IMG/VR virus record: IMGVR_UViG_3300045970_000109
Location: 1-52,201 of that record
Source: a virus
Direction: 5' to 3' (one strand)
DNA length: 52,201 bases
In this document: positions 1 to 52,201 of the stretch, in pieces
Position numbering within the stretch: position 1 is the stretch's first letter
How the letters are laid out: each line of letters starts with the position of its first letter
The notes under the pieces: model-generated
Database searches by the model: none
Told to the model about the DNA's origin: nothing
What the model saw: the letters and a program-made list of their open reading frames with translations, nothing else
Translations under genes and position numbers: made by a program

Positions 1-198
1 AGTGCGGATGTTGCGGCCAGTGCGAGGAGCGGATTCCTTGACTTCAAAAGATCCGAAACCGCGAAGGGTAATGGTCTTATGCTCTTCAAGAAGTGCATCC
101 TTTAGTACGCCGATTAGTCCATCAACGGCGGCGGTGGCTTCCTTCTGCGTGATGTCTAGACGCTTGGCTAGTTCTACTGCTACTTCGTGCTTATTCAT
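1..198 (-). CDS. HU/IHF-family DNA-binding protein, C-terminus cut by window edge
   Basis: Reading the minus strand from the ATG at 198 gives 66 codons that stay open to the window edge. The protein starts MNKHEVAVELAKR and contains TLRGFGSFEVKE and APRTGRN, the beta-arm signature of HU/IHF proteins. The family forms small dimers that bend and compact DNA. The start overlaps the stop of the upstream gene in an ATGA, which implies translational coupling. The C-terminal 25 or so residues lie outside the window. Confidence 0.93.
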   Translation of the reverse strand, partial: MNKHEVAVELAKRLDITQKEATAAVDGLIGVLKDALLEEHKTITLRGFGSFEVKESAPRTGRNIRT

Positions 199-731
199 TG
201 TTTCTCCAAAAAGGAATGGTAACTATCATAAGATAGTTTTTGTTGGTAAACATTCGCTAGAATGTTTTCCCAGGTAGTAATAAGGTGTTCAATTACTTCT
301 ATTGGTATATGCTTTAACTCTAATCGTATAACACCGAGTAGGTCAGAGCTACTTCTAGAAGCAAATCTGTGACTTGTATATAGGTTTGTCAAAGATGGGT
401 TTGTTTCAATCCTGTTTCGTTCAGTTAGTCCTTGAACTAACATCTCTCGCACAGCTGCGTCTTGTTCGTGTTCAAAGTCATATCGAACAAAAAGCTCAAC
501 AACCGAAGAATTCTTTTGCCAAATCGCTGACCTTGATGGCAATACACGGATGCCAGCCCCCAAGGTTTCAGAGAACGTGTCTAAGTCTAATGTAAACTTA
601 TACTTAGCGGAGAGGTTGCTTCGTATCTTTAACCATGAGGAAGAGTCGGCTTTAAGGAGCATGCAAGCCTGATAGAGCTTGATTTTGACGAAATCCTCAT
701 GGTCTAAGATAATTTTGTTGATTGGTAGCAT
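195..731 (-). CDS. Hypothetical protein, 178 aa
   Basis: Not recognised. A mostly helical-looking protein beginning MLPINKIILDHEDFVK, with no clear membrane segment or metal motif. It lies between an unknown 272-residue protein and the HU-like gene and overlaps the latter by ATGA. The ribosome binding site is weak. It belongs to the operon headed by the AAA/VWA cassette, so a linked role is possible but not shown. Confidence 0.7.
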   Translation of the reverse strand: MLPINKIILDHEDFVKIKLYQACMLLKADSSSWLKIRSNLSAKYKFTLDLDTFSETLGAGIRVLPSRSAIWQKNSSVVELFVRYDFEHEQDAAVREMLVQGLTERNRIETNPSLTNLYTSHRFASRSSSDLLGVIRLELKHIPIEVIEHLITTWENILANVYQQKLSYDSYHSFLEKQ

Positions 732-743
732 GTCAGATCACCG

Positions 744-1562
744 TTATAGAGCACCTAGTAATGACTTCCATGGGTCATCAACCACATTGAAGACAGTATT
801 GTTATGCTCAGAATTATTTGCTAACTCTACGGCACCATCTGCCCACTTGCTAACCTTCTTAAGAAGGGTTAGAAGATCCTTAGGTAATGCCTCTTCTGGA
901 ATTGCTAGGATGTCTAGGAATCCAGATTCATATTTGATCACACAATCTAACATCATCCAGGTATCAAGACCCTTAACTGCTGTTAGATCCAGTTTCGAAT
1001 ACTCAAGTTCAGCAGGCTTCTTAACATAAAGAGTCTTACGAGCCTTCTGAACCCTAGTAGTGCCATCATCGGGAGTGTTAGAAATCACAGTCCCGACCTT
1101 ATAACCTTGCATGTAGAGCTTTAAAGCAAACACAGAGTCCTCGAAATACACTCGGGGAGAACCCAATGTCTCTTTGGTATGCTCAATAATTGTGTCGCAA
1201 GACATCTCGCTAAGCTGATCAAGCAGCTTCTTACGAGCTTTCTCTTCGATTGTAGCATCTTCTGCTTCGCTAGCAAATCGTGCTGTCCCTGCCTTACCTT
1301 TCTCTTCAACCAAAGCACCGTTCAGCAAAGCTGTAAAGTCTTCGGCTCGTAGAGAAGATAGCAACATAGAGGATTCCAAGGCTTTTGCATCCTCATTAAC
1401 GGTAATAAGGCCTGTCTGAATCAAGTAATGCTGTGTCAGATAGTCTCTTACCGCGCTGACGATGTACGCAGGATCGGACTTAGTTACTGCTGAAGTTACT
1501 AACACGTTGTCATTAATGACTTTGTTAACTTCATCAGTCGTTGGATACTTACGCTTAGCCAT
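744..1562 (-). CDS. Hypothetical protein, 272 aa
   Basis: Not recognised. Starts MAKRKYPTTDEVNKVI behind AGGAG. The N-terminal 80 residues look helical; an acidic/basic stretch (EDATIEEKARKK) sits near residue 110. There is no obvious catalytic motif. It is one base from the gene upstream and 12 bases from the gene downstream, so it is in one operon with the VWA metallopeptidase. Confidence 0.75.
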   Translation of the reverse strand: MAKRKYPTTDEVNKVINDNVLVTSAVTKSDPAYIVSAVRDYLTQHYLIQTGLITVNEDAKALESSMLLSSLRAEDFTALLNGALVEEKGKAGTARFASEAEDATIEEKARKKLLDQLSEMSCDTIIEHTKETLGSPRVYFEDSVFALKLYMQGYKVGTVISNTPDDGTTRVQKARKTLYVKKPAELEYSKLDLTAVKGLDTWMMLDCVIKYESGFLDILAIPEEALPKDLLTLLKKVSKWADGAVELANNSEHNNTVFNVVDDPWKSLLGAL

Positions 1563-1563
1563 G

Positions 1564-2013
1564 TTAACTCCTATGTCTGCCAGGCTTGGGAATGTTTAGA
1601 ACTTCGCTTACCTTGTTGTGTTTAAACGCATCAGCAAACTCAACTACATGTGCTGCTACGTATTTAATTCCCTCATAACTCAACTTACTGATGAAGCCAT
1701 GAAGTTTTGGATCGTCTGGTGTGTAGTAAATAGGATCAAGAGATACCACTTTACGCTTCACAAACATAGTCAACACCTGTTTCATTTCAACAGTAGCAAA
1801 CTCAGTAGGTGAAACATACTCTTGATAGTGAAGTAGCTTACCATGTTTCCAGAGAAGAGAAGTTAAGTATGTATCTCTGTTAGACTTATCTAGATACACA
1901 TCAACCAAAGTGTTTTCAGAAGCCTTACTGAGGTCTAACTTACCGACCTCAGTAAAGTCCAATGTAAACACACCACGCTCTGCAGTATTGCAAGAACAGT
2001 TACCCTCACACAT
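1564..2013 (-). CDS. Hypothetical protein, 149 aa, Cys-rich N-terminus
   Basis: Not recognised. The N-terminus MCEGNCSCNTAERG has three cysteines within eight residues and could bind metal, but no matching pair is seen later. The rest looks alpha/beta. Spacing of one base to the VWA-metallopeptidase gene upstream suggests co-translation with it. Confidence 0.72.
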   Translation of the reverse strand: MCEGNCSCNTAERGVFTLDFTEVGKLDLSKASENTLVDVYLDKSNRDTYLTSLLWKHGKLLHYQEYVSPTEFATVEMKQVLTMFVKRKVVSLDPIYYTPDDPKLHGFISKLSYEGIKYVAAHVVEFADAFKHNKVSEVLNIPKPGRHRS

Positions 2014-2014
2014 A

Positions 2015-3337
2015 CTACACCTCGTCGATATAGAAAGTCTTTCCGGTTGTAGGTTCAGCTTGACTGCCAGAAATAATCCACTTCATCTTCTTTTGTGGGA
2101 ATGGAAGATCGTGAGGCATGAAGTCAACCTCACCATAGTAGTCAGTCAACCAGATAACAGTTGACATCTCAATATGCTCTTCTTTCTTAAGACGCCTAAT
2201 CTCTTCAATTACCGGCCAGAAAGCTGTGCCGCCACTCCAAGAGCTAATTGCCTCGTTATGCGTCTTGATATCCCCAGAGAACACAATATCACTAGTATGA
2301 ACGATGAAGTAGACAGGCTGTCTCGTATACTTCTCAATCAGTTCCTTAGCGATATTGGCAGCATCATTCAGCTGCTCAGGACCCATAGAACCAGAGCTAT
2401 CAAGCACAAAGCAGATCTTTTTGATGAGATCTGGATTGGTCTGAGTCACTACTGGAAGTCTAATGTTGCCTGGCATCATGTGATCCATGCGAGATCCACG
2501 ACTATCCCAACCCCAATCTTCAGAACACTCTCGGTCAGTGATATGCTTCAGAACCATACGCAGATTAACCTTAGGAGGTTCCAACATGAAGTTGAACTCT
2601 CGGAATCCCGTGCCATTACCGGGAAGCTTACTAGCATTCTTCTCAGCGTAGTTAGACAACTCAGACTGGACGATATCACGATCCATCTTGTCTTCATCAG
2701 ACAAGGCATCGTCCTCTTCCTGCTGCATATCTCCACCAAGAGACTTACCTTCACCACCACAACCACCACCAGAACGACTTACAGACACACGATAAAGATC
2801 ATCGTAAGTCCCTTCTGAAGTTAGCTTTTCGAACTTTGCTGGATCAAAGCAAAGGTTCTCATTGATAACTTTCAAGAAGGCAGTAAATGATTCCTTAGTC
2901 TGGAACATACCAGACTGCTCCATGATTTTAGCTACGAACTGATTGATCTGATAATCAGTTGCGATATTCCACATGCCAGGATCACGATGGCCTAAACGAC
3001 CAAACGAATCAAAGACGATATGACCAATCTCATGCAGTATAGTGAAGGCTACTCCCAGAATTGGAGTCGCAAACCAAGTCTTACCAGCCTCGACCACTTG
3101 CTTGCCGTGAACGGCATATAGACGAGGATTAATGTACACTCTGAAGCCGTTAGTCCAACCGAAGCTGGGATCTTTTGGCTTATCAGTTAGAATGATATCT
3201 ACACGCTGAAGTGCCTGGGTATAGAATGGCACTTTCTTGATGAGATAGTTTCTGAGAGCAGGAACGTCAATCTCGGGAACAGATGTCTCTTCCCAAAGCT
3301 TCTCAAAGGGTGTTACTTGTTTCGCTGGCGTAGCCAT
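2015..3337 (-). CDS. Metallopeptidase-VWA fusion protein (DUF2201-like)
   Basis: 440 residues with two parts. Near residue 100 there is LHEIGH, a zinc-metallopeptidase HExxH motif, followed by helices with ATDYQINQF. Near residue 310 there is a von Willebrand A domain with the MIDAS motif DSSGSMG, and later a TAFWP region and WLTDYYGEV. This peptidase-like plus VWA order is typical of the VWA partner of MoxR AAA+ ATPases, and such an ATPase is encoded upstream at 4313-5617. The family is usually read as a chaperone or protein-remodelling pair; the substrate here is unknown. The stop codon is TAG. Confidence 0.88.
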   Translation of the reverse strand: MATPAKQVTPFEKLWEETSVPEIDVPALRNYLIKKVPFYTQALQRVDIILTDKPKDPSFGWTNGFRVYINPRLYAVHGKQVVEAGKTWFATPILGVAFTILHEIGHIVFDSFGRLGHRDPGMWNIATDYQINQFVAKIMEQSGMFQTKESFTAFLKVINENLCFDPAKFEKLTSEGTYDDLYRVSVSRSGGGCGGEGKSLGGDMQQEEDDALSDEDKMDRDIVQSELSNYAEKNASKLPGNGTGFREFNFMLEPPKVNLRMVLKHITDRECSEDWGWDSRGSRMDHMMPGNIRLPVVTQTNPDLIKKICFVLDSSGSMGPEQLNDAANIAKELIEKYTRQPVYFIVHTSDIVFSGDIKTHNEAISSWSGGTAFWPVIEEIRRLKKEEHIEMSTVIWLTDYYGEVDFMPHDLPFPQKKMKWIISGSQAEPTTGKTFYIDEV

Positions 3338-3362
3338 ATTAAACTCCTATGTTTGTTTGTTA

Positions 3363-3800
3363 CTAATCACGACCAAAGAAGAAGAGCCAATCGGCATGCT
3401 TCAACTTTAGCTTATCAGTTGCTAGCTGGGACTCAAGAACCTGGGTCCAACCATCATACTCACGAACAGCAGAACTATGCTTCTGGATGCGATCATGACA
3501 CTCCATCAGCTTAGTCTGAAGATCGGCACGGACCATAACCTGTGGGCCACGGCCAGCATTAGAAGTGTAGGAGTTAGCAAGGGACTCACTGACCTCTAGG
3601 CCAGTATCCTTTACTTCCGCCATTACTTCTTCCTTCTTCTTTTCCCACCACTCAACACGGCTCTGACGATAGTCGCGTTTGATAGCAGCGGCATTAGCCA
3701 GCTGTTCAGCAGTGTATTCAAATTCCCAGTCTTTTCGATTCACTTCTTCTCCTACTCTGTAGTTGTGATTTTGATTGTATTCAATTTCATCCCAGTCCAT
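3363..3800 (-). CDS. Hypothetical protein, 145 aa
   Basis: Not recognised. Highly charged and predicted mostly helical (AVREYDGWTQVLESQLATDK), starting MDWDEIEYNQNHNY. It lies between the AAA ATPase and the VWA partner and overlaps its upstream neighbour by one base. It may be an accessory subunit of that pair. The stop codon is TAG. Confidence 0.75.
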   Translation of the reverse strand: MDWDEIEYNQNHNYRVGEEVNRKDWEFEYTAEQLANAAAIKRDYRQSRVEWWEKKKEEVMAEVKDTGLEVSESLANSYTSNAGRGPQVMVRADLQTKLMECHDRIQKHSSAVREYDGWTQVLESQLATDKLKLKHADWLFFFGRD

Positions 3801-4111
3801 TAGATTACCACCTTTGGCGGGTTTAGAACTCGCATTTTATTGGCTAGATACCAAGTCCCACCCTGAGACTCTGGTCTTTCCAATGCTACATAATCAAGAA
3901 TTTCGACCTTACGCCACACTCGACCTACCGGCGACAAATGTGGAGCGATTGGCTTAGCCGTTACATGCCAACCAGTTCTAACGGCAAAGCCCTTAGTAGG
4001 ATGACACTCTGCTTCATACCAAACGCCTGTTTCAAGTCTTAGGCGTTTATTGATAAAGAGCGGTGCAATAGACCCGTCCTTCATCAATCTAAACAATTTC
4101 CATGCAATCAT
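3800..4111 (-). CDS. Conserved phage hypothetical protein, 103 aa
   Basis: Contains FINKRLRLETGVWYEAECHP followed by TKGFAVRTGWHVT and APHLS. I recognise this pattern (charged N-terminus, ECHPTKGFAxRxGWHxTxxPxAPHL) as a short protein common in phages without an assigned function. It overlaps both neighbours by one base, so it is in a tight operon. Confidence 0.8.
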   Translation of the reverse strand: MIAWKLFRLMKDGSIAPLFINKRLRLETGVWYEAECHPTKGFAVRTGWHVTAKPIAPHLSPVGRVWRKVEILDYVALERPESQGGTWYLANKMRVLNPPKVVI

Positions 4112-4308
4112 TATAGTCCCCAGGTAGCTAGTGGGTGTTCGTCGTAATACTTACTCTTACTAACCCAAGCTTGAATAGGTCCACTAGACTGTAGTTCAGC
4201 CATATCCCATAGCTTACGGAGGTCCTTACCTTCTTTCTCGGTAAGGATACCTCCGTTAGTTTTGTAGGAAAACAGTTCTTTTAGCTTGCTAAACTGAGCT
4301 GATGTCAT
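4111..4308 (-). CDS. Hypothetical protein, 65 aa
   Basis: Not recognised. Starts MTSAQFSKLKELFSYK directly behind the AAA ATPase stop (four bases apart) and ends where the next gene begins. No motif can be named. Confidence 0.65.
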   Translation of the reverse strand: MTSAQFSKLKELFSYKTNGGILTEKEGKDLRKLWDMAELQSSGPIQAWVSKSKYYDEHPLATWGL

Positions 4309-4312
4309 GGGA

Positions 4313-5617
4313 TTATCCGATTGAAGTCTGAATGGCGTTAGCGTTGTTAGAAACTGCAGTAGACAGCTTCTGGAAGGTCTTAACGCGAGTCAAGCCAGCA
4401 TCAACATCGGGATCGCCGTAGAGAGCAACACCGAAGCTTTCAGGCAGCACGTTAATACGATCAGTGATCGACTTAACAATCATCTGAGCCAGCTCAGGAG
4501 AGCAAGACTGAGTAACGAACTGGATGATGCGATGCAGACCAGCGATCAGGTGCCAAGCAGTAGTGCGCTTGTCATCCTTGGTCTTAGGCATGATGCACTT
4601 CACACCATCATGCTTAGCCTGATCAATCTGAGCGGCTGCGTAGCTGATGCAAGCGAATGCAGTCAGATACTCAACGGCTACTTCACCCTTGATCTTGATG
4701 TCCTTGGCAAGAAGCTTACCAGAGAAAGCCGCTTCGATATCAGGGAGGCGGTTCATGTAAGCGTAAGTAGTAGCGAACTGGCTGGCAGAGGTAACACCAA
4801 CACAGCCTTCAACGATGGGCTGAAGTAGAGAATACTCCACGCCACCGTTCTTTGCCATTGTATTCAGGAACTCGGAAGCCAAGCGCCATGAACGAGGGCA
4901 AGGATAAGGCTCGTTAGCAGAGGGCTCAGGAACCTGATATCCATGAGCGTTGTTCTTTAGAACGTCCCACTTAGCCTGAAGATACTGACCAGAGGTCTTC
5001 TTCATGAAGGTAACGATTGCAGGATGGATGTCACCAGAACTAATAGCGTAGTTCATGAAGTCATCCAGCGTGTAATCTAGAATCACGTTGATGCAACGTG
5101 AAATAGTGGGATGGTTGAGGTCGTTAGCAAGCGAGTTAGTAGAAGGAGGATTACAAGCAGCTACGATATAGACACCGCTATAATCGTCTCCACCAATCTT
5201 CTTAGCAGAAAGAAGATTCTGAAGAGCAGCCATCATGGATGGGCTAGAGTTATTTAGCTCGTCCAGGAAGAGGTTCTTACGACCACGACCGAAGATGTTA
5301 GTAGGAGTGAAGCGAGTTTCAGCACTGCTACCGATACCACCCTCAAGAGGAACATCCTCAATGTGAGGCAGACCGTTACTATCAAGAGCACCCAACTGCG
5401 AGCAAATCGCAGTAACTAGACCCTTCTCATGATTACCGAAGACCTTCTCAATGATAGCGGTCTTAGCGATGCCAGGCGTTCCCCAAATGATGATTGGAGG
5501 ACACACAGCGGGATCCATCTTTAGAACAACCTTCAGGAGGAAATCCTGAAGACGGGAAAGACTCATACGAGTCGCGGTAGCAAAGAAATCCTTGGAAATA
5601 GTCTCAGCCTTAGCCAT
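4313..5617 (-). CDS. MoxR-type AAA+ ATPase
   Basis: 434 residues. Walker A is IIWGTPGIAKTAIIEKV near residue 45. Walker B-like LFLDELNNSSPSMMAALQ comes near residue 120, and a sensor-1-like VAACNPPS follows. This is the MoxR/RavA layout, in which the ATPase works with a VWA protein, here 2015-3337. MoxR-VWA pairs act as chaperones in activating or assembling protein complexes. A perfect hairpin (GCCTCA, loop TCGT, TGAGGC) at 5639-5654 precedes the gene. Confidence 0.9.
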   Translation of the reverse strand: MAKAETISKDFFATATRMSLSRLQDFLLKVVLKMDPAVCPPIIIWGTPGIAKTAIIEKVFGNHEKGLVTAICSQLGALDSNGLPHIEDVPLEGGIGSSAETRFTPTNIFGRGRKNLFLDELNNSSPSMMAALQNLLSAKKIGGDDYSGVYIVAACNPPSTNSLANDLNHPTISRCINVILDYTLDDFMNYAISSGDIHPAIVTFMKKTSGQYLQAKWDVLKNNAHGYQVPEPSANEPYPCPRSWRLASEFLNTMAKNGGVEYSLLQPIVEGCVGVTSASQFATTYAYMNRLPDIEAAFSGKLLAKDIKIKGEVAVEYLTAFACISYAAAQIDQAKHDGVKCIMPKTKDDKRTTAWHLIAGLHRIIQFVTQSCSPELAQMIVKSITDRINVLPESFGVALYGDPDVDAGLTRVKTFQKLSTAVSNNANAIQTSIG

Positions 5618-5638
5618 TTAGAACTCCGAAAATGATTT

Positions 5639-5654
5639 GCCTCATCGTTGAGGC
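5639..5654 (-). other. Intergenic hairpin ahead of AAA ATPase gene
   Basis: A perfect 6-bp inverted repeat with a 4-base loop in the 68-bp gap between two genes. No U-run follows on the minus strand, so it is more likely an RNA stability or processing element than a terminator. Confidence 0.45.
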
Positions 5655-5686
5655 GAGGTTAAAAGGTTTACTAATAAGTGTATTAA

Positions 5687-6322
5687 TTAGAGGCACTTAG
5701 ATACAAGCCCAAAGAAATGCTTGTAGGTATTGTATCGAGGATTCTCTGATAACAACTTGACAGCGGCTAGTGCGCCGTCTGGTGTCGTGAAATCAAGGAT
5801 TTCAGAGATAGTCTGTAGAGTAGTTGTGTCGAACACACCAAGCTCATAGATAGAAACAAGATCCACACCCTGTCTTGGATCAGGTTTATCTAGAAACTCA
5901 ATTGGTTCTGAGTCATCTACATAGGCAGAGAAGTAACTGTCATATAGACGCTTAACTACGAACTTGTCGAACAAATTCTCAACAGGTTTCTTCTCTTTCT
6001 TCCCAGGCTCGCTAGGATCCTCTTGATGATAAGCTGCACCCTGTTTCACAACAGCTGTAAGGATTGATTTCTTGAAATACATCGTACCTGATGCTTCAAT
6101 CTTGCGCTGTAGTGTGTCTAGTTCGCTCTCATTAGTGAAAGCAGTAAGCTGTTCTACGATGCGTAGACTGCTCATAAAGAACCCAGAATCTCTCTGAAGA
6201 GCGTTCAAACTCGTCAGATCAATCCCAGGATCTACTGCAACTACTGTTTCGAACAGATGGTTTGCAATATAGAAACAAGCAATCTTGTATCTAGAAGCAA
6301 ACACGGAGGCTGGAATTGCCAT
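5687..6322 (-). CDS. Hypothetical protein, 211 aa
   Basis: Not recognised. Starts MAIPASVFASRYKIACF. A Lys-rich segment (GKKEKKPVENLF) is near residue 110. It is one base from the preceding 669-residue gene and is the last gene before the AAA ATPase in the transcript. Confidence 0.75.
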   Translation of the reverse strand: MAIPASVFASRYKIACFYIANHLFETVVAVDPGIDLTSLNALQRDSGFFMSSLRIVEQLTAFTNESELDTLQRKIEASGTMYFKKSILTAVVKQGAAYHQEDPSEPGKKEKKPVENLFDKFVVKRLYDSYFSAYVDDSEPIEFLDKPDPRQGVDLVSIYELGVFDTTTLQTISEILDFTTPDGALAAVKLLSENPRYNTYKHFFGLVSKCL

Positions 6323-6323
6323 T

Positions 6324-8333
6324 TTAATCTCCTGTTTCGTCTGTGTTCAGCATTTTTACGCTGAAAGGTTCTGCCGCACTAAGGATTGTGAGGTAATACT
6401 CAATCCCGGTGTGAAATAGATCCGACAATCCTTCTGTCGTTCCTACTTTAGTGGGACCATACTTAGTGACAAGCAGTTGTGGAAGGGTAGTAGTGAAATA
6501 CTCCTTTGCTAGTTCAAGCCAAGAGATAATATCCGTTGGCGTGTTGAGGTTGGCAACTGAGTTAAAGATCATGAGAGCTTCTGGACTCAAATGAACCATA
6601 GTTCTGAGTAACTGACCATCTTTAAGAGCATCCTGGTATTTAAGATGCCAGAAAGGAGTCATTCTCATCTTAGTTCCGCCATAGGAGTCGTTACTTTTAA
6701 CTTTCTCCTCAATAGCATGCTCAGCCGCTGTAGATAGTATGAAATTAGTAGTCATGAAAGACACTAAATTCTGGCTTTGTGTGAAGAAGAGTCGTTGCCG
6801 ATCTTCATACATGCCGCTTGAGTTACCTCTAGCAAACAAGAGCATAATAGCTGGTAGATTAAGGTTCAAAGAGAACTTCTTGTTGAAGGAAATACACTCA
6901 CCATCGCTAGTACCAGAGTAGTATCGCATAATTCTACGAGGATCCGTATCATCGTAATGATACGAACCAGAACCGAACTGGCCGAAGAGGTTATTGAAGA
7001 TGCTACCGTCTGTATAAGGCGTAACACCTCCATCACTCTCTCCCATATATAGGGTTCTATACTCATCGTTAGCTAGATTATAGATGTCCTGCTTTTTATC
7101 AGCAAGAGCTTGTCTAGCCTTTGCTAACCACTTTGCTTGTGGGATCTGATAAAGAACTACTGGAGCGAATGTCTCATGCATCATAGCAGGATCTAGATCA
7201 GCAGCAAGCTGGAAGTAGAAGATCCAGTTCAAGAACTGAATGAAATCTTCTCTCAGAGACTTAGTAATACGAGTCTGCAGAGCAGTTGCCTTTAGCTTGT
7301 CGCTCTTACGGATATAAGAGAACATGCCATCAGGAGAAGTAACGATGTCATACCGAGGATTGTTAGTATACTTCTTGGTATCCTCCTCTGTCATCACCGA
7401 ATACTTCCTAGTGATAAGATCCTTATTTTCTACTGCAACCTTAGATTTCTGGAAGGTTGCGATAGCGTTGAAGCTGAAGCGTAGGTATTTCCTGTCGCTA
7501 ACAAAGTTGGATACATCCTTAATACCCATGAAGACACTATTATCACTGTCTCCATACCGGCTACCTTCACCGGTTAGAACCGCAGTGTTCTCTAGTAGAT
7601 CGCCATACTCTACTTGGGAGATTGATCTGATGAGTGCAGGTAAAGAGCTTCCATACGCATGGCCAGATGAGAAGTAGTTGCTGGACTGTTTTGGGTAAAG
7701 CAGAAAGTAAAGATCATCATTACCCTTTAGCTTCTCAATACTACCATGCCTGATATAGCCCTTAGCAATAGACAGAGACTTGTGAGAGTCTGCGTTATTA
7801 GGAACGATACCGTTTCTAGGTTGAAAGACGAACCAGGAAGTCTTAGGAAGCTTCATTAGTTCATCTTTGTCAACCTCTAGAAGTTCCTCGGCCGCTTTAC
7901 TATCAGGAGCAAATCCGAAAAAGTAAGAGCTGAACTCAAACTCACAGGCTTTCTTATCTTTCTCCTTAGGTCCAGTAATGAGGTGTGGCTTAGATCCAGC
8001 TAGCATAGACAGGATCTTACCATTCAACCACAGAAGACGAATCAAACCTCCTTGATTAACTAGCAGTGATGTAAACACTGAATAGGAAGCATCAGAATTA
8101 TCTTTATAGCGAGAAGTACAAACCTTCTTACCATAGAAGTCGGTAAGGAAGGTCTGCATCTCCTGGCTAAACTTGATAATCTCTGAATCCTTCTCAAAGG
8201 TGATTTCGTGTGTTGTTACGTATGCTCTATCTTCTAGACCTAAGAAGGTCCAATCGGAAGCAGAGCCTTTTACAATGTCTTGTATCAGTGCTCCTAACTC
8301 CTCTAGAGTTATATTACTCCTCAGTCTTGTCAT
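6324..8333 (-). CDS. Large hypothetical protein, 669 aa
   Basis: Not recognised. No signal peptide, membrane segment, P-loop or metal motif could be found by eye. It is rich in aromatic and Ser/Asn residues in the middle (FGQFGSGSYHYDDTDP), which suggests a beta-rich or structural domain. It overlaps the upstream 717-residue gene by 20 bases. The two giant unknown genes and the 211-residue gene directly precede the MoxR-VWA pair and are candidate clients or partners of it. Confidence 0.8.
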   Translation of the reverse strand: MTRLRSNITLEELGALIQDIVKGSASDWTFLGLEDRAYVTTHEITFEKDSEIIKFSQEMQTFLTDFYGKKVCTSRYKDNSDASYSVFTSLLVNQGGLIRLLWLNGKILSMLAGSKPHLITGPKEKDKKACEFEFSSYFFGFAPDSKAAEELLEVDKDELMKLPKTSWFVFQPRNGIVPNNADSHKSLSIAKGYIRHGSIEKLKGNDDLYFLLYPKQSSNYFSSGHAYGSSLPALIRSISQVEYGDLLENTAVLTGEGSRYGDSDNSVFMGIKDVSNFVSDRKYLRFSFNAIATFQKSKVAVENKDLITRKYSVMTEEDTKKYTNNPRYDIVTSPDGMFSYIRKSDKLKATALQTRITKSLREDFIQFLNWIFYFQLAADLDPAMMHETFAPVVLYQIPQAKWLAKARQALADKKQDIYNLANDEYRTLYMGESDGGVTPYTDGSIFNNLFGQFGSGSYHYDDTDPRRIMRYYSGTSDGECISFNKKFSLNLNLPAIMLLFARGNSSGMYEDRQRLFFTQSQNLVSFMTTNFILSTAAEHAIEEKVKSNDSYGGTKMRMTPFWHLKYQDALKDGQLLRTMVHLSPEALMIFNSVANLNTPTDIISWLELAKEYFTTTLPQLLVTKYGPTKVGTTEGLSDLFHTGIEYYLTILSAAEPFSVKMLNTDETGD

Positions 8334-10467
8334 AAGACTCCATCTCCTCAGAAATTGCTTTGGTTGTGTCCCAGAAATATAGGAACGTGGTATAAAGGTG
8401 ATCCTTCAGTTCTTGTGAATAGTCTAGCGTGTCTAGAATAGCCATACAAGCAGGCATACAGAAATCTAAGCAGGTTGCTAGGTCTTCGAATGACTGACAC
8501 TTATATAGTGCCTTGAGCATTGTTAGGCTTTCGTCAGACAGGAACAAGAGCTGGTTGATCTGGGCGATTTGATTCCCATAATCCATGAACCCGTAGGCTT
8601 TCATAGCATCCTCTACCGCATCTCTTGGGACAAAGTTGGCAGTATAGATGTCAAGCATAGCTGAAATACACTGTGCTTTCTTGCCCTCTTGTACGAACTG
8701 ACTTGGATCAGCAGAAGAATATTTGGTATGAATACCACTAAACTCTGGCAAGATGAAGACATGATTCATAATGGCTTTGATACCAAAAGTCTTTTCAGAC
8801 AAAAGGCCGCAATCCACATAGAACCTACCTCTAGAAGCAGAACTTCTTAGCAAATGTCCAGAAGCCATCTTGTAGTTCCAGGTAAGCTGTTCCTGATTAT
8901 CAATCTCATACATCCAGCCAAAGGGTGCTGCTGTTTTCAACTTAGAATAGTAGTTAGTATTCTTCTCAATGTATGGTTCAACAAAGTGCCTTGTGAAGAT
9001 ACTGCTTCTAGACTGAGTTGTTGAAACAAGTTCCATGCTCTTAAACCACTTGACAAATAGCTTGACCTGCTCTGGTTTAAGAGTAACAGCTGTGCTAAAG
9101 TCTGTGCACGGCATTACGAAAGCCGCATCAGCAGTAGGGTTTCTGAACATAGCACCGTAGTTTTCATCATAGGCTAACTTAGGCCTACCAGAATACTTGT
9201 ATTTGAAGTAGCATACCGATTCTAGGTTTACCATCTCGAACTTAAAAGAGTTCTTTAGGTATTCTGGTATGATGAATTCTTTCTGGAACAAGGGAATGCA
9301 TACTAGAGAGATAGCATGATTCAAGTAGTCTTTAAGGATCCTATTTCTATAGGCCGCTTCATCAGATAGTCTCTTCTTACTCTCTCGCACAACCACTTTT
9401 AAGCTTTTAGCAGCGTTATAGAGGTCAATTGTGCCTCTAGTAGTAGTTGCATCTTGTTCAGCCATAATTGTTTTGTGCTTGGAATAGACATCTGCAGGAT
9501 CAATTTCTCTGACTTTAGCCAAGAATTCAGCATCGTCGTTAGACAACTTAATGTCAAGGAATCCTGTTGACTCTGGGATAGTGAAGTCTCCCCAGGTATT
9601 AACTACCACGGGAAAGACCTGTTTAGTCAATCCAATGTTAGCACCAGAAGTCATATTTAGTAGATAACTCCCGATAACAGCTTTGCTTGCTGTTTGAGGA
9701 ATGGCCTCTGGGGTAACTAGTAAAGCTAGAAGGGTTGAAACACTCTCGCTTGACTTGAAAGATCCCTTAAACAAATTCCTAGTAGAGACTAGAGAAAATG
9801 CATTGTCCATAATCTCAAGAGCATTGATCCTAACATAACCATCTCTAATGAACATGTTAAGATTGGTGTTATTCGAATTTGGTCTACTGCTGTAATAAGA
9901 TCCATAACCAATATAACTAGTGTTGATATTGGTTTGAATTTCATTACTAGAAAAGAGACGCTTCAGATCTTCTAACATCCCTTTAGTTAGATTCTTTCGT
10001 CTAAGAGACGTTTTATCTATATACTCTTCGAAATAAGGGAAATAAGGGAAAGTAGACATACACTGTAATGTCCCACCATGAAAGGCAAACATCACTAACG
10101 TCTTCCTAGCAAAAAGACCAGAGAGTAACTCTGGAGTGATAGCCAGTGACAGCACTTCTTTATATGGCACTGGAATATAAGATTCCAGAAATGCAGTTAA
10201 CTCCTTAAAGTTTTCCTTAGTAGCTAAATCCTTAAACGCAGGAAGTTCAACTACAACATACTCTCTAAAGTCCTCATCTGCGCCACCGTGCATATAGCCA
10301 GTGGTGTCAAATCGCAAATCCTTATCGTAAAGGAAGTCCTCTCCTAAGGTAATAACTTTACCTTGGTAAAGATCAATCATTAACGAGAGAAAGCTATTGA
10401 CTGTATTTTCGTTAGCCTTGATTCCCAGCTTGTTGGTTAAAGCTGGATCAATTACTAGCTCAATCAT
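8314..10467 (-). CDS. Large hypothetical protein, 717 aa
   Basis: Not recognised. Starts MIELVIDPALTNKLG behind a good AGGAG site. Its middle carries a Tyr/Ser/Asn-rich stretch (YGSYYSSRPNSNNTN) that recalls the one in the downstream 669-residue protein, but I could not show homology. Length, position and lack of motifs fit a scaffold or structural accessory protein; this is inference only. Confidence 0.8.
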   Translation of the reverse strand: MIELVIDPALTNKLGIKANENTVNSFLSLMIDLYQGKVITLGEDFLYDKDLRFDTTGYMHGGADEDFREYVVVELPAFKDLATKENFKELTAFLESYIPVPYKEVLSLAITPELLSGLFARKTLVMFAFHGGTLQCMSTFPYFPYFEEYIDKTSLRRKNLTKGMLEDLKRLFSSNEIQTNINTSYIGYGSYYSSRPNSNNTNLNMFIRDGYVRINALEIMDNAFSLVSTRNLFKGSFKSSESVSTLLALLVTPEAIPQTASKAVIGSYLLNMTSGANIGLTKQVFPVVVNTWGDFTIPESTGFLDIKLSNDDAEFLAKVREIDPADVYSKHKTIMAEQDATTTRGTIDLYNAAKSLKVVVRESKKRLSDEAAYRNRILKDYLNHAISLVCIPLFQKEFIIPEYLKNSFKFEMVNLESVCYFKYKYSGRPKLAYDENYGAMFRNPTADAAFVMPCTDFSTAVTLKPEQVKLFVKWFKSMELVSTTQSRSSIFTRHFVEPYIEKNTNYYSKLKTAAPFGWMYEIDNQEQLTWNYKMASGHLLRSSASRGRFYVDCGLLSEKTFGIKAIMNHVFILPEFSGIHTKYSSADPSQFVQEGKKAQCISAMLDIYTANFVPRDAVEDAMKAYGFMDYGNQIAQINQLLFLSDESLTMLKALYKCQSFEDLATCLDFCMPACMAILDTLDYSQELKDHLYTTFLYFWDTTKAISEEMESYDKTEE

Positions 10468-10468
10468 G

Positions 10469-11035
10469 TTAACTCCTGGTTGTTACCTCTTGCTTAGCTG
10501 CCTTAGTGATAAAGGCCTGGAGGTCACGGAATACAAAGGTAGAAGAAAGTTCAGAAGATGTTGATTTCTTTGGATACAAGACTTCGATTGCGAAGCCATT
10601 CGTATGGAACGGGCTAATCACAGACATCCACAGAGCGGAGCCAGTAATAAAGACCAGATCAACGTTAGCAAAGTCATACTTAGGCTGATCATTCTCATCC
10701 ATAAGCATCTTGTACATTGATCGCCACACAGCCTGGAACACTGTGTCCATGTCTTTGGTAGCGGCATCGTATGGAACCTGTAAAGGAGTCCATCCTAGCG
10801 CCTGTAGTGAGAACAAGAACTTCTTATTCTTGTTTCTGTATTCGACTGACTTACCAGACATAAAGGCAAGGTCGTATTGGCTAACGCACAGGGCACCAAC
10901 GACTTCTCGGCCATTGGCAGCGTGATTGAGTAGTTCTTTGTAGTCTAAACGAACCTTTCTTCCTTCGACAGAGTTGTTAATAAACCCTGTAAGATTAGCA
11001 AGATGCGTTACAACAAGACATTGCCTGTTTGACAT
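10469..11035 (-). CDS. NYN/PIN-like protein with degenerate active site
   Basis: 188 residues from MSNRQCLVV at 11035, the start with AGGAG eight bases upstream; the frame is open further upstream but has no site there. The pattern (hydrophobic strand ending near ANLTGFINN, central GWTPLQVPYDA, then KDMDTVFQAVW and DLVFITGSALW) resembles NYN/LabA-type nucleases. The first-strand Asp and the usual GDSDF acidic pair are replaced. If the fold is right, the protein may bind RNA without cutting it. The assignment is tentative. Confidence 0.6.
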   Translation of the reverse strand: MSNRQCLVVTHLANLTGFINNSVEGRKVRLDYKELLNHAANGREVVGALCVSQYDLAFMSGKSVEYRNKNKKFLFSLQALGWTPLQVPYDAATKDMDTVFQAVWRSMYKMLMDENDQPKYDFANVDLVFITGSALWMSVISPFHTNGFAIEVLYPKKSTSSELSSTFVFRDLQAFITKAAKQEVTTRS

Positions 11036-11045
11036 AGTAATTCTC

Positions 11046-11735
11046 CTATTGATTATCAGTAATATAGCGGAAGTCCCGCAGTTCGAAACTAGAGATAACA
11101 GCCAGACCAAATAATTCTGGTTTGTCTGCGTAAATGGATTGAATCCCAGAGGAGTTTGATCCTCTAGGTCGTATGGCATCGTTCACAGTAAAGTAATCAA
11201 ATAGGCTGTTTGTGATATCATGGCAGTCTATCTTATGCTTTACCTCAGCTCTACCTTTCGCGGTATAATCATTCGGTTGATCCGACGAATTATACTCGTA
11301 AACAGCGACTTTGCTTTCTAGTCGCTTAGATAGTTTGGTAGCTTGTGCTCGTCTGTATTGATCTAATGTGTAAGTCCCATGAGTGTCATTGGGATTGAAG
11401 ATGATCGGTGATGTGATGTGAGGTGAAGAAAACACAATCTCATCGTTCTCAGCTTGGAAGCAGAAATACACATGAGATAAAGGAATGTTGTAGTCTTCTA
11501 CTGAAACACTCTTTATCACAGCCTTTAGAACCTTGTTGTAGACAACAGATAAGAGTTTCTTTGATTCAAAGGGTATAGTACCTCTATAGAAGATAAAACT
11601 CCTAGGGTCTATAATACTCTCCTGAATCTGATCTTCAGTAAGTTGTGATTCAGACTGAACAACAATATACTGCTTTTTCTTTTTGTCATACAAGGATAGT
11701 TCGATAACTACTTTCTTGCACCTAGAGATCATCAT
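11046..11735 (-). CDS. Hypothetical protein, 229 aa
   Basis: Not recognised. Starts MMISRCKKVVIELSL and looks alpha/beta with a basic N-terminal third. It overlaps the upstream nucleotidyltransferase gene by 14 bases. Confidence 0.72.
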   Translation of the reverse strand: MMISRCKKVVIELSLYDKKKKQYIVVQSESQLTEDQIQESIIDPRSFIFYRGTIPFESKKLLSVVYNKVLKAVIKSVSVEDYNIPLSHVYFCFQAENDEIVFSSPHITSPIIFNPNDTHGTYTLDQYRRAQATKLSKRLESKVAVYEYNSSDQPNDYTAKGRAEVKHKIDCHDITNSLFDYFTVNDAIRPRGSNSSGIQSIYADKPELFGLAVISSFELRDFRYITDNQ

Positions 11736-12507
11736 TGTTGTAACTCATACTTAAGATATGAGGATTGGCCTTAACACGCTCATGCCAGGCCTGAAAGAAG
11801 GTTTCATCTGGAGTATAACCATACTTCAGATACTTATGGAATCTCTTAACACTACAAAGCTGTTGTGGGATAAGCATTGGCTCTGTTGAGAATGCCATCT
11901 TTCTCATAGCTACATGAGTTAAGAAGTGTGGAGGAAGTCTAACTTCAGACACGGCTAAAATATCTCCCAAGACTGTAAACTCAACACCAGCCTTGCAGAT
12001 AGTCATGTCAAAAGAACTTAACACTTCATCTAAAGAGGATGCATAAGTATCAGCAAACCTAGAGGTTTGATTGACATTTGCAGGCTCTCTGTTAGGGAAG
12101 TCATTATCATACTTCAGAGAGATTACTTGCACTTCTGAACCGCCATCATAAATCCTTTGGAGATTAGCCTTACCGATGCTAATACTTCCACCTATATGAG
12201 CGTAAGTCTCGGCTATGATTTTTTTGGTAATGTTCAATACCTTGAAGGTAGAAAAAGGATTCTCTAGCTCCATAATAAACTGGGCTGGAAACCTACCAAG
12301 TAACTCATCATGTTCATCTTCAGTCCCTAAGACATACAGATCAAGGTCCTTGACCTCAGTCTTATCAAAGAGACTACGAATTGCACCGCCAGCTAAACAA
12401 TACTTGCCATCTGATAGCAAGTCTAGAGCAGCTAAATAGTGCATATAGTTCTCTACACCGGAATCAAACTCAAAGATTCCAGTTCTTGCATTGTTTACAG
12501 CATACAT
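11722..12507 (-). CDS. Pol-beta superfamily nucleotidyltransferase
   Basis: 261 residues. Near residue 40 there is CLAGGAIRSLFDKTEVKD followed by LDLYVLG: the GG-x-R plus DxD pattern of CCA-adding and poly(A)-polymerase-like head domains. A second acidic element, SFDMTICKAG, lies near residue 170. The family transfers nucleotides to RNA or proteins; in this tRNA-rich phage, RNA 3'-end work is plausible but unproven. It begins exactly where thyX ends. Confidence 0.75.
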   Translation of the reverse strand: MYAVNNARTGIFEFDSGVENYMHYLAALDLLSDGKYCLAGGAIRSLFDKTEVKDLDLYVLGTEDEHDELLGRFPAQFIMELENPFSTFKVLNITKKIIAETYAHIGGSISIGKANLQRIYDGGSEVQVISLKYDNDFPNREPANVNQTSRFADTYASSLDEVLSSFDMTICKAGVEFTVLGDILAVSEVRLPPHFLTHVAMRKMAFSTEPMLIPQQLCSVKRFHKYLKYGYTPDETFFQAWHERVKANPHILSMSYNNDDL

Positions 12508-13166
12508 TACAACTCCAGTAATGCTTTCGTAGATACAGGAAAGGCTTGTTCTACAATTTGTTTGAAGGCGAATCCGTAATCCTGAATTTCACGCTGAGCA
12601 TGGCTATCTGTGCGTAGTTTAACAAAGTGAACAAATGCCTGGAGACTACCAGACATAAAGAACTCTGTGTTCATACCCTGTGGTAGAATTGTTCTAGCCT
12701 GTTCGCGGCAAACACCTGATTCAATCAGGTCATTGTAAAGGTTAAGAGACTCTTGATAATGATGATTCATTTCTCCTAGTAAAAAGAACTCCTCATCTAC
12801 CGATTCATCCTTCGAACCCTGCTTAACATTATCAGCAGCTTTTCTAAGAGATGATGGAACATACCAATCATCAGCGGTTTGAACATAACGCCCCGAAATA
12901 GTGTTGATACTAATACCAACTTGATGTTTGTCGAACTGGCCCTTAACAAAGAGCGGACATTTTACATGAACACTGAGAAAGGCATGTCGAAAAGGGCTCG
13001 TATGTCCGTGTTTCGCAAGATAATAGATGAGTTTTTCATCTTCCGGCTCAAATACCGTCTTCCTTTTGCCCGTAGAGACTCTAGCAGCGTTCACAACAGA
13101 CAAGTCATTGCCCATTGTATCTACTAGCTCTACAAAACCGTTATTCCCTACTTGAATCGTTGTCAT
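12507..13166 (-). CDS. thyX: Flavin-dependent thymidylate synthase ThyX
   Basis: 219 residues. Makes dTMP from dUMP with FAD, NADPH and methylene-folate. The signature is present as KHQVGISINTISGRY, where the common RHR triad reads KHQ, a variant I know from other ThyX proteins. HTSPFRH near residue 55 and SLQAFVHFVKLRTDSHAQ fit the substrate and flavin regions. It works with the dNMP kinase (17227) and deaminase (14144) to supply phage dTTP. Confidence 0.95.
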   Translation of the reverse strand: MTTIQVGNNGFVELVDTMGNDLSVVNAARVSTGKRKTVFEPEDEKLIYYLAKHGHTSPFRHAFLSVHVKCPLFVKGQFDKHQVGISINTISGRYVQTADDWYVPSSLRKAADNVKQGSKDESVDEEFFLLGEMNHHYQESLNLYNDLIESGVCREQARTILPQGMNTEFFMSGSLQAFVHFVKLRTDSHAQREIQDYGFAFKQIVEQAFPVSTKALLEL

Positions 13167-13389
13167 CTTTAACCACCGTTAGAATACCCTTGACATTTGT
13201 GTGTGCCTTTTGAATGGCGATTGTTATAAGTAGTAGAATACCTACCTGTGGCCACTTAACAGGAGTCTCACACATGAGAAATACAGCGTAAACAATTGCT
13301 ACTAGCTGTGCAGGAGGAAGAAGTAAGCCTAAAACTTTAGACAAACTTACCTCCCAGACCCGTGGATAGGGTCGAGTTTTGAACTTCAT
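13141..13389 (-). CDS. Small membrane protein, 82 aa
   Basis: Two hydrophobic spans (LGLLLPPAQLVAIVYAVFLM and GILLLITIAI) separated by a short polar turn, with an acidic tail. It overlaps thyX by 26 bases. Function is unknown; an inner-membrane location is likely. Confidence 0.75.
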   Translation of the reverse strand: MKFKTRPYPRVWEVSLSKVLGLLLPPAQLVAIVYAVFLMCETPVKWPQVGILLLITIAIQKAHTNVKGILTVVKDDNDSSRE

Positions 13390-13397
13390 GAGTTCTC

Positions 13398-13712
13398 CTA
13401 GTGGTTAGTATTGATTCTCTTAGTCCACATTAAAGCATCAGCAAACTCAGCGTCTTCAGCGAGTAGTGCCTGGTGCTTCTCTGCTAGATTCTTGGCTTTG
13501 ACAAACTTCTCAATGGAGTTATTATTGAGCCAGCTTGTAATCACCTTGGTCTGAGACTTGGTAAAGGACTCTGGAGCCTGCTTATACATTGAAATTACTT
13601 TCAGTGTAGAGGCTACTTCAGAAAACTCTGGGACATGAGTATCGTCAATCCAGTCAACAAGATCGAATTCCATCTTAACTACGATGGTCTTTTTAGTCTG
13701 TTTCTTTCTCAT
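13398..13712 (-). CDS. Hypothetical protein, 104 aa
   Basis: The frame is open upstream to 13790, but MRKKQTKKTIVV at 13712 has a GGAGG site and is the likely start. Basic N-terminus and helical remainder. It overlaps the upstream gene by 20 bases. Confidence 0.7.
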   Translation of the reverse strand: MRKKQTKKTIVVKMEFDLVDWIDDTHVPEFSEVASTLKVISMYKQAPESFTKSQTKVITSWLNNNSIEKFVKAKNLAEKHQALLAEDAEFADALMWTKRINTNH

Positions 13713-13968
13713 TATCAAGTCCTCCAGGAGAGTTATTAACTGCGTCTGTCCATGCAAATAGAGCCCTAGTTCCAGATTGCTTAGTAGCAATGCCTACGAA
13801 GCGCATTAACTCTTCTAACTCTGGTGTAATCATAAGGTTTTCAACTTCTGCTACAGCATAGGGATCTTCAGCTCCTTTTAGGGCCTCAATCATAGCCATT
13901 ACAAAGTCATCTAAACCTTCAAGAGGCACCGGAGCAGTTGAACTCAGTTTCTTCTTACCCTTCATCAT
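13693..13968 (-). CDS. Hypothetical protein, 91 aa
   Basis: Not recognised. A Lys-rich start (MMKGKKKLSS) is followed by an acidic helical body. AAGGAG lies a few bases ahead of the double ATG. Confidence 0.7.
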   Translation of the reverse strand: MMKGKKKLSSTAPVPLEGLDDFVMAMIEALKGAEDPYAVAEVENLMITPELEELMRFVGIATKQSGTRALFAWTDAVNNSPGGLDNEKETD

Positions 13969-13983
13969 CGCATGCTCCTTAAC

Positions 13984-14142
13984 TTAGTTGTATTTTTCAA
14001 GGCCCATTAGAAGAACAACAATAGCTCCTACTGCCATAAAGAGATTTAGCATCGCTTTAATAAATACTTTGCGTAGTGGCCTTTGTTTAGTCTTCTGAAA
14101 AACCTGGTCTAATTTTTTGTCATACTCAGATTTATCGTGCAT
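13984..14142 (-). CDS. Small single-span membrane protein, 52 aa
   Basis: Polar N-terminus MHDKSEYDKKLDQ followed by one hydrophobic span (LNLFMAVGAIVVLLMGL). It fits snugly between its neighbours, two bases from the deaminase gene. A GGTGACC-type site precedes the start. This layout (one span plus a short basic cytosolic part) is common among phage accessory membrane proteins. Confidence 0.65.
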   Translation of the reverse strand: MHDKSEYDKKLDQVFQKTKQRPLRKVFIKAMLNLFMAVGAIVVLLMGLEKYN

Positions 14143-14143
14143 G

Positions 14144-14602
14144 TCAGGTCACCTTCCACTCTTTATATTCGCCGTCCCGAGTGAAGAACCTAACTACAGA
14201 TATTTCTGACCTTTTAATAAGCGTCTGGCACAGCTCGCAAGGAGCAGAGGCAGCAGGCGTTCCATCAGCACCTTCTCTATAGATGTAGAGAATTAGCTTC
14301 TTCTTGGCGTAGTTGGGACTATACTTGATCTTGTCTAACGCACATTGTTCAGCGTGTGTAGCCTTGCTATACTCAACAATCTTGTTAGATATTACTTTGA
14401 TGAACTTGTTGTCTGGCCTACTTTTGTAATACTGATTGAAACCAATAGAAAGGAGTCTGCTGCCGGCAAAGATAGCAGCTCCCATTCGCTCTCTTTTCAG
14501 ATCGCCATCGGAATAAGATGAGGCCACTTTCGCGGCCTCAAATCCCTTTTGTAGTCTAGCTGGCAGTTCGTCTAACGAGTAAACCTTGTTATCTACCGCC
14601 AC
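14144..14602 (-). CDS. Cytidine/deoxycytidylate deaminase-like protein
   Basis: 152 residues. THAEQCAL (zinc ligand His and catalytic Glu) near residue 93 and APCELC (two zinc Cys) near residue 119 are the hallmark of the zinc CDA/dCMP deaminase superfamily. It probably turns dCMP into dUMP, feeding ThyX. It overlaps the upstream gene by 14 bases. Confidence 0.88.
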   Translation of the reverse strand: MAVDNKVYSLDELPARLQKGFEAAKVASSYSDGDLKRERMGAAIFAGSRLLSIGFNQYYKSRPDNKFIKVISNKIVEYSKATHAEQCALDKIKYSPNYAKKKLILYIYREGADGTPAASAPCELCQTLIKRSEISVVRFFTRDGEYKEWKVT

Positions 14603-14798
14603 ACCAACCTCCAGTTTTGTTCATAATAGCTTCTCGTTCATGTACTCTAGCATTGACGCGGTTGATGATGATATCCAGATCTTTTTCCATACTCTGGAGA
14701 ACATTAATAGTAGAAGGATTTGCATCCTCTTTAACACAGATGAGCTGTGTCTTATGTGTCTGTTCTTTCAACGCTACTAAAGCACCGAGAAAGCTCAT
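14589..14798 (-). CDS. Hypothetical protein, 69 aa
   Basis: Not recognised. Helical protein MSFLGALVALKEQTHKTQ with a Gly/Trp-rich tail (GGWCGGR). It begins where the transglycosylase gene ends (one shared base). Confidence 0.65.
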   Translation of the reverse strand: MSFLGALVALKEQTHKTQLICVKEDANPSTINVLQSMEKDLDIIINRVNARVHEREAIMNKTGGWCGGR

Positions 14799-15520
14799 TA
14801 GAACCCCATGTCTTTATACTGCTTTGCAGCAGTCATTACCCTTAAAGGATATGCGAAATTAGGAACATTAACTCTAGCATCCTTCTTACCAAGAAGTGTA
14901 GCAGAGTTATTTCCGCCCCAAAAATAGTTGTGCAGTGCAAAGGTATAGTTACTGGGTTCAGCAACTTCAAGTTCTACATACTGTGCTTGTAGATCAGCAA
15001 GGTAACTAATCCCAACAATAACAGCTGTAGTAGGATTGTACAGTTCATCAGAACTAGTAGATTTTCTCTCTACCCTAAGATATGGTTTGGCAGTTGCAGG
15101 CATAACCTGCATAAGGCCCTTAGCACCAACATTGGAAGTGGCTTTGTAATACCAACCACTCTCAACTTCAATCAATCCCATTGCAACATGCAAGGGAATT
15201 TCCTTGGCAGCACACATCATAAGCAGCGTGTTGCACATTTCAACCTTTGTTTCGGTTGGTAAGTGTGGCACCTTTTTAGCATCACAAGCTTCGTCTAACT
15301 TCTCGTTAACCACTTTAAGCAGTTTTCCAGGAAGCCCTTGTTTTTCTAAGGCAACTAAGACAAGAGCCTGATTATCCTTTGCAACGCGTAGTTCACTCAT
15401 TACGTGTTGGTAGCCCCACACGCCTGCTCCAGCAACCAGAATTGGTGCGAGAATAGCAGTTAGCGCGTTTAGGCGGATCATCGACCTTATCTTCTTTTCG
15501 AATAGTTCAAGAACACTCAT
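14798..15520 (-). CDS. Membrane-anchored lytic transglycosylase (SLT domain)
   Basis: 240 residues. One membrane span near residues 20-38 is followed by an SLT domain: the catalytic Glu in IEVESGW, then GAKGLMQVMPATAK, and a later NYFWGGN. The enzyme cleaves the peptidoglycan MurNAc-GlcNAc bond to a 1,6-anhydro product. Because the gene lies among metabolic genes and the protein has an anchor, it may act at lysis or on the cell wall rather than in the virion. Confidence 0.88.
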   Translation of the reverse strand: MSVLELFEKKIRSMIRLNALTAILAPILVAGAGVWGYQHVMSELRVAKDNQALVLVALEKQGLPGKLLKVVNEKLDEACDAKKVPHLPTETKVEMCNTLLMMCAAKEIPLHVAMGLIEVESGWYYKATSNVGAKGLMQVMPATAKPYLRVERKSTSSDELYNPTTAVIVGISYLADLQAQYVELEVAEPSNYTFALHNYFWGGNNSATLLGKKDARVNVPNFAYPLRVMTAAKQYKDMGF

Positions 15521-15540
15521 AAAACTCCTTAAAATAGTTT

Positions 15541-15578
15541 ACGGCGGGATGAGTTAAAACTGAGGCCCATCCCGCCGT
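15541..15578 (-). terminator. Strong hairpin after 15614-16219 gene
   Basis: A perfect 11-bp inverted repeat (ACGGCGGGATG / CATCCCGCCGT) with a 16-base loop, just after the stop of the abundant-type gene. On the minus strand the following bases are AAACTATTTT, so it may terminate only partly or protect the mRNA 3' end. Confidence 0.6.
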
Positions 15579-15613
15579 ATGTCTATTTAATTCACTTCAA
15601 ACCCGCGTAGTTG

Positions 15614-16219
15614 TTACTCAGCGGTTTCTTCAGCGGCTTCGCCACGGAGACGAATGTGACCGTCAGCGTCAACACCACGACCTTCGGCAATCTTCATGGC
15701 AGCAGCGACAACGGTGTCGGTGTCGAGGTCCTTGAAGGTTTCGAGAGCGAGGTTGAAACCAGCGAGAAGCATTTCGTTGGTGATTTCACCATCTTCGCTA
15801 GCAGTAGCGAAGCGGCAAGCGAGCTTAGCAGCAGAGCTGATAGCGAACTTGGTCTGCTTGGTCTTGAAGCCATCGCCCTTCTTGGCACGAACAGTAGGCT
15901 CCTTGATCTTAGCGGTAGCAAGAGCAGCTACAGCGTTGTTAACGTAATCGGTAACGGTCACGCCATTGGTTTCGAGGTAAGCGAGAACTTCCTCACCCTT
16001 GGGGAAACCCTTGAGGCGAGAAGTGAGGCTCTCTTCTACCTTGTTGGCAGGAGCGTTGAAGTTCTTACCCATCTCAACCACACCACGAAGAGTTTCGATA
16101 CCCTTGCGAGAAACGGTGATCTGGCCATCGGCGTCAGTGTTGCCAGCGATAGCAACGCTCATGTTAACGCGCTCGGAACCAGTGTTGATAAGAGAAAGAG
16201 TGATGTTAGATGCGGTCAT
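15614..16219 (-). CDS. Probably abundant hypothetical protein, 201 aa
   Basis: MTASNITLSLINTG begins at 16219 behind an ideal AAGGAGG; the longer upstream frame lacks a site. The coding sequence is clearly richer in GC and in preferred codons (GCG/GCA Ala, GAG Glu, AAG Lys) than its neighbours and ends in a strong hairpin, which suggests high expression. It is Ala-rich with no Trp and few Cys. No family is recognised; a DNA-binding or particle-associated protein would fit but is not shown. Confidence 0.85.
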   Translation of the reverse strand: MTASNITLSLINTGSERVNMSVAIAGNTDADGQITVSRKGIETLRGVVEMGKNFNAPANKVEESLTSRLKGFPKGEEVLAYLETNGVTVTDYVNNAVAALATAKIKEPTVRAKKGDGFKTKQTKFAISSAAKLACRFATASEDGEITNEMLLAGFNLALETFKDLDTDTVVAAAMKIAEGRGVDADGHIRLRGEAAEETAE

Positions 16220-16283
16220 GGTGACCTCCTTAAAAGTTTGTATTCGGGAGTTACTAATAATACTCGTACTAATGAGTTTACTA

Positions 16284-16490
16284 CTACACGTTTCTTGAGC
16301 TGACAATCTGATAACTGTTCTTCATGTCGCGCACTTCAACGTGCCTTACTTCGTTCATAACATGAGGGCCGGCAAAGCCTCTCGCTAGTGCTTGCATGGC
16401 GGCTGTATCAGCTTCTGCAATAGAAGCAAAGACACCAACATTGGCACCGTTAATTGTAGCCATATAGCGTAGTTCGTTCGTATCTGACAT
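16284..16490 (-). CDS. Hypothetical protein, 68 aa
   Basis: Not recognised. MSDTNELRYMATINGANVG with an AGGGA site upstream. Its composition recalls the downstream abundant protein (Ala-rich), but no motif is seen. Confidence 0.68.
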   Translation of the reverse strand: MSDTNELRYMATINGANVGVFASIAEADTAAMQALARGFAGPHVMNEVRHVEVRDMKNSYQIVSSRNV

Positions 16491-16491
16491 T

Positions 16492-17046
16492 TTAGATCCC
16501 TAAAGTAGCGATATTGGTTCCAGCGGGTTGTTCGGAAACATCAAAGTGCTCAAAGCAAAACTTTGGTAATCCGCTGGCAAGTCCCATAATAGCTACCATG
16601 TTACAGTAGGCTTTAAAACCAGATTTCCACAAATTGTGTTTCTTGAGATAACCACTCACTGTGATATGGTTAACTGGCTTGCATTCCTTGTTATCATTCA
16701 AGAACATCTCATATGCAATATGAGAATTCTCTTTAGATAACTCAGATATCAGAAGCATAACGATTAAGCTAGTCATTTTAGATGATCTAGACTTAAACAC
16801 GCTTCTGAACAGGAATTCGTATGCAGCGTCTTCAGTCTTAAAGGATGCTATCTCAGACTTATGTTTATGACCATAGTCATCGTCTGTTAGTGAACCTTTA
16901 AGTAGAGAAGTGTTTGCAAACTTACTAGACCAGGAATAGGAAGTATCCGTGCTGGTCCTAATGTAACAAGCTGTAGGCAAGTAAAGAATTGTCCAAAAAG
17001 GCTTCTTTGACGCCCTCTTTTTAACAGGCTTTTTCTTGGTAGCCAT
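16492..17046 (-). CDS. LYLPTGE-family-like protein, 184 aa
   Basis: A basic N-terminal tail (MATKKKPVKKRASKK) is followed by FWTILYLPTACYIRTS, which matches the LYLPTGEYI start of four other small proteins in this window (24119, 24451, 25839, 41295). The rest is longer than in those and lacks their C-terminal HFxxV element. The function is unknown. Confidence 0.72.
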   Translation of the reverse strand: MATKKKPVKKRASKKPFWTILYLPTACYIRTSTDTSYSWSSKFANTSLLKGSLTDDDYGHKHKSEIASFKTEDAAYEFLFRSVFKSRSSKMTSLIVMLLISELSKENSHIAYEMFLNDNKECKPVNHITVSGYLKKHNLWKSGFKAYCNMVAIMGLASGLPKFCFEHFDVSEQPAGTNIATLGI

Positions 17047-17240
17047 TACTTAACCTTTGTTGATTTGACGAAAGGGTTAATAACCTCTTCAAATGTGAAA
17101 GTCACTGACCTGTCAACAGGTCTAACAGAAGTGAGTTCATAACCCTTGTCAATCTTTTCGTGGTACTTAGTGCGGACGAAATCTCTAACCGCCTGGCATA
17201 CCTCTTCTTGTGAAAGAACTACTGTTCTAGAAGATAACAT
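17046..17240 (-). CDS. Hypothetical protein, 64 aa
   Basis: Not recognised. MLSSRTVVLSQEEVCQAV, with a predicted helix then two strands. It overlaps dNMP kinase by 14 bases upstream and the next gene by one base. Confidence 0.68.
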   Translation of the reverse strand: MLSSRTVVLSQEEVCQAVRDFVRTKYHEKIDKGYELTSVRPVDRSVTFTFEEVINPFVKSTKVK

Positions 17241-17763
17241 GTTGACCCTCCTTTACAATGGCCTCGACTACGCCCTCTAGGGCTTTATGTAAGTCTTCTA
17301 AGGAACCATCATTGGTAATAGTGAAATGGAAGTGGTAGTCATCAGGAAAACCATTCTCGGATGAGTGGGAATCAGTAATAGATTCGCCTGGGCGTCTTTC
17401 CTGTCTGACTTCGTTACCTGCTAGAAGATGAATGATGTAAAATCCGTCATCTTTACCAGCATTGAGTTCATTTTCATACCTACCATCTGTAACATAGACA
17501 TTAGCTTCTTTAGCAATGGCATACGCCTTGTCCATACAGACTTGAATGAAAATGTTTGGGTTGATTGCTCTAAAGTAATCACCCATTGTAGTAAGGAATA
17601 CCCTATCTTTGTAAGGTTCGATACCCATTGCCTTCTGACAGAAATACATCATGTCATATAACGGCTGAGCAAAGCTCATGGTATAACCACCGTACTGTTT
17701 TACTAAGAAAGAAGCTGCGGCATCTTTTCCGCTACCCTTCTTTCCGGCAAGCATTATTCTCAT
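17227..17763 (-). CDS. Deoxynucleoside monophosphate kinase
   Basis: 178 residues. The P-loop is GKKGSGKDAAASF at residues 7-19, and VTDGRYENEL and GESITDSHSSE follow, as in T4 gp1-type dNMP kinases. These phosphorylate dNMPs to dNDPs for DNA synthesis, here downstream of ThyX. AGGAG sits ahead of the ATG at 17763. The gene is divergent from the plus-strand endonuclease at 17819. Confidence 0.88.
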   Translation of the reverse strand: MRIMLAGKKGSGKDAAASFLVKQYGGYTMSFAQPLYDMMYFCQKAMGIEPYKDRVFLTTMGDYFRAINPNIFIQVCMDKAYAIAKEANVYVTDGRYENELNAGKDDGFYIIHLLAGNEVRQERRPGESITDSHSSENGFPDDYHFHFTITNDGSLEDLHKALEGVVEAIVKEGQHVIF

Positions 17764-17777
17764 CTAGCTCCTTTCTG

Positions 17778-17803
17778 AATTAACTGTATATTAGATACAG
17801 TTG
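17778..17803 (+). promoter_or_regulatory. Candidate promoter and palindrome of plus-strand endonuclease
   Basis: AATTAACTGTAT resembles the AATTAANTAT element found before all other plus-strand ORFs here. It overlaps an 8-bp inverted repeat (AACTGTAT / ATACAGTT) in the divergent intergenic gap, a possible operator. Confidence 0.4.
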
Positions 17804-17818
17804 GTGGAAGTTATAATT

Positions 17819-18250
17819 ATGAAGAAACAGGCAGTAAAACCAAAGACTAAGTTGTTAACTAACTCTCTAGTTACTACCGGAAGAAGTCAAGGTGAGGAAA
17901 TCATTATTGCCTTATTGAGGGTGGCGTTCCCAGGACTTAAGATCGAAAGAAACGATAAGTCTGTTTTAGGCAGGCAAGAAATTGATATTCACCTTGTGGA
18001 CTATAAGATTGCTATCGAATGCGATGGAATCACTCATTCCAAGCCTATTTATGGGCAAAAGCGGTTTGAGGAGTCTGTAGCAAGGGATATTAAAAAGGAA
18101 GCCCGTCTTGCTGAATTGGGCTTCCTATTATATCGGGTAGATATCGGTGAAGTGGAAAAGGAAAAGTTGTATTCTTTTATCAAGAACTATATGAATACCA
18201 ACCTAATACCACAATTGAAAGAAGTTATCGTAAAGCGAGTTCCTTCTTGA
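17819..18250 (+). CDS. Vsr-like (PD-(D/E)XK) homing endonuclease
   Basis: 143 residues from the ATG at 17819; a TTG at 17801 is in frame but less likely. The core GRQEIDIHLVDYKIAIECDG followed by ITHSKPIYGQKRFEES is the very-short-patch-repair/DUF559-type nuclease fold used by some free-standing phage homing endonucleases. The same D-I-x-x-x-x-Y/L-K-x-A core recurs in the protein at 26659. It is on the plus strand, opposite all its neighbours, and its 3' end overlaps the next minus-strand gene by 26 bases. Confidence 0.82.
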   Translation: MKKQAVKPKTKLLTNSLVTTGRSQGEEIIIALLRVAFPGLKIERNDKSVLGRQEIDIHLVDYKIAIECDGITHSKPIYGQKRFEESVARDIKKEARLAELGFLLYRVDIGEVEKEKLYSFIKNYMNTNLIPQLKEVIVKRVPS

Positions 18251-19211
18251 CATACGACATCTGAGTAGACTTATACCAGTTGTCTAGATAGTCCATGTCA
18301 ATGTTCTCCTGAAGAGTGCTATTTGGCATTGAGTTATCCATAAGAAGGTTATAACCCACTTCCAACAGCGTTTGGGCCATCTCAAACGTACAAGCCTCAT
18401 TGAATCTAATGTCTCGTAAGGCACTTCTTACTGGTTCAGGTCTTGGGAAAACTAATTCTCCTGTAGTTAACAGTTCGTTTGCTTCGTCAATAATACGAAG
18501 AGCGTTATACATAGCTTTGCGATCAAAAGCACCACCTTCGGCAGCTTTCTTAGCTCGCTCTCCATAACGACTAATCATCGTTTCTATACGACTCTTCCAC
18601 TCATTGAATGGAACTAAACACTCAAACTGTTTATCAAGAATCTTGTAATAAGTAACAGGCTGACCGCCACTGTTAATCTTTTCGCCCCTCGTTATCAGAG
18701 TTGGATACTGCTCACATATCTTAGGAAGACCTACTGATGCATATTTACCATCAGTATAATCTTCACCAGTAGTGTCAGTAGTGACTGAATGGTATTTAGC
18801 CCAATAAATCATATCATCTTTGATAGCTCGGAGCATATTAAGAGAATTACCCTTTTCAGAATAAACCCTTGCCTGGGTCTTTGCATAATCTGCAAAGGGA
18901 GTGATGTTCTTACTCACCAGACAGTGTTTATTCGCACGGAGTTCTTCCCATACTGGGGAAGTCTCTATGATAAACTCCTTTGGCGTAAATAACATCTCTA
19001 TAGCGTTGGTTTGCTGTTGACCTAACAACAAGGCAAACCTTTTCAAACTCATGTGTTCAGTATCAGGGTCATAGGTGCGGAAACAATCATCAGCACCCGT
19101 AATCAGCTCTGACAGAGAGTGTGCGAAGACAACTTTATAGTCCCGGTCCGATTTTTCATAGTTGGTTCCATATAAGTGTGAGCCATGCAATGTTTGTACT
19201 ACAACCTTCAC
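18225..19211 (-). CDS. COG3541-like nucleotidyltransferase
   Basis: 328 residues starting MKVVVQTLHGSHLYGT followed by NYEKSDRDYK: the GS...G...SDxD pattern of pol-beta-fold predicted nucleotidyltransferases often found in phages. The helical C-terminal half contains KAMYNALRIIDEANELL. The substrate is unknown. The gene starts where the GIY-YIG gene ends (four shared bases). Confidence 0.82.
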   Translation of the reverse strand: MKVVVQTLHGSHLYGTNYEKSDRDYKVVFAHSLSELITGADDCFRTYDPDTEHMSLKRFALLLGQQQTNAIEMLFTPKEFIIETSPVWEELRANKHCLVSKNITPFADYAKTQARVYSEKGNSLNMLRAIKDDMIYWAKYHSVTTDTTGEDYTDGKYASVGLPKICEQYPTLITRGEKINSGGQPVTYYKILDKQFECLVPFNEWKSRIETMISRYGERAKKAAEGGAFDRKAMYNALRIIDEANELLTTGELVFPRPEPVRSALRDIRFNEACTFEMAQTLLEVGYNLLMDNSMPNSTLQENIDMDYLDNWYKSTQMSYVKKELALR

Positions 19212-19855
19212 GATTTCTCCTTTTTAGAATCAAAGTATGCTTTACGTGAAGCCCTCATCTTAGCTTTAGATTCTTCAGAAACTACTTTGGAGGTTGGTTT
19301 ACCTACCAAAGCTCTACTAATCTTTCTTCTAGTTTCTTTAGACTGAATCTTTCCTGTCATTGGTGAAGGCTTACCTTTATTGGCCCGACTTATTTTCTCT
19401 CTTGTCTCTTCGGAATTGAGTTTACCTCTCCTATGCGTGTTACCCAGCAACCTTGCGCTGGTTTGTTCCTTAACTTCTTTTGTACTTGGTATACCTTTTC
19501 TATATGTATTACCCATAAGAGAGTTGCTTATCTTTTCCTTCGCTTCTTTAGAATGAACAGAACCTAAAGTAGACCCAGCTGTTGGAGATATGTTATATTT
19601 TGGTTTGTAGTTGTCTATTGCTCGTTGTTCATACAGTAACAAATTAACTTTGCTACAATACAAAAGAATAACAAACGTAAAAGCATTTTCGCCATATTTA
19701 TACCAAGCATTTTGAAGTATAGGGGAATGGTGAGTTCCCTTATTTAATCTTCGTTTGTGTTCTTTCCAACGCTTGTTTAAGTTAACAGCACTACCAACAT
19801 ACAAGTCATTGGTAGTTGTATTTATTATTTTATATATTCCAGTAATTCTAATCAT
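19208..19855 (-). CDS. GIY-YIG homing endonuclease with NUMOD3 repeats
   Basis: 215 residues. The GIY-YIG catalytic module is TGIYKIINTTTNDLYVGSA at the N-terminus, followed by RWKEHKRRLNKG. Four repeats of the type SKEAKEKISNSLMGN / SEETREKISRANKGK are NUMOD3 DNA-binding motifs. Unlike most endonucleases here it is on the minus strand. It is probably selfish and inserted between 19211 and the small gene at 19904. Confidence 0.93.
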   Translation of the reverse strand: MIRITGIYKIINTTTNDLYVGSAVNLNKRWKEHKRRLNKGTHHSPILQNAWYKYGENAFTFVILLYCSKVNLLLYEQRAIDNYKPKYNISPTAGSTLGSVHSKEAKEKISNSLMGNTYRKGIPSTKEVKEQTSARLLGNTHRRGKLNSEETREKISRANKGKPSPMTGKIQSKETRRKISRALVGKPTSKVVSEESKAKMRASRKAYFDSKKEKS

Positions 19856-19903
19856 GTAGTTAATTCTGTTCTTCTACAGCCGGTTTAAATAGAGTTTTAA
19901 TAT

Positions 19904-20104
19904 CTATCCCAAGAGCCTCTTATCAAAGAAGTCCTTGTAGTATGGACTCTGGTCAATGAGATCCGCAGCGGCCCTGAGAAGGTCTTGCGGTGTAATTGCT
20001 TCTGTAACCCTAACCGTGTCATCATTCTGGTCTTCGCCAGTAACAATGACCTTGACATAGGAATGAAGACTACCTTCTTCACAATATTTAAACTCTACTG
20101 ACAT
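19904..20104 (-). CDS. Hypothetical protein, 66 aa
   Basis: MSVEFKYCEEGSLHSY at 20104 has a GGAG site; the frame is open upstream to 20149. An alpha/beta microprotein with no known motif. It overlaps the upstream gene by 17 bases. Confidence 0.68.
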   Translation of the reverse strand: MSVEFKYCEEGSLHSYVKVIVTGEDQNDDTVRVTEAITPQDLLRAAADLIDQSPYYKDFFDKRLLG

Positions 20105-20333
20105 TTTTACTCCTATAATATCTTTTAGCCCAACTACGAGAACCTGCATGACGCCTACTTTTACCAGCTTCTAAGATTCTAAAATCTACAGCATGTTTTG
20201 CTTGTGCAATACAATCTTCTTCTGTTGGCATAGAAGTTGGGTCATACCAGATCTTACCTTTACGGTGAAGTTCCCACTCATACCAACCATATTTATCCAG
20301 TATTGTAATAATTTTCCAACCACGATATATCAT
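20088..20333 (-). CDS. Hypothetical protein, 81 aa
   Basis: MIYRGWKIITILDKYGWYEW at 20333 is preceded by AGGAG. Aromatic-rich N-terminus and a very basic C-terminus (RRHAGSRSWAKRYYRSK), so it may bind nucleic acid. Confidence 0.68.
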   Translation of the reverse strand: MIYRGWKIITILDKYGWYEWELHRKGKIWYDPTSMPTEEDCIAQAKHAVDFRILEAGKSRRHAGSRSWAKRYYRSKNVSRV

Positions 20334-20341
20334 GTAATCTC

Positions 20342-20656
20342 CTAACAAGGGATGATTTCAAACATGTGTTTCTTAGAAAAGTGAACATCGGCCATGTCCG
20401 AGGCTTCAAATACAGCGTTCATGAAGGTTAGCTTATCATAGTCTGTTCTCTTAGGATTATAAGAGAGTCTCCTACGAACAAACCAGCCAGCCTGTTCTTC
20501 TGTGTTAAAATAAATAATACCGCCCTGGATGGCGGTATCGTTGAAGTGTGCGATGTCATCTTGCACTTCTCTTGGTACTAATTTCTGACTGGGATACCTA
20601 TAGTTTCTAGGCCATCTAATGTCAGAGCCTGTCGTAAGACAGAGTATCTTGAACAT
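20342..20656 (-). CDS. Hypothetical protein, 104 aa
   Basis: Not recognised. MFKILCLTTGSDIRWPRNY, with AAGGAG upstream. It is the first gene after tRNA-Tyr on this strand. Confidence 0.7.
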   Translation of the reverse strand: MFKILCLTTGSDIRWPRNYRYPSQKLVPREVQDDIAHFNDTAIQGGIIYFNTEEQAGWFVRRRLSYNPKRTDYDKLTFMNAVFEASDMADVHFSKKHMFEIIPC

Positions 20657-20675
20657 ACTGTCTCCTTGTAAAGAT

Positions 20676-20758
20676 TGGTGCGTCTGGATGGACTCGAACC
20701 ACCGATACCGAAGTGGGGCGTTTACAGCGCCCTGCGATAGCCACTACGCGACAGACGC
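20676..20758 (-). tRNA. tRNA-Tyr(GTA)
   Basis: Acceptor GCGTCTG/CAGACGC, anticodon stem GGGCG/CGCCC with loop CTGTAAA, a class II variable arm (normal for bacterial Tyr) and T arm GGTGG-TTCGAGT-CCATC. CCA is encoded. Confidence 0.93.
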
Positions 20759-21097
20759 TTAGTGTGTTATTACAGTCTTATGTAAGAACTACTTGATGTG
20801 ATTGAATAATAACTATACTTTTATTCATTACCAGACTATTCCTGATAGTCACTTCGTCAATAGCTCTTACATAAAACTTGAAGTCCCGACCTCTAGCTTT
20901 GGCGATCTGGACTTCATCAGTTTTACTTGAAGCATTAGTCCTCGTTTAAATGAAGACAACTTGCCTCGTCAGTATACTTGTAGCTCTTGGGTTGCATTTT
21001 ATGCTTCAGTCCGAGCTTCGGCAGTATAAGATGCCTTGCAGTGTTTTGTTCGGCTTATAAGCTTACTAGAGCACTCCAGCATCAGCATTTCAAAGAT
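20759..21097. other. 339-bp non-coding spacer with nested inverted repeats
   Basis: Between tRNA-Tyr and tRNA-Pro. TATGTAAGA (20779) pairs with TCTTACATA (20865) around a GACTAT/ATAGTC hairpin (20834-20850). No T arm or convincing start codon is present. It may be a structured RNA or a tRNA spacer. Confidence 0.4.
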
Positions 21098-21174
21098 TGG
21101 TCCGGGTAGCAAGATTTAAACTTGCGGTCTTCTGCTCCCAAAGCAGACGGATTATCAGGCTTTCCTATACCCGG
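21098..21174 (-). tRNA. tRNA-Pro(TGG)
   Basis: Acceptor CCGGGTA/TACCCGG, anticodon stem TCTGC/GCAGA with loop TTTGGGA, T arm GCAAG-TTTAAAT-CTTGC. CCA is encoded. Confidence 0.9.
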
Positions 21175-21178
21175 GTTA

Positions 21179-21256
21179 TGGTTGGGATGCTAGGATTCGA
21201 ACCTAGGAAATAATGGAGTCAAAGTCCACCGCGATTGACCGCTACGCCACATCCCA
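21179..21256 (-). tRNA. tRNA-Gln(TTG)
   Basis: Acceptor TGGGATG/CATCCCA, anticodon loop CTTTGAC, T arm CTAGG-TTCGAAT-CCTAG, encoded CCA. Confidence 0.92.
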
Positions 21257-21297
21257 ATTGATGCTTATACAATATTAAATAGGCCACAATAGGCCAC

Positions 21298-21307
21298 AAT
21301 TAATTAT
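21298..21307 (+). promoter_or_regulatory. AATTAANTAT element before HNH gene
   Basis: AATTAATTAT 20 bases upstream of the endonuclease ATG. It matches the shared element of the plus-strand ORFs and is a possible phage late-type promoter. Confidence 0.45.
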
Positions 21308-21317
21308 TGAGGCTATT

Positions 21318-21731
21318 ATGACTACACGAATTTGTCAAAAATGCAACCAAGAAAAACAACTTAATGATTTTGCTAAAGATAAAAATAAACCGCTTGGTTA
21401 TGATTATAGATGTAAGTCATGTAAACTAAAACCCGGTGTATTAAAACGTAGGCCAAGAGGTTTAACAAGTGCATCTAAAAAAGAATCTTGGAGGCGTTAT
21501 AAGTTTCCAAAAGACGTGTGTGATAGACTAGAAACTAATAATTTTTGTGCTGTTTGTGGGAAAACCCCAGAACAGAATAAAAAAGCTTTAGCTGTAGATC
21601 ATAATCACACTACTGGTCTAATTAGAGAGCTTTTGTGTATCCAATGTAACTTAGTTTTAGGCCTTGTTAAAGAAGATTTAAACCTTTTAAGGAGTTTGAT
21701 TGTTTACCTCAATAAACATCATGGGCTCTAA
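21318..21731 (+). CDS. HNH endonuclease VII-type homing endonuclease
   Basis: 137 residues. An N-terminal CQKC...CKSC zinc ribbon is followed by CAVCGKTPEQ, then LAVDHNHTTGLIRELLC and IQCN: the recombination endonuclease VII HNH module. A free-standing selfish gene on the plus strand, located between tRNA-Gln and the S26-like gene. Its stop codon lies inside a 10-bp terminator-like hairpin. Confidence 0.92.
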   Translation: MTTRICQKCNQEKQLNDFAKDKNKPLGYDYRCKSCKLKPGVLKRRPRGLTSASKKESWRRYKFPKDVCDRLETNNFCAVCGKTPEQNKKALAVDHNHTTGLIRELLCIQCNLVLGLVKEDLNLLRSLIVYLNKHHGL

Positions 21732-21744
21732 TAATTAGAGCCCA
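21722..21744 (+). terminator. Palindromic terminator of HNH gene
   Basis: TGGGCTCTAA / TTAGAGCCCA with a 3-base loop, overlapping the stop codon, followed by TTAAAG. It is symmetric, so it could act in both directions. Confidence 0.6.
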
Positions 21745-21815
21745 TTAAAGTAGAACATGCAACTTAATCGGCCTATGTAGTAATAGGAGGATATTGCTGT
21801 GGTTGGGGTTGATTG

Positions 21816-21869
21816 CCGATGTGTCGCATACTCGTTCTCTATATTTAATTACATCGGACTATATGCGAC
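21816..21869 (-). ncRNA. Interleaved inverted repeats, possible pseudoknot
   Basis: CCGATGT (21816) and GTCGCATA (21823) are followed by their complements ACATCGG (21851) and TATGCGAC (21862) in the order 1-2-1'-2'. This is the topology of an H-type pseudoknot on either strand. The minus strand here also contains CCGATGTAATTAAATATAG, close to the motif before tRNA-fMet. It could be a promoter/operator rather than an RNA. Confidence 0.35.
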
Positions 21870-21879
21870 CTAACCGAAA

Positions 21880-22173
21880 CTAATTTATTGCAATAACTCT
21901 ACCGTAGATGGTCTTTGTCCAACCATTCTCCCAGCCTTTGTTATTGGCAATCATATAGCCTTTGTTAGCATCAATCTTTGTAATCTTGTGGGCGTCAATG
22001 TATCTGCCCTTGACCTTACAGAACACAATGTCACCTATCTCGTAGCTATCAAAAGCCTTGAAAGTCAGCGTAGACCCACTCTTGAGGATAGGTAACATTG
22101 AATTTCCGAAACAGGTCATCTGGGCTTCCTTACCCTTAGCCAGTTCCGCCTTACAGTGTTCGTATTTACTCAT
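21880..22173 (-). CDS. S26/S24-like peptidase-domain protein
   Basis: 97 residues. MTCFGNSMLPILKSGSTL contains the G-x-SM-x-P nucleophile motif of signal-peptidase-like folds. YEIGDIVFCKV and HKITKID (candidate Lys base) follow in the expected order, and then a C-terminal YGRVIAI. No membrane anchor is present, so it is a soluble protease or a LexA-type self-cleaving domain. Confidence 0.75.
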   Translation of the reverse strand: MSKYEHCKAELAKGKEAQMTCFGNSMLPILKSGSTLTFKAFDSYEIGDIVFCKVKGRYIDAHKITKIDANKGYMIANNKGWENGWTKTIYGRVIAIN

Positions 22174-22244
22174 TTAATAACCTTAGTAGAAACCCAACTG
22201 GCCCAACGAACTAACGTGTAGTAGACTACTTCATACCATTTCAT
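22170..22244 (-). CDS. 24-aa aromatic microprotein
   Basis: MKWYEVVYYTLVRWASW plus seven residues. It is linked by ATGA overlaps at both ends (with 22241 upstream and 22173 downstream) and has a GGAG site eight bases ahead, which argues it is translated. It may form an amphipathic or membrane-lying helix. Confidence 0.6.
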   Translation of the reverse strand: MKWYEVVYYTLVRWASWVSTKVIK

Positions 22245-22618
22245 AGCTCACTCCAATCTTCTTCGTTAATAACGCCGCCCATGCAGGCAGACTCATAGAG
22301 TTTATTATGTTTGTCTTTGATTTCTACACCTTCTGGACTTGTGTAAGTTCCAGAAGCCCACATAAGGTCATAACATAACTTATATGCTTTAAGGATATCA
22401 AGAAACTCCTCGGGAGTAAAGACAATATCACAACCTTTAGTAGGATGTTCCTTCCTATATGCCTCTTGTTCCTCTTCCCTCAATGCCTGATAAGCAGCAA
22501 ACACAATCTGGTAAAACTTACCCATGATATCAAGTCTAGTCTTTTCAGGAGTATTTAAATCAAACTCCGTCTCCAGGAATAACTTAACAAACTCCTCTTT
22601 AGTCAATATACTAGCCAT
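22241..22618 (-). CDS. Hypothetical protein, 125 aa
   Basis: Not recognised. Acidic helical protein MASILTKEEFVKLFLET, containing GGVINEEDWSEL at the end. It overlaps its upstream gene by eight bases. Confidence 0.72.
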   Translation of the reverse strand: MASILTKEEFVKLFLETEFDLNTPEKTRLDIMGKFYQIVFAAYQALREEEQEAYRKEHPTKGCDIVFTPEEFLDILKAYKLCYDLMWASGTYTSPEGVEIKDKHNKLYESACMGGVINEEDWSEL

Positions 22619-22817
22619 TTGTAATCCTTATATGAGGGTTATTAGCAAATGGCGAATCTTTTACTAAGTTAGTAAATCGTTCCGCCTCTTCCTCTGTTAG
22701 AGGACCTTCTGCCTGAACAAAGACCTGAACTGCCTCAACTAAAGTGCTCTTATCTAAGAGTCCGTTCTCAGCAAGAGCCAACGGGATTTGAATATTACCT
22801 CTACCATTTACAGACAT
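22611..22817 (-). CDS. Hypothetical protein, 68 aa
   Basis: Not recognised. MSVNGRGNIQIPLALAENG with an acidic middle (GPLTEEEAERF). It overlaps the next upstream gene by ten bases. Confidence 0.68.
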   Translation of the reverse strand: MSVNGRGNIQIPLALAENGLLDKSTLVEAVQVFVQAEGPLTEEEAERFTNLVKDSPFANNPHIRITNG

Positions 22818-22984
22818 TTAGGATTGTCCTCATTCTCAAACTTACGGTTAAGGTCAATAAGTCTATGAACAGCCTCAACCATAAGATCCTCTCTCATGGC
22901 TATGCTAGCTATCCGTAACTTGTTAATTTGCTCTAGGTATAATGCTATCCTATCAGCCTTCTTAGTATAGCGTCTTCTAGCCAT
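22808..22984 (-). CDS. Basic helical protein, 58 aa
   Basis: Starts MARRRYTKKADRIALYLEQ behind AAGG and continues as one long helix (REDLMVEAVHRLIDLNRKF). Arg/Lys-rich at the N-terminus, so a nucleic-acid or coiled-coil partner role is possible. It overlaps both neighbouring genes by a few bases. Confidence 0.7.
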   Translation of the reverse strand: MARRRYTKKADRIALYLEQINKLRIASIAMREDLMVEAVHRLIDLNRKFENEDNPKCL

Positions 22985-22985
22985 C

Positions 22986-23318
22986 TCACACCTTGCAGGG
23001 TTTGATGTCGAAGATTACCTCATGAAGTTTGATAGTCCTGACATATTCATCTTTCAACCAGATGGCGTCCTTATCCTGAAACCCAGTAAACCCGCCTTGT
23101 GTGTACAGATACATGCGAGGGCGATTATTTGGGTTAAAGTTATTAGGATCGTTTCCGCTTAAGATGTAGTTCTTAACTTCAGCTATCTTAGCCTTAGCCT
23201 TACCACTATACATCTTAGCGTCTTTAAGGTTATCAGTCCAGTAACATACTCCAGAGTCCATTCTGAAATACATTACACCGTCAACCTCAATTGAGACTAC
23301 AGTCTTGATCTTCCTCAT
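22986..23318 (-). CDS. Hypothetical protein, 110 aa
   Basis: Not recognised. MRKIKTVVSIEVDGVMYF followed by a KAKAKIAEVKNYI helix. An alpha/beta protein that overlaps its upstream neighbour by ATGA. Confidence 0.7.
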   Translation of the reverse strand: MRKIKTVVSIEVDGVMYFRMDSGVCYWTDNLKDAKMYSGKAKAKIAEVKNYILSGNDPNNFNPNNRPRMYLYTQGGFTGFQDKDAIWLKDEYVRTIKLHEVIFDIKPCKV

Positions 23319-23554
23319 GGTTCCTCCACTAAAGCTGATTGCAGCTTCTCGATTTCCTTGTTGATATAATGCACAGCAACTTGGTTGATTTGCTCAACTG
23401 TTGCAAAGGTGCCAAGATGCTTACCTGTAAAGGCATGTCCTATGAATAAGATCTTGTCATCATTACGCAGATCCCAGTAATACCAAAGGCCCGTATTGTT
23501 TACGGAATAGCCCTTACAACCGCACTCACAATATTCCCACTTAGGTTTTAACAT
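23315..23554 (-). CDS. Hypothetical protein, 79 aa
   Basis: Not recognised. The N-terminus YCECGCKGYSV has a CxCxC cluster; aromatic residues follow (GLWYYWDLRND). The cluster could hold a metal with a partner protein. Confidence 0.68.
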   Translation of the reverse strand: MLKPKWEYCECGCKGYSVNNTGLWYYWDLRNDDKILFIGHAFTGKHLGTFATVEQINQVAVHYINKEIEKLQSALVEEP

Positions 23555-23622
23555 AGTGCCTCCTATAACAACTAAAGCCCAGCGAGGTGCTGGGCTAGTT
23601 GTAGACTCTGACGAAGTTGTTG

Positions 23623-24048
23623 TTAGCTGATCTGGATCTTCTTTGCTTTCTTTTCTTCAGGTAGGATTTCTTCCAACTCAATAGACAGAAGGCCGTCCTT
23701 AAAAGTAGCAGTCTTAACGATCACAGTCTCAGCTACAACAAACTGCTTAGAGAATGATTTTTTGGTGATACCGTGATGGAGATACTTAGGCTTCTCAGTG
23801 CCAGTAGCTTTTGGCTTCTGGTGAGAAACAGTAAGAACACCATCTTTGTGTTCGATGTCAATGTCCTGCTTGGCATAGCCAGCAAGAGCTAGTTCAATGA
23901 TCCAAGTAGAGTCAGTAGGCTTCAAGATATTATACTTAGGGAAGCCTGAATCATCTGATTCAATGAAGTTCTCAGCGAAATTGAAGAAATCATTCAATCC
24001 GATGGCGAGAGGTTTAATGGTAGTAAAGGTTTGTTTGTATGAATACAT
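23623..24048 (-). CDS. Small heat-shock protein (Hsp20/IbpA family)
   Basis: 141 residues from MYSYKQTFTT at 24048 (AGGAG ahead). FPKYNILKPTDSTWIIELAL followed by AGYAKQDIDIEHKDGVLTV is the start of the alpha-crystallin domain. FSKQFVV and ATFKDGLLSIEL close it as in IbpA. It is an ATP-independent holdase that keeps unfolded proteins soluble, and such genes are known in large phages. It has no visible heat-control element. Confidence 0.93.
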   Translation of the reverse strand: MYSYKQTFTTIKPLAIGLNDFFNFAENFIESDDSGFPKYNILKPTDSTWIIELALAGYAKQDIDIEHKDGVLTVSHQKPKATGTEKPKYLHHGITKKSFSKQFVVAETVIVKTATFKDGLLSIELEEILPEEKKAKKIQIS

Positions 24049-24118
24049 ATGAACTCCTGTTAAGCAAGTTATTCGTTGGGCCCTTGCGGCACCCTTTATT
24101 AATGAACTCGTCAAAGTC

Positions 24119-24454
24119 TCATCTATAATTTAATTCTACTTTTTCGTAATGCTGTGGTATGCTAGGTAACACAATTTCGTTACGCTGTATTACCTCGTAG
24201 GTAGAAGTAAACCTCCACTTCCCAGGGTCACTTGTTCGCAACTTATCGTTGACCCTATCAACCATTGCTTCTACTGTATAGTTCCTAGGGATTGTAATAT
24301 CAGTAGGATCATCTGACCACTGAATGTATTCTCCTGTAGGAAGATACAATAGAGCATATAGCCTTTTACCTTTACCCTTCAACTTCTTAAGGTTAGCTGG
24401 AACCTTACTACGAAGTCTTCTTTCTCTACAATCAGAACAGTGACAATGTATCAT
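24119..24454 (-). CDS. LYLPTGE-family small protein, 111 aa
   Basis: An N-terminal Cys/His cluster (MIHCHCSDCRERR) could bind zinc. Then come YALLYLPTGEYIQWSDDPTD and, at the C-terminus, RNEIVLPSIPQHYEKVEL. The LYLPTGE start and the N-x-I-x-x-P-x-x-x-x-HF/Y-x-x-V end are shared with 24451, 25839 and 41295. It overlaps the next gene by four bases, so two paralogs are translationally coupled. Confidence 0.78.
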   Translation of the reverse strand: MIHCHCSDCRERRLRSKVPANLKKLKGKGKRLYALLYLPTGEYIQWSDDPTDITIPRNYTVEAMVDRVNDKLRTSDPGKWRFTSTYEVIQRNEIVLPSIPQHYEKVELNYR

Positions 24455-24714
24455 CGCTTAACCAAGTGAAAGTGGGCTGGTATTACTGGGAAGATGTAAT
24501 CTTGTTCTCCATCATCACCTAAGATCATAGAAAGAACATGACCGCTTGGAGCGCCTGCATTTAAGGTTTCGCAGAGCCTGTTGATACTGAAATCCTTAGA
24601 TACAGTTACAATCTCAAGGGTATCTGACCATTTAAGACATTCTCCAGTCGGTAGATACAGAACTGCATAAGGAAATCCATCGCTGTCAAAAGGATTAAAA
24701 TTGGACCTCGACAT
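24451..24714 (-). CDS. LYLPTGE-family small protein, 87 aa
   Basis: Start at the ATG 24714 (MSRSNFNPF); a TTG at 24723 is also in frame. FPYAVLYLPTGECLKWSDT opens the family core and QDYIFPVIPAHFHLVKR ends it. It is a tandem paralog of the next gene and overlaps the M16 peptidase gene by 20 bases. Confidence 0.78.
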   Translation of the reverse strand: MSRSNFNPFDSDGFPYAVLYLPTGECLKWSDTLEIVTVSKDFSINRLCETLNAGAPSGHVLSMILGDDGEQDYIFPVIPAHFHLVKR

Positions 24715-25894
24715 AGTTTTCAAACCTCATGAGGTCATCATACTTATCAAGAGCTTGGTGATAGGTAAGCTCAGCAATGCCTTCAAAAGGATTGATATCA
24801 CCTAGAACCAAGGTTTTTGCGCCAGCGTGTGGCAGAACATCCAAGATTCTTCGCTTAACAGAGAAGGCCTTCTTGACTGCGTTGAATCTAGTCTCACTAA
24901 AAGCCTCGTCAGGGCTTAGCTCGAAAAAGTTTCGGTAAACATTTTTCAGTTTTCCTATGTTGTCCTCGGTAGTAGAGGCGAAAAACATTGGGAGACAGCG
25001 TTCACCGATATAAACAGCTTCCCCGGCGCTGTAATAGGACAATCCACGCTTCTCGCGGATCTCATCGTACAGAGGAGCTTCAAGACCGCCGTTAATACAG
25101 CCAATCAAGAAACTCATTACCTGAATGTCCTTGACATCAGCTGGCATCTTACCAAGAAGACCTACTAGAGTCTTGCTGTCCTTTGGTACAACTTCCTGAA
25201 GAAGATCGTACTCACCGAACTTGATGTGATCAGGGTTCTTAGTAGCATACATCATGCCATCACTAGTTCCACTAACCATAGCACCTTCTACAAGGTTGCC
25301 ATGCATTGCGGTATTAGGGAAAGCAAAATCAGGCTTAATGAACTCTTCACCAACCTGACAGATGATAGAAGGTAGTGTGAATTCAGCAGCTCTTACCAAG
25401 GATTGTTCGTAAGTGAAAGACTCAATATCACTCTTGATGCCAATAGCGCCAGTATAATTATAATGCTTACGCATAAGGTTGTAGTAAAAACCCGACTCTT
25501 GACTGTTGAACATGTCTCCGTATTCCTGGAGGACGGTGCTCTTCTCAGACTCAAACGCTTCCTTCGTCCACGGTTCCAATCCAGGCTTCGTAATCTTCTC
25601 ATATAGCCTTTCAACAACAGTCTTAAGCTCTTCAGTAAGACCAGAGAAATAGAAAACTACCTGATTGTCAGAGGTGAAAGCGTTGTGGTCGATGCTAAGA
25701 GAAGTAAGTTCTTCGCGCATATCATCGAATGGTTTACACATTAGGTGTTCCATTAGATGACTAGTACCACGAATACCAGGAGTCTCAAAGAAACCACCAG
25801 TCTGTCTATAAGCTAGGCCGAATAGGCCCATCTCAATCTTATTCGGGATGAACACATTCTTCTTGAATGGTACTAGCTTCATTGGTTTCGTCAT
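24695..25894 (-). CDS. M16-family (insulinase-like) metallopeptidase
   Basis: 399 residues. The inverted zinc motif HxxEH is HLMEHLMC near residue 47, and the third ligand region is FESEKSTVLQEYGDM near residue 115. A C-terminal half-domain contains EKRGLSYYSAGEAVY. Both M16 halves seem present, although the protein is a little short. It degrades peptides or processes an unknown protein, and with Hsp20 and the proteasome-like enzyme forms a proteostasis theme. Confidence 0.9.
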   Translation of the reverse strand: MTKPMKLVPFKKNVFIPNKIEMGLFGLAYRQTGGFFETPGIRGTSHLMEHLMCKPFDDMREELTSLSIDHNAFTSDNQVVFYFSGLTEELKTVVERLYEKITKPGLEPWTKEAFESEKSTVLQEYGDMFNSQESGFYYNLMRKHYNYTGAIGIKSDIESFTYEQSLVRAAEFTLPSIICQVGEEFIKPDFAFPNTAMHGNLVEGAMVSGTSDGMMYATKNPDHIKFGEYDLLQEVVPKDSKTLVGLLGKMPADVKDIQVMSFLIGCINGGLEAPLYDEIREKRGLSYYSAGEAVYIGERCLPMFFASTTEDNIGKLKNVYRNFFELSPDEAFSETRFNAVKKAFSVKRRILDVLPHAGAKTLVLGDINPFEGIAELTYHQALDKYDDLMRFENYVEVQF

Positions 25895-26177
25895 TCTTAC
25901 TCTCCTTTAGGGGTGGATGTATCCGCTGGAATACAAAGTGACACGGTTTCGCCGTGTAGGGTGTAATCTCATTACGCTTGAAGAACTCCACAGGGAATTG
26001 TCCAGCGATAATGCGACTCAGAATGACCTTCAGGTCAGACCGATTCTTAGCTAATACATGCCATGTAAAAGGCACGTTCTGTGCAGTCTTGGGTGTAGGG
26101 TGCGCTGGCCCAAGCACTTCAATCAACTTCCCAGCAGGAAGATAGAGCAGATGATACTTCTTTCTCTTACTATTCAT
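25839..26177 (-). CDS. LYLPTGE-family small protein, 112 aa
   Basis: MNSKRKKYH at 26177 has GGAGG ahead. The core YHLLYLPAGKLIEVLG and C-terminal FKRNEITPYTAKPCHFVFQR are the family landmarks (PTGE reads PAGK here). A charged C-terminal extension follows (KESKNDETNEAS). It overlaps M16 by 56 bases. Confidence 0.76.
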   Translation of the reverse strand: MNSKRKKYHLLYLPAGKLIEVLGPAHPTPKTAQNVPFTWHVLAKNRSDLKVILSRIIAGQFPVEFFKRNEITPYTAKPCHFVFQRIHPPLKESKNDETNEASTIQEECVHPE

Positions 26178-26178
26178 A

Positions 26179-26343
26179 CTACCTCCTAGTAGGGTTAGGA
26201 AATGTTCCGAATGGAACTGTTGGTTCCCACATATCACGAAGAAAGTCTTTATGGCACCAACCATAAAAGATAGGGTTGTTATTCCATTCTAACCAAAGCT
26301 CTCTTCTACTAAACTTTAGGTTATCGTAAAACCCAGGTGCCAT
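26179..26343 (-). CDS. Hypothetical protein, 54 aa
   Basis: MAPGFYDNLKFSRRELWLE, with AGGAG ahead. Aromatic-rich (NNPIFYGWCHKDFLRDMW). Its TAG stop is one base before the ATG of 25839-26177, and its last codons contain that gene's ribosome binding site. Confidence 0.68.
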   Translation of the reverse strand: MAPGFYDNLKFSRRELWLEWNNNPIFYGWCHKDFLRDMWEPTVPFGTFPNPTRR

Positions 26344-26351
26344 ACTATCTC

Positions 26352-26585
26352 CTAAGGTATGATCTTGGTAACGATTAGAAGGCGTCCAGGATAGTTAACA
26401 GGTTGTTTACTACCACCTACATATATTCTACCACAGTCAATTTTAGTTACTTCGACGATTTCGATACTGGAGGCTCTACCACTAGTACAAGCCCTAACAA
26501 CATTATCACCAATTTCGAATTCGTTACCTAACAGATCTACAGGATCTGTTGCATTCCACTTAGTTTGTACTACTCTCTGAACCAT
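26352..26585 (-). CDS. SH3-like conserved phage protein, 77 aa
   Basis: DLLGNEFEIGDNVVRACTS followed by VEVTKIDCGRIYVG and YPGRLLIV is an all-beta pattern common in phage proteins of unknown function. AGGAGC precedes the start. It is divergent from the endonuclease at 26659. Confidence 0.75.
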   Translation of the reverse strand: MVQRVVQTKWNATDPVDLLGNEFEIGDNVVRACTSGRASSIEIVEVTKIDCGRIYVGGSKQPVNYPGRLLIVTKIIP

Positions 26586-26648
26586 AATGCTCCTTGTTGG
26601 GTTGTTAATAGCAATTAAAAATGCCCTCGAAAGGGCGAAGGGTAATAG

Positions 26649-26658
26649 AATTAAATAT
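26649..26658 (+). promoter_or_regulatory. AATTAANTAT element abutting endonuclease start
   Basis: AATTAAATAT lies directly before the ATG at 26659. If it is a -10-type element the transcript would start inside the ORF, so either the true start is later or it plays another role. Confidence 0.35.
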
Positions 26659-27360
26659 ATGATTTATGATAATGAAACCCTTCGCCAACTTATAACCAAG
26701 TATAAGAGTAGAGAGCAAGTTCCTCTTATTTGCAGCTCCTGTGAAAGAACGTTTACAAAACAGAAGAATGAGATTCAGTGGGTATTAAAAAGAAAACCGA
26801 CAAGTGTTATAACTTGTTCTCCTGCTTGTGGATCACGGCTAAATAGAGTTGACAGAATTACTAAGTTCTGTGTAAACTGTAGTATTTCTATAGTAAGAAA
26901 AGCTTCTGAAGAGGTTGGTAATTCTTTTTGTTCTTCTAAATGCTCTGCTACTTATAGTAACACACACAAAACAACCGGAACTAGGCGCTCTAAATTAGAG
27001 ACTTGGTTAGAACAACAACTAATCTCACTATACCCTAACTTAGCCTTCCAGTTCAACATGAAGGATACCATTCAATCTGAGTTGGACATCTATATCCCAA
27101 CTCTTAAGTTAGCTTTTGAGCTAAATGGTATCTTTCATTATGAACCTATATATGGTGTTGAGAAACTTGCTTCTATATTAAACAATGATACACGAAAGTT
27201 TCAAGCTTGCTTAGAACATGGTATTGAACTATGTATTATTGATAGCAGCAAGCAAAAGTATTTTACTGAAAAAAGTAGCCAGCAGTTTTTGACTATCATA
27301 GAGACTATAATCAGTCAAAAACTACTGGCGATGCAGAGAGTATCCGATTCGAACGGATGA
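26659..27360 (+). CDS. Vsr-like homing endonuclease with zinc fingers, overlapping tRNA-Ser
   Basis: 233 residues. Two CxxC...CxxxC fingers (CSSC/CSPAC and CVNC/CSSKC) precede a nuclease core SELDIYIPTLKLAFELNG followed by IFHYEPIYG, the same core as the protein at 17819. The last 27 bases run antisense into the 3' half of tRNA-Ser, so the gene inserted at, or evolved to end within, the tRNA. Plus strand, AT-rich. Confidence 0.85.
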   Translation: MIYDNETLRQLITKYKSREQVPLICSSCERTFTKQKNEIQWVLKRKPTSVITCSPACGSRLNRVDRITKFCVNCSISIVRKASEEVGNSFCSSKCSATYSNTHKTTGTRRSKLETWLEQQLISLYPNLAFQFNMKDTIQSELDIYIPTLKLAFELNGIFHYEPIYGVEKLASILNNDTRKFQACLEHGIELCIIDSSKQKYFTEKSSQQFLTIIETIISQKLLAMQRVSDSNG

Positions 27361-27419
27361 ACCTTTTGGGTTAATAGTTTTCTAGACTATCGGATTAAGC
27401 CGGGCTCTCCCAACTCTCT
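27334..27419 (-). tRNA. tRNA-Ser(AGA)
   Basis: Acceptor AGAGAGT/ACTCTCT with discriminator G, a 3-bp D stem as in Ser, anticodon stem ATAGT/ACTAT with loop CTAGAAA, variable arm AACC/GGTT and T arm ATCCG-TTCGAAT-CGGAT. CCA is not encoded. A34 is unusual. Confidence 0.88.
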
Positions 27420-27650
27420 TAGATTTTATGTTCAAGACTCTTGTTAGGTGTTCTGTTCCTAACTTTACTGCTCTGGTAGAATAGATAGATGCTGGTAAGA
27501 GTCTTAATTGTATTGCCAAGACTTCCATAGGCCGAAGCCATCTGTATAAGAGGGTGTTTGCTGAATTGACGAAGTCTTCTTGCGATGAGGTCTTTAAGTG
27601 CTATGAAGCGTAGCCAAATACTAACGGCTGTGTTTAAAAGGTGACCTCAT
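27420..27650. other. 231-bp non-coding spacer with paired repeats
   Basis: AAGACTCTT (27434) pairs with AAGAGTCTT (27497) around a GTTAGG/CCTAAC hairpin (27443-27463), and AAGACTTC/GAAGTCTT form a second stem further on. No gene is seen. It may be an RNA leader of tRNA-Ser or a separate ncRNA. Confidence 0.4.
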
Positions 27651-28241
27651 TTATAACATTTTGATATTACGGTGATTGTTCATACTGAAATAATCATGCA
27701 TCACAGCAACTGCTGTAATACTGTTATTCATATCAGGCTCTCGCCAGTCAGTATGGTAATTCCAGTTATGAGAACCTTTGTAGTAGAACCTTCTAGTAAT
27801 TTCATCGAAGGACCTAGCATACTTATCAGGCTCTGTTTGTAAAAGAACTAAGGTTCCATTTGTCCAAGGTGCAAAGGGGTGTTCCTTTAAGAACTGTGCA
27901 GCTGCGTGTGCTGATTGGACAGCTTTCTGTGACTCTGATAGTTCGTGGTCACAAATGATATACAGCTTCTTCGCTCCTGGATTGTCAAAGTAGGTCTTCC
28001 ATGAATCAATGCGCTCCCTAAGTTGAGCATTCTTATCAGTCGATATTCTGCACTGAAGTTTGTTTGGATTCTTGGAAGGTGTTTCAATAGGACCCTTGTG
28101 CGTTCTATGCATACCTCTTAGCTCACTCATTGCAATGTGCAATGCTCTGTAACGAAGTGTATCATGTCCTGCAAGGGTCTTTAAAAGAAGCTTAGCTTTG
28201 TTCCAAGCTTCCTTTTGTTCGGGTGTAAAAGTAGTCGCCAT
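27651..28241 (-). CDS. Peptidyl-tRNA hydrolase 2-like protein
   Basis: 196 residues from MATTFTPEQKEAW at 28241, chosen for the GGAG six bases ahead. The C-terminal half KKLYIICDHELSESQKAVQS followed by AHAAAQFLKEHPF matches the strand and Q-x-x-HA signature of Pth2. Pth2 frees tRNA from peptidyl-tRNA. The match is by eye only, and a general Pth2-fold protein of other function is possible. Confidence 0.6.
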   Translation of the reverse strand: MATTFTPEQKEAWNKAKLLLKTLAGHDTLRYRALHIAMSELRGMHRTHKGPIETPSKNPNKLQCRISTDKNAQLRERIDSWKTYFDNPGAKKLYIICDHELSESQKAVQSAHAAAQFLKEHPFAPWTNGTLVLLQTEPDKYARSFDEITRRFYYKGSHNWNYHTDWREPDMNNSITAVAVMHDYFSMNNHRNIKML

Positions 28242-28354
28242 GTTATTCTCCATGAAATAGGCAGTTATTAATCAAGTCAATAACGGCTATTATCATGGTG
28301 GTCTAGTTGATACCTAGAGCTTCTTCATAGGATACTCTCCTTATACATAATTGT

Positions 28355-28361
28355 TATATCG
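28355..28361 (-). promoter_or_regulatory. CGATAYA motif upstream of Pth2-like gene
   Basis: The minus strand reads CACGATATAACAATTATG. It is one of nine CGATAYA-like sites in intergenic DNA of this strand, placed just after the CTA tRNA and ahead of 27651-28241. Confidence 0.35.
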
Positions 28362-28365
28362 TGAG

Positions 28366-28441
28366 TGGTGGCTCTGGCGGTAGTCGAAACCGCGATAAAA
28401 GGTTTAGAGTCTCCTGCTTTGGGCCGCTAAGCTACAGAGCC
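28366..28441 (-). tRNA. Amber-suppressor-type tRNA (CTA anticodon)
   Basis: Acceptor GGCTCTG/CAGAGCC, D stem GCTT/AAGC, T arm GCGGT-TTCGACT-ACCGC and encoded CCA are regular. The anticodon loop reads CTCTAAA with U33 and A37, giving CTA, which reads UAG. The anticodon stem GGAGA/CCTTT is weak (two G-U pairs and an A-C mismatch), so the tRNA may be degenerate or have special decoding. Confidence 0.7.
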
Positions 28442-28632
28442 AATATTCAAGACACAGTTTTGCTTTTTCCAATAAAAAGTTTTTTGAGTTGCTGGATGTG
28501 TCTTACATTTTTTCAAGACGCCTCTTTTTTCTATTAACAGTAGAATGAGGTTGGTTGCTGATGGCATCTTCTTGATATATTCTAGATCCATTCTCTACAT
28601 GGGCGAGGAATATGCTGTGAGGATCTGGTCGT

Positions 28633-28764
28633 TCAGTTGATAGTGATTACTTCATCATCGTCATCTTCAATTTCTTTGATGTGAGCTTCTTGCTCTTCGA
28701 TGACTTTCTTGCTGTTGTCGTTCCACTGTTCTTGATCAGTGGGCTTGGTTTCATTTGATTCCAT
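28633..28764 (-). CDS. Acidic microprotein, 43 aa
   Basis: MESNETKPTDQEQWNDNSKK, then EEQEAHIKEIEDDDDEVITI. GGAGG sits seven bases ahead. It is too short for any family call; the acidic tail could be a DNA-mimic or a disordered protein. Confidence 0.65.
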   Translation of the reverse strand: MESNETKPTDQEQWNDNSKKVIEEQEAHIKEIEDDDDEVITIN

Positions 28765-28788
28765 ATTGCCTCCGTGGGTTGTAAGATT

Positions 28789-28866
28789 TGGCTCCCGCTG
28801 TAAGATTCGAACTTACGATAGGCACATTAACAGTGTGCTGCTTTAACCGGGCTAAGCTAAGCGGGA
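28789..28866 (-). tRNA. tRNA-Asn(GTT)
   Basis: Acceptor TCCCGCT/AGCGGGA, D stem GCTT/AAGC, anticodon stem GCACA/TGTGC with loop CTGTTAA, T arm GTAAG-TTCGAAT-CTTAC, discriminator G, encoded CCA. Confidence 0.94.
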
Positions 28867-28872
28867 ATAAAC

Positions 28873-29271
28873 TTACTGCTGGTCCCAGTTGGCTGGGAGT
28901 CCATTGGTATAAACTTCACAATCCTCGACCTTATCGGTCTGGAAGTACTTCATACCACGAAGAATGAACTCGGGCAGGAAGGCTTTGAAGATACCAGGGA
29001 AGGGAGTATTGGTACCAGCCATAAGACGGCCAAAGGCAATCTCACGGGCCAGCTGGGCATTGAACGCGTCATGGCTAGCACACTTGCTCCAGCCAATACG
29101 AATCACTCCAGTCTCATCCTTACCAGCCACGACATAGCCAATCTTACGGCGATGAGTCTCAGGCTGACCATTCTTCTTGTACTTCGGCTTGTTATAGACC
29201 CACTGGCAGATGGTATCGCCAGGGCAAAACAGGTTGGAACTAGTAGTGACGGAATCGGTGTTCTGGTTCAT
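28873..29271 (-). CDS. Hypothetical protein, 132 aa
   Basis: Not recognised. MNQNTDSVTTSSNLFCPGD, with GGAGG ahead. A central basic segment (KPKYKKNGQPETHRRK) precedes GYVVAGKDETGVIRIGWSK, a beta-rich, SH3-like pattern. Confidence 0.75.
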   Translation of the reverse strand: MNQNTDSVTTSSNLFCPGDTICQWVYNKPKYKKNGQPETHRRKIGYVVAGKDETGVIRIGWSKCASHDAFNAQLAREIAFGRLMAGTNTPFPGIFKAFLPEFILRGMKYFQTDKVEDCEVYTNGLPANWDQQ

Positions 29272-29313
29272 GATGAACCTCCTAAGTAGAATTAGGGTTA
29301 AAGGAAGGTTGTA

Positions 29314-29799
29314 TTACAGAGTAACGTTGTACTTCGTAGGGTTCTTAGCAAGCTTGCGTCGAACACTCTTGTTATTGAGGTTCGGATTGCTAACAACTTT
29401 CTTCTCGTTGCGTGTCCACATACCCTGATGAGGATGAGCCTGGACAGTGAATGTTACATCACTATACTTGAACTCCTTACCAGGAACGTGATTAGCCTTA
29501 GATGCTAGGTAGTTAGCCATAACATCTTCAAGCTTCTTAGCCTGAGCCTTATGCTCGTAGTCTTCAGGAGACATAGCAGGGAGATCAACTCCATCTGCTT
29601 CAAGAGCATCAAAAGTCTCAGCAACCTGACTGAGTTCAGAACTCATTTCTGTATTGATCTTGTGGGCTTCGATTTCATCGTCAATGATATGAGCAGTAAT
29701 CTCATCATTGACAATATGGGCCTCATGCTCGGCAGTCATTACTTCTGCAAGCTGTTCTGCTTCTTCGATAGTGATGTTGCTGTTGATCTTGGTATCCAT
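29314..29799 (-). CDS. Hypothetical protein with acidic N-terminal repeats, 161 aa
   Basis: Residues 25-60 hold three similar units (EAHIVNDEI, TAHIIDDEI, EAHKINTEM). The C-terminus is basic (NNKSVRRKLAKNPTKY). GGAGG precedes the start. The function is unknown. Confidence 0.75.
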   Translation of the reverse strand: MDTKINSNITIEEAEQLAEVMTAEHEAHIVNDEITAHIIDDEIEAHKINTEMSSELSQVAETFDALEADGVDLPAMSPEDYEHKAQAKKLEDVMANYLASKANHVPGKEFKYSDVTFTVQAHPHQGMWTRNEKKVVSNPNLNNKSVRRKLAKNPTKYNVTL

Positions 29800-29825
29800 G
29801 ATACCTCCAGAAAGGTTGTGGTGGT

Positions 29826-29903
29826 TGGTAGCGGGTGAGGGAGTTGAACCCTCGAATCTTCAGTTTATGAGACTGACGCACTCCCGGCTGTGCCATACCC
29901 GCG
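29826..29903 (-). tRNA. tRNA-Met(CAT), initiator-like
   Basis: The anticodon loop is CTCATAA. Position 1 (C) does not pair with 72 (T), and the 5' end CGCGGG and D loop AGCCGGGAG resemble initiator tRNA. The anticodon stem TCAGT/ACTGA lacks the three G-C pairs of a true initiator. CCA is encoded. Confidence 0.85.
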
Positions 29904-29913
29904 CTAGATTAAT

Positions 29914-29920
29914 TATATCG
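29914..29920 (-). promoter_or_regulatory. CGATAYA motif upstream of tRNA-fMet-like
   Basis: The minus strand reads TTCCGATATAATTAATCTAG, ending at the tRNA 5' end. It closely matches the copy at 21850-21856. Candidate phage promoter. Confidence 0.4.
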
Positions 29921-29927
29921 GAAGAAG

Positions 29928-30335
29928 TTACTGACTATCCAGTGTTACTGGAAATTCAGGAAGTTTTCTTTCAATAGGTGGTTCCCAAGCTACTTTAACC
30001 TGTTCAACATTAGCAGGTTTGATGGCTTGATTGCGACTCTCAATATTAAACCAAGTGCCGCGATTGTAGAAGAACTGCTTGTAATCACCGTTCTTGTACT
30101 TAAGATAGATGTCCAAGACCTCAGTCTTACGACTGACACTATACTTGTATGCGACAAGATCACCAAAAAGCACAGGCTCTCTACTAGTGCCTGGGTAGAA
30201 GGTAAGAATCAACTCGTAGAGTTGAGGCTCTGTGGGAACTACCTCCTTGGCAGCAGCCTCACAAGAATGACAATCCCCACAAGTACAAGGACCCTGTGGC
30301 TGGGGTTTAAAGAAATTTTTGAGACCTTCGAACAT
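29928..30335 (-). CDS. Hypothetical protein, 135 aa, Cys-rich N-terminus
   Basis: MFEGLKNFFKPQPQ at 30335 has AGGAG ahead. CTCGDCHSC at residues 18-26 is a CxCxxCxxC cluster, a likely metal site, followed by an alpha/beta domain (LFGDLVAYKYSVSRKTEV). No family recognised. Confidence 0.72.
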   Translation of the reverse strand: MFEGLKNFFKPQPQGPCTCGDCHSCEAAAKEVVPTEPQLYELILTFYPGTSREPVLFGDLVAYKYSVSRKTEVLDIYLKYKNGDYKQFFYNRGTWFNIESRNQAIKPANVEQVKVAWEPPIERKLPEFPVTLDSQ

Positions 30336-30343
30336 TCTTGCTC

Positions 30344-30607
30344 CTATTCGTTGATGTAAACACTCATGAAGCCTTCGCTCCAACAGAGGTTAGTTGTGTA
30401 CTTACCATCCGCATCATCTGCGTTCTTGGCTTTCGGGTAAGGATTAGAGGAGAGAGGAAGGCGTTTTTTACGGGCCTCTGTGCCCTCCTGATAGGCCTTT
30501 AAGAGATTCTCTTCCGTATCGGCAAAGAACATGCCTCGGGTGGCTTCCGATTCATTCTCAAGCGTCTTTAGAAGAAGCTGGAACATCGGTTGTTGAGTTT
30601 GTGACAT
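30344..30607 (-). CDS. RMF/CrpP-like small protein, 87 aa
   Basis: AYQEGTEARKKRLPLSSNPYP and NLCWSEGFMSVY follow the A-x-x-x-G-x-x-A ... NPY ... W-x-x-G pattern of ribosome modulation factor and CrpP-like proteins. The gene sits two bases from a paralog. It may bind ribosomes; this is not shown. Confidence 0.7.
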   Translation of the reverse strand: MSQTQQPMFQLLLKTLENESEATRGMFFADTEENLLKAYQEGTEARKKRLPLSSNPYPKAKNADDADGKYTTNLCWSEGFMSVYINE

Positions 30608-30609
30608 TA

Positions 30610-30849
30610 TTAATACCTCGATCCTGAGAGGTAACCTTCTAACCAGCAGTCATAACGACTCCAGATAGCGTTACCACCTTCTGTGTTGTAGGGATTCTCA
30701 TTGGGACCAGCACCACTGAACCACGCTGTTCTGCCTTCTTCGAAGGCTTCAGAGTAATTATCCGCAATAAGCTTCTTAGTAGGCGTATAAAGATACGGAT
30801 TGCTGTAAAACTTAACTACCTGACTTTCTAGTACCTTGGACGAATCCAT
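30610..30849 (-). CDS. RMF/CrpP-like small protein, 79 aa
   Basis: AFEEGRTAWFSGAGPNENPYN followed by YDCWLEGYLSGSR gives the same A-x-x-x-G-x-x-A ... NPY ... W-x-x-G layout as 30344. The two probably arose by duplication. Confidence 0.7.
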   Translation of the reverse strand: MDSSKVLESQVVKFYSNPYLYTPTKKLIADNYSEAFEEGRTAWFSGAGPNENPYNTEGGNAIWSRYDCWLEGYLSGSRY

Positions 30850-30950
30850 GTTTTCTCCAGTGTAAGAATCGTCAAAATGACGAAATTAACGCTTCGGTTG
30901 GTGTCTCGAAAATACGACTATGTATATGAGCCCGTGTGACAGGAGGGTTA

Positions 30951-31202
30951 CTATATATTACTAGATATAGATAATATATAGACCTGACTTCTAGGATCAT
31001 CCTGCTCTTCTAATCCCTCAACTGCCTCATACAAGCAAAGGCCTTTGAGTAATTGAAGTTCAGTCATACCAAGCACCGTTGCTTTAGGATGATCTTGACC
31101 TAGTTTGGTATCCCTCAAGTATTCTTCTACATACTCGACGCTTAGGTCATATTCTCTTGCAAAGTCAGCGTGAGTCTTGTAGAATAGGGTTTGGAGAATC
31201 AT
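30951..31202 (-). CDS. Hypothetical protein, 83 aa
   Basis: MILQTLFYKTHADFAREYDL is followed by a helix-turn-helix-like stretch (LSVEYVEEYLRDTKLG). ATGA overlap with the membrane protein upstream. It may be a small DNA-binding protein. Confidence 0.65.
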   Translation of the reverse strand: MILQTLFYKTHADFAREYDLSVEYVEEYLRDTKLGQDHPKATVLGMTELQLLKGLCLYEAVEGLEEQDDPRSQVYILSISSNI

Positions 31203-31369
31203 CTGAATATACCTCTAAGAAGTACTAATGCGAGGTTGGCAAGAAACAAACTGCCAGCCAATGGTATGTAATCAGGTCTAGTATGATTGAACAGTCTAAA
31301 GAACAACCACTGACCTAACCCAACTAATGCGGACATCAAAATGAGTCCTAAGAATACTCCTGCAGACAT
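31199..31369 (-). CDS. Two-span membrane protein, 56 aa
   Basis: Two hydrophobic stretches (GVFLGLILMSALVGLG and LFLANLALVLLRG) flank a polar turn. GGAGG lies four bases ahead of the ATG. It overlaps the next gene by ATGA and the proteasome-like gene by 22 bases. Confidence 0.7.
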   Translation of the reverse strand: MSAGVFLGLILMSALVGLGQWLFFRLFNHTRPDYIPLAGSLFLANLALVLLRGIFR

Positions 31370-31959
31370 AAATCCTCCGTATTTATGATTTGGTAAGGAC
31401 CTCTTACACCAGCATTGTATTTAGCAGCCGTTCTAAACGCTGTTATCAAGTGCTGGTCTGGGAGCATCGTTTCGTTGAGGTTAGTGGTAGCTTCAAGAGA
31501 ACCTATCGCATACTCGCCTCCTCCACCTATTGCCAAGAATGGCATGTCTATCTCTGCTACATCGAAATCTTCGCCCACCTGAAACATCTTGTCTCGGATG
31601 CTAATAAGGAAGGAAGCCGGTGATAATGATGGCTCAGCCTCAGTGTTCTTTCTTTCAGGATCTTCTACTAGCATACCTTCTGTGTGCAGGACTTTAAAAA
31701 GTTTCCCGCAGAATACGGTGGAGATATATTCTAGTAGTTGATCATTCCTCAACTTCTTCGTTGTAGGAAGCTTCAATTTGAATTGAATTATCTGAAAGAT
31801 GCGGCAACCCACTGTGGTCATGCCGATTATCATTTCTTCTTTCACTATTAGTTTGCTAGAGGCTCGTTTAATCATTTGATATGAGCCAGTATCCAGGAAG
31901 ATACTGTCACACCCCATGTAAATCTTGCCATCTGCTTTCAATGCAGCAATTACAGTCAT
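31348..31959 (-). CDS. Proteasome/HslV-like Ntn-hydrolase
   Basis: 203 residues. MTVIAALKADGKIYMGCDS gives an N-terminal Thr after Met removal and the G-x-D of proteasomal subunits. IIGMTTVGCRI and the later FLAIGGGGEYAIGSLEA match the HslV/proteasome strands. These enzymes degrade unfolded proteins in a gated ring with an ATPase partner; none is adjacent here. It may also be a stand-alone peptidase. A CGATATATA motif lies just upstream. Confidence 0.82.
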   Translation of the reverse strand: MTVIAALKADGKIYMGCDSIFLDTGSYQMIKRASSKLIVKEEMIIGMTTVGCRIFQIIQFKLKLPTTKKLRNDQLLEYISTVFCGKLFKVLHTEGMLVEDPERKNTEAEPSLSPASFLISIRDKMFQVGEDFDVAEIDMPFLAIGGGGEYAIGSLEATTNLNETMLPDQHLITAFRTAAKYNAGVRGPYQIINTEDLCLQEYS

Positions 31960-31984
31960 ATTACCCTCAAGTAGTCCACAAGTA

Positions 31985-31991
31985 TATATCG
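31985..31991 (-). promoter_or_regulatory. CGATAYA motif upstream of proteasome-like gene
   Basis: The minus strand reads GTCGATATATACTTG, 25-30 bases ahead of the ATG at 31959. It matches the sites found before tRNAs. Confidence 0.4.
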
Positions 31992-31992
31992 A

Positions 31993-32277
31993 CTATTGGG
32001 TATCAACCTCTACTTTGTATTCATGCATCTCACATTCACCATGCTCTGTCCAACCAGAATAAGCTCGTTTACCACCTTGAGCTATCTCGCCCATACAAAT
32101 CCACCCTTTAGGCTCATTGCAATGGCATTTCTGCCTAGGGTCTTTTGCTGGTAACTTTACTGTTGTACAGTGGTGAAAGTCCTGAATGTGGTGTTTGCAG
32201 TTACAGCAGCAGTTATGAGGTCTGGTATTAAGATCTTCGATACAACGATGTGCCTCTACAATCTCACACGGTTTCAT
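31993..32277 (-). CDS. Cys/His-rich zinc-binding protein, 94 aa
   Basis: CCCNCKHH at residues 23-30 and later CHC, CMG and HGECEMHEY give many potential ligands. The spacing is not that of a named finger. It overlaps the RNA ligase gene's end by 14 bases, so the two are coupled. Confidence 0.72.
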   Translation of the reverse strand: MKPCEIVEAHRCIEDLNTRPHNCCCNCKHHIQDFHHCTTVKLPAKDPRQKCHCNEPKGWICMGEIAQGGKRAYSGWTEHGECEMHEYKVEVDTQ

Positions 32278-33631
32278 GATCGGTATCTACCTCTTCTTCA
32301 TCTGCCAAGCTCTGTTCAGATTCCAAGTCAACTAGACCCTTATCCAGATCCTTGGTTTCCTTATCCAAGAAGGCAAAGTTCTTCAGTTTATAAGCAGGGC
32401 ACTCAAAAAGGCCGTCTACTCTTACGACGATACCTTCTTCCCAAACATCACCACTATTCAGCGGACATTTTCTATCACGCATGTAATCGGCTTCCAACTT
32501 AGCCAAGAAGTTTTGATTCCAATGCTGCTCAAGAGGAATGTCAGGGCAGTAATCCTTAGCTTTACCATAGTAGAACTCCGTTACATGTTTGATTCCGTAT
32601 TTATTGCAATATTCCTTGATCTGCGGCCAGGAGAACTCAATCACCTGTCCCGCAGCATTAGTAGAGGTAATGCGATAAACGTAAACCTCATGTTCGTTAG
32701 GGCGTGTGCCATAGTGGTAGCCTTTTTGGATCCAAGCTCCTGTTGGAAGCTGACCTACAGCTTCGCCGTATAGAGTGATACCATCCTGAATGCTACTCTT
32801 AAGGTAATCTGCGATCACGCCCCACAAGTCAAAGTTGTAAAAGCCGCTATTAACAGTTGTGTTAATATACTTGTTCTTAACAACAGTACGACTTGAATAG
32901 ATGACATCGTATTTGGTATTATTAAAAGCTGTTGGAACGAACTTGGTAAAGATGGACTTCCACCAGGGGAGTGGCTCCTTAGTAAGAACCTTACCAACAA
33001 CCCAAGAAGTACCATGAATCTTGTTAGTAATGCTGATCATGTCCTCTGGATTGAGCTTGTGTGCATTGCGGCGAAGGTTTTCGGTGTCAATGTGCAGTCT
33101 GAACTGATTCTCCACCAGACGATCAAACTTATTGACCTTCTTCTTATCCTTCTGCTTCTGTGTGCCAGACTCTTTTACGCGAATGACATACTTGCAGCAG
33201 ATTTCATGCCCGAGGATCTTATCGAAGTCAACACCCTTAACGATGTAGGGTTCAAGTTCCTTAGCGCGGGTGATATCAATCATGATGTAATTGAGACAGG
33301 CAATAGGCATGAACAAGCCTTCCGACTTATGACCACGGAACTTCATGGTCTTAATGCGCCTGTTTTCTTCAAAGTAACCCTTCTTGGTTACATCCCTATT
33401 GAGTTCAGCCTTACGATAAAGGTTGTTCTCGCCAACAAAATCATGACTAAGCTGTGTCTCAGCAGGGAAGAACAAACCAAGATCACCAACCTTGGTATCT
33501 TTCCCAACAATTACGCTGTTACCAAAGATAATAGCAGCGACAACATTGTCACAATTTTCCAGCTCAACTAGCTTTTCAATCTCAACCAGTGTGGCGCAGT
33601 AGTTAGGATTGATTGGTTTTTCAAGGCTCAT
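32264..33631 (-). CDS. RNA ligase, DraRnl/Rnl5-type (TIGR02306-like)
   Basis: 455 residues. Nucleotidyltransferase motifs are in order: motif I NKIHGTSWVVGK (Lys accepts AMP), motif III TLYGEAVGQLP, motif IV WEEGIVVRVDG, motif V YKLKNF. The N-terminal domain LVEIEKLVELENCDNV with IVGKDTKVGDLGLFF fits the Rnl5 OB domain. The enzyme seals RNA 3'-OH/5'-phosphate nicks with ATP. Neighbouring Gly/Thr tRNAs, and a kinase and phosphatases further on, suggest RNA repair. Confidence 0.92.
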   Translation of the reverse strand: MSLEKPINPNYCATLVEIEKLVELENCDNVVAAIIFGNSVIVGKDTKVGDLGLFFPAETQLSHDFVGENNLYRKAELNRDVTKKGYFEENRRIKTMKFRGHKSEGLFMPIACLNYIMIDITRAKELEPYIVKGVDFDKILGHEICCKYVIRVKESGTQKQKDKKKVNKFDRLVENQFRLHIDTENLRRNAHKLNPEDMISITNKIHGTSWVVGKVLTKEPLPWWKSIFTKFVPTAFNNTKYDVIYSSRTVVKNKYINTTVNSGFYNFDLWGVIADYLKSSIQDGITLYGEAVGQLPTGAWIQKGYHYGTRPNEHEVYVYRITSTNAAGQVIEFSWPQIKEYCNKYGIKHVTEFYYGKAKDYCPDIPLEQHWNQNFLAKLEADYMRDRKCPLNSGDVWEEGIVVRVDGLFECPAYKLKNFAFLDKETKDLDKGLVDLESEQSLADEEEVDTDHETV

Positions 33632-33647
33632 GTTGCCCCCTTTTGGG

Positions 33648-33657
33648 AATTAAATGT
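33648..33657 (+). promoter_or_regulatory. AATTAANTAT-like element before small plus ORF
   Basis: AATTAAATGT directly precedes the ATG at 33658, as at 26649. It supports the plus-strand ORF weakly. Confidence 0.3.
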
Positions 33658-33864
33658 ATGGATAATGATAGACGGAACCCACCAGATGATAGAAGGAGAA
33701 CCACCAATGGGCAGGGCTCTTTCTTTATCTTGCAGCTTTTGAGTGTTGTAAGACGGTATAAGATGGAACACTTAAAAGCCTCAAGCCAGCGCACTTGTTC
33801 ATGTGCAATCTGTGCTGAGGCTGACAAGTTATTAGGTGAAGCTAGTAAACCCAAGTGGGGTTAA
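33658..33864 (+). CDS. Possible plus-strand small protein, 68 aa
   Basis: MDNDRRNPPDDRRRTTNG, then a hydrophobic stretch, and a C-terminal SQRTCSCAICAEAD. The minus strand also has an open frame here (33621-33854) without a good site. I favour this one because it ends exactly one base before tRNA-Gly and has the shared upstream element. The function is unknown. Confidence 0.4.
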   Translation: MDNDRRNPPDDRRRTTNGQGSFFILQLLSVVRRYKMEHLKASSQRTCSCAICAEADKLLGEASKPKWG

Positions 33865-33939
33865 TGGAGCGGGTAGCCGAACTTGAATCGGTCTTCTTCA
33901 GCTTGGAAGGCTGAGGCACAACCTATATACCATACCCGC
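33865..33939 (-). tRNA. tRNA-Gly(TCC)
   Basis: Acceptor GCGGGTA/TACCCGC, anticodon stem TCAGC/GCTGA with loop CTTCCAA, T loop TTCAAGT, discriminator T, encoded CCA. One A-C mismatch in the T stem. Confidence 0.9.
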
Positions 33940-33942
33940 AAG

Positions 33943-34019
33943 TGGAGCCGCCTCCCGGATTCCAACCGGGGACCTGAGGTTTACAAAACCACTGCTCTAA
34001 GCAACTGAGCTAAGGCGGC
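33943..34019 (-). tRNA. tRNA-Thr(TGT)
   Basis: Acceptor GCCGCCT/AGGCGGC, D stem GCTC/GAGC, anticodon loop TTTGTAA, T arm CCCGG-TTGGAAT-CCGGG, encoded CCA. Three bases from tRNA-Gly. Confidence 0.92.
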
Positions 34020-34027
34020 ACAACATT

Positions 34028-34034
34028 TGTATCG
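34028..34034 (-). promoter_or_regulatory. CGATAYA motif upstream of tRNA-Thr
   Basis: The minus strand reads GTCCGATACAAATG, 15 bases ahead of the tRNA-Thr 5' end. Candidate promoter of the Thr-Gly pair. Confidence 0.4.
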
Positions 34035-34038
34035 GACA

Positions 34039-34791
34039 CTAAAGTCTAATCTCTAGTATCTTTACATCCTGTGGGTTATTGGTTTTTAGTTCGCTTGGAT
34101 AACCGATAGGGTTGCGAACAATCCTAGTGTTACCAAACATAATGTCCTGTCTGTCATGGCTATGTCCGTGGAACCAGATCTTAGGTTTCAGATCTAGGAT
34201 TATGTCTCCTACATTAGCCACATAAAGACAATTGTAACTGTCTGCCTGAAACTGCTCACTAACACATTCCCACACTGGAAGCATGTGGCTAACAACAATA
34301 TCACCTTCATTTATATTCTCACAAAGGTGTTTTCGTTCTTCTACATTGAAGTCTTCCCACCACTTCATAAAGCCTCTGATGTAAGCAGTATCGCTCCAGT
34401 TCATCAGCTTCTTTCTAACTAGTGGGTTATCTGGATACCAGCAAGTAGTTCCAACAAACCGCATACCCTCATACTCAAAGGCTTTGTAATAGTTAGGTCC
34501 AAGAACTCTAAGGCCTTCTTTGTTAAGAGCATCAAGCATGTCTAATCCGTTGGTCTTTGGGCTAGTCCCATACCACTCATGATTACCTGGGACATACACA
34601 ATCTCTATAGCCCACTTCCTGAACTCATCTAGGTAAATCAGGCAAATATCATTGTGTAATGACCAAATATCCCCAGCTAATACCAAGACATCAGCTATCT
34701 CAACTGGTCTGATATACTCAAGGAACTTGATTGCAGCATTTACATCCCTGTAATGTTCCAGGTGGATATCGCTTAACTCGTAGAGTAGCAT
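34039..34791 (-). CDS. Calcineurin-like metallophosphoesterase
   Basis: 250 residues from MLLYELSDIHLEHY at 34791 (AAGGA ahead). D-x-H (SDIHLE), GD (LAGDIW), GNHE (VPGNHEWYG), H (VVSHMLP) and GHSH (FHGHSHD) complete the metallophosphoesterase signature. Many such enzymes remove phosphates from nucleotides or RNA ends. It is near the RNA ligase. Confidence 0.93.
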   Translation of the reverse strand: MLLYELSDIHLEHYRDVNAAIKFLEYIRPVEIADVLVLAGDIWSLHNDICLIYLDEFRKWAIEIVYVPGNHEWYGTSPKTNGLDMLDALNKEGLRVLGPNYYKAFEYEGMRFVGTTCWYPDNPLVRKKLMNWSDTAYIRGFMKWWEDFNVEERKHLCENINEGDIVVSHMLPVWECVSEQFQADSYNCLYVANVGDIILDLKPKIWFHGHSHDRQDIMFGNTRIVRNPIGYPSELKTNNPQDVKILEIRL

Positions 34792-34819
34792 AGAGTTATC
34801 CTTTATTTTAGATTTACAC

Positions 34820-34829
34820 AATTAATTAT
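34820..34829 (+). promoter_or_regulatory. AATTAANTAT element before LAGLIDADG gene
   Basis: AATTAATTAT about 30 bases upstream of the ATG at 34851. Confidence 0.45.
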
Positions 34830-34850
34830 TAGATACACAAGGTGAACATT

Positions 34851-35486
34851 ATGGGTAGACCAAGTCGGGGAACATTAAAACCATTATTAGAAGAAACACC
34901 AGAAGCTTATTATTGGATGGGTTTCTTATTAGCAGATGGGCATTTTTCAGAGAAGCGTTTAGCAGTATGCTTAGCTAAACACGATGAAGAACACCTTATT
35001 AAATTAAGTCAGTTTTTAGCTAATTCTAATGGTTTATTCCCAGCTGTCAATACATATGACAAAGGCACTAATAGTAGACTCGGTGTTTGGGATATAGATA
35101 ATATGAAACTACTCAAACAACGCTGGGGTATTGTTAATAATAAAACCATATCTCCACCAGACATTAGTTGGGTTAGTTCAGACAATCTTATTCCTGTTTT
35201 AATTGGATTTATTGATGGTGATGGCTGTATTCAGAAGCAATCAAAGAGAACTAACTCCAAGATCTCAATTAAAAATCATATTTCTTGGGTGTCTTTTCTC
35301 CAACAACTATCTGATAATATCCACCAACGATTTGATGCAGTCTCACCAAAAGCCCACATAAACAACTCTGGGTATGTTATTCTTAATATATGTAGATACT
35401 CTATTGTTAATCAGCTTAAGCTCTATTCTAACTCTCTCCCAGTAATGTCTCGAAAATGGGATATAATAGATGAGTTTAGCTCCTAA
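34851..35486 (+). CDS. LAGLIDADG homing endonuclease
   Basis: 211 residues from MGRPSRGTLKPLL at 34851 (AAGGTG ahead; an in-frame GTG at 34842 is less likely). Two dodecapeptide motifs, YYWMGFLLADGHF and LIGFIDGDGCIQ, mark a two-repeat enzyme that cuts long asymmetric sites. It is on the plus strand and ends four bases into the next minus-strand gene. Confidence 0.93.
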   Translation: MGRPSRGTLKPLLEETPEAYYWMGFLLADGHFSEKRLAVCLAKHDEEHLIKLSQFLANSNGLFPAVNTYDKGTNSRLGVWDIDNMKLLKQRWGIVNNKTISPPDISWVSSDNLIPVLIGFIDGDGCIQKQSKRTNSKISIKNHISWVSFLQQLSDNIHQRFDAVSPKAHINNSGYVILNICRYSIVNQLKLYSNSLPVMSRKWDIIDEFSS

Positions 35487-35779
35487 TTGCTTGCGACATA
35501 CAGTCTTTTGACTGAAAATGTAGTCCCGGCGCACAATCTCGCCATAGATGCGGCTAACGACTCCCAATTATTGCTTGTGGGCCATCCGTCTTTACTTCCA
35601 GTCGGCATTAGAGCGAATTGAGTTAGCCCATTAGTGCCAGTGATTACAGGCTTAGTTAGTAGGTGTCCTAACTCAAGCTGATTGGCATATTCAGATACCT
35701 TCTTGTGAAGCTCTTCTGTCTCTTCGGCTGTAGCTCTAAAGCTACCAACCCATAGTAATTCTACTGTTATCTGTCCCAT
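35483..35779 (-). CDS. Hypothetical protein, 98 aa
   Basis: Not recognised. MGQITVELLWVGSFRATAEE, with GGGGA upstream. An alpha/beta protein containing KPVITGTNGLTQFALMPTG. Confidence 0.7.
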   Translation of the reverse strand: MGQITVELLWVGSFRATAEETEELHKKVSEYANQLELGHLLTKPVITGTNGLTQFALMPTGSKDGWPTSNNWESLAASMARLCAGTTFSVKRLYVASN

Positions 35780-35788
35780 GGTATCCCC

Positions 35789-36034
35789 TCAACGCACTCT
35801 GCGTAATTGTCGTGGCCTTAAATGATTACACCCTACATAAAGCATTGCTCGTCCACTTGGTGAGCGTTTCCAACCCCTACGAAGTTGGGATAGCTTCTGC
35901 CAGCGTCTATAAGGTTTCGGATAATTTGCCATATGTCCTCCAATGACTAAATGCCCACCTATGTATGAAGTCCAGCCTCTTTCCACGTTTGAAGTGTGGT
36001 GATTGCAAGGACCATCTTCAACATAGATGGGCAT
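35789..36034 (-). CDS. Hypothetical protein, 81 aa
   Basis: Not recognised. MPIYVEDGPCNHHTSNVERG with a very basic C-terminus (RRGWKRSPSGRAM...RPRQLRRVR). No good ribosome binding site is visible, so the start or the gene is less certain. Confidence 0.55.
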   Translation of the reverse strand: MPIYVEDGPCNHHTSNVERGWTSYIGGHLVIGGHMANYPKPYRRWQKLSQLRRGWKRSPSGRAMLYVGCNHLRPRQLRRVR

Positions 36035-36357
36035 TTACTAGTCTTGCTTGAAGCCTTTCCAGAAGCTCCCGATTCGTAGTCGGGCGGTCTAGCTTACACT
36101 TGATATGTGCTTACATCAGCATGACTTGCTATTTGTAGTCTGTGTCATACTCCAATCAAGTAGGAGGGACGTTCGGTTGTTAGATGCGGATCTAATGCTC
36201 ACCCGAAGACTTACGTCAACAGCGTAACCACTTGAAGTATCATTGGTGGGCCAGTCTTGAGAACTAGATCAAGGTCAACTTCTTCAGTGGTATTGGTTCG
36301 CCTGAAGTATCAGATATCTACTCCCAGCTACAATGCCGGGCAATGTCTCAACTATCA
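36035..36357. other. 323-bp span without a clear gene; two hairpins
   Basis: A hairpin at 36063-36095 (AAGCT and CCCGA arms closing a 7-base loop) and one at 36172-36207 (TTCGG and TTAGAT arms) stand out. The former has an anticodon-arm look (loop CTACGAA), but no D or T arm is found, so it is not called a tRNA. Confidence 0.4.
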
Positions 36358-36534
36358 TCAGCGATTTGTGTGCCTGTACTTGGTAGTAACAGGTTGTGGT
36401 TTCTCTATAAGAGCATTACAGTCTGGGTGATTGTATTCACCATCTAAGGCTTGTGCCTGTTCGATAAGACTAAGCTCTTCTAGATCTATTTCTTTTTTGC
36501 AATTAGCGCAAAGAGGATTCTTTTCCTTTGCCAC
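36358..36534 (-). CDS. Small zinc-finger-like protein, 58 aa, GTG start
   Basis: A GTG start at 36534 with AGGA upstream. LCANCKKEI and HPDCN give a C-x2-C ... H-x3-C set of four ligands. The frame is open for 58 codons in otherwise gene-poor DNA. Confidence 0.6.
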   Translation of the reverse strand: MAKEKNPLCANCKKEIDLEELSLIEQAQALDGEYNHPDCNALIEKPQPVTTKYRHTNR

Positions 36535-36630
36535 TTACATTCCTACTCGGATCATCATTTCTCCAGGTTATATACTAGACTCGTTTTAGCGATTGGGTTG
36601 GATGCAGTTGTAGAGTCTATAACTTAATTC

Positions 36631-36679
36631 TAGGCCCATCTTCATCAGCATAAGATTGGGTGTTTGCAGTAAGGGCCTA
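36631..36679 (-). terminator. Hairpin after the Ro60-like gene
   Basis: TAGGCCC (36631) pairs with GGGCCTA (36673), with an inner CCCATCTT/AAGATTGGG stem. It begins five bases after the stop. There is no clear U-run, so it is a processing or weak termination element. Confidence 0.45.
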
Positions 36680-36684
36680 ATGTA

Positions 36685-38166
36685 TTACAGTGAAAAGGGC
36701 GCTACAGCTTCCTTCACAGGAGCGTAGCGTGGGTTGTCAAGGACTTCCATCAGCATCTCAATTGGAGATACTGAGGTGGCGTTAACCGCCTTCTGGAAGA
36801 TAGAAGGAGAGCATCCTGAAACAAGATACACACCCTTCTCGTCCTTGGTAACTGGAGCTTGCTGGCCTCGGCTAGCAACATTCCAGAACACCACCTTAGG
36901 CAGCTCGTAACCAGCATCTGCAAACTTACGCTTAGCGGATTCAAAGTTAGTCAAGCTGCTGTCTCGCATACAACGATCAAACTCCATGTCGGAGATGATG
37001 AAGATGCTGTCAGGCAGTTCGGACTGAGGAACCTTATTGGAAACTGCAGCGTTCAACACAAGGTCAAACACAGCTTCCATGTTAGTGTTCATGTCCCAAT
37101 TAGCCTGAGAAAGATTATTGATACGCTCACGAAGAGTAGTATCAACAAGGTTCTGAAGCTGAGGACGCTCAGAGAAGGTAATGAACTGATCCTTGAAGCA
37201 ACCCTTATTGCGCTCGGCAATGTAGATAGCAAGAGAGATACAGACCTCCATAGGAGTTCCGCTCATGCTACCAGACACGTCAGCAACAACAAGAGCATTC
37301 TTGTCGGTATCAGCATAGTTAGGCAACTGCTTCCACAGAGCCTCAAGAGTCAGGTCGACTCCACTGGAAGCTCCCCAACCACCATGAATACCATACTTGT
37401 GCAGGATGTCATAGGGATAGAGAACTGCAGAGTTGATCTTCACTTCACCCTTAACAGCGGCTTCAATAAACTGCTGATACCGTGTGGCATCATGCTTAGC
37501 GAAAGCCTGCTTGTAGATGAGAGAAGCCCTGGAAGGAACAGAAGAGTAGTTCACCTTAACCCACTCGTTAGCAGACATCTTACGCTCAACGATGTCAATG
37601 TGCTTACGAAGAGCAGACAACTTCTGCCTGTATTCCTTTTCAGTCAGGCCGAGAATCTTAGCCCACTTACGACCAAGAGCCTGAGTCTCCTTAGAGGAAG
37701 TGTTGATAGAAGGCATCCACTTGGCAAGCAAGGAGATAGACTCGCTATCCTTCATGTGGTCGGAGTCAATGTTCAGCTGAGCCTTGATAAGCTCTCTGAC
37801 AATAGGACTATCGGTATATTCGAGAATGTCATCCCAACGACCATACTCAGATACCATGTTAACCACGGTATCGAAGATCAAAGGGCGTTCATTCTTCAGG
37901 ATAGTTAGGCAATTACGGAAACTATCCCGTTCTCCCTGCCCACCGCGAGGATCACGCAAGTAGAAAAGAACTCGCGTGGCCAGTCCTGCGTCAGAGGACA
38001 ATGCCTTATGGAAAAGGTTATCAATCTCAGTCTTCTGACCGCGCTTGGCAGGAGCGTGATAGAAGAAGTCCAGGATGTTATCCATCGTGGAGCTGTGAGT
38101 TACAGCATCATTCTCTGTACGAGTCATGTTGCTGGTCTGTGCGAGAGCCTGTTGGAAGAGATTCAT
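36685..38166 (-). CDS. Ro60-like RNA-binding protein (TROVE/DUF2828 plus VWA)
   Basis: 493 residues from MNLFQQALAQTS at 38166 (AAAGGA ahead). The N-terminal half is helical-repeat-like with FYLRDPRGGQGERDSFRN and GRWDDILEY, as in TROVE/DUF2828 proteins. The C-terminal VWA domain has MIDAS motifs ALVVADVSGSMSG, the Thr in DMNTNMEA and FIISDMEFD. Ro60 proteins bind misfolded and Y RNAs in their ring. A tRNA-mimic RNA on the same strand (38294-38405) lies just upstream. A palindrome (ACGGTT/AACCGT) at 38187-38199 overlaps the leader and may regulate. Confidence 0.82.
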   Translation of the reverse strand: MNLFQQALAQTSNMTRTENDAVTHSSTMDNILDFFYHAPAKRGQKTEIDNLFHKALSSDAGLATRVLFYLRDPRGGQGERDSFRNCLTILKNERPLIFDTVVNMVSEYGRWDDILEYTDSPIVRELIKAQLNIDSDHMKDSESISLLAKWMPSINTSSKETQALGRKWAKILGLTEKEYRQKLSALRKHIDIVERKMSANEWVKVNYSSVPSRASLIYKQAFAKHDATRYQQFIEAAVKGEVKINSAVLYPYDILHKYGIHGGWGASSGVDLTLEALWKQLPNYADTDKNALVVADVSGSMSGTPMEVCISLAIYIAERNKGCFKDQFITFSERPQLQNLVDTTLRERINNLSQANWDMNTNMEAVFDLVLNAAVSNKVPQSELPDSIFIISDMEFDRCMRDSSLTNFESAKRKFADAGYELPKVVFWNVASRGQQAPVTKDEKGVYLVSGCSPSIFQKAVNATSVSPIEMLMEVLDNPRYAPVKEAVAPFSL

Positions 38167-38186
38167 GGTATTTCCTTTCAAGATAC

Positions 38187-38199
38187 GGTTTAACCGTGT
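38187..38199 (-). promoter_or_regulatory. Palindrome in the leader of the Ro60-like gene
   Basis: ACGGTT and AACCGT around a single base, 20 bases ahead of the start codon. It is a possible operator or small RNA stem. Confidence 0.35.
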
Positions 38200-38293
38200 G
38201 ATGGTGGGATTGCTGTTAGTATCTTAGTAATGAAATCTAGAGGCCTTCGGGCTTTAACCGTTGAGTTGCTGCATGCCTCTATAAATGAATGAC

Positions 38294-38405
38294 AAGGGAT
38301 GTTATTTAGTCGGACGCTCTACCAGCTGAGCTACAGTGGGTATGAACCACCAGTGAGATTCGAACTCACGACACTCTGATTATTTTTAGTTGCTGTTAAT
38401 CCCTT
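38294..38405 (-). ncRNA. YrlA-like Y RNA candidate (circularly permuted tRNA mimic)
   Basis: In transcript order: closing strand AAGGGAT (38405-38399), anticodon-like strand TCAGA, T arm GTGAG-TTCGAAT-CTCAC (38369-38353), an acceptor-like hairpin TGGTGG / CCCACTG capped by a short loop, TA, D arm GCTC..GG..GAGC (38331-38316), anticodon-like strand TCCGA, and ATCCCTT (38300-38294) pairing with the first strand. So tRNA landmarks occur 3' half first, with no free CCA end, as reported for bacterial YrlA RNAs. The neighbouring gene downstream is Ro60-like. A decayed tRNA is the alternative. Confidence 0.65.
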
Positions 38406-38741
38406 TGAATAGCTGTAATGTTTGTAACCAAGAGAACTTTACCGAGTAAAAGGAGGTTGGTTTGTAGTTGCTGCTGTTCTCTTTCTGTTACATTGGGTTT
38501 GTATCAAGACACAAATTGGTTGGGCCAATCACTCCTGGTAACAAGGATGCCCGAAGGCTAGCTTTGTTGGTTGGTTGCGGTGTATGTCTTTGGTAATGCC
38601 TAGGCGCAGCTTGGTAAGTTCAAGCAGACTAGCGATTCGGGGCTCGCCACACCTTGCATAGCTCTTTCGAGCAAGACAGTTTTGTTGCAGTACACGCCTT
38701 TGGACTAGTCATATCGGATCGACAGGGTTAAAACCGAAATG
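38406..38741. other. Non-coding leader between CGATAYA site and Y-like RNA
   Basis: About 330 bases without an ORF. It contains repeats of GCAGCAACT and a GCCCGAAGGC that could pair with its complement near 38240. It could be part of a longer precursor of the Y-like RNA. I see no tRNA in it. Confidence 0.4.
38710..38716 (-). promoter_or_regulatory. CGATAYA motif ahead of Y-RNA region
   Basis: The minus strand reads GATCCGATATGACTAG. It would start a transcript near 38700 that runs through the Y-like RNA into the Ro60-like gene. Confidence 0.35.
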
Positions 38742-39152
38742 TTAATTTAGTTTTATTCCCATCTTGCCCAGGATGTTGGCGTCCTCATCTGACATAACAA
38801 GGTCAGCCTCCTGTGGCACAAGGTCTTTGATGTATTCTCTACGCTCTTCTGGAGAGATGAACAAGCCTAACTCTCTGGAGTCTAGGACATCGTTCATGCT
38901 GCTGTGATCTTCTAACACTTCCCCAAGGCGCTCAATCATTACCTTAGGATGATCCATAGGCATACTATCCAGGTCAACCTTTTTGAAGTCATTGAGTAGG
39001 GTGAGAAGCATGTCAGTAGTCATTCTAAGAGATGGAAACTCTTGCCCACCCTTGTCTGCTGTGTATTCGTGGATGAAGGTATCCAAGTAATCCATGAGGA
39101 TTGCATAGGTGATATACCCTTGAATTTTGTGTAGAGGCTTATCGAAGTCCAC
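38742..39152 (-). CDS. Hypothetical protein, 136 aa, GTG start
   Basis: The frame is open to 39227, but the GTG at 39152 has GGGAGAG just ahead and is coupled to the stop of the 46-residue gene, so it is the likely start (V/MDFDKPLHKIQGYITY). Helical and acidic; no family recognised. Confidence 0.7.
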   Translation of the reverse strand: MDFDKPLHKIQGYITYAILMDYLDTFIHEYTADKGGQEFPSLRMTTDMLLTLLNDFKKVDLDSMPMDHPKVMIERLGEVLEDHSSMNDVLDSRELGLFISPEERREYIKDLVPQEADLVMSDEDANILGKMGIKLN

Positions 39153-39153
39153 A

Positions 39154-39294
39154 CTACTCTCCCTTAGAAGGTTTGACATCTTTCTTTTTGTTTTTGGCGA
39201 CTCTCGTAACCCTATTAAGCTTACCAAGAGATAGCTCTCTGTTGGCTGTCTTATAGGGCTTAGCCTTTGGATTCTTAATTGTAGGCTTCTTCAT
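39154..39294 (-). CDS. Very basic microprotein, 46 aa
   Basis: MKKPTIKNPKAKPYKT... with about 16 Lys/Arg. The ribosome binding site is weak. It overlaps the ORF of the downstream gene and its TAG stop meets that gene's GTG start. A nucleic-acid-binding role is possible. Confidence 0.5.
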   Translation of the reverse strand: MKKPTIKNPKAKPYKTANRELSLGKLNRVTRVAKNKKKDVKPSKGE

Positions 39295-39312
39295 ACAACC
39301 ACATTTCTTCAG

Positions 39313-39322
39313 AATTAATTAT
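39313..39322 (+). promoter_or_regulatory. AATTAANTAT element before HNH gene
   Basis: AATTAATTAT ten bases ahead of the start codon at 39332, followed by GAGG. Confidence 0.45.
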
Positions 39323-39331
39323 GAGGATGAA

Positions 39332-39802
39332 ATGACTAAACAATGTATTAAGTGTAAAGAAGTTAAAGAGATTACAGCCTTTGGTAAATGTTCTGCAAAC
39401 AAAAGCGGCATCAGCAATTGGTGTAAACCATGTAGAGTCGAGTCAACCAAACAATCTAGATTGTCTCATCCAAGAAAGGTTTACAAGGATAGAAAAGCTG
39501 AAAGTAAACGCTATCGTCAGAAGTATCCAGACAAAGTAAAAGCTAGTCTTCTTAAATCTAGATACGGCATTACTGTAGAAAACTATAACCAAATGTTAGT
39601 TAGTCAAGATGGTGTGTGTTCTATATGCAAAGGTATAAATAGTAATGGAAAGCCTTTATTTATAGACCATAATCATGAAACTGGCAAAGTTAGAGAGTTG
39701 TTATGCACTACTTGCAACTCTGCTATTGGTTTGCTAAAAGAAAATCCCTTTCTAGCATTAGAAGTAGCTAGGTATTTAGAGAGGCATTCACTTATTGTCT
39801 AG
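39332..39802 (+). CDS. HNH endonuclease VII-type homing endonuclease
   Basis: 156 residues. CIKC...CKPC zinc ribbon, a basic linker, then CSICKGINSNGKPLFIDHNH followed by ETGKVRELLCTTCN. It is of the same family as 21318-21731. Plus strand; the last 15 bases overlap the minus-strand gene 39788-40576. Confidence 0.92.
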   Translation: MTKQCIKCKEVKEITAFGKCSANKSGISNWCKPCRVESTKQSRLSHPRKVYKDRKAESKRYRQKYPDKVKASLLKSRYGITVENYNQMLVSQDGVCSICKGINSNGKPLFIDHNHETGKVRELLCTTCNSAIGLLKENPFLALEVARYLERHSLIV

Positions 39803-40576
39803 TTTATGCTTTCTAAAACTCCAAGAGTTAAATCCATGAGCGGCAATCTTATCCTTATCGGCCATCTCAGGAATAACTTCTGTATTTCCTAAAACTCCTC
39901 CTATCCATTGTTCGAGTTCCTGATAGGCTGTGAACGGATCAAGCACCTTCTGGAAGTTAAGTTCCTTGAGATTAGGATCAACAACAAACCAATCACCACG
40001 CTCTCTGGTATGAAAGAACCCACAGGCGATAGCAATAGATAGTTTGTTCTCAATGGCCCAATCAGATAAGACTTCGTCACCTTTAACAGTTAGAAGCCTA
40101 AGGATCTCATCCATTTCAGTGCTTTTATTCTTACCATAGTAGGCTTTGTTATCACCAGTATAACCAATCTCAGCAGCCTTAGCTAGCCAAGAATCAGCAT
40201 CCCAGTAATAACTAAAGTCACCAAAGGTTGGACCAGTTCTCATATCCTTGAGAGCAATACCACCATACAACTTACCAGCAAATAGAACATAGAGATACTC
40301 TATGTCATAAGTCTGTGTGCTGTATCTACCACGGCCTTCGTGGTAAGCTTTCTCGCTAATCCTAGGATACAAGACATTACTCTCTAGTCTCCAGGAACGT
40401 TTCTCATCCCATTCAGGGAGAGGGAAATTGCCTTTGAACTCTGTTGTATTACGAGTGAAGACCCTAGTAAGATCAACACCTTGACCAGCTACCACGTCAT
40501 AATAATCTTTAAAACGACTAATTATTCGGATAACCACCTCCAGGTAATTTATATCCTTTATGTTGAGTTCTTCCAC
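39788..40576 (-). CDS. Hypothetical protein, 262 aa, start uncertain
   Basis: Not recognised. The body (DLTRVFTRNTTEFKGNFPLP, then YWDADSWLAKAAEIG) looks like a globular alpha/beta protein. The ATG at 40576 lies inside the GIY-YIG gene, which overlaps by 59 bases. A GTG a few codons later is an alternative. The endonuclease may have replaced the original start. Confidence 0.72.
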   Translation of the reverse strand: MEELNIKDINYLEVVIRIISRFKDYYDVVAGQGVDLTRVFTRNTTEFKGNFPLPEWDEKRSWRLESNVLYPRISEKAYHEGRGRYSTQTYDIEYLYVLFAGKLYGGIALKDMRTGPTFGDFSYYWDADSWLAKAAEIGYTGDNKAYYGKNKSTEMDEILRLLTVKGDEVLSDWAIENKLSIAIACGFFHTRERGDWFVVDPNLKELNFQKVLDPFTAYQELEQWIGGVLGNTEVIPEMADKDKIAAHGFNSWSFRKHKLDNK

Positions 40577-41249
40577 TTTTTTTAGTTAATACTTCGTGCA
40601 GTGTTCCCATACTTAATCCATTGTCTAAACAAAACTGTTTAAGTTCTTTTGTTATTACAATACTGCCATCTGGACATTGTATTGTCCATTCCATAGCCAT
40701 CACTTCTTTGCGTCTTTGTTTACATAATACTCTTGTTTTTTCTAACTGCTCTCTTGCTTTGGCAGCATGTTCTGGCGATAAAATCTTACCTTTATTAGAA
40801 GCAGAAATTTTCTGTTTAGTTTCTTCTGACAGAGGCCCATGACTTACACCAGCCTGTCGTTTAGAACACTTATCTTTATATTTCTGTCCATACTTCCTAC
40901 CCTTGTTAGCAGCAGATATTTTATGCTTTGTTTCTTCTGACCGCTTAATACCAAGGTGAGATCGTTTGGCTGGTAAAATATTATAAAGTGGTATATCTAA
41001 CCTTTTATAATAATCCATCCAGTTTTGCTCTTCTTTAGTAAGTTCATTGGTTAGTGTTTCAGACAGTTGGACAAAATAAAAACTTGCTTGTGTATGTTTA
41101 TCCCAACTTCTTTGCAAGTGTGAACAGTGGTGTCTGTTATTATTGAGTTCGTATTGATGTCTAATCCATCGCTTATCTACATCATACGCTTGCCCCACAT
41201 AAACCCAACCAGTGATTTTATTAAATATAGCATAAATCCCGCAACTCAT
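40518..41249 (-). CDS. GIY-YIG homing endonuclease with NUMOD repeats
   Basis: 243 residues. GIYAIFNKITGWVYVGQAYD is the catalytic start; KRSEETKHKISAANKGRK and LSEETKQKISASNKGK are NUMOD3 repeats. A C-terminal ITKELKQFCLDNGLSMGTLH resembles the NUMOD1/HTH element. Minus strand; it overlaps the 5' end of 39788-40576. Confidence 0.93.
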   Translation of the reverse strand: MSCGIYAIFNKITGWVYVGQAYDVDKRWIRHQYELNNNRHHCSHLQRSWDKHTQASFYFVQLSETLTNELTKEEQNWMDYYKRLDIPLYNILPAKRSHLGIKRSEETKHKISAANKGRKYGQKYKDKCSKRQAGVSHGPLSEETKQKISASNKGKILSPEHAAKAREQLEKTRVLCKQRRKEVMAMEWTIQCPDGSIVITKELKQFCLDNGLSMGTLHEVLTKKSGRTQHKGYKLPGGGYPNN

Positions 41250-41294
41250 TCAAACCTCGACATATAACTTAATTGTTAAAGTTTGAAATGATTC

Positions 41295-41519
41295 TCATGG
41301 AACCTCTATAATCTCAAAATGTTCTCTAAGGACGGGAATACTTATATTATTTTGTTCTGTCCATCCTCGAAAAGAAAATCTAAAATCAATTTGATTATCT
41401 TTTACTCTATCTAAAAAATTAATAAGGTCTTCTTTTTTATAATACTTAAGACCTTCTGGCTTAAGAACATATTCTCCAGTTGGAAGATATAAAAGTTCAT
41501 GATTTATAACTTTTCCCAT
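41295..41519 (-). CDS. LYLPTGE-family small protein, 74 aa
   Basis: HELLYLPTGEYVLKPEGL near the N-terminus and NNISIPVLREHFEIIEVP at the end: a minimal member of the family. It overlaps the kinase gene by 16 bases. Confidence 0.78.
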   Translation of the reverse strand: MGKVINHELLYLPTGEYVLKPEGLKYYKKEDLINFLDRVKDNQIDFRFSFRGWTEQNNISIPVLREHFEIIEVP

Positions 41520-41881
41520 CGGTCCCTCATCTTCTTGATGTGTTCCTCAGAAACACCATGAATGTTGGGATAGTTACCAGTCATCTCAATGACCTTAATA
41601 GGAATGTTAAGTTCCTTGGCCATATCAAAGTAGGCTTGCATCTCCCACTTCTTCGTGAAGGTATTACTGACAGCAACAGAGTTGCCAGCAAGGAGGTTCT
41701 TCCTAACCTCATCCTGGCACCACTTGTGAGCCTTACCAAGCAGTGAGCCATCCCACTTATACTCTCCGCTCAGGCTGAAATACATATCAGTCTCCAAGTG
41801 AGTGTATTCGGTGAGGGTCTTAGCAAAGGTAGACTTGCCACTACCAGGAAGACCACGAATAAGAAGGATGTTGACAGCCAT
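41504..41881 (-). CDS. PNK-like P-loop kinase
   Basis: 125 residues. LIRGLPGSGKSTFAKTL is Walker A; HLETDMYFSLSGEY provides the acidic residue, and a lid-like RKNLLAGNSVAVSNTFTKK follows. This is the AAA_33/T4 PNK-type kinase fold, which puts phosphate on 5'-OH nucleic-acid ends or small substrates. It is nine bases from a metallophosphoesterase gene, so kinase and phosphatase may form an end-healing pair with the RNA ligase. Confidence 0.8.
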   Translation of the reverse strand: MAVNILLIRGLPGSGKSTFAKTLTEYTHLETDMYFSLSGEYKWDGSLLGKAHKWCQDEVRKNLLAGNSVAVSNTFTKKWEMQAYFDMAKELNIPIKVIEMTGNYPNIHGVSEEHIKKMRDRWEKL

Positions 41882-41889
41882 GTTGGCTC

Positions 41890-42516
41890 CTAAGAAATAG
41901 GACGGAATTTGAGGATCTTAGCTACTTCAAGCAGGCTGACTGGTTTCATGTCCCAGGCATCAACACCGATATGAAGGATGTTTTCTGCTGTAAGTTTGTT
42001 TTCAGAGTGTGTATGCCCATGGAGAAGATACTCATCATCGGCAACGATGGGCCGCAAATGGCTATACCGCTGGTCGTATTCATTTGAACGTGGATCATCA
42101 GTATTGGCTGGCGGAAAATGACAGAGGTTCACCTTAGAGTCATAGACAGACTCACAGGTAATATCAGACAGCTTGATGCATCCATGATAGATAGCAGCCA
42201 TACCATATTTGAGGTATAGATCTGTCATCTGCTGGAACTTATCACCCTTGCATTCTTCAGCAAGCCAGTCATGGTTACCAGCAACAAGGATCTTGATACC
42301 ATTCAGCCTAGGTAAGAACTTAGGAACGTTCTCAAACTTCTTACCCATGACAACATCACCAAGGAAGATACAGATATCCATTGGTGCTACAACCTTGTTG
42401 TAGTTGTTGATAAGGCCTTCATTCATGTCATCCACGGTAGTCCAAGGACGATTAGGCATAATCTCTAATGCCCTGAGATGACCGAGATGTAGATCTGAAG
42501 TGAGGTAGAGAGCCAT
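41890..42516 (-). CDS. Calcineurin-like metallophosphoesterase
   Basis: 208 residues. SDLHLGH, FLGDVV, AGNHDWL, LCHFPP and LHGHTHS are the five metallophosphoesterase blocks. It is of the short single-domain type seen in phages and near PNK-like kinases. It may be the phosphatase of an end-healing pair; other phosphoester substrates are possible. Confidence 0.92.
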   Translation of the reverse strand: MALYLTSDLHLGHLRALEIMPNRPWTTVDDMNEGLINNYNKVVAPMDICIFLGDVVMGKKFENVPKFLPRLNGIKILVAGNHDWLAEECKGDKFQQMTDLYLKYGMAAIYHGCIKLSDITCESVYDSKVNLCHFPPANTDDPRSNEYDQRYSHLRPIVADDEYLLHGHTHSENKLTAENILHIGVDAWDMKPVSLLEVAKILKFRPIS

Positions 42517-42517
42517 A

Positions 42518-42640
42518 TTAACCGATCCCGAAGAAAGCTTGGACTATTGTTGCCAAGGTTGAGCAGAGGATAACAAAGGCGATAAGTAACCCGCAACCTC
42601 CAAAGTCACCATCGTAGATCTTTTCAAGAAACTTCCACAT
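42518..42640 (-). CDS. Small membrane protein, 40 aa
   Basis: MWKFLEKIYDGDFGGCGLL at 42640 has AAGGGA ahead. One membrane span (LLIAFVILCSTLATIVQAFF). It is one base from the next gene. Confidence 0.65.
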   Translation of the reverse strand: MWKFLEKIYDGDFGGCGLLIAFVILCSTLATIVQAFFGIG

Positions 42641-42641
42641 G

Positions 42642-42848
42642 TTATCCCTTTCTAGGTCCAAGCCAAGCAATTTCAAAGAAGAAGATGCAGCAGGTAAAGA
42701 GAATGATACCAAAGAAGAAGCTCTTATCCTTGGGTGTAGGTAGGTTAAGCTCAAGCCCAACAACTACCTTCTCAGCCTTGACAAAGAGTGCGCCTTCAAA
42801 GTACCAGTTCTCTGTTCTTTTAGTATGGTACTTGTTAAAGATTTTCAT
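42642..42848 (-). CDS. Single-span membrane protein, 68 aa
   Basis: MKIFNKYHTKRTENWYFEG and a C-terminal span (FFFGIILFTCCIFFFEIAWL). It overlaps the upstream gene by 14 bases. Function unknown. Confidence 0.7.
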   Translation of the reverse strand: MKIFNKYHTKRTENWYFEGALFVKAEKVVVGLELNLPTPKDKSFFFGIILFTCCIFFFEIAWLGPRKG

Positions 42849-43002
42849 CTTCTTCAGCCTGTTTGATAGCTACCGTGAAAGAGTTGCCAACATAGTTACG
42901 CATGTCCTGTTCGCTCTCTTGCTCATTGTAATGAGCACGAATAGCTTTGCAGGCATTGTTCTTCTTGGGCTGTTTGTTGGCATCTTTATAAGACTTACTC
43001 AT
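42835..43002 (-). CDS. Hypothetical protein, 55 aa
   Basis: MSKSYKDANKQPKKNNACKA at 43002 has AAGGAAGG upstream; the longer hydrophobic frame is a shadow of the preceding gene. Charged and helical. Confidence 0.65.
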   Translation of the reverse strand: MSKSYKDANKQPKKNNACKAIRAHYNEQESEQDMRNYVGNSFTVAIKQAEEDENL

Positions 43003-43003
43003 A

Positions 43004-43261
43004 TTAATACCTTCCTTCTTTGGTTTGATATTGAGGCCAGTAAACGATGTAACCAAGTCCCATGCTATCACGAACACCACCGCGAATACCATGAGCAGCT
43101 GCTTCTTTTAAGCACTGAGTGTCATCGTCACAATCAATGCCAAGACACTGGGCACCATACATACAGCGACCAGAGTAAGTAGTTCTGAGCCTACCACCAA
43201 TGATATCTGCAACCTCTTGCAGAATAGCCTTGGCTTCTTCAACTGTAAAGGTCTTAGTCAT
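43004..43261 (-). CDS. Hypothetical protein, 85 aa
   Basis: MTKTFTVEEAKAILQEVADI at 43261 (GAGG ahead). A Cys-rich middle (GRCMYGAQCLGIDCDDDTQC) could hold a metal. No family named. Confidence 0.68.
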   Translation of the reverse strand: MTKTFTVEEAKAILQEVADIIGGRLRTTYSGRCMYGAQCLGIDCDDDTQCLKEAAAHGIRGGVRDSMGLGYIVYWPQYQTKEGRY

Positions 43262-43265
43262 ATTA

Positions 43266-43421
43266 TTAATCCTCAGGAACAAAGGGTCCAATAACGAGCT
43301 TATTAGCTTCGTCACTGAAAAAGAAGTCTTCGAAAGTCCTATACCCATCTACTTTGACAACAACTTGGGCATCAAGATCAGGTGCGTTAGATAGTTCAGC
43401 AATCAACTGACCGATAGTCAT
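43266..43421 (-). CDS. Conserved-type phage microprotein, 51 aa
   Basis: MTIGQLIAELSNAPDLDAQV followed by VVKVDGYRTFEDF. The pattern LIxxLxxxPxDxxVxV is common in short phage proteins of unknown function. ATGA overlap with the upstream gene. Confidence 0.68.
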   Translation of the reverse strand: MTIGQLIAELSNAPDLDAQVVVKVDGYRTFEDFFFSDEANKLVIGPFVPED

Positions 43422-43786
43422 CGTTTGATTCCTTTGATAAGGTCATGAAGTTGATCCCAGGTATACCGTGGGTAATCAAACATCCTCATGAGGTTAGAGA
43501 CAGGCTCATTGACATCATAGTCAACCTTGCCGTAACAAATGCGTTGCCAAGCATGTTCAAGCGTTTCGTCAGGAGTCTTACCTTGTGCCTCCAGTTCGTT
43601 GAGTTTACGGGCAAAGTTCATTGCATCCTGAGATGCGTTAAGGTATTCAGTTAACCACTTCTGCCTGTCTTCAAGTAGCTTGTCAAGAATGGTTAAAGCT
43701 TCCTTGGCTTGGTCTTGTTGCCAATAAACTATACCAAGATCCTCTAAAGCTTCTCTTAGTTTGGTAATCTCTTCAGGTGTTAGCAT
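43418..43786 (-). CDS. Hypothetical helical protein, 122 aa
   Basis: MLTPEEITKLREALEDLG at 43786 has AAGGA ahead. Long amphipathic helices (ALTILDKLLEDRQKWL) suggest a coiled coil. No function recognised. Confidence 0.7.
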   Translation of the reverse strand: MLTPEEITKLREALEDLGIVYWQQDQAKEALTILDKLLEDRQKWLTEYLNASQDAMNFARKLNELEAQGKTPDETLEHAWQRICYGKVDYDVNEPVSNLMRMFDYPRYTWDQLHDLIKGIKR

Positions 43787-43787
43787 G

Positions 43788-44054
43788 CTATTCCTTTCGA
43801 GTAACTGTGATGGGAACAACTATAAGGGAATAAGTAAGGTTTGGTGTCACCTTACTCTGAGCATAATTTGGGTGATTCATTATGTTCATGATAGATGTAA
43901 TGAATCCTTTAGCAGCTGGTACGCTATTCCAAAGGTGTGCTAGGTCAATATCTTGCGTGAATAACTGATTGTTAAGCGCATGATAGCCGCTAGTGGTTTG
44001 AACGTAATTACGTTCATTCGTTATATCCTTAACTACATACTTCTCAATGGGCAT
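43788..44054 (-). CDS. Hypothetical protein, 88 aa
   Basis: MPIEKYVVKDITNERNY at 44054 is best spaced from AGGAGG; an upstream ATG overlaps the site itself. An alpha/beta protein, not recognised. Confidence 0.68.
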   Translation of the reverse strand: MPIEKYVVKDITNERNYVQTTSGYHALNNQLFTQDIDLAHLWNSVPAAKGFITSIMNIMNHPNYAQSKVTPNLTYSLIVVPITVTRKE

Positions 44055-44077
44055 ATCCATGCCTCCTATTAAACAAA

Positions 44078-44115
44078 GGAAAAGAGCCAACGCTATCAAG
44101 CTATTGGCTCTAACT
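44078..44115 (-). terminator. Rho-independent terminator after hemerythrin gene
   Basis: GAGCCAA (44084) pairs with TTGGCTC (44104). On the minus strand the stem is followed by TTTTCCTTT. It lies between the hemerythrin stop and the next gene. Confidence 0.75.
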
Positions 44116-44128
44116 AACTATCTTACAG

Positions 44129-44542
44129 CTATTTAGCGGGCTTTTTAAAACCCGGTGCGTTAATCTCAGCCCATTCAGCCCACATTTTATCATATATTGC
44201 CATGTGAGTAACAAACTCTTTCCTTATTTCAATGATGTTATCTTTGTTGAAGGTAACTTTATAGTCATCTATCAACCTCTTAACTTTTATTCCAATCCTT
44301 CTATGCTCCATGATATGTGCATGTGACTCATCGAATGGATAGTTCTGTCTAGCCATATAGAGTTCTTCATGTTCAAAATGATGGGTGCAGTAATCTAAGA
44401 ACGCCTGTGTAAGCTTTAACGGATCGGCATCAATGTGTCCATCTGATCCTACCGATAGCTGTACAAGGAATATCGTTAGATCTCTATGTTCAGCATCAAT
44501 CTTTTTGATACCAAGTAACGGGATGTTGGAGTAAATGCTCAT
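44129..44542 (-). CDS. Bacteriohemerythrin-like protein
   Basis: 137 residues. GIKKIDAEHRDL, HHFEHEELYMAR, HAHIMEHRRI and THMAIYDKMW give the H...HxxxE...HxxxH...HxxxxD ligand pattern of a di-iron, O2-binding hemerythrin. It could sense or store oxygen or bind NO; a phage role is not known to me. The start is only ten bases from the CCA of tRNA-Glu and lacks a clear ribosome binding site. A U-tailed hairpin follows. Confidence 0.88.
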   Translation of the reverse strand: MSIYSNIPLLGIKKIDAEHRDLTIFLVQLSVGSDGHIDADPLKLTQAFLDYCTHHFEHEELYMARQNYPFDESHAHIMEHRRIGIKVKRLIDDYKVTFNKDNIIEIRKEFVTHMAIYDKMWAEWAEINAPGFKKPAK

Positions 44543-44551
44543 GAACTTAAT

Positions 44552-44669
44552 TGGTAAGCCCTGCTAGATTCGAACTAGCTTGAAGTGTATGAAATTATCG
44601 GCCGCTTCTGTCCTGGAGATAACCTGTGATTAAACACTAGAGTGCCCGTGAACTCAGTTATCAAGGCTC
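44552..44669 (-). tRNA. tRNA-Glu(TTC) with 38-nt insertion in anticodon loop
   Basis: Acceptor GAGCCTT/AGGGCTT (two G-U), encoded CCA, T arm GCTAG-TTCGAAT-CTAGC and a perfect anticodon stem AGTGT/ACACT. The loop reads TT then 38 extra bases then TTCAT, so the spliced loop would be TTTTCAT with anticodon TTC. A further 5-7 extra bases separate acceptor and D stem (GAGT/ACTC). GATAAC there is complementary to GTTATC in the insert. The insert is far too small for a group I intron. Confidence 0.72.
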
Positions 44670-44675
44670 GTTTTA

Positions 44676-44879
44676 TTACTTGGGGATTAGGTGTAGTCTC
44701 TGGCACTCAGGGAAGGTAACCCGAATCTCATGGTTACACTGTGGGCAGTTGATAGTTACTTGTTTCCCATCAGGGATAGTAACTACCGTGGGCCTGATAG
44801 GTGTTGGAGCAGGTTTACTGCAACCAAACTCTATCCATACTAATACTGCAATGAAGATAATAGCTAGAAGCTTATTCAT
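44676..44879 (-). CDS. Secreted/anchored zinc-ribbon-like protein, 67 aa
   Basis: MNKLLAIIFIAVLVWIEFGC is a signal-like start with a Cys near the cleavage point, though the lipobox is imperfect. The mature part has CPQCNHEIRVTFPEC. AAAGGA precedes the start. Possibly a small lipoprotein. Confidence 0.68.
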   Translation of the reverse strand: MNKLLAIIFIAVLVWIEFGCSKPAPTPIRPTVVTIPDGKQVTINCPQCNHEIRVTFPECQRLHLIPK

Positions 44880-44897
44880 GTTGGTTCCTTTGAAAAG

Positions 44898-44990
44898 TGG
44901 TAGGCGCGTAGGGAATCGAACCCTAACAAGGGGCTAATCTGGCCCAGTGGAGTTTATAAGTCTCCCTATGCTACCATACATCACACGCCT
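44898..44990 (-). tRNA. Class II tRNA, anticodon read as TAT (Ile-like, uncertain)
   Basis: Acceptor AGGCGTG/CGCGCCT, T arm TAGGG-TTCGATT-CCCTA, encoded CCA and a long variable arm (GGGC/GCCC). The best anticodon arm is GGAGA-CTTATAA-ACTCC with one A-A mismatch, giving TAT. A long arm is not expected for Ile, so identity is open. Confidence 0.7.
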
Positions 44991-44998
44991 GTAAAGTA

Positions 44999-45005
44999 TG
45001 TATCG
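44999..45005 (-). promoter_or_regulatory. CGATAYA motif upstream of class II tRNA
   Basis: The minus strand reads ATACGATACATACTTTAC, ending at the tRNA 5' end, 15 bases from motif to gene as for Thr and Arg. Confidence 0.4.
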
Positions 45006-45034
45006 TATTGGCTCACCATGCCTCTACGATTGAT

Positions 45035-45111
45035 TGGTCCTCCCGCAGAGATTCGAACTCTGGACCCGAAAATTATGAGTTTTCCGCTCTAGACCGCTGA
45101 GCTACAGGAGG
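45035..45111 (-). tRNA. tRNA-Met(CAT) or Ile2
   Basis: Acceptor CCTCCTG/CGGGAGG fully paired, D stem GCTC/GAGC, anticodon stem GAAAA/TTTTC with loop CTCATAA, T arm CAGAG-TTCGAAT-CTCTG, encoded CCA. Elongator Met and lysidine-type Ile cannot be told apart by eye. Confidence 0.92.
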
Positions 45112-45140
45112 ATAGGGTTGTTTTCAATGGCCCCACTCTG

Positions 45141-45320
45141 TTACTTACTTCTTTGTTCTCCTGTGCTCTTACAAGATGGGCATATACCATGACTAATGTT
45201 CTTATCTTTGATGTCCTCATGGTTAGGCATAACCCAGATCTTGTTGTCTTGCAGATACTTCTTACACCAAGCACAGACTACAACAAACTGCCTTTTTGAA
45301 TAGTCAGGAATGTGCCACAT
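45141..45320 (-). CDS. Zinc-ribbon-like phage protein, 59 aa
   Basis: FVVVCAWCKKYL and NISHGICPSCKS give two CxxC pairs, a pattern seen in short proteins ending SHGICPxC. One base from its upstream gene. Probably binds zinc; the partner is unknown. Confidence 0.75.
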   Translation of the reverse strand: MWHIPDYSKRQFVVVCAWCKKYLQDNKIWVMPNHEDIKDKNISHGICPSCKSTGEQRSK

Positions 45321-45321
45321 G

Positions 45322-45678
45322 TTACTTCACCGTTTTAGTTTCAGTGAGGTCGTTGCCAAAGAACTTAGCCTGTAATGCCTTCTTAGCATAGAAGCGTTTC
45401 ATGTTGGCGTTATGCACATGGAGAGCATCATAGTAATCATCTTCTGGTTTAGCAGAAACTACCTCATCAATTAACTCAAACACACGCCTATTAGCCTGTA
45501 TGAGTTCAAGATACTCAGAAGAAGCCATGATCTTGAGATAGGTATGAGTATCTATCTGTTCTTCAATAACTTTGAGGAAGCTATTGTAGGCTGTCCAATC
45601 ATTACTAAGATGTGCCTTAAGTTGGAGAATAGCAAGCATATCAAATGCCGCCGCTTCATCTACATATACTCTAAGCAT
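45322..45678 (-). CDS. Hypothetical protein, 118 aa
   Basis: Not recognised. An all-helical protein (LQLKAHLSNDWTAYNSFLKV) with AAGGAG ahead. It begins at the last base of the nucleotidyltransferase gene. Confidence 0.72.
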   Translation of the reverse strand: MLRVYVDEAAAFDMLAILQLKAHLSNDWTAYNSFLKVIEEQIDTHTYLKIMASSEYLELIQANRRVFELIDEVVSAKPEDDYYDALHVHNANMKRFYAKKALQAKFFGNDLTETKTVK

Positions 45679-46358
45679 TATGGCTCCTTGTAGTCAATGA
45701 GGTATTTGTTGTAGTTAATCCATGTTCCAAGATCAAGATAAGAACCACCTTTAACTTTAGCAGTATTGTAGCCATTTAGAATGCTACCTACTTCTTTGTC
45801 TGGGTTTGGTAAGTTTAAGTTATACGAGTATATCAATCTTAAAAACTCACCGGTAAACTTCAACACACCCCAAAACCATTCTTGGTTGTTGATGTTCTTT
45901 GTACTCTTTACCTGGAAATACTTACTGTCAAGTCCAAGTCTGTCAACTCTTGTATCATCAGATGTAGTAAACAAGCCACAAATAATACCAGGCTCATTTA
46001 CCATTTCTTTAAAAGGATTACCTTCATAAACAGAATCAGGCAATCCGAATAAGACTTGATCATTTTTCTTAAGATCACATGCATTGTAGAAGTCTCCTAA
46101 TACAGCAGCAAAACCTGGAGTTGTTTGAAGGACATGGATATATTTGGCAGAGTCAGAGTAGTAATCAACAATGCCTTGTTTGAGTTCAGTGCCGTGTATG
46201 AAGTAGATAACTCTAGCACCAGCTTCTTCCATCTTATCTGTGGTATGTGCTATGAGCGGCTTGTATTCTAAGAAACCCTTTTGTGGTAATAACTCCTTAG
46301 GGAAGGGTAACCCTAAGCGTAATCCTTTACCGCCTACTGGAACTAAACCATAGATCAT
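45678..46358 (-). CDS. Sugar-nucleotide nucleotidyltransferase (RmlA-like)
   Basis: 226 residues. GLVPVGGKGLRLGLPFPKEL is the G-G-x-G-x-R-x...PK signature of hexose-1-phosphate nucleotidyltransferases; QVLFGLPDSVYEG gives the metal-binding Asp region. It likely makes an NDP-sugar. It is coupled (one shared base) to the GT-like gene upstream, which could use that sugar on DNA or cell surface. Confidence 0.85.
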   Translation of the reverse strand: MIYGLVPVGGKGLRLGLPFPKELLPQKGFLEYKPLIAHTTDKMEEAGARVIYFIHGTELKQGIVDYYSDSAKYIHVLQTTPGFAAVLGDFYNACDLKKNDQVLFGLPDSVYEGNPFKEMVNEPGIICGLFTTSDDTRVDRLGLDSKYFQVKSTKNINNQEWFWGVLKFTGEFLRLIYSYNLNLPNPDKEVGSILNGYNTAKVKGGSYLDLGTWINYNKYLIDYKEP

Positions 46359-47029
46359 TAGATAATACCATGTTCTTTCATCATACTAATCATTTCCTCA
46401 GAGCTGTTTGTATACATACCATCTCCATGATAGTTCAAAGCATCTCTTGTAGAAAGCTTGTGCAACCTATCCTCAGGTATGTGCTGTAGTATAAAGGCAC
46501 CAACCTGATCTTCAATACTTCCAACTACCTCTGGGATAGGGAATATGTTACTTACTTTACTTGGAACAATGCAAAGAATAGAACCGTTAGCCCGTGGATG
46601 TTCAGGCCAACTATCCCAATCCCCATAAGCCACATCGTAGTCTGAGTTCGCCAACTCATGTAATGTCTCACCTGTTGTAAAGAAATGATCCTCACCAAGA
46701 ATCAGAACAGGTTGATCGTAACCTTCCCAAGTTTCATAGATAAGATTGTAGCCCTCACAGAAATACATCCCATTACAGGGATTAGCAAAGCCGCTAGTAG
46801 TTCCATATTGATTGCTATCATGCACATCAATAGGACTAACGTATTTCGTAGGTGCGTGTAGTTCCTTGATGTAACTGTGAAGTGGTTCTTGACTGCTATA
46901 CTCTGCATCGTAGTCGTGCTTATACAGAGTATAGCAGTAGATCTCAACCTCTGGTAGGAAATGCCTAATGCTAGTTGCTGTTAGGTTCACCATCTTGTTT
47001 CGTTTAAAGTTCTTAAAGCAAACTATCAC
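46358..47029 (-). CDS. Putative glycosyltransferase-like protein, 223 aa
   Basis: PVLILGEDHFFTTGETLHEL and YDVAYGDWDSW recall GT-A folds with an acidic metal site. The N-terminus MIVCFKNFKRNKMVNL is typical of a first Rossmann strand. No family is certain; context with an RmlA-like enzyme is the main support. Confidence 0.6.
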   Translation of the reverse strand: MIVCFKNFKRNKMVNLTATSIRHFLPEVEIYCYTLYKHDYDAEYSSQEPLHSYIKELHAPTKYVSPIDVHDSNQYGTTSGFANPCNGMYFCEGYNLIYETWEGYDQPVLILGEDHFFTTGETLHELANSDYDVAYGDWDSWPEHPRANGSILCIVPSKVSNIFPIPEVVGSIEDQVGAFILQHIPEDRLHKLSTRDALNYHGDGMYTNSSEEMISMMKEHGII

Positions 47030-47055
47030 TTACATCTCCGTGCTATGTACTTAAT

Positions 47056-47187
47056 TTAGAACTCTTTGAAACTATTGATTGCTGCGTCCTCAGCCCTGCG
47101 AATAAGCTCAGCAAGGCATTTTGCTTTCCACTCTTTACCACCATAGTCAGCAGTGAGTAATTGAGTCCTAAGCTCTTCCTTACTCAT
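47056..47187 (-). CDS. Small helical protein, 43 aa
   Basis: MSKEELRTQLLTADYGG... one helix rich in Glu/Lys/Arg. No Shine-Dalgarno; the start lies two bases after the stop of 47192-47431, so it probably depends on coupling. Confidence 0.55.
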   Translation of the reverse strand: MSKEELRTQLLTADYGGKEWKAKCLAELIRRAEDAAINSFKEF

Positions 47188-47191
47188 TGTT

Positions 47192-47431
47192 TCAGGAGTC
47201 TTGTGTGCTTGTATGTTCTGTGCCATGCTCTTCTCTCCACTTTGCCATCATAATTTCAGCACCTTCCATGATGGTCTTAAGAAGGGCATCCTCTAATGAG
47301 ATATGCTCCGCAACCATGCGGTCTTGGAGCATTGCGTGTGTTTTGTTGCCAAGCTTCATGAACCAGGAGCCTTGTGCCTTGTAAGGGAACTTGGTATCTC
47401 TTGGTCCCATCATGTGAACTTTAAGTGCCAC
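47192..47431 (-). CDS. Hypothetical protein, 79 aa, GTG start
   Basis: A GTG at 47431 with AGGAG eight bases ahead. MALKVHMMGPRDTKFPYKAQ then helical (MVAEHISLEDALLKTIMEGA). Not recognised. Confidence 0.7.
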   Translation of the reverse strand: MALKVHMMGPRDTKFPYKAQGSWFMKLGNKTHAMLQDRMVAEHISLEDALLKTIMEGAEIMMAKWREEHGTEHTSTQDS

Positions 47432-47439
47432 AATGTCTC

Positions 47440-47616
47440 CTATATGTGAAACGAGTTCTTGGGAACATAAGCATTACCTCTTGCTTCGTAGGCAACATCT
47501 TGAACTGCTTCAGGATAGTCTCCACCACCTGAATACACTTCTAAGTCACCATGCTGAGCAATCTTATCCTTGAGGATTTGAATCAAGGCAGAGGCTTTGA
47601 TACCGTGCATGAACAT
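47440..47616 (-). CDS. Small conserved-type phage protein, 58 aa
   Basis: MFMHGIKASALIQILKDKIA then QHGDLEVYSGGGDYPEAVQD. The LIxxLxxxIxxHGDLxVYxxGGD pattern is common in short phage proteins of unknown role. CGAGG lies ahead of the start. Confidence 0.7.
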   Translation of the reverse strand: MFMHGIKASALIQILKDKIAQHGDLEVYSGGGDYPEAVQDVAYEARGNAYVPKNSFHI

Positions 47617-47766
47617 GTGAACCTCGAAAAGAAACTAGACCCCAATTTCATTTTTGTATTTCGGAAACAATAAACCGACTCGGGATAGTCAATACTAGCG
47701 GCTACCCGAGAATTCACTGGTCATTGGGAGTTGGTAGCTGTATGGGTCTAAAAGGGTTAAAAGAAC

Positions 47767-47892
47767 TGGTGCGCCTACCCGGACTCGAACCGGGACGGAT
47801 TACTCCGACAGATTTTGAACAGGCTTTTGACAATCCACCGAACACCATCTCAGCGATAAGTCTGTTGTGTCTACCAATTCCACCATAGGCGC
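47767..47892 (-). tRNA. tRNA-Leu with 41-nt insertion in anticodon loop
   Basis: Acceptor GCGCCTA/TAGGCGC, Leu-type D arm GTGGAATTGGTAGACAC, anticodon stem ACAGA/TCTGT, class II variable arm CGGA/TCCG, T arm CCCGG-TTCGAGT-CCGGG and encoded CCA are all intact. Between the stem halves lie 48 bases instead of 7. Removal of 41 bases would leave CTCAAAA (CAA) or, shifted, CTTAAAA (TAA). The insert ends with AAAAGCCTGTT, a near copy of the 3' anticodon strand AAAATCTGT. Confidence 0.82.
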
Positions 47893-47913
47893 AGGGTTGA
47901 CTCTGATAATATG

Positions 47914-47920
47914 TATATCG
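47914..47920 (-). promoter_or_regulatory. CGATAYA motif upstream of tRNA-Leu
   Basis: The minus strand reads GCGATATACATATTATC, 22-28 bases ahead of the tRNA 5' end. Confidence 0.35.
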
Positions 47921-47940
47921 CTTCGTCTGCCGTTTACTCC

Positions 47941-47950
47941 AATTAAATAT
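47941..47950 (+). promoter_or_regulatory. AATTAANTAT element before HNH gene
   Basis: AATTAAATAT followed by AGGAG and the ATG at 47961. Confidence 0.45.
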
Positions 47951-47960
47951 AGGAGTAATT

Positions 47961-48425
47961 ATGAGCAACCAACGCGGCTATACTGATCAAGATGTTATTA
48001 ATGCTGTCGCATCTTCAACCTCCAAGAGACAGGTATTAGCTAAGTTAGGGTTAGTAGAGGCTGGAGGCAATTATAAATGCTTACAGCTTACTTTTGAAAG
48101 ACTTAAAGTAGATACTAGCCATTTTACAGGTAAGTTGTGGAACAAAGGGAAAATATTACCATCGAAACGACAAGTTAGTGAATACCTTTCAAATACTAAG
48201 TCTATACAGTCACACAAACTAAGGATTAGACTTATTAAAGAGGGCATATTTGAAGCTAAATGTTATAGCTGTCAAAATGTATTCTGGTTAGATAAACCTA
48301 TCGCATTAGAGTTGGAGCATATCAATGGTGATCACTCTGATAATACCTTGAGCAATCTAACACTGTTATGCCCCAACTGCCATGCACAGACTAAGACTTA
48401 TCGCGGAAAGAACAAGAAGTCTTAA
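47961..48425 (+). CDS. HNH homing endonuclease
   Basis: 154 residues. The N-terminal half resembles a small HTH (TDQDVINAVASSTSKRQVLA). The C-terminal half has CYSC, then LELEHINGDHSDNTLSNLTL and LCPNCHAQT, the classical HNH with zinc CxxC pairs. Plus strand, next to tRNA-Leu; its end overlaps the minus-strand gene by four bases. Confidence 0.92.
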   Translation: MSNQRGYTDQDVINAVASSTSKRQVLAKLGLVEAGGNYKCLQLTFERLKVDTSHFTGKLWNKGKILPSKRQVSEYLSNTKSIQSHKLRIRLIKEGIFEAKCYSCQNVFWLDKPIALELEHINGDHSDNTLSNLTLLCPNCHAQTKTYRGKNKKS

Positions 48426-49024
48426 TCTACCAAACTTTTCTTGAGTGCTTGCACCCAATCAGTCCGGCTCTTGGCTCTGGAAATCTCTGCAAGCCTTTCC
48501 TTTTCATGGTATTCGATGCTCCACTTAGTTGACTCAATCTGCTTGTGATACCAGTAGTCAACTGTGATATCAGTAGGAGCGCCTTTCTTGGAGTAATGAG
48601 TGCAGTCGTAGTCGATGCTACTAACAAGCTGTTCGATCATGAACTCTTTGAACTTGTCATGATCGTGAGTTGGAGGAATCCACTCTCTAACCTTGTTTAG
48701 CATAGCCTGATAACGCTCTCTGATTTCAAGCTCTTTTCTAGCCTGCTCAATGTATTCACGCTGAGCCTGGATGTTGAAAGAATCACAGCCTGAAATCTTT
48801 TCCTTATCAGACATGTGTTCAAGGTCAAAGAGAAGAGCCTTGCTATCAATCAGAGCCTTATCATGATAGGCCACATCAGCTGGAAATTCATCAGGGATAG
48901 GAGTATCAGTTGGGTCATCACGCATCAAGATACAGGCACCAAAGGCTCTGGCACACTGCAATGCGAACTCCTTGAACTCTGTTACCTGCCCACTGTTTAC
49001 ATCAGCAGTATATCCGGTAGGCAT
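48422..49024 (-). CDS. Conserved phage protein, 200 aa
   Basis: The start MPTGYTADVNSGQVTEFKEF followed by ALQCARAFGACILMRD is one I recognise from many phage genomes, without assigned function. The rest is a helical, charged body (YIEQARKELEIRERYQAML). ATG overlaps the upstream stop (TAATG). Confidence 0.82.
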   Translation of the reverse strand: MPTGYTADVNSGQVTEFKEFALQCARAFGACILMRDDPTDTPIPDEFPADVAYHDKALIDSKALLFDLEHMSDKEKISGCDSFNIQAQREYIEQARKELEIRERYQAMLNKVREWIPPTHDHDKFKEFMIEQLVSSIDYDCTHYSKKGAPTDITVDYWYHKQIESTKWSIEYHEKERLAEISRAKSRTDWVQALKKSLVD

Positions 49025-49251
49025 TACTTCACCCGATTCTTCTTAGCAGTTGCCTGCTTGCGCTTGTCAGCCTTACGCTTGATTTCCTGCTTCTGTTCGT
49101 CCGTATGAACGACAGCAACAACAGGAGCCACACGCAGAGCCTTCCACTCGCTCTTAGGGCAGTAAGAGTAAGACCCTGTGAGCATCAGAAGCTCAGCAGT
49201 ATGGTCAGAAACTCGTTTGACCTTGCCTTCAGATGATTTGACACACTTCAT
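49024..49251 (-). CDS. Basic hypothetical protein, 75 aa
   Basis: MKCVKSSEGKVKRVSDHTAE at 49251 with GGAGG ahead. The basic C-terminus (KQEIKRKADKRKQATAKKNR) suggests nucleic-acid binding. Confidence 0.7.
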   Translation of the reverse strand: MKCVKSSEGKVKRVSDHTAELLMLTGSYSYCPKSEWKALRVAPVVAVVHTDEQKQEIKRKADKRKQATAKKNRVK

Positions 49252-49269
49252 AGGTGGTACCTCCGTGTT

Positions 49270-49287
49270 GACTCTGATCGCAGAGTC
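49270..49287 (-). other. Intergenic hairpin
   Basis: Perfect GACTCTG/CAGAGTC with a 4-base loop between two genes, and no U-run on the minus strand. Confidence 0.45.
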
Positions 49288-49295
49288 GGGTTGAA

Positions 49296-49460
49296 TTAAT
49301 AGCCGTAAACGATACAAGCTTCGCCATATATGCGAAGAAGATCGTGATCTGACATTGCTTGGTATTCTTCTAGTGTGGCAAAGGTAAAATGCTGATTGTT
49401 TTCGTTGTTACAATCACCATCTTCCCATTCCAACAAGCGGTCAATTATGAGTTGTCGCAT
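49296..49460 (-). CDS. Hypothetical protein, 54 aa
   Basis: MRQLIIDRLLEWEDGDCNNE, with TFATLEEYQAMSDHDLLRIY: a short conserved-type phage pattern (LLxWEDxD...SDxDLLxxY). It overlaps the upstream gene by 16 bases. Confidence 0.68.
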   Translation of the reverse strand: MRQLIIDRLLEWEDGDCNNENNQHFTFATLEEYQAMSDHDLLRIYGEACIVYGY

Positions 49461-49789
49461 TTGACATATCGCTCAAAGATGAGCGGAACAGCCTTTTCGA
49501 CAGTAGGCTCATAGAACAGTTCAGCATCAGTTACCTTATCCATTCCCTGATTCCTGAAGTAATAGAAAAAGGCCTGACCGAAGCGAAGCCACTTGTATTC
49601 TGGATCTTGCCTATTACCAAAATAGAAGTGAGTAAAGGACTGATAGTCTTCCTGACTGATACTAACTTTCGGGTTGGTCACCTTGTCTCCTTTGTTATAA
49701 CCCATCATCTTGATGTGATATGAAAGATGTTCTGAGGCTATTGCTCTTGCATCCTTGACAGCTTGACACTCGTTGAAGTTTATCGCCAT
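49445..49789 (-). CDS. Hypothetical protein, 114 aa
   Basis: MAINFNECQAVKDARAIASE at 49789; an upstream ATG at 49804 is also in frame. Contains WLRFGQAFFYYFRNQGMDKV. Not recognised. Confidence 0.7.
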   Translation of the reverse strand: MAINFNECQAVKDARAIASEHLSYHIKMMGYNKGDKVTNPKVSISQEDYQSFTHFYFGNRQDPEYKWLRFGQAFFYYFRNQGMDKVTDAELFYEPTVEKAVPLIFERYVKCDNS

Positions 49790-49926
49790 AGCCCATCCCA
49801 CCAAAAGGCTAGACGCCTATACCAAGGCACAACAGGCTTAGGCTCTTCTTTACGAATAGCCTTTCTTGGTGCCTTAGGACTTGTAGCTATGATTGTTGCT
49901 GCTATAACAACTAGCGGGTTGCTCAT
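49780..49926 (-). CDS. Small membrane-associated protein, 48 aa
   Basis: MSNPLVVIAATIIATSPKAP at 49926 has AGGAG ahead: a short hydrophobic start, then a Pro/Lys linker and an aromatic end (WYRRLAFWWDGLWR). Confidence 0.62.
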   Translation of the reverse strand: MSNPLVVIAATIIATSPKAPRKAIRKEEPKPVVPWYRRLAFWWDGLWR

Positions 49927-49927
49927 G

Positions 49928-50119
49928 CTATCTCCTAATTCGCGGAATTGAAACGGGGTTCTGCACAGTTGGCATAGGACGCATACGAGCTTCATATGCT
50001 GCGAGCTGTTTCTCTAACAACTCAATGTATTCTGCCGCTGACACCATGAGATTGTTTCTCTGATCAGGACCCTGAGGTGGATGAGAAGCAGCATATCTAA
50101 GGTCTTGTACTAAACCCAT
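49928..50119 (-). CDS. Hypothetical protein, 63 aa
   Basis: MGLVQDLRYAASHPPQGPDQ with a central helix (SAAEYIELLEKQLAAYEARM). AAGGAG ahead of the start. The pattern 'RxxAxxxP.....L...AAxxIxxLE' is common in small phage proteins. Confidence 0.7.
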   Translation of the reverse strand: MGLVQDLRYAASHPPQGPDQRNNLMVSAAEYIELLEKQLAAYEARMRPMPTVQNPVSIPRIRR

Positions 50120-50419
50120 ATAGTCTCCTTATAAATGGTTGTGGTTGAATTATGTCCAGACTACACGCCTCTCTGGACTCGCTAGGATTTCGCGGCGTAA
50201 CGAGTGAGTAAAACCAAACCCTCTGATCCCGCTGGTCGGAATATAGGAGTCGAACCTATAGGATTTTTAAACACTCTTTAAGAAGGTAGTAAACTCAACA
50301 AACTCCACTTGTCATAAGACTTGGCGATTGTCCCGAGTATGACCCTTCTTAGGTAGCACCTAGCTTCAAGCACTTGAAGTCGTAGTCATAGTGTCAACTC
50401 CGTCAGTGCAGGTATTGAT
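50120..50419. other. 300-bp non-coding span holding a tRNA-mimic RNA
   Basis: It lies between tRNA-Arg and the gene at 49928. It contains stems TAAGAAGG/CCTTCTTA, GTCATA/TATGAC and GTCCAGA/TCTGGAC (50156-50180), and the candidate Y-like RNA listed separately. No ORF is seen. Confidence 0.45.
50202..50276 (-). ncRNA. Second tRNA-mimic (Y-RNA-like) candidate
   Basis: In transcript order: GAGTG, T arm ATAGG-TTCGACT-CCTAT, hairpin ATTCCG-ACCAG-CGGGAT in place of an open acceptor, CA, D-like arm (GAG...GG...CTC), and CACTC, which pairs perfectly with GAGTG. This is again the 3' half before the 5' half with a capped acceptor. The 12 bases between GAGTG and the T arm are longer than in tRNA. Less sure than 38294-38405 because no Ro60 gene adjoins and the flanking stem is unclear. 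Confidence 0.5.
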
Positions 50420-50494
50420 TGGTCCACCCGGCAGGATTTGAACCTGCGTATTCGCTTTAGAAGAGCGATGCTAAATCCCCTCAGCTACGGGTGG
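50420..50494 (-). tRNA. tRNA-Arg(TCT)
   Basis: Acceptor CCACCCG/CGGGTGG, D stem GCTG/TAGC-type, anticodon stem TCGCT/AGCGA with loop CTTCTAA, T arm GCAGG-TTCAAAT-CCTGC, encoded CCA. Confidence 0.93.
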
Positions 50495-50502
50495 TTAAGT
50501 TA

Positions 50503-50509
50503 TATATCG
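50503..50509 (-). promoter_or_regulatory. CGATAYA motif upstream of tRNA-Arg
   Basis: The minus strand reads ATACGATATATAACTTAA, ending at the tRNA 5' end. Confidence 0.4.
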
Positions 50510-50667
50510 TATGAATTAAGGCTTAAGGAACCTTAAATGAGCGGCTGATATGTTACCTACAGTGGGAGTATCTCCACCAGTCATTCGTCAGCTACATCCA
50601 CCACCATTTATATACCGAGTGTGGCTCAGCGGTCAGCTTGGGCACTCCTGATGACAAACCAGGGCCC

Positions 50668-51054
50668 TTACCATCTAATACGAACACCCCAATTGATGTT
50701 GTTACCTACAGCATAGGCTTCAATGATAATAGTAGCGGTTTGAAAAGCTATCCTGTCTTTATGTTCCATCGAATTGCTTAGAAAGAAGTGTCCAATAGCG
50801 GTTAGTAGGCAGGCAACATTAATAATTGCCTGTTTAGGGTGTGAACCTAAGAACATATTACGCTCACCAATAGAATGTTCAACCCCATTAGCATCGACAT
50901 AGGTCATGTTATGGAAGTTAGATGTTTGCTTCCAATCAAGGAATAGCAAGGTCTGAAAGGTAACTTCCAGGGCAACCTCAGTCTTAGTCCACGGATCGCC
51001 TGCTCTTAGTGAACTTAAAACCAAGAGAGACAGTAATAAAGCTCGTTTTAACAT
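50668..51054 (-). CDS. Exported or membrane protein, 128 aa
   Basis: MLKRALLLSLLVLSSLRAGD at 51054 (AAAGG ahead) is a signal-peptide-like start. Two further hydrophobic stretches follow (INVACLLTAIGHFFL, TATIIIEAYAVG). No enzymatic motif; probably an inner-membrane or periplasmic protein. Confidence 0.75.
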   Translation of the reverse strand: MLKRALLLSLLVLSSLRAGDPWTKTEVALEVTFQTLLFLDWKQTSNFHNMTYVDANGVEHSIGERNMFLGSHPKQAIINVACLLTAIGHFFLSNSMEHKDRIAFQTATIIIEAYAVGNNINWGVRIRW

Positions 51055-51133
51055 GTTATACCTTTCCACAATAACAAGGTTAAGTTTGCTATAGCTGTTG
51101 AAAAAGCTATCGAAGATGCTAAGAAGTTAAAGG

Positions 51134-51379
51134 CTAAGATCTAACTTTCTTCGAAGCACCACAGTATTTGCATCGTTCTTCTCCCTCTTTCATACCATTA
51201 TGGCAATAAGCACAGTGGTAATGATTAGAGGGAGAACTCTTTTCTGCTGCAATAACAGCCAGCACTCGTTGTTCGATAGAAGCTTGATCGTCTGCCACAG
51301 TACCTCCAAAGGTGATAACTTGTGTTATCACACCAAGAATGACTAGCGAGGCTAGTAAGATTTCAAGTAGGGCAACCAT
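51134..51379 (-). CDS. Membrane-anchored zinc-ribbon protein, 81 aa
   Basis: MVALLEILLASLVILGVITQ at 51379 (AAGGAGG ahead) is one membrane span. The C-terminal CAYCHNGMKEGEERCKYC is a zinc ribbon of two CxxC pairs facing the cytosol. Confidence 0.78.
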   Translation of the reverse strand: MVALLEILLASLVILGVITQVITFGGTVADDQASIEQRVLAVIAAEKSSPSNHYHCAYCHNGMKEGEERCKYCGASKKVRS

Positions 51380-51410
51380 ATGCCTCCTTAAGAAGTGGGT
51401 GACAAATAAA

Positions 51411-51443
51411 GGGCTCCTACCCAATTTCTATGAGTAGGAGCCA
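51411..51443 (-). terminator. Strong hairpin upstream of 51134-51379
   Basis: GGCTCCTAC / GTAGGAGCC, nine perfect pairs with a 13-base loop. On the minus strand it is followed by CTTTATTTG, a partial U-run. Confidence 0.6.
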
Positions 51444-51521
51444 CATCCAACAGCGAGGTTACAGTACCGCCCCATTAAGCTACAATGTACCCGGAATAAA
51501 GTAGCACTGTTGGAATGTTAG

Positions 51522-52136
51522 TTACAGAAGAACCACATGGCCCTTCAGTTCTTTGATACCAATGGAACGAATGAAGGCTTCAATCTCTTCCACGGTAGCA
51601 GGACGAACTACCTCAGCGTTCGGGAAGTAATAGCTATCGTAGCCAACAGTGTTACCCTGCTTTTCAAGGTAAGTATTCTCGTCTGAGTTGGTCATAAGAA
51701 CAGTATCCTTGCCATAGATGACAAAGACACAACCAGCCCGAGTGTTCCCATAGAAGGCTTCCAGGAAAGGCTGATCATCTTCCTCGCTGAAATCACTAGC
51801 AGGACGATCAGCACCAAGCATGTCAAGGATAGGCTCACCAGTAAGAACGGTGAGAAGCTTGACTACATCGCTGCGATGGCAACCAAATGCATTGGTATTG
51901 GCCTTCAAGAGAGTAACAACTCCCTTGGCAACAGCACCTTTGGCCTTCGGCTCAGCAACTTTCTTCACAGCATTCTGTTTAAGAAAGAACTTTGCAACAG
52001 GCTTCATTGCATCAGCAGTGAGCTTGTGAAGCTTCTTAGCAAGCACAAGCACTTCATCAACCTTCTTGACAGGTGCTTTCTTCGGTGCAGCCTTCTTTGC
52101 ATCAGTCTTCTTTACTACAACCTTCTTGGTAGCCAT
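51522..52136 (-). CDS. Lys/Ala-rich N-terminal tail protein, 204 aa
   Basis: A histone-H1-like tail (MATKKVVVKKTDAKKAAPKK and following) leads into a globular domain (GCHRSDVVKLLTVLTGEPIL, VFVIYGKDTVLMTNSDENTY). GC-rich codons suggest good expression. The tail could bind nucleic acid. Not recognised further. Confidence 0.78.
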   Translation of the reverse strand: MATKKVVVKKTDAKKAAPKKAPVKKVDEVLVLAKKLHKLTADAMKPVAKFFLKQNAVKKVAEPKAKGAVAKGVVTLLKANTNAFGCHRSDVVKLLTVLTGEPILDMLGADRPASDFSEEDDQPFLEAFYGNTRAGCVFVIYGKDTVLMTNSDENTYLEKQGNTVGYDSYYFPNAEVVRPATVEEIEAFIRSIGIKELKGHVVLL

Positions 52137-52174
52137 GATATCCTCCTATGGAAATGGCTTGGTTGAAAGAAACT

Positions 52175-52201
52175 TGGTGCGCCCAGAGGGATTTGAACCC
52201 C
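52175..52201 (-). tRNA. Partial tRNA, 3' end only
   Basis: T arm GGGG-TTCAAAT-CCCTC, acceptor strand TGGGCGC, A and encoded CCA. The anticodon lies beyond the window edge, so its identity is unknown. Confidence 0.85.

What the first reader, a model, noticed from the sequence alone, without database searches (positions are those of the whole stretch)
36685..38405. Ro60-like gene next to a permuted tRNA-mimic RNA: a phage Ro60-Y RNA particle
Seen: a TROVE/DUF2828-like VWA protein (36685-38166) and, on the same strand just upstream, an RNA whose T arm comes first, then a hairpin made of the two acceptor strands, then the D arm; AAGGGAT/ATCCCTT close the whole and TCAGA/TCCGA pair 4 of 5. Known: bacterial YrlA Y RNAs mimic tRNA, lack a free CCA end, and lie near rsr (Ro60). 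Inferred: this pair forms a Y-RNA-tethered RNP for RNA quality control or decay during infection.
Basis: partly seen in the sequence, partly recalled or inferred. Interest (0 to 1): 0.9.

Follow-up and report, generated by a model that had tools for sequence, protein, structure and literature searches.

The report
Phage Ro60-like protein with Y-RNA array
This phage carries a relative of the human Ro60 autoantigen next to a cluster of small RNAs that share one conserved stem, one of them a tRNA look-alike, and the same pairing recurs in hundreds of phages and bacteria, so a whole overlooked branch of Ro/Y-RNA particles becomes testable.

Summary
The protein (36685-38166, - strand) is DUF2828/DUF7788; the TROVE profile does not match it, but its predicted fold does match Ro60: the four best PDB matches are Ro60/TROVE structures. 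The RNA upstream (38293-38406) has the order T arm, acceptor hairpin, D arm, closed by a 7-bp stem. Rfam YrlA aligns to it end to end, but at 31.8 bits against a cut-off of 69. Relatives beside DUF2828 genes in other phages and bacteria keep the structure with many compensatory changes. The more important feature is the 'foot': closing stem plus ACAGCAA(U/C)U. In the window it recurs in at least three more hairpins upstream of the gene. It is strongly enriched on the sense strand at DUF2828 loci. Searched for as RNA alone, it led to 47 viral records, 39 of which encode DUF2828; a scrambled motif gave none. TROVE-linked YrlA RNAs carry a similar tRNA-like head on a different foot. Related loci also hold unpermuted tRNA-like genes whose anticodon arm is replaced by the same foot. 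Phage Ro/Y-RNA pairs were already proposed, so this is a new variant of a known kind. Binding, expression in this phage and function were not tested.

The parts
36685..38166 (-). Ro60-fold protein gene (DUF2828 helical ring + DUF7788 VWA with MIDAS residues D296/S298/S300/T361/D393), 493 aa
   Evidence: PHROG 850 'RNA-binding protein', E 4e-145; AF2 pLDDT 92, pTM 0.91; top PDB matches 1yvr, 2i91, 9kop
38293..38406 (-). YrlA-like RNA: foot stem, ACAGCAA, permuted tRNA body, foot stem
   Evidence: Rfam YrlA full length 31.8 bits; family model R1 86.2 bits (member of its own training set); covariation in A3
38399..38405 (-). foot stem 5' arm AAGGGAT
   Evidence: Pairs with 38294-38300
38390..38396 (-). 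conserved ACAGCAA motif directly inside the foot stem
   Evidence: CAGC invariant in 18 aligned relatives
38353..38369 (-). T arm GTGAG-TTCGAAT-CTCAC
38334..38352 (-). acceptor hairpin (TGGTGG/CCACTG, 6 pairs incl. two G-U), closed by a loop, no free CCA
38316..38331 (-). D arm GCTC-AGCTGGTA-GAGC
38294..38300 (-). foot stem 3' arm ATCCCTT (followed by G)
38430..38483 (-). foot hairpin without tRNA head (AAGAGAAC-AGCAGCAACU...GUUCUCUU)
   Evidence: 8 WC pairs
38238..38281 (-). foot hairpin without tRNA head (TAGAGGC-AUGCAGCAACU...GCCUCUA)
   Evidence: 7 WC pairs
38179..38226 (-). foot hairpin ending 12 nt before the protein's start codon (UAAGAUAC-UAACAGCAAU...GUAUCUUG-AAAGG); possible autoregulatory site
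   Evidence: 7 WC pairs
38506..38590 (-). probable variant foot hairpin (AAGACAUA..ACCGCAACC..UGUGUCUU)
   Evidence: motif deviates
38602..38699 (-). weak candidate foot hairpin (AGGCGUG..ACUGCAAC..UGCGCCU)
   Evidence: only; may be chance
28448..28505 (-). distant foot hairpin (UAAGACACA-UCCAGCAACU...UGUGUCUUG)
   Evidence: Second-best R1 match in the window, 22.7 bits, E 0.004
28515..28570 (-). distant foot hairpin (AAGAUGCC-AUCAGCAACC...GGCGUCUU)
47635..47751 (-). distant probable foot RNA, 117 nt (TTAGACCC-AUACAGCUACC...GGGUCUAG), downstream of a tRNA

Best explanation
This is a phage Ro ribonucleoprotein module of the DUF2828 branch. The protein is a Ro60-fold ring with a VWA domain. It is proposed to bind a set of Y-like RNAs through one shared element, the foot: a 7-9 bp stem (5' AAGNNNN / 3' NNNNCUUG) with ACAGCAA(U/C)U just inside it. 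Each RNA carries its own head on the foot. In the RNA at 38293-38406 the head is a tRNA body (T arm, acceptor, D arm) whose anticodon arm has been replaced by the foot; the acceptor is closed by a loop, so it cannot be charged or decoded. The most likely working is that the ring holds the foot and shows the tRNA body to a protein that recognises tRNA elbows or acceptors (in bacteria YrlA is reported to bind PNPase), which directs that protein at structured or damaged RNA or takes it away from real tRNAs. Shown by computation: fold, RNA architecture, covariation, repeated feet, genome-wide co-occurrence. Inferred: binding (about 0.85), tethering or recruitment as the job (about 0.4), feedback through the foot that ends beside the start codon (about 0.25).
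For: Fold: the four best PDB matches are Ro60/TROVE over the whole protein, E 2e-8 to 8e-8, and all others are at 7e-3 or worse and mostly VWA-only. RNA: Rfam YrlA full-length match; A3 structure with 92% of cells paired against 35-44% when partners are slid. Foot: sense ACAGCAA with a perfect 7-bp closing stem in 154/294 cases at phage loci (11.8 expected from shuffles) and 173/261 at bacterial loci (10.2 expected), antisense 3/35 and 4/37. RNA-only pattern: 47 viral records, 39 encode DUF2828; scrambled motif 0. R1 matches at DUF2828 loci are all on the sense strand, 345 of 345 at E up to 0.1, though some are ordinary tRNAs. The same foot occurs on unpermuted tRNA-like genes in place of the anticodon arm: 55 of 72 against 4.7 expected. 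In Listeria phage CKA15, RNA-seq shows very abundant non-coding RNAs within 2 kb upstream of the homologous gene, the authors suggest Y RNAs, and the protein is found in purified particles (PMC12282133).
Against: No binding, expression or phenotype data exist for this phage. The TROVE profile does not match. Superposition on Ro60 is only moderate (TM about 0.5-0.6, rmsd 7-9 A). The window RNA scores below the YrlA gathering cut-off. In CKA15 the one abundant region with printed coordinates (26,236-26,727) does not coincide with the foot array (25,289-25,553), and coordinates of the other two are not in the main text. No PNPase link was tested, and phage partners are unknown.
Confidence: 0.72

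Rival explanations
1. tRNA decoy or counter-defence: the foot-bound tRNA bodies titrate tRNA-targeting nucleases or tRNA-modifying enzymes during infection; the Ro ring only stabilises the RNAs.
For: The heads keep T, D and acceptor features but cannot decode. Related arrays carry tRNA bodies in three connections to the foot. The genomes are rich in tRNA genes, and RNA ligase genes occur here (32264-33631) and beside the homologue in Serratia phage BF, phage CBB and Listeria phages. A competitive-inhibitor role for YrlA was suggested in PMC7790460.
Against: Most heads in the arrays are not tRNA-like (363 of 409 by a crude classification), so a pure tRNA-decoy role does not explain them. The permuted form lacks an anticodon loop, the usual target of anticodon nucleases.
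Confidence: 0.25
2. Permuted tRNA gene: the RNA is matured by circularisation and cutting into a working tRNA, as in red algae.
For: Order T-acceptor-D is that of a permuted tRNA gene; 4 of 5 anticodon-stem pairs exist here.
Against: The anticodon-stem analogue is only 67% paired across relatives. No anticodon is conserved. The foot is shared with hairpins that contain no tRNA. The acceptor is held in a hairpin.
Confidence: 0.03
3. The feet are cis-acting leader elements: processing sites or translational control sites of the tRNA/Ro transcript, not free RNAs.
For: In 29 loci a foot ends within 30 nt of the start codon, 12 nt in the window.
Against: Most feet lie further away, some downstream of the gene, some kilobases off. 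Heads are diverse and conserved in structure. YrlA, the nearest known RNA, is a free RNA.
Confidence: 0.15
4. DNA-level repeats (recombination or binding sites) rather than RNA.
For: Tandem inverted repeats with conserved ends and variable spacers resemble integron-type arrays.
Against: The motif sits on one side of the stem and on the gene-sense strand only. Compensatory changes extend through T, acceptor and D helices. Heads are tRNA bodies in several topologies.
Confidence: 0.02

Closest known systems
Bacterial YrlA Y RNA (Rfam RF02553) with Rsr/Ro60 (TROVE, PF05731)
   Same: Permuted tRNA-like head, closed by a stem of the RNA ends, encoded next to a Ro60-fold protein; Rfam YrlA aligns full length.
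   Different: Below gathering score. The foot is AAGNNNN-NN-ACAGCAAYU/NNNNCUUG, whereas YrlA RNAs beside a TROVE gene (L219) have GGCGAAUGCU...ACUACAUU / UUGUCGCC. The protein is DUF2828, not TROVE. Here feet come in arrays with many different heads.
Phage 'Ro-like RNA binding protein' / PHROG 850 (mycobacteriophage cluster L and others)
   Same: Same protein family, 676 phage records. Y RNAs in mycobacteriophages were reported by Chen et al. 2014, as cited in PMC12282133; the original could not be read here.
   Different: No match to the foot motif, arrays or unpermuted tRNA heads in Rfam or in the papers that could be searched.
Listeria phage CKA15 CKA15_055 and neighbouring abundant ncRNAs (PMC12282133)
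   Same: DUF2828 homologue, upstream non-coding transcripts proposed as Y RNAs; foot RNAs found here at record 25289-25553.
   Different: The authors gave no structure or motif, and the foot RNAs there show no clear tRNA head.
Ro60-Y RNA-PNPase complex (RYPER) of Deinococcus
   Same: Proposed working principle: ring protein plus Y RNA as tether (PMC8394870).
   Different: No partner nuclease tested or identified for the phage particle.

Membership tests
Ro60 / TROVE protein family | Match to the TROVE profile (PF05731) | tested here: not met
   No TROVE match in the window or in the A1 members, although three members give weak vWA_Ro60 matches (best 0.0014)
Ro60 / TROVE protein family | Ro60 fold: helical-repeat ring plus VWA domain | tested here: met
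   AF2 model pLDDT 92; best PDB matches 1yvr, 2i91, 9kop over about 520-570 alignment columns
Ro60 / TROVE protein family | MIDAS metal site in the VWA domain (DxSxS...T...D) | tested here: met
   D296, S298, S300, T361, D393 invariant in 22 homologues; metal binding itself not tested
Ro60 / TROVE protein family | Binds Y RNA and misfolded RNA | not testable with these tools
   Only co-occurrence of foot RNAs and DUF2828 shown
YrlA (RF02553) | Score above Rfam gathering threshold (69 bits) | tested here: not met
   31.8 bits; YrlA-like RNAs beside TROVE genes fetched here also score 27-66
YrlA (RF02553) | T arm, closed acceptor stem, D arm in that order inside a stem of the RNA's ends | tested here: met
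   Full-length 1-114 match and covariation
YrlA (RF02553) | Ro60-binding stem sequence of YrlA (GCGAAUGC.../...UUGUCGC) | tested here: not met
   Replaced by AAGNNNN-ACAGCAAYU / NNNNCUUG
YrlA (RF02553) | Encoded next to a Ro60-type gene | tested here: met
   127 nt upstream of a Ro60-fold DUF2828 gene, same strand
YrlA (RF02553) | Modified by tRNA enzymes and binds PNPase | not testable with these tools
   No biochemistry available
Permuted tRNA gene | Conserved anticodon stem and anticodon | tested here: not met
   Anticodon-stem analogue 67% paired, no conserved anticodon

The most novel reading that the evidence does not exclude
DUF2828 proteins define a second branch of Ro particles with their own modular RNA family. 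One foot (stem plus ACAGCAA) carries interchangeable heads, among them a tRNA body attached at the anticodon position in two circular permutations: chain ends at the foot, as in this window, or chain ends at the acceptor, as in unpermuted tRNA-like genes now read as intron-containing or undetermined tRNAs. In phages the particle may enter the cell with the virion and act on host or phage tRNA handling.
Probability: 0.4. Interest if true: 0.9.

Novelty: new variant of a known kind. Interest (0 to 1): 0.76.

Why it matters
Bacterial Y RNAs are known from few experimental systems, and DUF2828, found in hundreds of phage and many bacterial genomes, has no assigned function. A short diagnostic motif that predicts its RNA partners makes the function directly testable. 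It also explains odd 'undetermined' or intron-like phage tRNAs, and it offers a natural series of tRNA bodies connected to the same protein-binding stem in different permutations, useful for asking what tRNA mimicry by Y RNAs is for.

Tried and rejected
Folding energy of the window RNA: not informative (z -0.92); single feet likewise. Rfam at gathering threshold: only tRNAs. Megablast of 34-48 kb against phages: no near relative. Single-protein scan of viral contigs: no hit, solved by using an alignment. YrlA hits in whole phage genomes were not used as proof, because tandem tRNAs imitate the T-acceptor-D order (13 of 14 control genomes ring); only cores outside predicted tRNAs and near DUF2828 were used, with antisense controls. 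For the same reason many mid-score R1 hits are ordinary or foot-bearing tRNAs and were not counted as YrlA-like. Profile search of PDB by sequence: nothing significant, TROVE only at E 1. CKA15's most expressed region does not carry feet. Promoter/terminator scan: nothing above chance. Key papers (Chen 2014, Sim and Wolin reviews) were not held.

Full report
Check of the observation. The ORF at 36685-38166 (- strand) and the RNA-like element just upstream of it are present as described. The closing stem AAGGGAT/ATCCCTT, the T arm, the acceptor hairpin and the D arm are in the stated order. Energy folding alone does not distinguish the RNA from shuffles. However, Rfam's YrlA model aligns to all of its positions (31.8 bits, E 5e-5 in a 566-base search, below the gathering score of 69). 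ARAGORN and Rfam tRNA do not call it.

The protein. Pfam gives DUF2828 and DUF7788, not TROVE; PHROG 850 is 'RNA-binding protein'. The family is present in 676 phage records, some already annotated as Ro-like. An AlphaFold2 model from 48 window and viral homologues has pLDDT 92 and pTM 0.91. Its four best matches in the PDB are Ro60/TROVE structures at E 2e-8 to 8e-8; the next matches are at 7e-3 or worse and mostly cover only the VWA domain. The MIDAS residues are invariant.

The RNA in relatives. At DUF2828 loci, T-arm-before-D-arm cores outside predicted tRNAs occur 34 times on the sense strand and 3 times on the antisense strand; 23 against 0 have CAGCA within 70 nt upstream, although the motif was not part of the search. 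Eighteen such RNAs align (A3). RNAalifold, without being given a structure, finds closing stem, T arm, acceptor hairpin and D arm, and 18 of 22 pairs have changes on both sides; 92% of cells pair, against 35-44% when partners are slid. Caveat: T, D and acceptor pairing was required in the search, so their pairing percentages are partly built in; the closing stem and CAGC motif were not search criteria, although the ends of each RNA were placed by eye at the stem. The anticodon-stem analogue is only 67% paired, which speaks against a working permuted tRNA.

The foot. The stem followed by ACAGCAA(U/C)U also occurs without a tRNA head. In the window, 38430-38483, 38238-38281 and 38179-38226 have it, and 38506-38590 in a variant form; further copies lie at 28448-28505, 28515-28570 and probably 47635-47751. 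Across loci, sense-strand ACAGCAA is followed by a perfect 7-bp complement of its upstream flank in 154 of 294 cases at phage loci (11.8 expected from shuffles) and in 173 of 261 at bacterial loci (10.2 expected); antisense 3 of 35 and 4 of 37. A search for the RNA pattern alone gave 48 stretches in 47 viral records, of which 39 encode DUF2828 and most of the other 8 are short fragments; a scrambled motif gave none. No Rfam family other than tRNA covers the array loci. In 29 loci a foot ends within 30 nt of the DUF2828 start codon; in the window the distance is 12 nt.

Comparison with TROVE-linked YrlA. Loci of TROVE genes in Pseudomonadota carry YrlA RNAs whose head is like this one but whose foot, where it is clearest (L219), reads GGCGAAUGCU...ACUACAUU/UUGUCGCC. 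So the same kind of head sits on a different foot in each branch. All eight bacterial or archaeal genomes tested that carry DUF2828 lack TROVE.

Other heads in related loci. (b) Unpermuted tRNA-like genes with acceptor, D and T arms in which the anticodon arm is replaced by the foot hairpin, followed by ACAGCAA: of 72 motif-bearing inserts, 55 have a hairpin of at least 6 bp abutting the motif, 4.7 expected. All 92 tRNA predictions with inserts are on the sense strand, and thirteen of the motif-bearing ones have CCA at the end. Thirty of them fold to a cloverleaf with the foot as third arm (A4; members were chosen for having the hairpin, so these counts are descriptive). One of them is annotated 'tRNA-Undet' in Synechococcus phage B23 (L004). 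Such a molecule is a circular permutation of the window RNA: the same body and foot, with the chain ends moved from foot to acceptor. (c) RNAs of the other kind, in which the foot extends or replaces the acceptor stem of a tRNA-like head (L177, L187, L194 and others; L010 and L102 match the tRNA model only at 6-65). A crude count of 409 feet outside the coding sequence gives 25 with the permuted order, 11 with D before T and 10 with a complete tRNA nested; it leaves out class (b).

Outside evidence. A multi-omics study of Listeria phage CKA15 found its DUF2828 protein in purified particles (20 peptides, 57% coverage), reported three very abundant non-coding regions within 2 kb upstream, and proposed Y RNAs (PMC12282133). 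Three feet lie between genes 056 and 055 there (record 25289-25553); the region whose coordinates are printed (26,236-26,727) is a different one. The homologue in Pectobacterium phage CBB is annotated as a structural protein. Reviews describe YrlA as a tRNA mimic that can be modified by tRNA enzymes and that binds PNPase with Rsr (PMC8394870).

Mechanism. From anatomy and the Ro60 precedent, the ring most likely holds the foot and displays the head. For this RNA the head is a tRNA body that cannot decode or be charged, so recruitment of a protein that recognises the tRNA elbow or acceptor, or competition for it, is the best-supported job. Whether that serves RNA decay, tRNA repair or counter-defence is undecided.

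Verdict. Phage Ro/Y RNAs as such were already proposed; the foot motif, the arrays, the genome-wide coupling to DUF2828 and the alternative tRNA connections were not found in Rfam or in the papers that could be read.

Noticed in passing
window 47767-47892 (-): A tRNA-Leu-like gene with a 41-nt insert in the anticodon loop, missed by default ARAGORN (Rfam tRNA 45 bits). The insert has no CAGCAA foot, so it may be a true small intron or another insertion.
   Followed up: partly
L057, L060, L061, L062, L074, L090, L100, L101, L105, L121, L201, L211 and others (coordinates): Unpermuted tRNA-like genes whose anticodon arm is a foot hairpin followed by ACAGCAA; would be annotated as intron-containing or undetermined tRNAs.
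   Followed up: partly
L177 2034-2130, L187 1403-1499, L194 2162-2258, L195 953-1046, L155 2360-2455: tRNA-like heads with anticodon arm present but the acceptor stem replaced or extended by the foot, mostly in Clostridia-type genomes.
   Followed up: no
window 28366-28441 (-): tRNA with CUA anticodon (called tRNA-Pyl by ARAGORN), a possible amber suppressor, directly downstream of two foot hairpins.
   Followed up: no
window 32264-33631, 41504-41881, 34039-34821 (-): RNA ligase, small P-loop kinase and calcineurin-like phosphoesterase genes in the same genome fragment: possible RNA repair set.
   Followed up: partly
window 27651-28253 (-): ORF whose C-terminal half resembles peptidyl-tRNA hydrolase 2 by eye; PHROG match only 'hydrolase' (E 7e-7).
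   Followed up: partly
window 34842-35486 (+), 39332-39802 (+), 40518-41249 (-), 19208-19855 (-): Probable homing endonucleases (LAGLIDADG, HNH and GIY-YIG types by eye) scattered among the genes.
   Followed up: no
L270 2489-2980 (CKA15 record 26236-26727): The most abundant transcript region of Listeria phage CKA15; a structured-looking non-coding stretch without feet, identity unknown.
   Followed up: no
window 2015-3337 and 4313-5617 (-): A second VWA protein and a MoxR-like AAA ATPase gene near each other (by eye), unrelated to the Ro-like gene.
   Followed up: no

Follow-up and report, generated by a model that had tools for sequence, protein, structure and literature searches.

What becomes of a viral tRNA whose gene encodes an anticodon loop of 48 nt? 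The question is raised by a virus record from IMG/VR, 52,201 bp in length, which is referred to here as the window. An earlier note on this DNA had claimed a 41-nt insertion in the anticodon loop of a class II tRNA-Leu with all of its arms intact, and both parts of the claim hold. The gene lies at 47892-47767 on the minus strand, is 126 nt long and encodes ACCA. Its acceptor (7/7), T (5/5) and anticodon (5/5) stems are fully paired, the variable arm is of class II, and the anticodon loop reads CTT, then 41 nt, then AAAA. The parts of the gene are as follows.

47858..47892, minus strand: 5' exon of tRNA-Leu, 35 nt, with the 5' strand of the acceptor stem, the D arm, the anticodon-stem strand ACAGA and CUU.
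47817..47857, minus strand: 41-nt insert in the anticodon loop, a presumed intron (register ambiguous by 1-2 nt).
47767..47816, minus strand: 3' exon of tRNA-Leu, 50 nt, with AAAA, the anticodon-stem strand UCUGU, the variable and T arms, the 3' strand of the acceptor stem and ACCA.

Removal of the 41 nt leaves the loop CUUAAAA with the anticodon UAA. The junctions CTT/AAAA and CTTA/AAA both give CTTAAAA (UAA), hence the ambiguity of 1-2 nt; the alternative CT/CAAAA, which is the register printed by ARAGORN, gives the anticodon CAA. ARAGORN missed the gene when run without its intron option and, with that option, called it as 'i(33,41)', which confirms the insertion. The Rfam tRNA model matches the gene with 45.2 bits and spans both halves. 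Our reading is that the gene specifies a tRNA-Leu(UAA) precursor from which a 41-nt intron would be cut by nucleases, the halves then being joined by an RNA ligase of the phage. On the sequence comparisons described here we give this a probability of about 0.57.

Pattern scans of the viral_contigs collection for tRNA-Leu genes with a lengthened span returned 31, 20, 42 and 69 stretches, many of them false. Structural filtering left 25 distinct tRNA-Leu(UAA) genes, that of the window included, in which an insert lies between CTT and AAAA (L054 is an exception, the 3' part of its loop being TTAA). The acceptor stem has 7/7 pairs and the T stem 5/5 in all 25, CCA is encoded in 19, and the anticodon stem has 5/5 pairs in 22 and 4/5 in three. 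Among 116 distinct uninterrupted controls the corresponding figures are 113 for a complete acceptor stem, 116 for the T stem and 73 for CCA, with 5/5 anticodon-stem pairs in 86 and 4/5 in 30; the interrupted genes are no worse, and since they were partly selected on their stems these counts show integrity and are not an unbiased measure. Without the insert, the loop has 7 nt, among them U33 and a valid anticodon. The window gene has the same intact exons, the insert between CUU and AAAA and the canonical spliced loop.

Several inserts recur. One is nearly identical in five metagenomes (L056, L073, L074, L076 and L077), and others are common to separate metagenomes (L058/L081, L067/L080, L069/L079 and L050/L055), which argues against assembly chimeras. 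Nor is the interruption confined to leucine. A scan for class I tRNAs returned at least 120 stretches, with isotypes assigned by reading the spliced loops. Among the matches listed are interrupted tRNAs for Lys (L101, L110 and L137), Ile (UAU in L096; GAU in L226 and L237), Arg UCU (L094), Asn GUU (L136 and L106) and Thr UGU (L106 and probably also L075), together with a CAU tRNA (L206) and probably a Val UAC tRNA (L075). The L075 record apparently contains three interrupted tRNAs; there are two in the record shared by L082 and L206 and two in that of L106. Insert sizes across the set run from 24 to 116 nt. The structural scanner called no gene in 2.0 Mb of Markov-shuffled sequence and one spurious gene in 119 control phage loci (1.10 Mb). 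In the bacterial genome_contigs collection there were no matches to a Leu-insert pattern narrower than the viral one or to the type A motif described below; this is weak evidence of absence, because of that narrower first pattern and because there was no positive control there.

Other candidates were put aside. Most of the first Leu scan (31 stretches) consisted of tRNA-like RNAs with degenerate anticodon arms and was dropped, as were the half-gene duplications L017, L027 and L049. In L033, L041, L043, L044, L046, L051-L053, L063 and L070 a normal tRNA-Leu is followed by a second T-arm-like sequence; in L041, L044, L046, L051 and L052 this comes about 15 nt after the tRNA-Leu, and the five records share one sequence over the stretch shown. 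Of the class I matches, about half a dozen (L175, L164, L179, L162, L145 and perhaps L128 and L187) are Y-RNA-like and were set aside. L040, L194, L139, L162 and L064/L072 are uncertain and stand outside the count of clear cases.

Two conserved types stand out among the inserts. Judged by its sequence, a type B insert is a nested tRNA or a tRNA-like minihelix, with the 5' end of its acceptor and its CCA 3' end exactly on the junctions. In L110 a tRNA-Asn (Rfam, 71.8 bits) is nested in a tRNA-Lys, and in L094 a tRNA-Phe lies within a tRNA-Arg. The inserts of L069, L096 and L101 comprise an acceptor stem and T arm; those of L025, L045 and L058 comprise an acceptor-like stem followed by ACCA. When 18 chosen loops were compared with shuffles, 11 had six or seven pairs of acceptor-like 7-bp ends plus CCA at the register that gives a canonical loop (L025, L045, L058, L069, L094, L096, L101, L106 twice, L110 and L137). 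The CCA is exact in nine of these and has one mismatch in two, and only 0-11 of 3000 shuffles did as well. The other seven were negative: the window, L056 (334/3000), L040, L194, L010, L048 and L054 (36). The cut would fall mostly at 34/35, at 35/36 in L101 and L137, and at 36/37 in L110; in L045 it is placed at 35/36, and 34/35 gives an indistinguishable product. The 116-nt nested tRNA within the tRNA-Thr at L106:9989-10175 seems itself to hold a hairpin of 9-10 bp, perhaps an insert within an insert.

Type A inserts are hairpins. The helix is exactly 10 bp in 14 of 16 inserts (in Leu, Asn and CAU tRNAs; L010 to L062) and 11 or 12 bp in the others, usually with flanks of 4-5 nt on the 5' side and 3 nt on the 3' side. 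Folding of the hairpin inserts against shuffles gave z values from -2.0 to -6.4. In an alignment of nine sequences the hairpin cells are 100% paired, seven of the ten pairs show double changes, and the structure taken as a whole scores 0.652 for covariation, compared with 0.205 for shuffled sequences, the signal being lost when the partners are slid; this count left out five sequences of the first alignment, at least two of which MAFFT had shifted by one column. When the surroundings of type A tRNAs were compared for a nuclease gene in common, they contained kinases, ligases and phosphoesterases as well as GIY-YIG and HNH endonucleases, and no splicing-nuclease candidate; the regions compared had been picked around ligase genes, so that ligase linkage there is biased. 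An 80-nt insert in a probable tRNA-Val(UAC) (L075:866-1017) seemingly contains three short hairpins and resembles neither type.

The window insert also belongs to neither. Its longest helix is 8 bp, a length matched by 118 of 500 shuffles, with flanks of 1 and 18 nt in place of the type A arrangement (a hairpin of about 10 bp, 4-5 nt and 3 nt), and its fold is no better than that of shuffles (z = -0.02). Against type B it shows three of seven acceptor-like pairs and the end TTCA, and 2773 of 3000 shuffles equal it. Only its site and the integrity of the exons place it in the interrupted-Leu set. There is no other copy of the exact insert in viral_contigs, no match to the tRNA region or to the right half in INPHARED, no relative of the window among plasmids, and no relative of a neighbouring protein in viral_contigs or phages. 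The earlier note had described the end of the insert as repeating the 3' anticodon strand, allowing an alternative stem to form. Neither feature exceeds chance: 1737 of 5000 shuffles scored as high for the repeat and 962 of 5000 as well for the stem, the pair probabilities of which are about 0.1-0.2 in the unconstrained ensemble. The suggestion of a switch depended on that stem and goes with it.

An orphan insert of this kind, devoid of significant structure, is what would be expected if the gene had been inactivated by a recent insertion or recombination event, the tRNA being unused and the host supplying tRNA-Leu(UAA). UUA makes up just 16.5% of the leucine codons in the window, so the tRNA may be dispensable. 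Nevertheless, the stems and CCA of the window gene are all intact, and a random disruption is unlikely to strike the exact site used by 24 other lineages; we regard inactivation as unlikely. The proposal of a minimal intron is the best supported of the options put forward earlier, since in dozens of other phage tRNAs an interruption lies at this position or close to it, the exons being intact, and some inserts have processing ends on the junctions. The window insert itself, which is without processing ends, counts against it. That tRNAs of at least two dozen other virus lineages are split at this spot or nearby points to a probable, undescribed route of cutting and rejoining. A literature search found no earlier report of such phage tRNAs; a preprint may exist.

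The window encodes an RNA ligase that could rejoin the halves, together with other genes linked to RNA repair.

32264..33631, minus strand: RNA ligase of Rnl2 type, the candidate rejoining enzyme (PF09414, E 2.4e-9; phrog_968, E 1.1e-74).
41504..41881, minus strand: P-loop kinase, possibly for end healing (partial match to phrog_505, E 1.9e-9, profile positions 3-112 of 295).
41890..42516, minus strand: metallophosphoesterase adjoining the kinase (members of its BLAST cluster occur in eight other interrupted records).
18225..19211, minus strand: nucleotidyltransferase of the RlaP type found in RNA-repair loci (PF10127; phrog_388).

The window has the 5'-3' RNA ligase of a T4-type repair set; its P-loop protein matches the kinase half only of phrog_505, and metallophosphoesterases are encoded separately. 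Ligases of family PF09414 are present in 11 of 32 interrupted records and those of PF09511 in 11 of 39. Among records of at least 40 kb, one or the other occurs in 15 of 26 interrupted records and in seven of 38 controls (Fisher p 0.003), the controls being 36 uninterrupted records of that size plus L033 and L070, both with an uninterrupted tRNA-Leu; L040 (345 kb) was left out, and the 26 include the uncertain L139 record, which has no ligase match. By size, the counts are 5/14 against 2/27 at 40-100 kb (p 0.04), 10/12 against 5/11 at 100 kb or more (p 0.09, not significant alone) and 9/9 against 5/9 at 130 kb or more. Collapsing records by shared insert gives 13/21 against 7/38. The 11 interrupted records of at least 40 kb with no ligase match may be fragments. 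The polynucleotide-kinase-like phrog_505 is likewise enriched (16/26 against 10/38, p 0.009). In L082, 22 bp separate the end of the interrupted tRNA-Leu from an Rnl1 open reading frame downstream of it, and a kinase gene comes next. The Rnl1 of this region (L082:51-3046) lies in two open reading frames (189-776 and 1528-2109), as if itself split, ahead of the polynucleotide-kinase-like gene. RtcB was found in none of 32 interrupted records, with a match in the E. coli positive control; the host could therefore supply RtcB. The tRNA intron endonuclease of EndA type (PF01974) was absent from all 39 phage records searched and matched in archaeal control genomes. The earlier note had linked the insert to the ligase set of the phage, a link that stands as statistical enrichment and not as a causal role.

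The same enzymes would suit phages that face anticodon nucleases, and the earlier note had offered a decoy as one option: the intron would stay in place, and the enlarged loop of a decoy or resistant tRNA would absorb or evade host anticodon nucleases. This leaves unexplained why nested-tRNA ends fall exactly at canonical-loop junctions and why at least six different outer isotypes have restored anticodons after removal of the insert. We keep it as a rival and consider it improbable.

Excision followed by ligation, our preferred reading, could proceed as follows. In the window the intron most likely lies between U34 and A35 and would be excised after transcription by nucleases and not by a ribozyme. 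The tRNA halves would stay together through their own stems until a 5'-3' RNA ligase of the phage joined them, in the window the Rnl2-type enzyme, with the kinase and phosphoesterase if needed. The joining chemistry would be that used by T4 on anticodon-cleaved tRNA. For type B inserts, in the simplest reading, the inner element would be released at its 5' end by RNase P and, after CCA, by tRNA 3' processing. RNase P and tRNA 3' processing leave a 3'-OH and a 5'-phosphate on the outer halves, which is the substrate of Rnl1 and Rnl2. We infer splicing itself, the identity of the nuclease for the nested-tRNA inserts and the role of the ligase as joiner from sequence. More tentatively, and at slightly less than even odds, many tailed phages may splice tRNAs by a pathway of their own. 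RNase P and 3' processing would free the nested tRNA and a T4-type ligase would join the outer halves directly, such that one transcript yields two tRNAs; the hairpin inserts would be cut by a further, putative nuclease able to gauge a helix length of some 10 bp.

Two further genes of the window bear on its RNA biology.

47961..48425, plus strand: HNH endonuclease, separated from the tRNA by 69 bp (match to PF01844 narrowly under the cut-off, E 0.00086).
36685..38181, minus strand: DUF2828/DUF7788 protein (phrog_850, 'RNA-binding protein'), which we take to be TROVE-like.

Genes of one HNH family occur no more than about 70 bp from the interrupted tRNA-Leu genes of the window, of L056 (also L077) and of L071. 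Three distinct interrupted Leu genes have such a gene within 100 bp, and none of 119 control loci has one within 700 bp (p 0.005). The neighbour is suggestive and could reflect homing into tRNA-Leu; the cases are too few to claim this, and the main reading is independent of it.

The TROVE-like gene raises the idea that the Leu gene specifies a Y-RNA-like mimic of tRNA, bound by that protein, and not a tRNA; tRNA-like RNAs do adjoin such genes (for example L385:21209-21318). However, the window has a separate YrlA-like RNA at 38290-38406 on the minus strand, 109 bp upstream of the TROVE-like gene. This sub-threshold Rfam match (31.8 bits, E 0.0046) is probably a phage Y RNA, and YrlA gives no match on the Leu gene. 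In addition, the class II arm of the Leu gene, its CCA and the valid anticodon it would have once spliced speak against a mimic, and several type A records are without a TROVE-like protein in the regions compared. A mimic is therefore very improbable. Tangentially, a number of odd RNAs (L385:21209-21318, L069:792-910, L054:380-496, L175, L164, L179, L162 and L145) have normal D and T arms and a long odd middle; in several, CTGCAA or CAGCAA comes after a short hairpin. These RNAs are possibly Y RNAs. Two of the odd tRNA-like RNAs adjoin TROVE-like genes, in Synechococcus phage B23 (b23_0341) and in L054. Phage B23, whose whole genome was read, is the closest to the window in its TROVE-like protein and one of the closest in its ligase. 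Its tRNA-Leu(UAA) has no interruption, and it carries an odd 110-nt 'tRNA-Undet' that is Y-RNA-like in look.

Some other features of translation in the window were noted. A tRNA with the anticodon CUA at 28366-28441 (minus strand; 'Pyl' in ARAGORN) is likely to be an amber suppressor, and TAG is the stop codon of ten of the 40 open reading frames that are 150 aa or longer. The tRNA-Ile(UAU) at 44898-44990 (minus strand) is 93 nt long with a long variable arm, and the tRNA-Sec model scores best on it. The protein encoded at 27651-28253 (minus strand), which presumably resembles peptidyl-tRNA hydrolase 2, has a weak match to phrog_3668 ('hydrolase') and a second, to phrog_1866, in common with L061:3919-4419.

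Least credible is a self-splicing (group I or II) or archaeal-type bulge-helix-bulge intron: PMC4033280 presents tRNA-Leu(UAA) as a classic host of group I introns, but it also gives a core of about 100 nt as their requirement, for which 41 nt is too small, as the earlier note had argued; no Rfam intron family matches 47600-48000 up to E 5, none of the 39 records has an EndA-type gene, and the 4-bp central helix of a bulge-helix-bulge (3 nt, 4 bp, 3 nt) is absent over all six registers from the window (at most three of four pairs) and from 14 of 17 other inserts, so that three of 18 reach four pairs, in one register.

Recurrent tiny introns in phage tRNAs, some of them nested tRNAs, would add another route by which a tRNA is interrupted and restored. 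If this is true, phage RNA ligases would gain a routine substrate beyond damage repair, and the repair enzymes known from T4 would also be splicing enzymes. For the nested genes, RNase P, a tRNA 3' processing enzyme and one ligase would suffice to test the mechanism directly in vitro. Standard tRNA finders overlook such genes when run without an intron option, as the default ARAGORN run on the window illustrates.

Known systems offer partial parallels. In cyanobacteria and plastids, the group I introns of tRNA-Leu(UAA) share with the phage inserts the host tRNA and the site in the anticodon loop, which they interrupt after U34. Unlike them, the phage inserts measure 24-116 nt and have neither a catalytic core nor an Rfam intron match, and some are whole tRNAs. 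The enzyme-spliced tRNA introns of archaea and eukaryotes are also small inserts in the anticodon loop, removed by the logic of endonuclease and ligase; they lie at 37/38, whereas the phage site is mostly 34/35. Archaeal tRNA introns carry a bulge-helix-bulge, according to PMC4090602, a motif that the window insert lacks; here the interrupted tRNAs are phage genes, and the 39 records searched hold no EndA-type gene.

In T4, Pnkp and Rnl1 mend tRNA-Lys that has been cut in the anticodon loop, as set out in PMC3400036. The likeness lies in the heal-and-seal enzymes of the phage, homologous ligase and kinase genes being present in interrupted records. The break in T4 is damage inflicted by the host PrrC, whereas here the gap would be an insert encoded in the phage tRNA gene itself. 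Permuted and split tRNA genes of algae and archaea likewise have a tRNA assembled from separated pieces, and in permuted tRNAs the true ends are made by RNase P and tRNase Z (PMC4090602). In the phage genes, by contrast, the exons keep their collinear order, and what lies between them can be a complete second tRNA or a minihelix.

Follow-up and report, generated by a model that had tools for sequence, protein, structure and literature searches.

The stretch of viral DNA analysed here (the window; 52,201 nt, IMG/VR record IMGVR_UViG_3300045970_000109) contains 12 tRNA genes, a gene for a Ro60-fold protein and a series of Y-type RNA hairpins (Table 1). Close to one end lies a small element at 50202-50276, in which the halves of a tRNA-like structure appear in reversed order. 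All of its named letters are on the minus strand, which direct reading and ARAGORN show to be the strand of the 12 tRNAs. As the preliminary description noted, the element lies downstream of tRNA-Arg; the gap after 50494-50420 is 143 nt. Directly upstream of the element (50279-50351, minus) there is a hairpin of 73 nt with 8 perfect closing pairs. It belongs to no known family, and its fold z of -3.1 is inflated since the repeat set the ends. No ORF of at least 60 aa crosses the element, and no promoter or terminator was found near it. Elsewhere in the window, ARAGORN calls a tRNA at 28366-28441 (minus) with anticodon CTA; it is labelled Pyl and is possibly an amber suppressor, and the annotation of Klebsiella phage phi1_175008 has a similar tRNA call.

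Table 1. Coordinates of the 50202 element, the neighbouring tRNA, the Ro gene and the Y-type RNAs in the window
Feature	Position	Strand	Basis
tRNA-Arg (tct), 143 nt upstream of 50202 element	50420..50494	-	ARAGORN; Rfam tRNA 64.2 bits
Closing stem, 5' strand GAGTG	50272..50276	-	direct reading
T arm ATAGG-TTCGACT-CCTAT	50243..50259	-	direct reading; canonical
Acceptor-like hairpin ATTCCG-ACCAG-CGGGAT, ACCA in loop	50226..50242	-	direct reading
D-like arm GAG-GGTTTGGTTTTA-CTC, weak, 3 bp, contains GG	50206..50223	-	descriptor; absent from predicted fold
Closing stem, 3' strand CACTC	50202..50206	-	direct reading; base 50206 common to D-like arm
Ro60/TROVE-fold protein, 498 aa	36685..38181	-	phrog_850, DUF2828/DUF7788; AlphaFold
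YrlA-type Y RNA, Ro stem AAGGGAT/ATCCCTTG, ACAGCAA motif, tRNA-like module	38293..38405	-	RF02553, R1, Ro-stem signature
Y-type hairpin AAGATAC..ACAGCAA..GTATCTTG	38179..38225	-	signature scan
Y-type hairpin TAGAGGC..GCAGCAA..GCCTCTAG	38237..38281	-	signature scan
Y-type hairpin AAGAGAAC..GCAGCAA..GTTCTCTTG	38429..38483	-	signature scan
Y-type hairpin AAGACATA..ACCGCAA..TGTGTCTTG	38505..38590	-	signature scan
Y-type hairpin TAGGCCC..ACTGCAA..GGGCCTAG, just past Ro gene	36630..36679	-	signature scan
Y-type hairpin AAGACACA..CCAGCAA..TGTGTCTTG	28448..28504	-	signature scan
Y-type hairpin AAGATGCC..TCAGCAA..GGCGTCTTG	28514..28570	-	signature scan
Y-type hairpin AAGACTCTT..CCAGCAT..AAGAGTCTTG, variant motif	27433..27505	-	looser signature scan
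Y-type hairpin TAGACCC..ACAGCTA..GGGTCTAG	47635..47750	-	signature scan

The product of 36685-38181 is assigned to phrog_850, an RNA-binding protein, and its homologues are annotated as Ro-like in mycobacteriophages. The top 8 PDB matches of its AlphaFold model (pLDDT 88) are all Ro60, Rsr or TROVE proteins, among them a Ro60 from Thermus phage phiLo. The RNA at 38293-38405 sits just upstream of this gene, and 38290-38406 matches the YrlA family RF02553 at 31.8 bits (E 2.1e-5), which is under the gathering score of 69. Given the Ro60-fold protein and the RF02553 match, both a Ro protein and a Y RNA of the YrlA type are therefore present in the phage. tRNA-like modules on Y RNAs are already known in bacteria and mycobacteriophages, according to work cited in PMC7790460 and PMC12282133, and ROT/TROVE proteins in jumbo phages are noted in PMC7824862. 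The minus strand also encodes a possible RNA repair set beside the Ro protein: an RNA ligase (32264-33631), an RlaP-type nucleotidyltransferase (18225-19211) and a P-loop kinase-like protein (41504-41881).

Y hairpins of phages with a Ro60-fold protein have a common signature: a lower stem of at least 7 bp opening with [AT]AG, an ACAGCAA-type motif, a variable part, and CT[AT]G at the end of the 3' strand. Across 93 Ro-gene loci (1.41 Mb) there are 152 matches to it on the Ro strand and 3 on the opposite strand, compared with 1 per shuffle; its frame was taken from members of the same 93 loci, which leaves the strand asymmetry and the shuffles unaffected. There are up to 7 copies per locus (for example in L067, L083, L042 and L003). 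A looser scan for a Ro stem with any stem and motif gives 69 observed and 56.6 expected matches, and has little power until the [AT]AG..CT[AT]G ends are required. In the window the signature matches nine times on the minus strand and never on the plus strand, as against 0.115 per shuffled strand. The looser window scan adds 27433-27505, which brings the number of Y-type hairpins to 9-10. Five are consecutive at 38179-38590, before the Ro gene. A tRNA-like module is present only in 38293-38405; most of these hairpins have neither such a module nor an Rfam match. The constancy of the signature stem and the company it keeps suggest that it is the Ro-binding site. Where a phage has a Ro60-fold protein, this simple signature singles out its Y-type RNAs, of which there are often several, and it is a direct test that separates predicted Ro ligands from look-alikes such as the 50202 element.

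The D arms of the Y RNAs within one phage imitate tRNAs of different flavours, such as GCTCAGTTGGTAGAGC, TGGCTGAATGGTTAAAGC and GTGTAACGGTAGCAT (loci L007, L012, L009/L030, L067, L083 and L097). For Listeria phage CKA15, it has been proposed that CKA15_059-061, which are abundant transcripts, may be Y RNAs (PMC12282133). This phage has three ACAGCAA hairpins between CKA15_056 and the Ro gene (L126, 4663-4720, 4751-4810 and 4821-4927); they directly precede the Ro gene and are not at the hyper-transcribed CKA15_059-061 region (PMC12282133).

The 50202 element begins with a T arm, followed at once by a hairpin and then a D-like arm, and every letter of this layout as originally described is present on the minus strand. 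The T arm (50259-50243) is one substitution from the T arms of real phage tRNAs, and its pairs have probabilities of 0.85-0.97 in the energy model. The hairpin (50242-50226) abuts it, has 6 bp including one G-U (pair probability 0.70-0.96), and is placed as the acceptor by the alignment of covariance model R1. The linker CA (50225-50224) connects it to the D-like arm (50223-50206), which consists of just 3 bp closing a loop of 12 nt and has a pair probability of about 0; the minimum free energy fold favours AAATCCT/AGGGTTT over the D arm. However, D arms are also badly predicted in genuine Y RNAs of phages (mean probability 0.38), so folding energy is not decisive on this point. The flanking GAGTG/CACTC described earlier is present as letters, with a pair probability of 0.23, but C 50206 belongs both to it and to the D-like arm, so that the 5-bp closing stem and a full D arm are mutually exclusive. 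The region as a whole folds no better than its shuffles (z about -0.2 for 101 nt and -0.1 for 145 nt).

A descriptor consisting of a T arm, an adjacent 5-7 bp hairpin and a D arm with GG has exactly two matches in the window: the 50202 element and 38364, which is part of 38294-38405. It matches 25 times in 2301 dinucleotide shuffles (10 of the 25 with a closing stem), or 0.011 per window; this estimate of chance is optimistic, the descriptor having been composed post hoc with the element already known. Real phage DNA (1.43 Mb, both strands) contains 1-2 unexplained matches, meaning matches that are not tRNA, not tmRNA and not motif-bearing, or about 0.04-0.07 per window. Model R1 is a less biased test of the element; it was built on 19 RNAs from other phages and includes neither window element. 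With filters off, its scan of the window puts 38316-38369 first (52.5 bits, E 2.6e-11) and 50206-50259 second (23.7 bits, E 3e-4); the third, at 18.2 bits, overlaps tRNA-Arg. The score of the 50202 element comes mostly from the T arm, which alone reaches up to 15 bits in tRNAs here, and the rest of the module adds about 9 bits. Pair counts on alignment A2 are not independent evidence, since its members were selected for pairing. The topology with reversed halves that was claimed to be common to the element and 38294-38405 is borne out, as a model trained without either ranks both at the top. The YrlA family RF02553 matches 38290-38406 and not the 50202 element. Many RF02553 and R1 matches in other phages are neighbouring tRNA genes, and raw matches were filtered accordingly; the 50202 element is not such a pair, and the tandem-tRNA look-alike was rejected.

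The suggestion that the element is a second Y RNA fares poorly. The tRNA-like module of T arm, acceptor hairpin and D arm is recovered by both R1 and the descriptor, although its D arm is weak, and a Ro-like protein is encoded in the same genome, as would be expected for a Y RNA. However, the signature scans find no Ro stem with an ACAGCAA-type motif on the 5' side of this module. Upstream, the closest approach to ACAGCAA differs from it at 3 positions, which is the random level, whereas 20 of 22 free-standing modules of other phages have a match with 0-2 mismatches. No C[AT]GC motif occurs within 120 nt of the element; at other loci, every free-standing R1 match of at least 23.7 bits with neither arm in a tRNA has one. 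RF02553 gives no match to 50100-50420 even at E<=10. On signature, motif and RF02553 the element was rejected as a second Y RNA. A true Y RNA whose Ro-binding part has diverged past recognition, which the Ro-like protein would bind and which would present a tRNA-like module in the manner of 38293-38405, is improbable. It would account for the identical topology, and several Y RNAs of differing tRNA flavours are frequent in Ro phages; AAGAGTG/CACTC-G-TT also faintly resembles an AAG..CTT lower stem, and Enterococcus phages have one other motif-less module (L007:877-932), which 31 records conserve. Besides the missing signature, motif and family match, it must contend with the distance from closing stem to T arm, which is only 12 nt compared with roughly 35-45 in others by inspection.

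Permuted tRNA genes that are matured by circularisation occur in some algae and archaea, and the element had also been proposed to be a permuted tRNA needing circular processing. Its 3' half with ACCA comes one G before the 5' half, and the phage encodes an RNA ligase (32264-33631), by which such a gene would be circularised, as well as the RlaP-type nucleotidyltransferase (18225-19211). When the halves are rejoined, however, a tRNA is called in 1 of 832 trials; 38364 gives 128 such calls and typical phage Y RNAs give 46-613. The latter keep better tRNA geometry than the 50202 element, though they are not tRNAs. In addition, the acceptor is one pair short, the anticodon loop is unrecognisable and the D arm is poor. 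A working permuted tRNA was rejected on the rejoining result, and maturation through the phage ligase is hardly credible. A normal 5' half upstream that folds better with the T arm was sought with ARAGORN and Rfam and not found, there being no tRNA at 50120-50419, and an ordinary tRNA with an upstream 5' half was likewise rejected. ARAGORN calls no tmRNA in the window, Rfam gives no tmRNA match and there is no tag frame at the element, which was therefore also rejected as a permuted tmRNA. The element is neither a demonstrated Y RNA nor a demonstrated permuted tRNA gene.

The 3' half of the element, hairpin loop included, continues as a real tRNA end does. It reads ATAGGTTCGACTCCTATATTCC-GACCA, compared with ATAGGTTCGAATCCTATATTCCCGACCA of a phage tRNA-Pro in L131, from which it differs by one substitution and one deletion (it is one C shorter); L131 was retrieved using the first 22 letters as the pattern, and only the trailing GACCA is independent. 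CCA is encoded by 11 of the 12 window tRNAs. The Y RNA of Sinorhizobium phage phiM7 likewise retains ACCA in its acceptor loop. This loop and the tRNA-like 3' end of the 50202 element suggest that the modules derive from tandem or permuted tRNA sequence. For the element itself, the source was probably such a sequence with a 3' half nearest to tRNA-Pro, and the module consists of a tRNA 3' half that closes with ACCA, a single G, and a 5' half complementary to the first. On balance, we regard it as a tRNA-like module in circularly permuted order that has no Ro-binding stem; it would now be a relic in decay, or else a bare tRNA mimic or processing element. For recognition, tRNA enzymes such as RNase P need no more than a T arm stacked on an acceptor-like hairpin; mitochondrial t-elements (PMC11658184) set a precedent. 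Within a transcript running from tRNA-Arg to the ORF at 50119, if there is one, the element might direct processing or serve as a decoy.

Chance or plain decay is a doubtful explanation, though one of some weight. The element would then be the 3' end of a dead tRNA (T arm, acceptor and CCA) beside unrelated sequence that pairs with it by accident, and would have no function. This is consistent with the weak D-like arm, the closing stem that is incompatible with it, and a whole-region fold that is not above shuffles. DNA, flanking-protein and pattern searches of phages, plasmids and viral contigs found no homologues of the locus; a looser T-arm pattern search returned mostly ordinary tRNA 3' ends in other phages. 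Real phage DNA also yields about 0.04-0.07 unexplained descriptor matches per window. Yet a hairpin complementary at 6 of 6 positions exactly where the acceptor should be, together with a GG D loop, is rare (0.011 per window), and the R1 score is well apart from those of the next non-tRNA sites. It is unlikely that the element is instead a functional free-standing permuted tRNA-like RNA, belonging to a second, Ro-independent class of phage tRNA mimic; if it were, it could serve as a processing signal recognised by RNase P or as a decoy for host defences that attack tRNAs.

By itself, the permuted module at 50202 is a modest curiosity, and its comparison with phage Y RNAs is more useful. YrlA-type bacterial Y RNA (Rfam RF02553, structure 6CU1; Chen 2014 and Wang 2018, as cited in PMC7790460 and PMC11472068) has the same T arm, 6-bp acceptor-like hairpin, 2-nt linker, D arm and flanking closing pairs in the same order. 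Unlike it, the 50202 element lacks a Ro-binding stem, an ACAGCAA motif and an RF02553 match; its D arm is weak and it has ACCA in the loop. The topology of the tRNA-like module is also that of 38293-38405, but the latter has a Ro stem, the motif, a canonical D arm (GCTCAGCTGGTAGAGC) and a place in the Y array by the Ro gene, none of which is found at 50202. The module of Enterococcus phage TJE1 (L007:877-932) is similarly permuted, without an ACAGC motif and in the tRNA cluster of a Ro phage; it differs in having a strong 9-bp closing stem and a full D arm, and it is conserved at 95-100% in the 31 Enterococcus phage records. Permuted tmRNA also has its 3' acceptor half ahead of the 5' half, whereas the element has no tag frame and the window no tmRNA call. 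A permuted tmRNA is present at 7950-8243 (ARAGORN, tag ANKIVAFSRQTALV) in viral contig L042, which has a Ro-like gene and 26 tRNAs. Mitochondrial t-elements (PMC11658184) are tRNA-like structures adjoining mRNA that can be cut by tRNA enzymes, as the 50202 element putatively can; they have the normal order and their processing is demonstrated, whereas the 50202 element is known here from its sequence.
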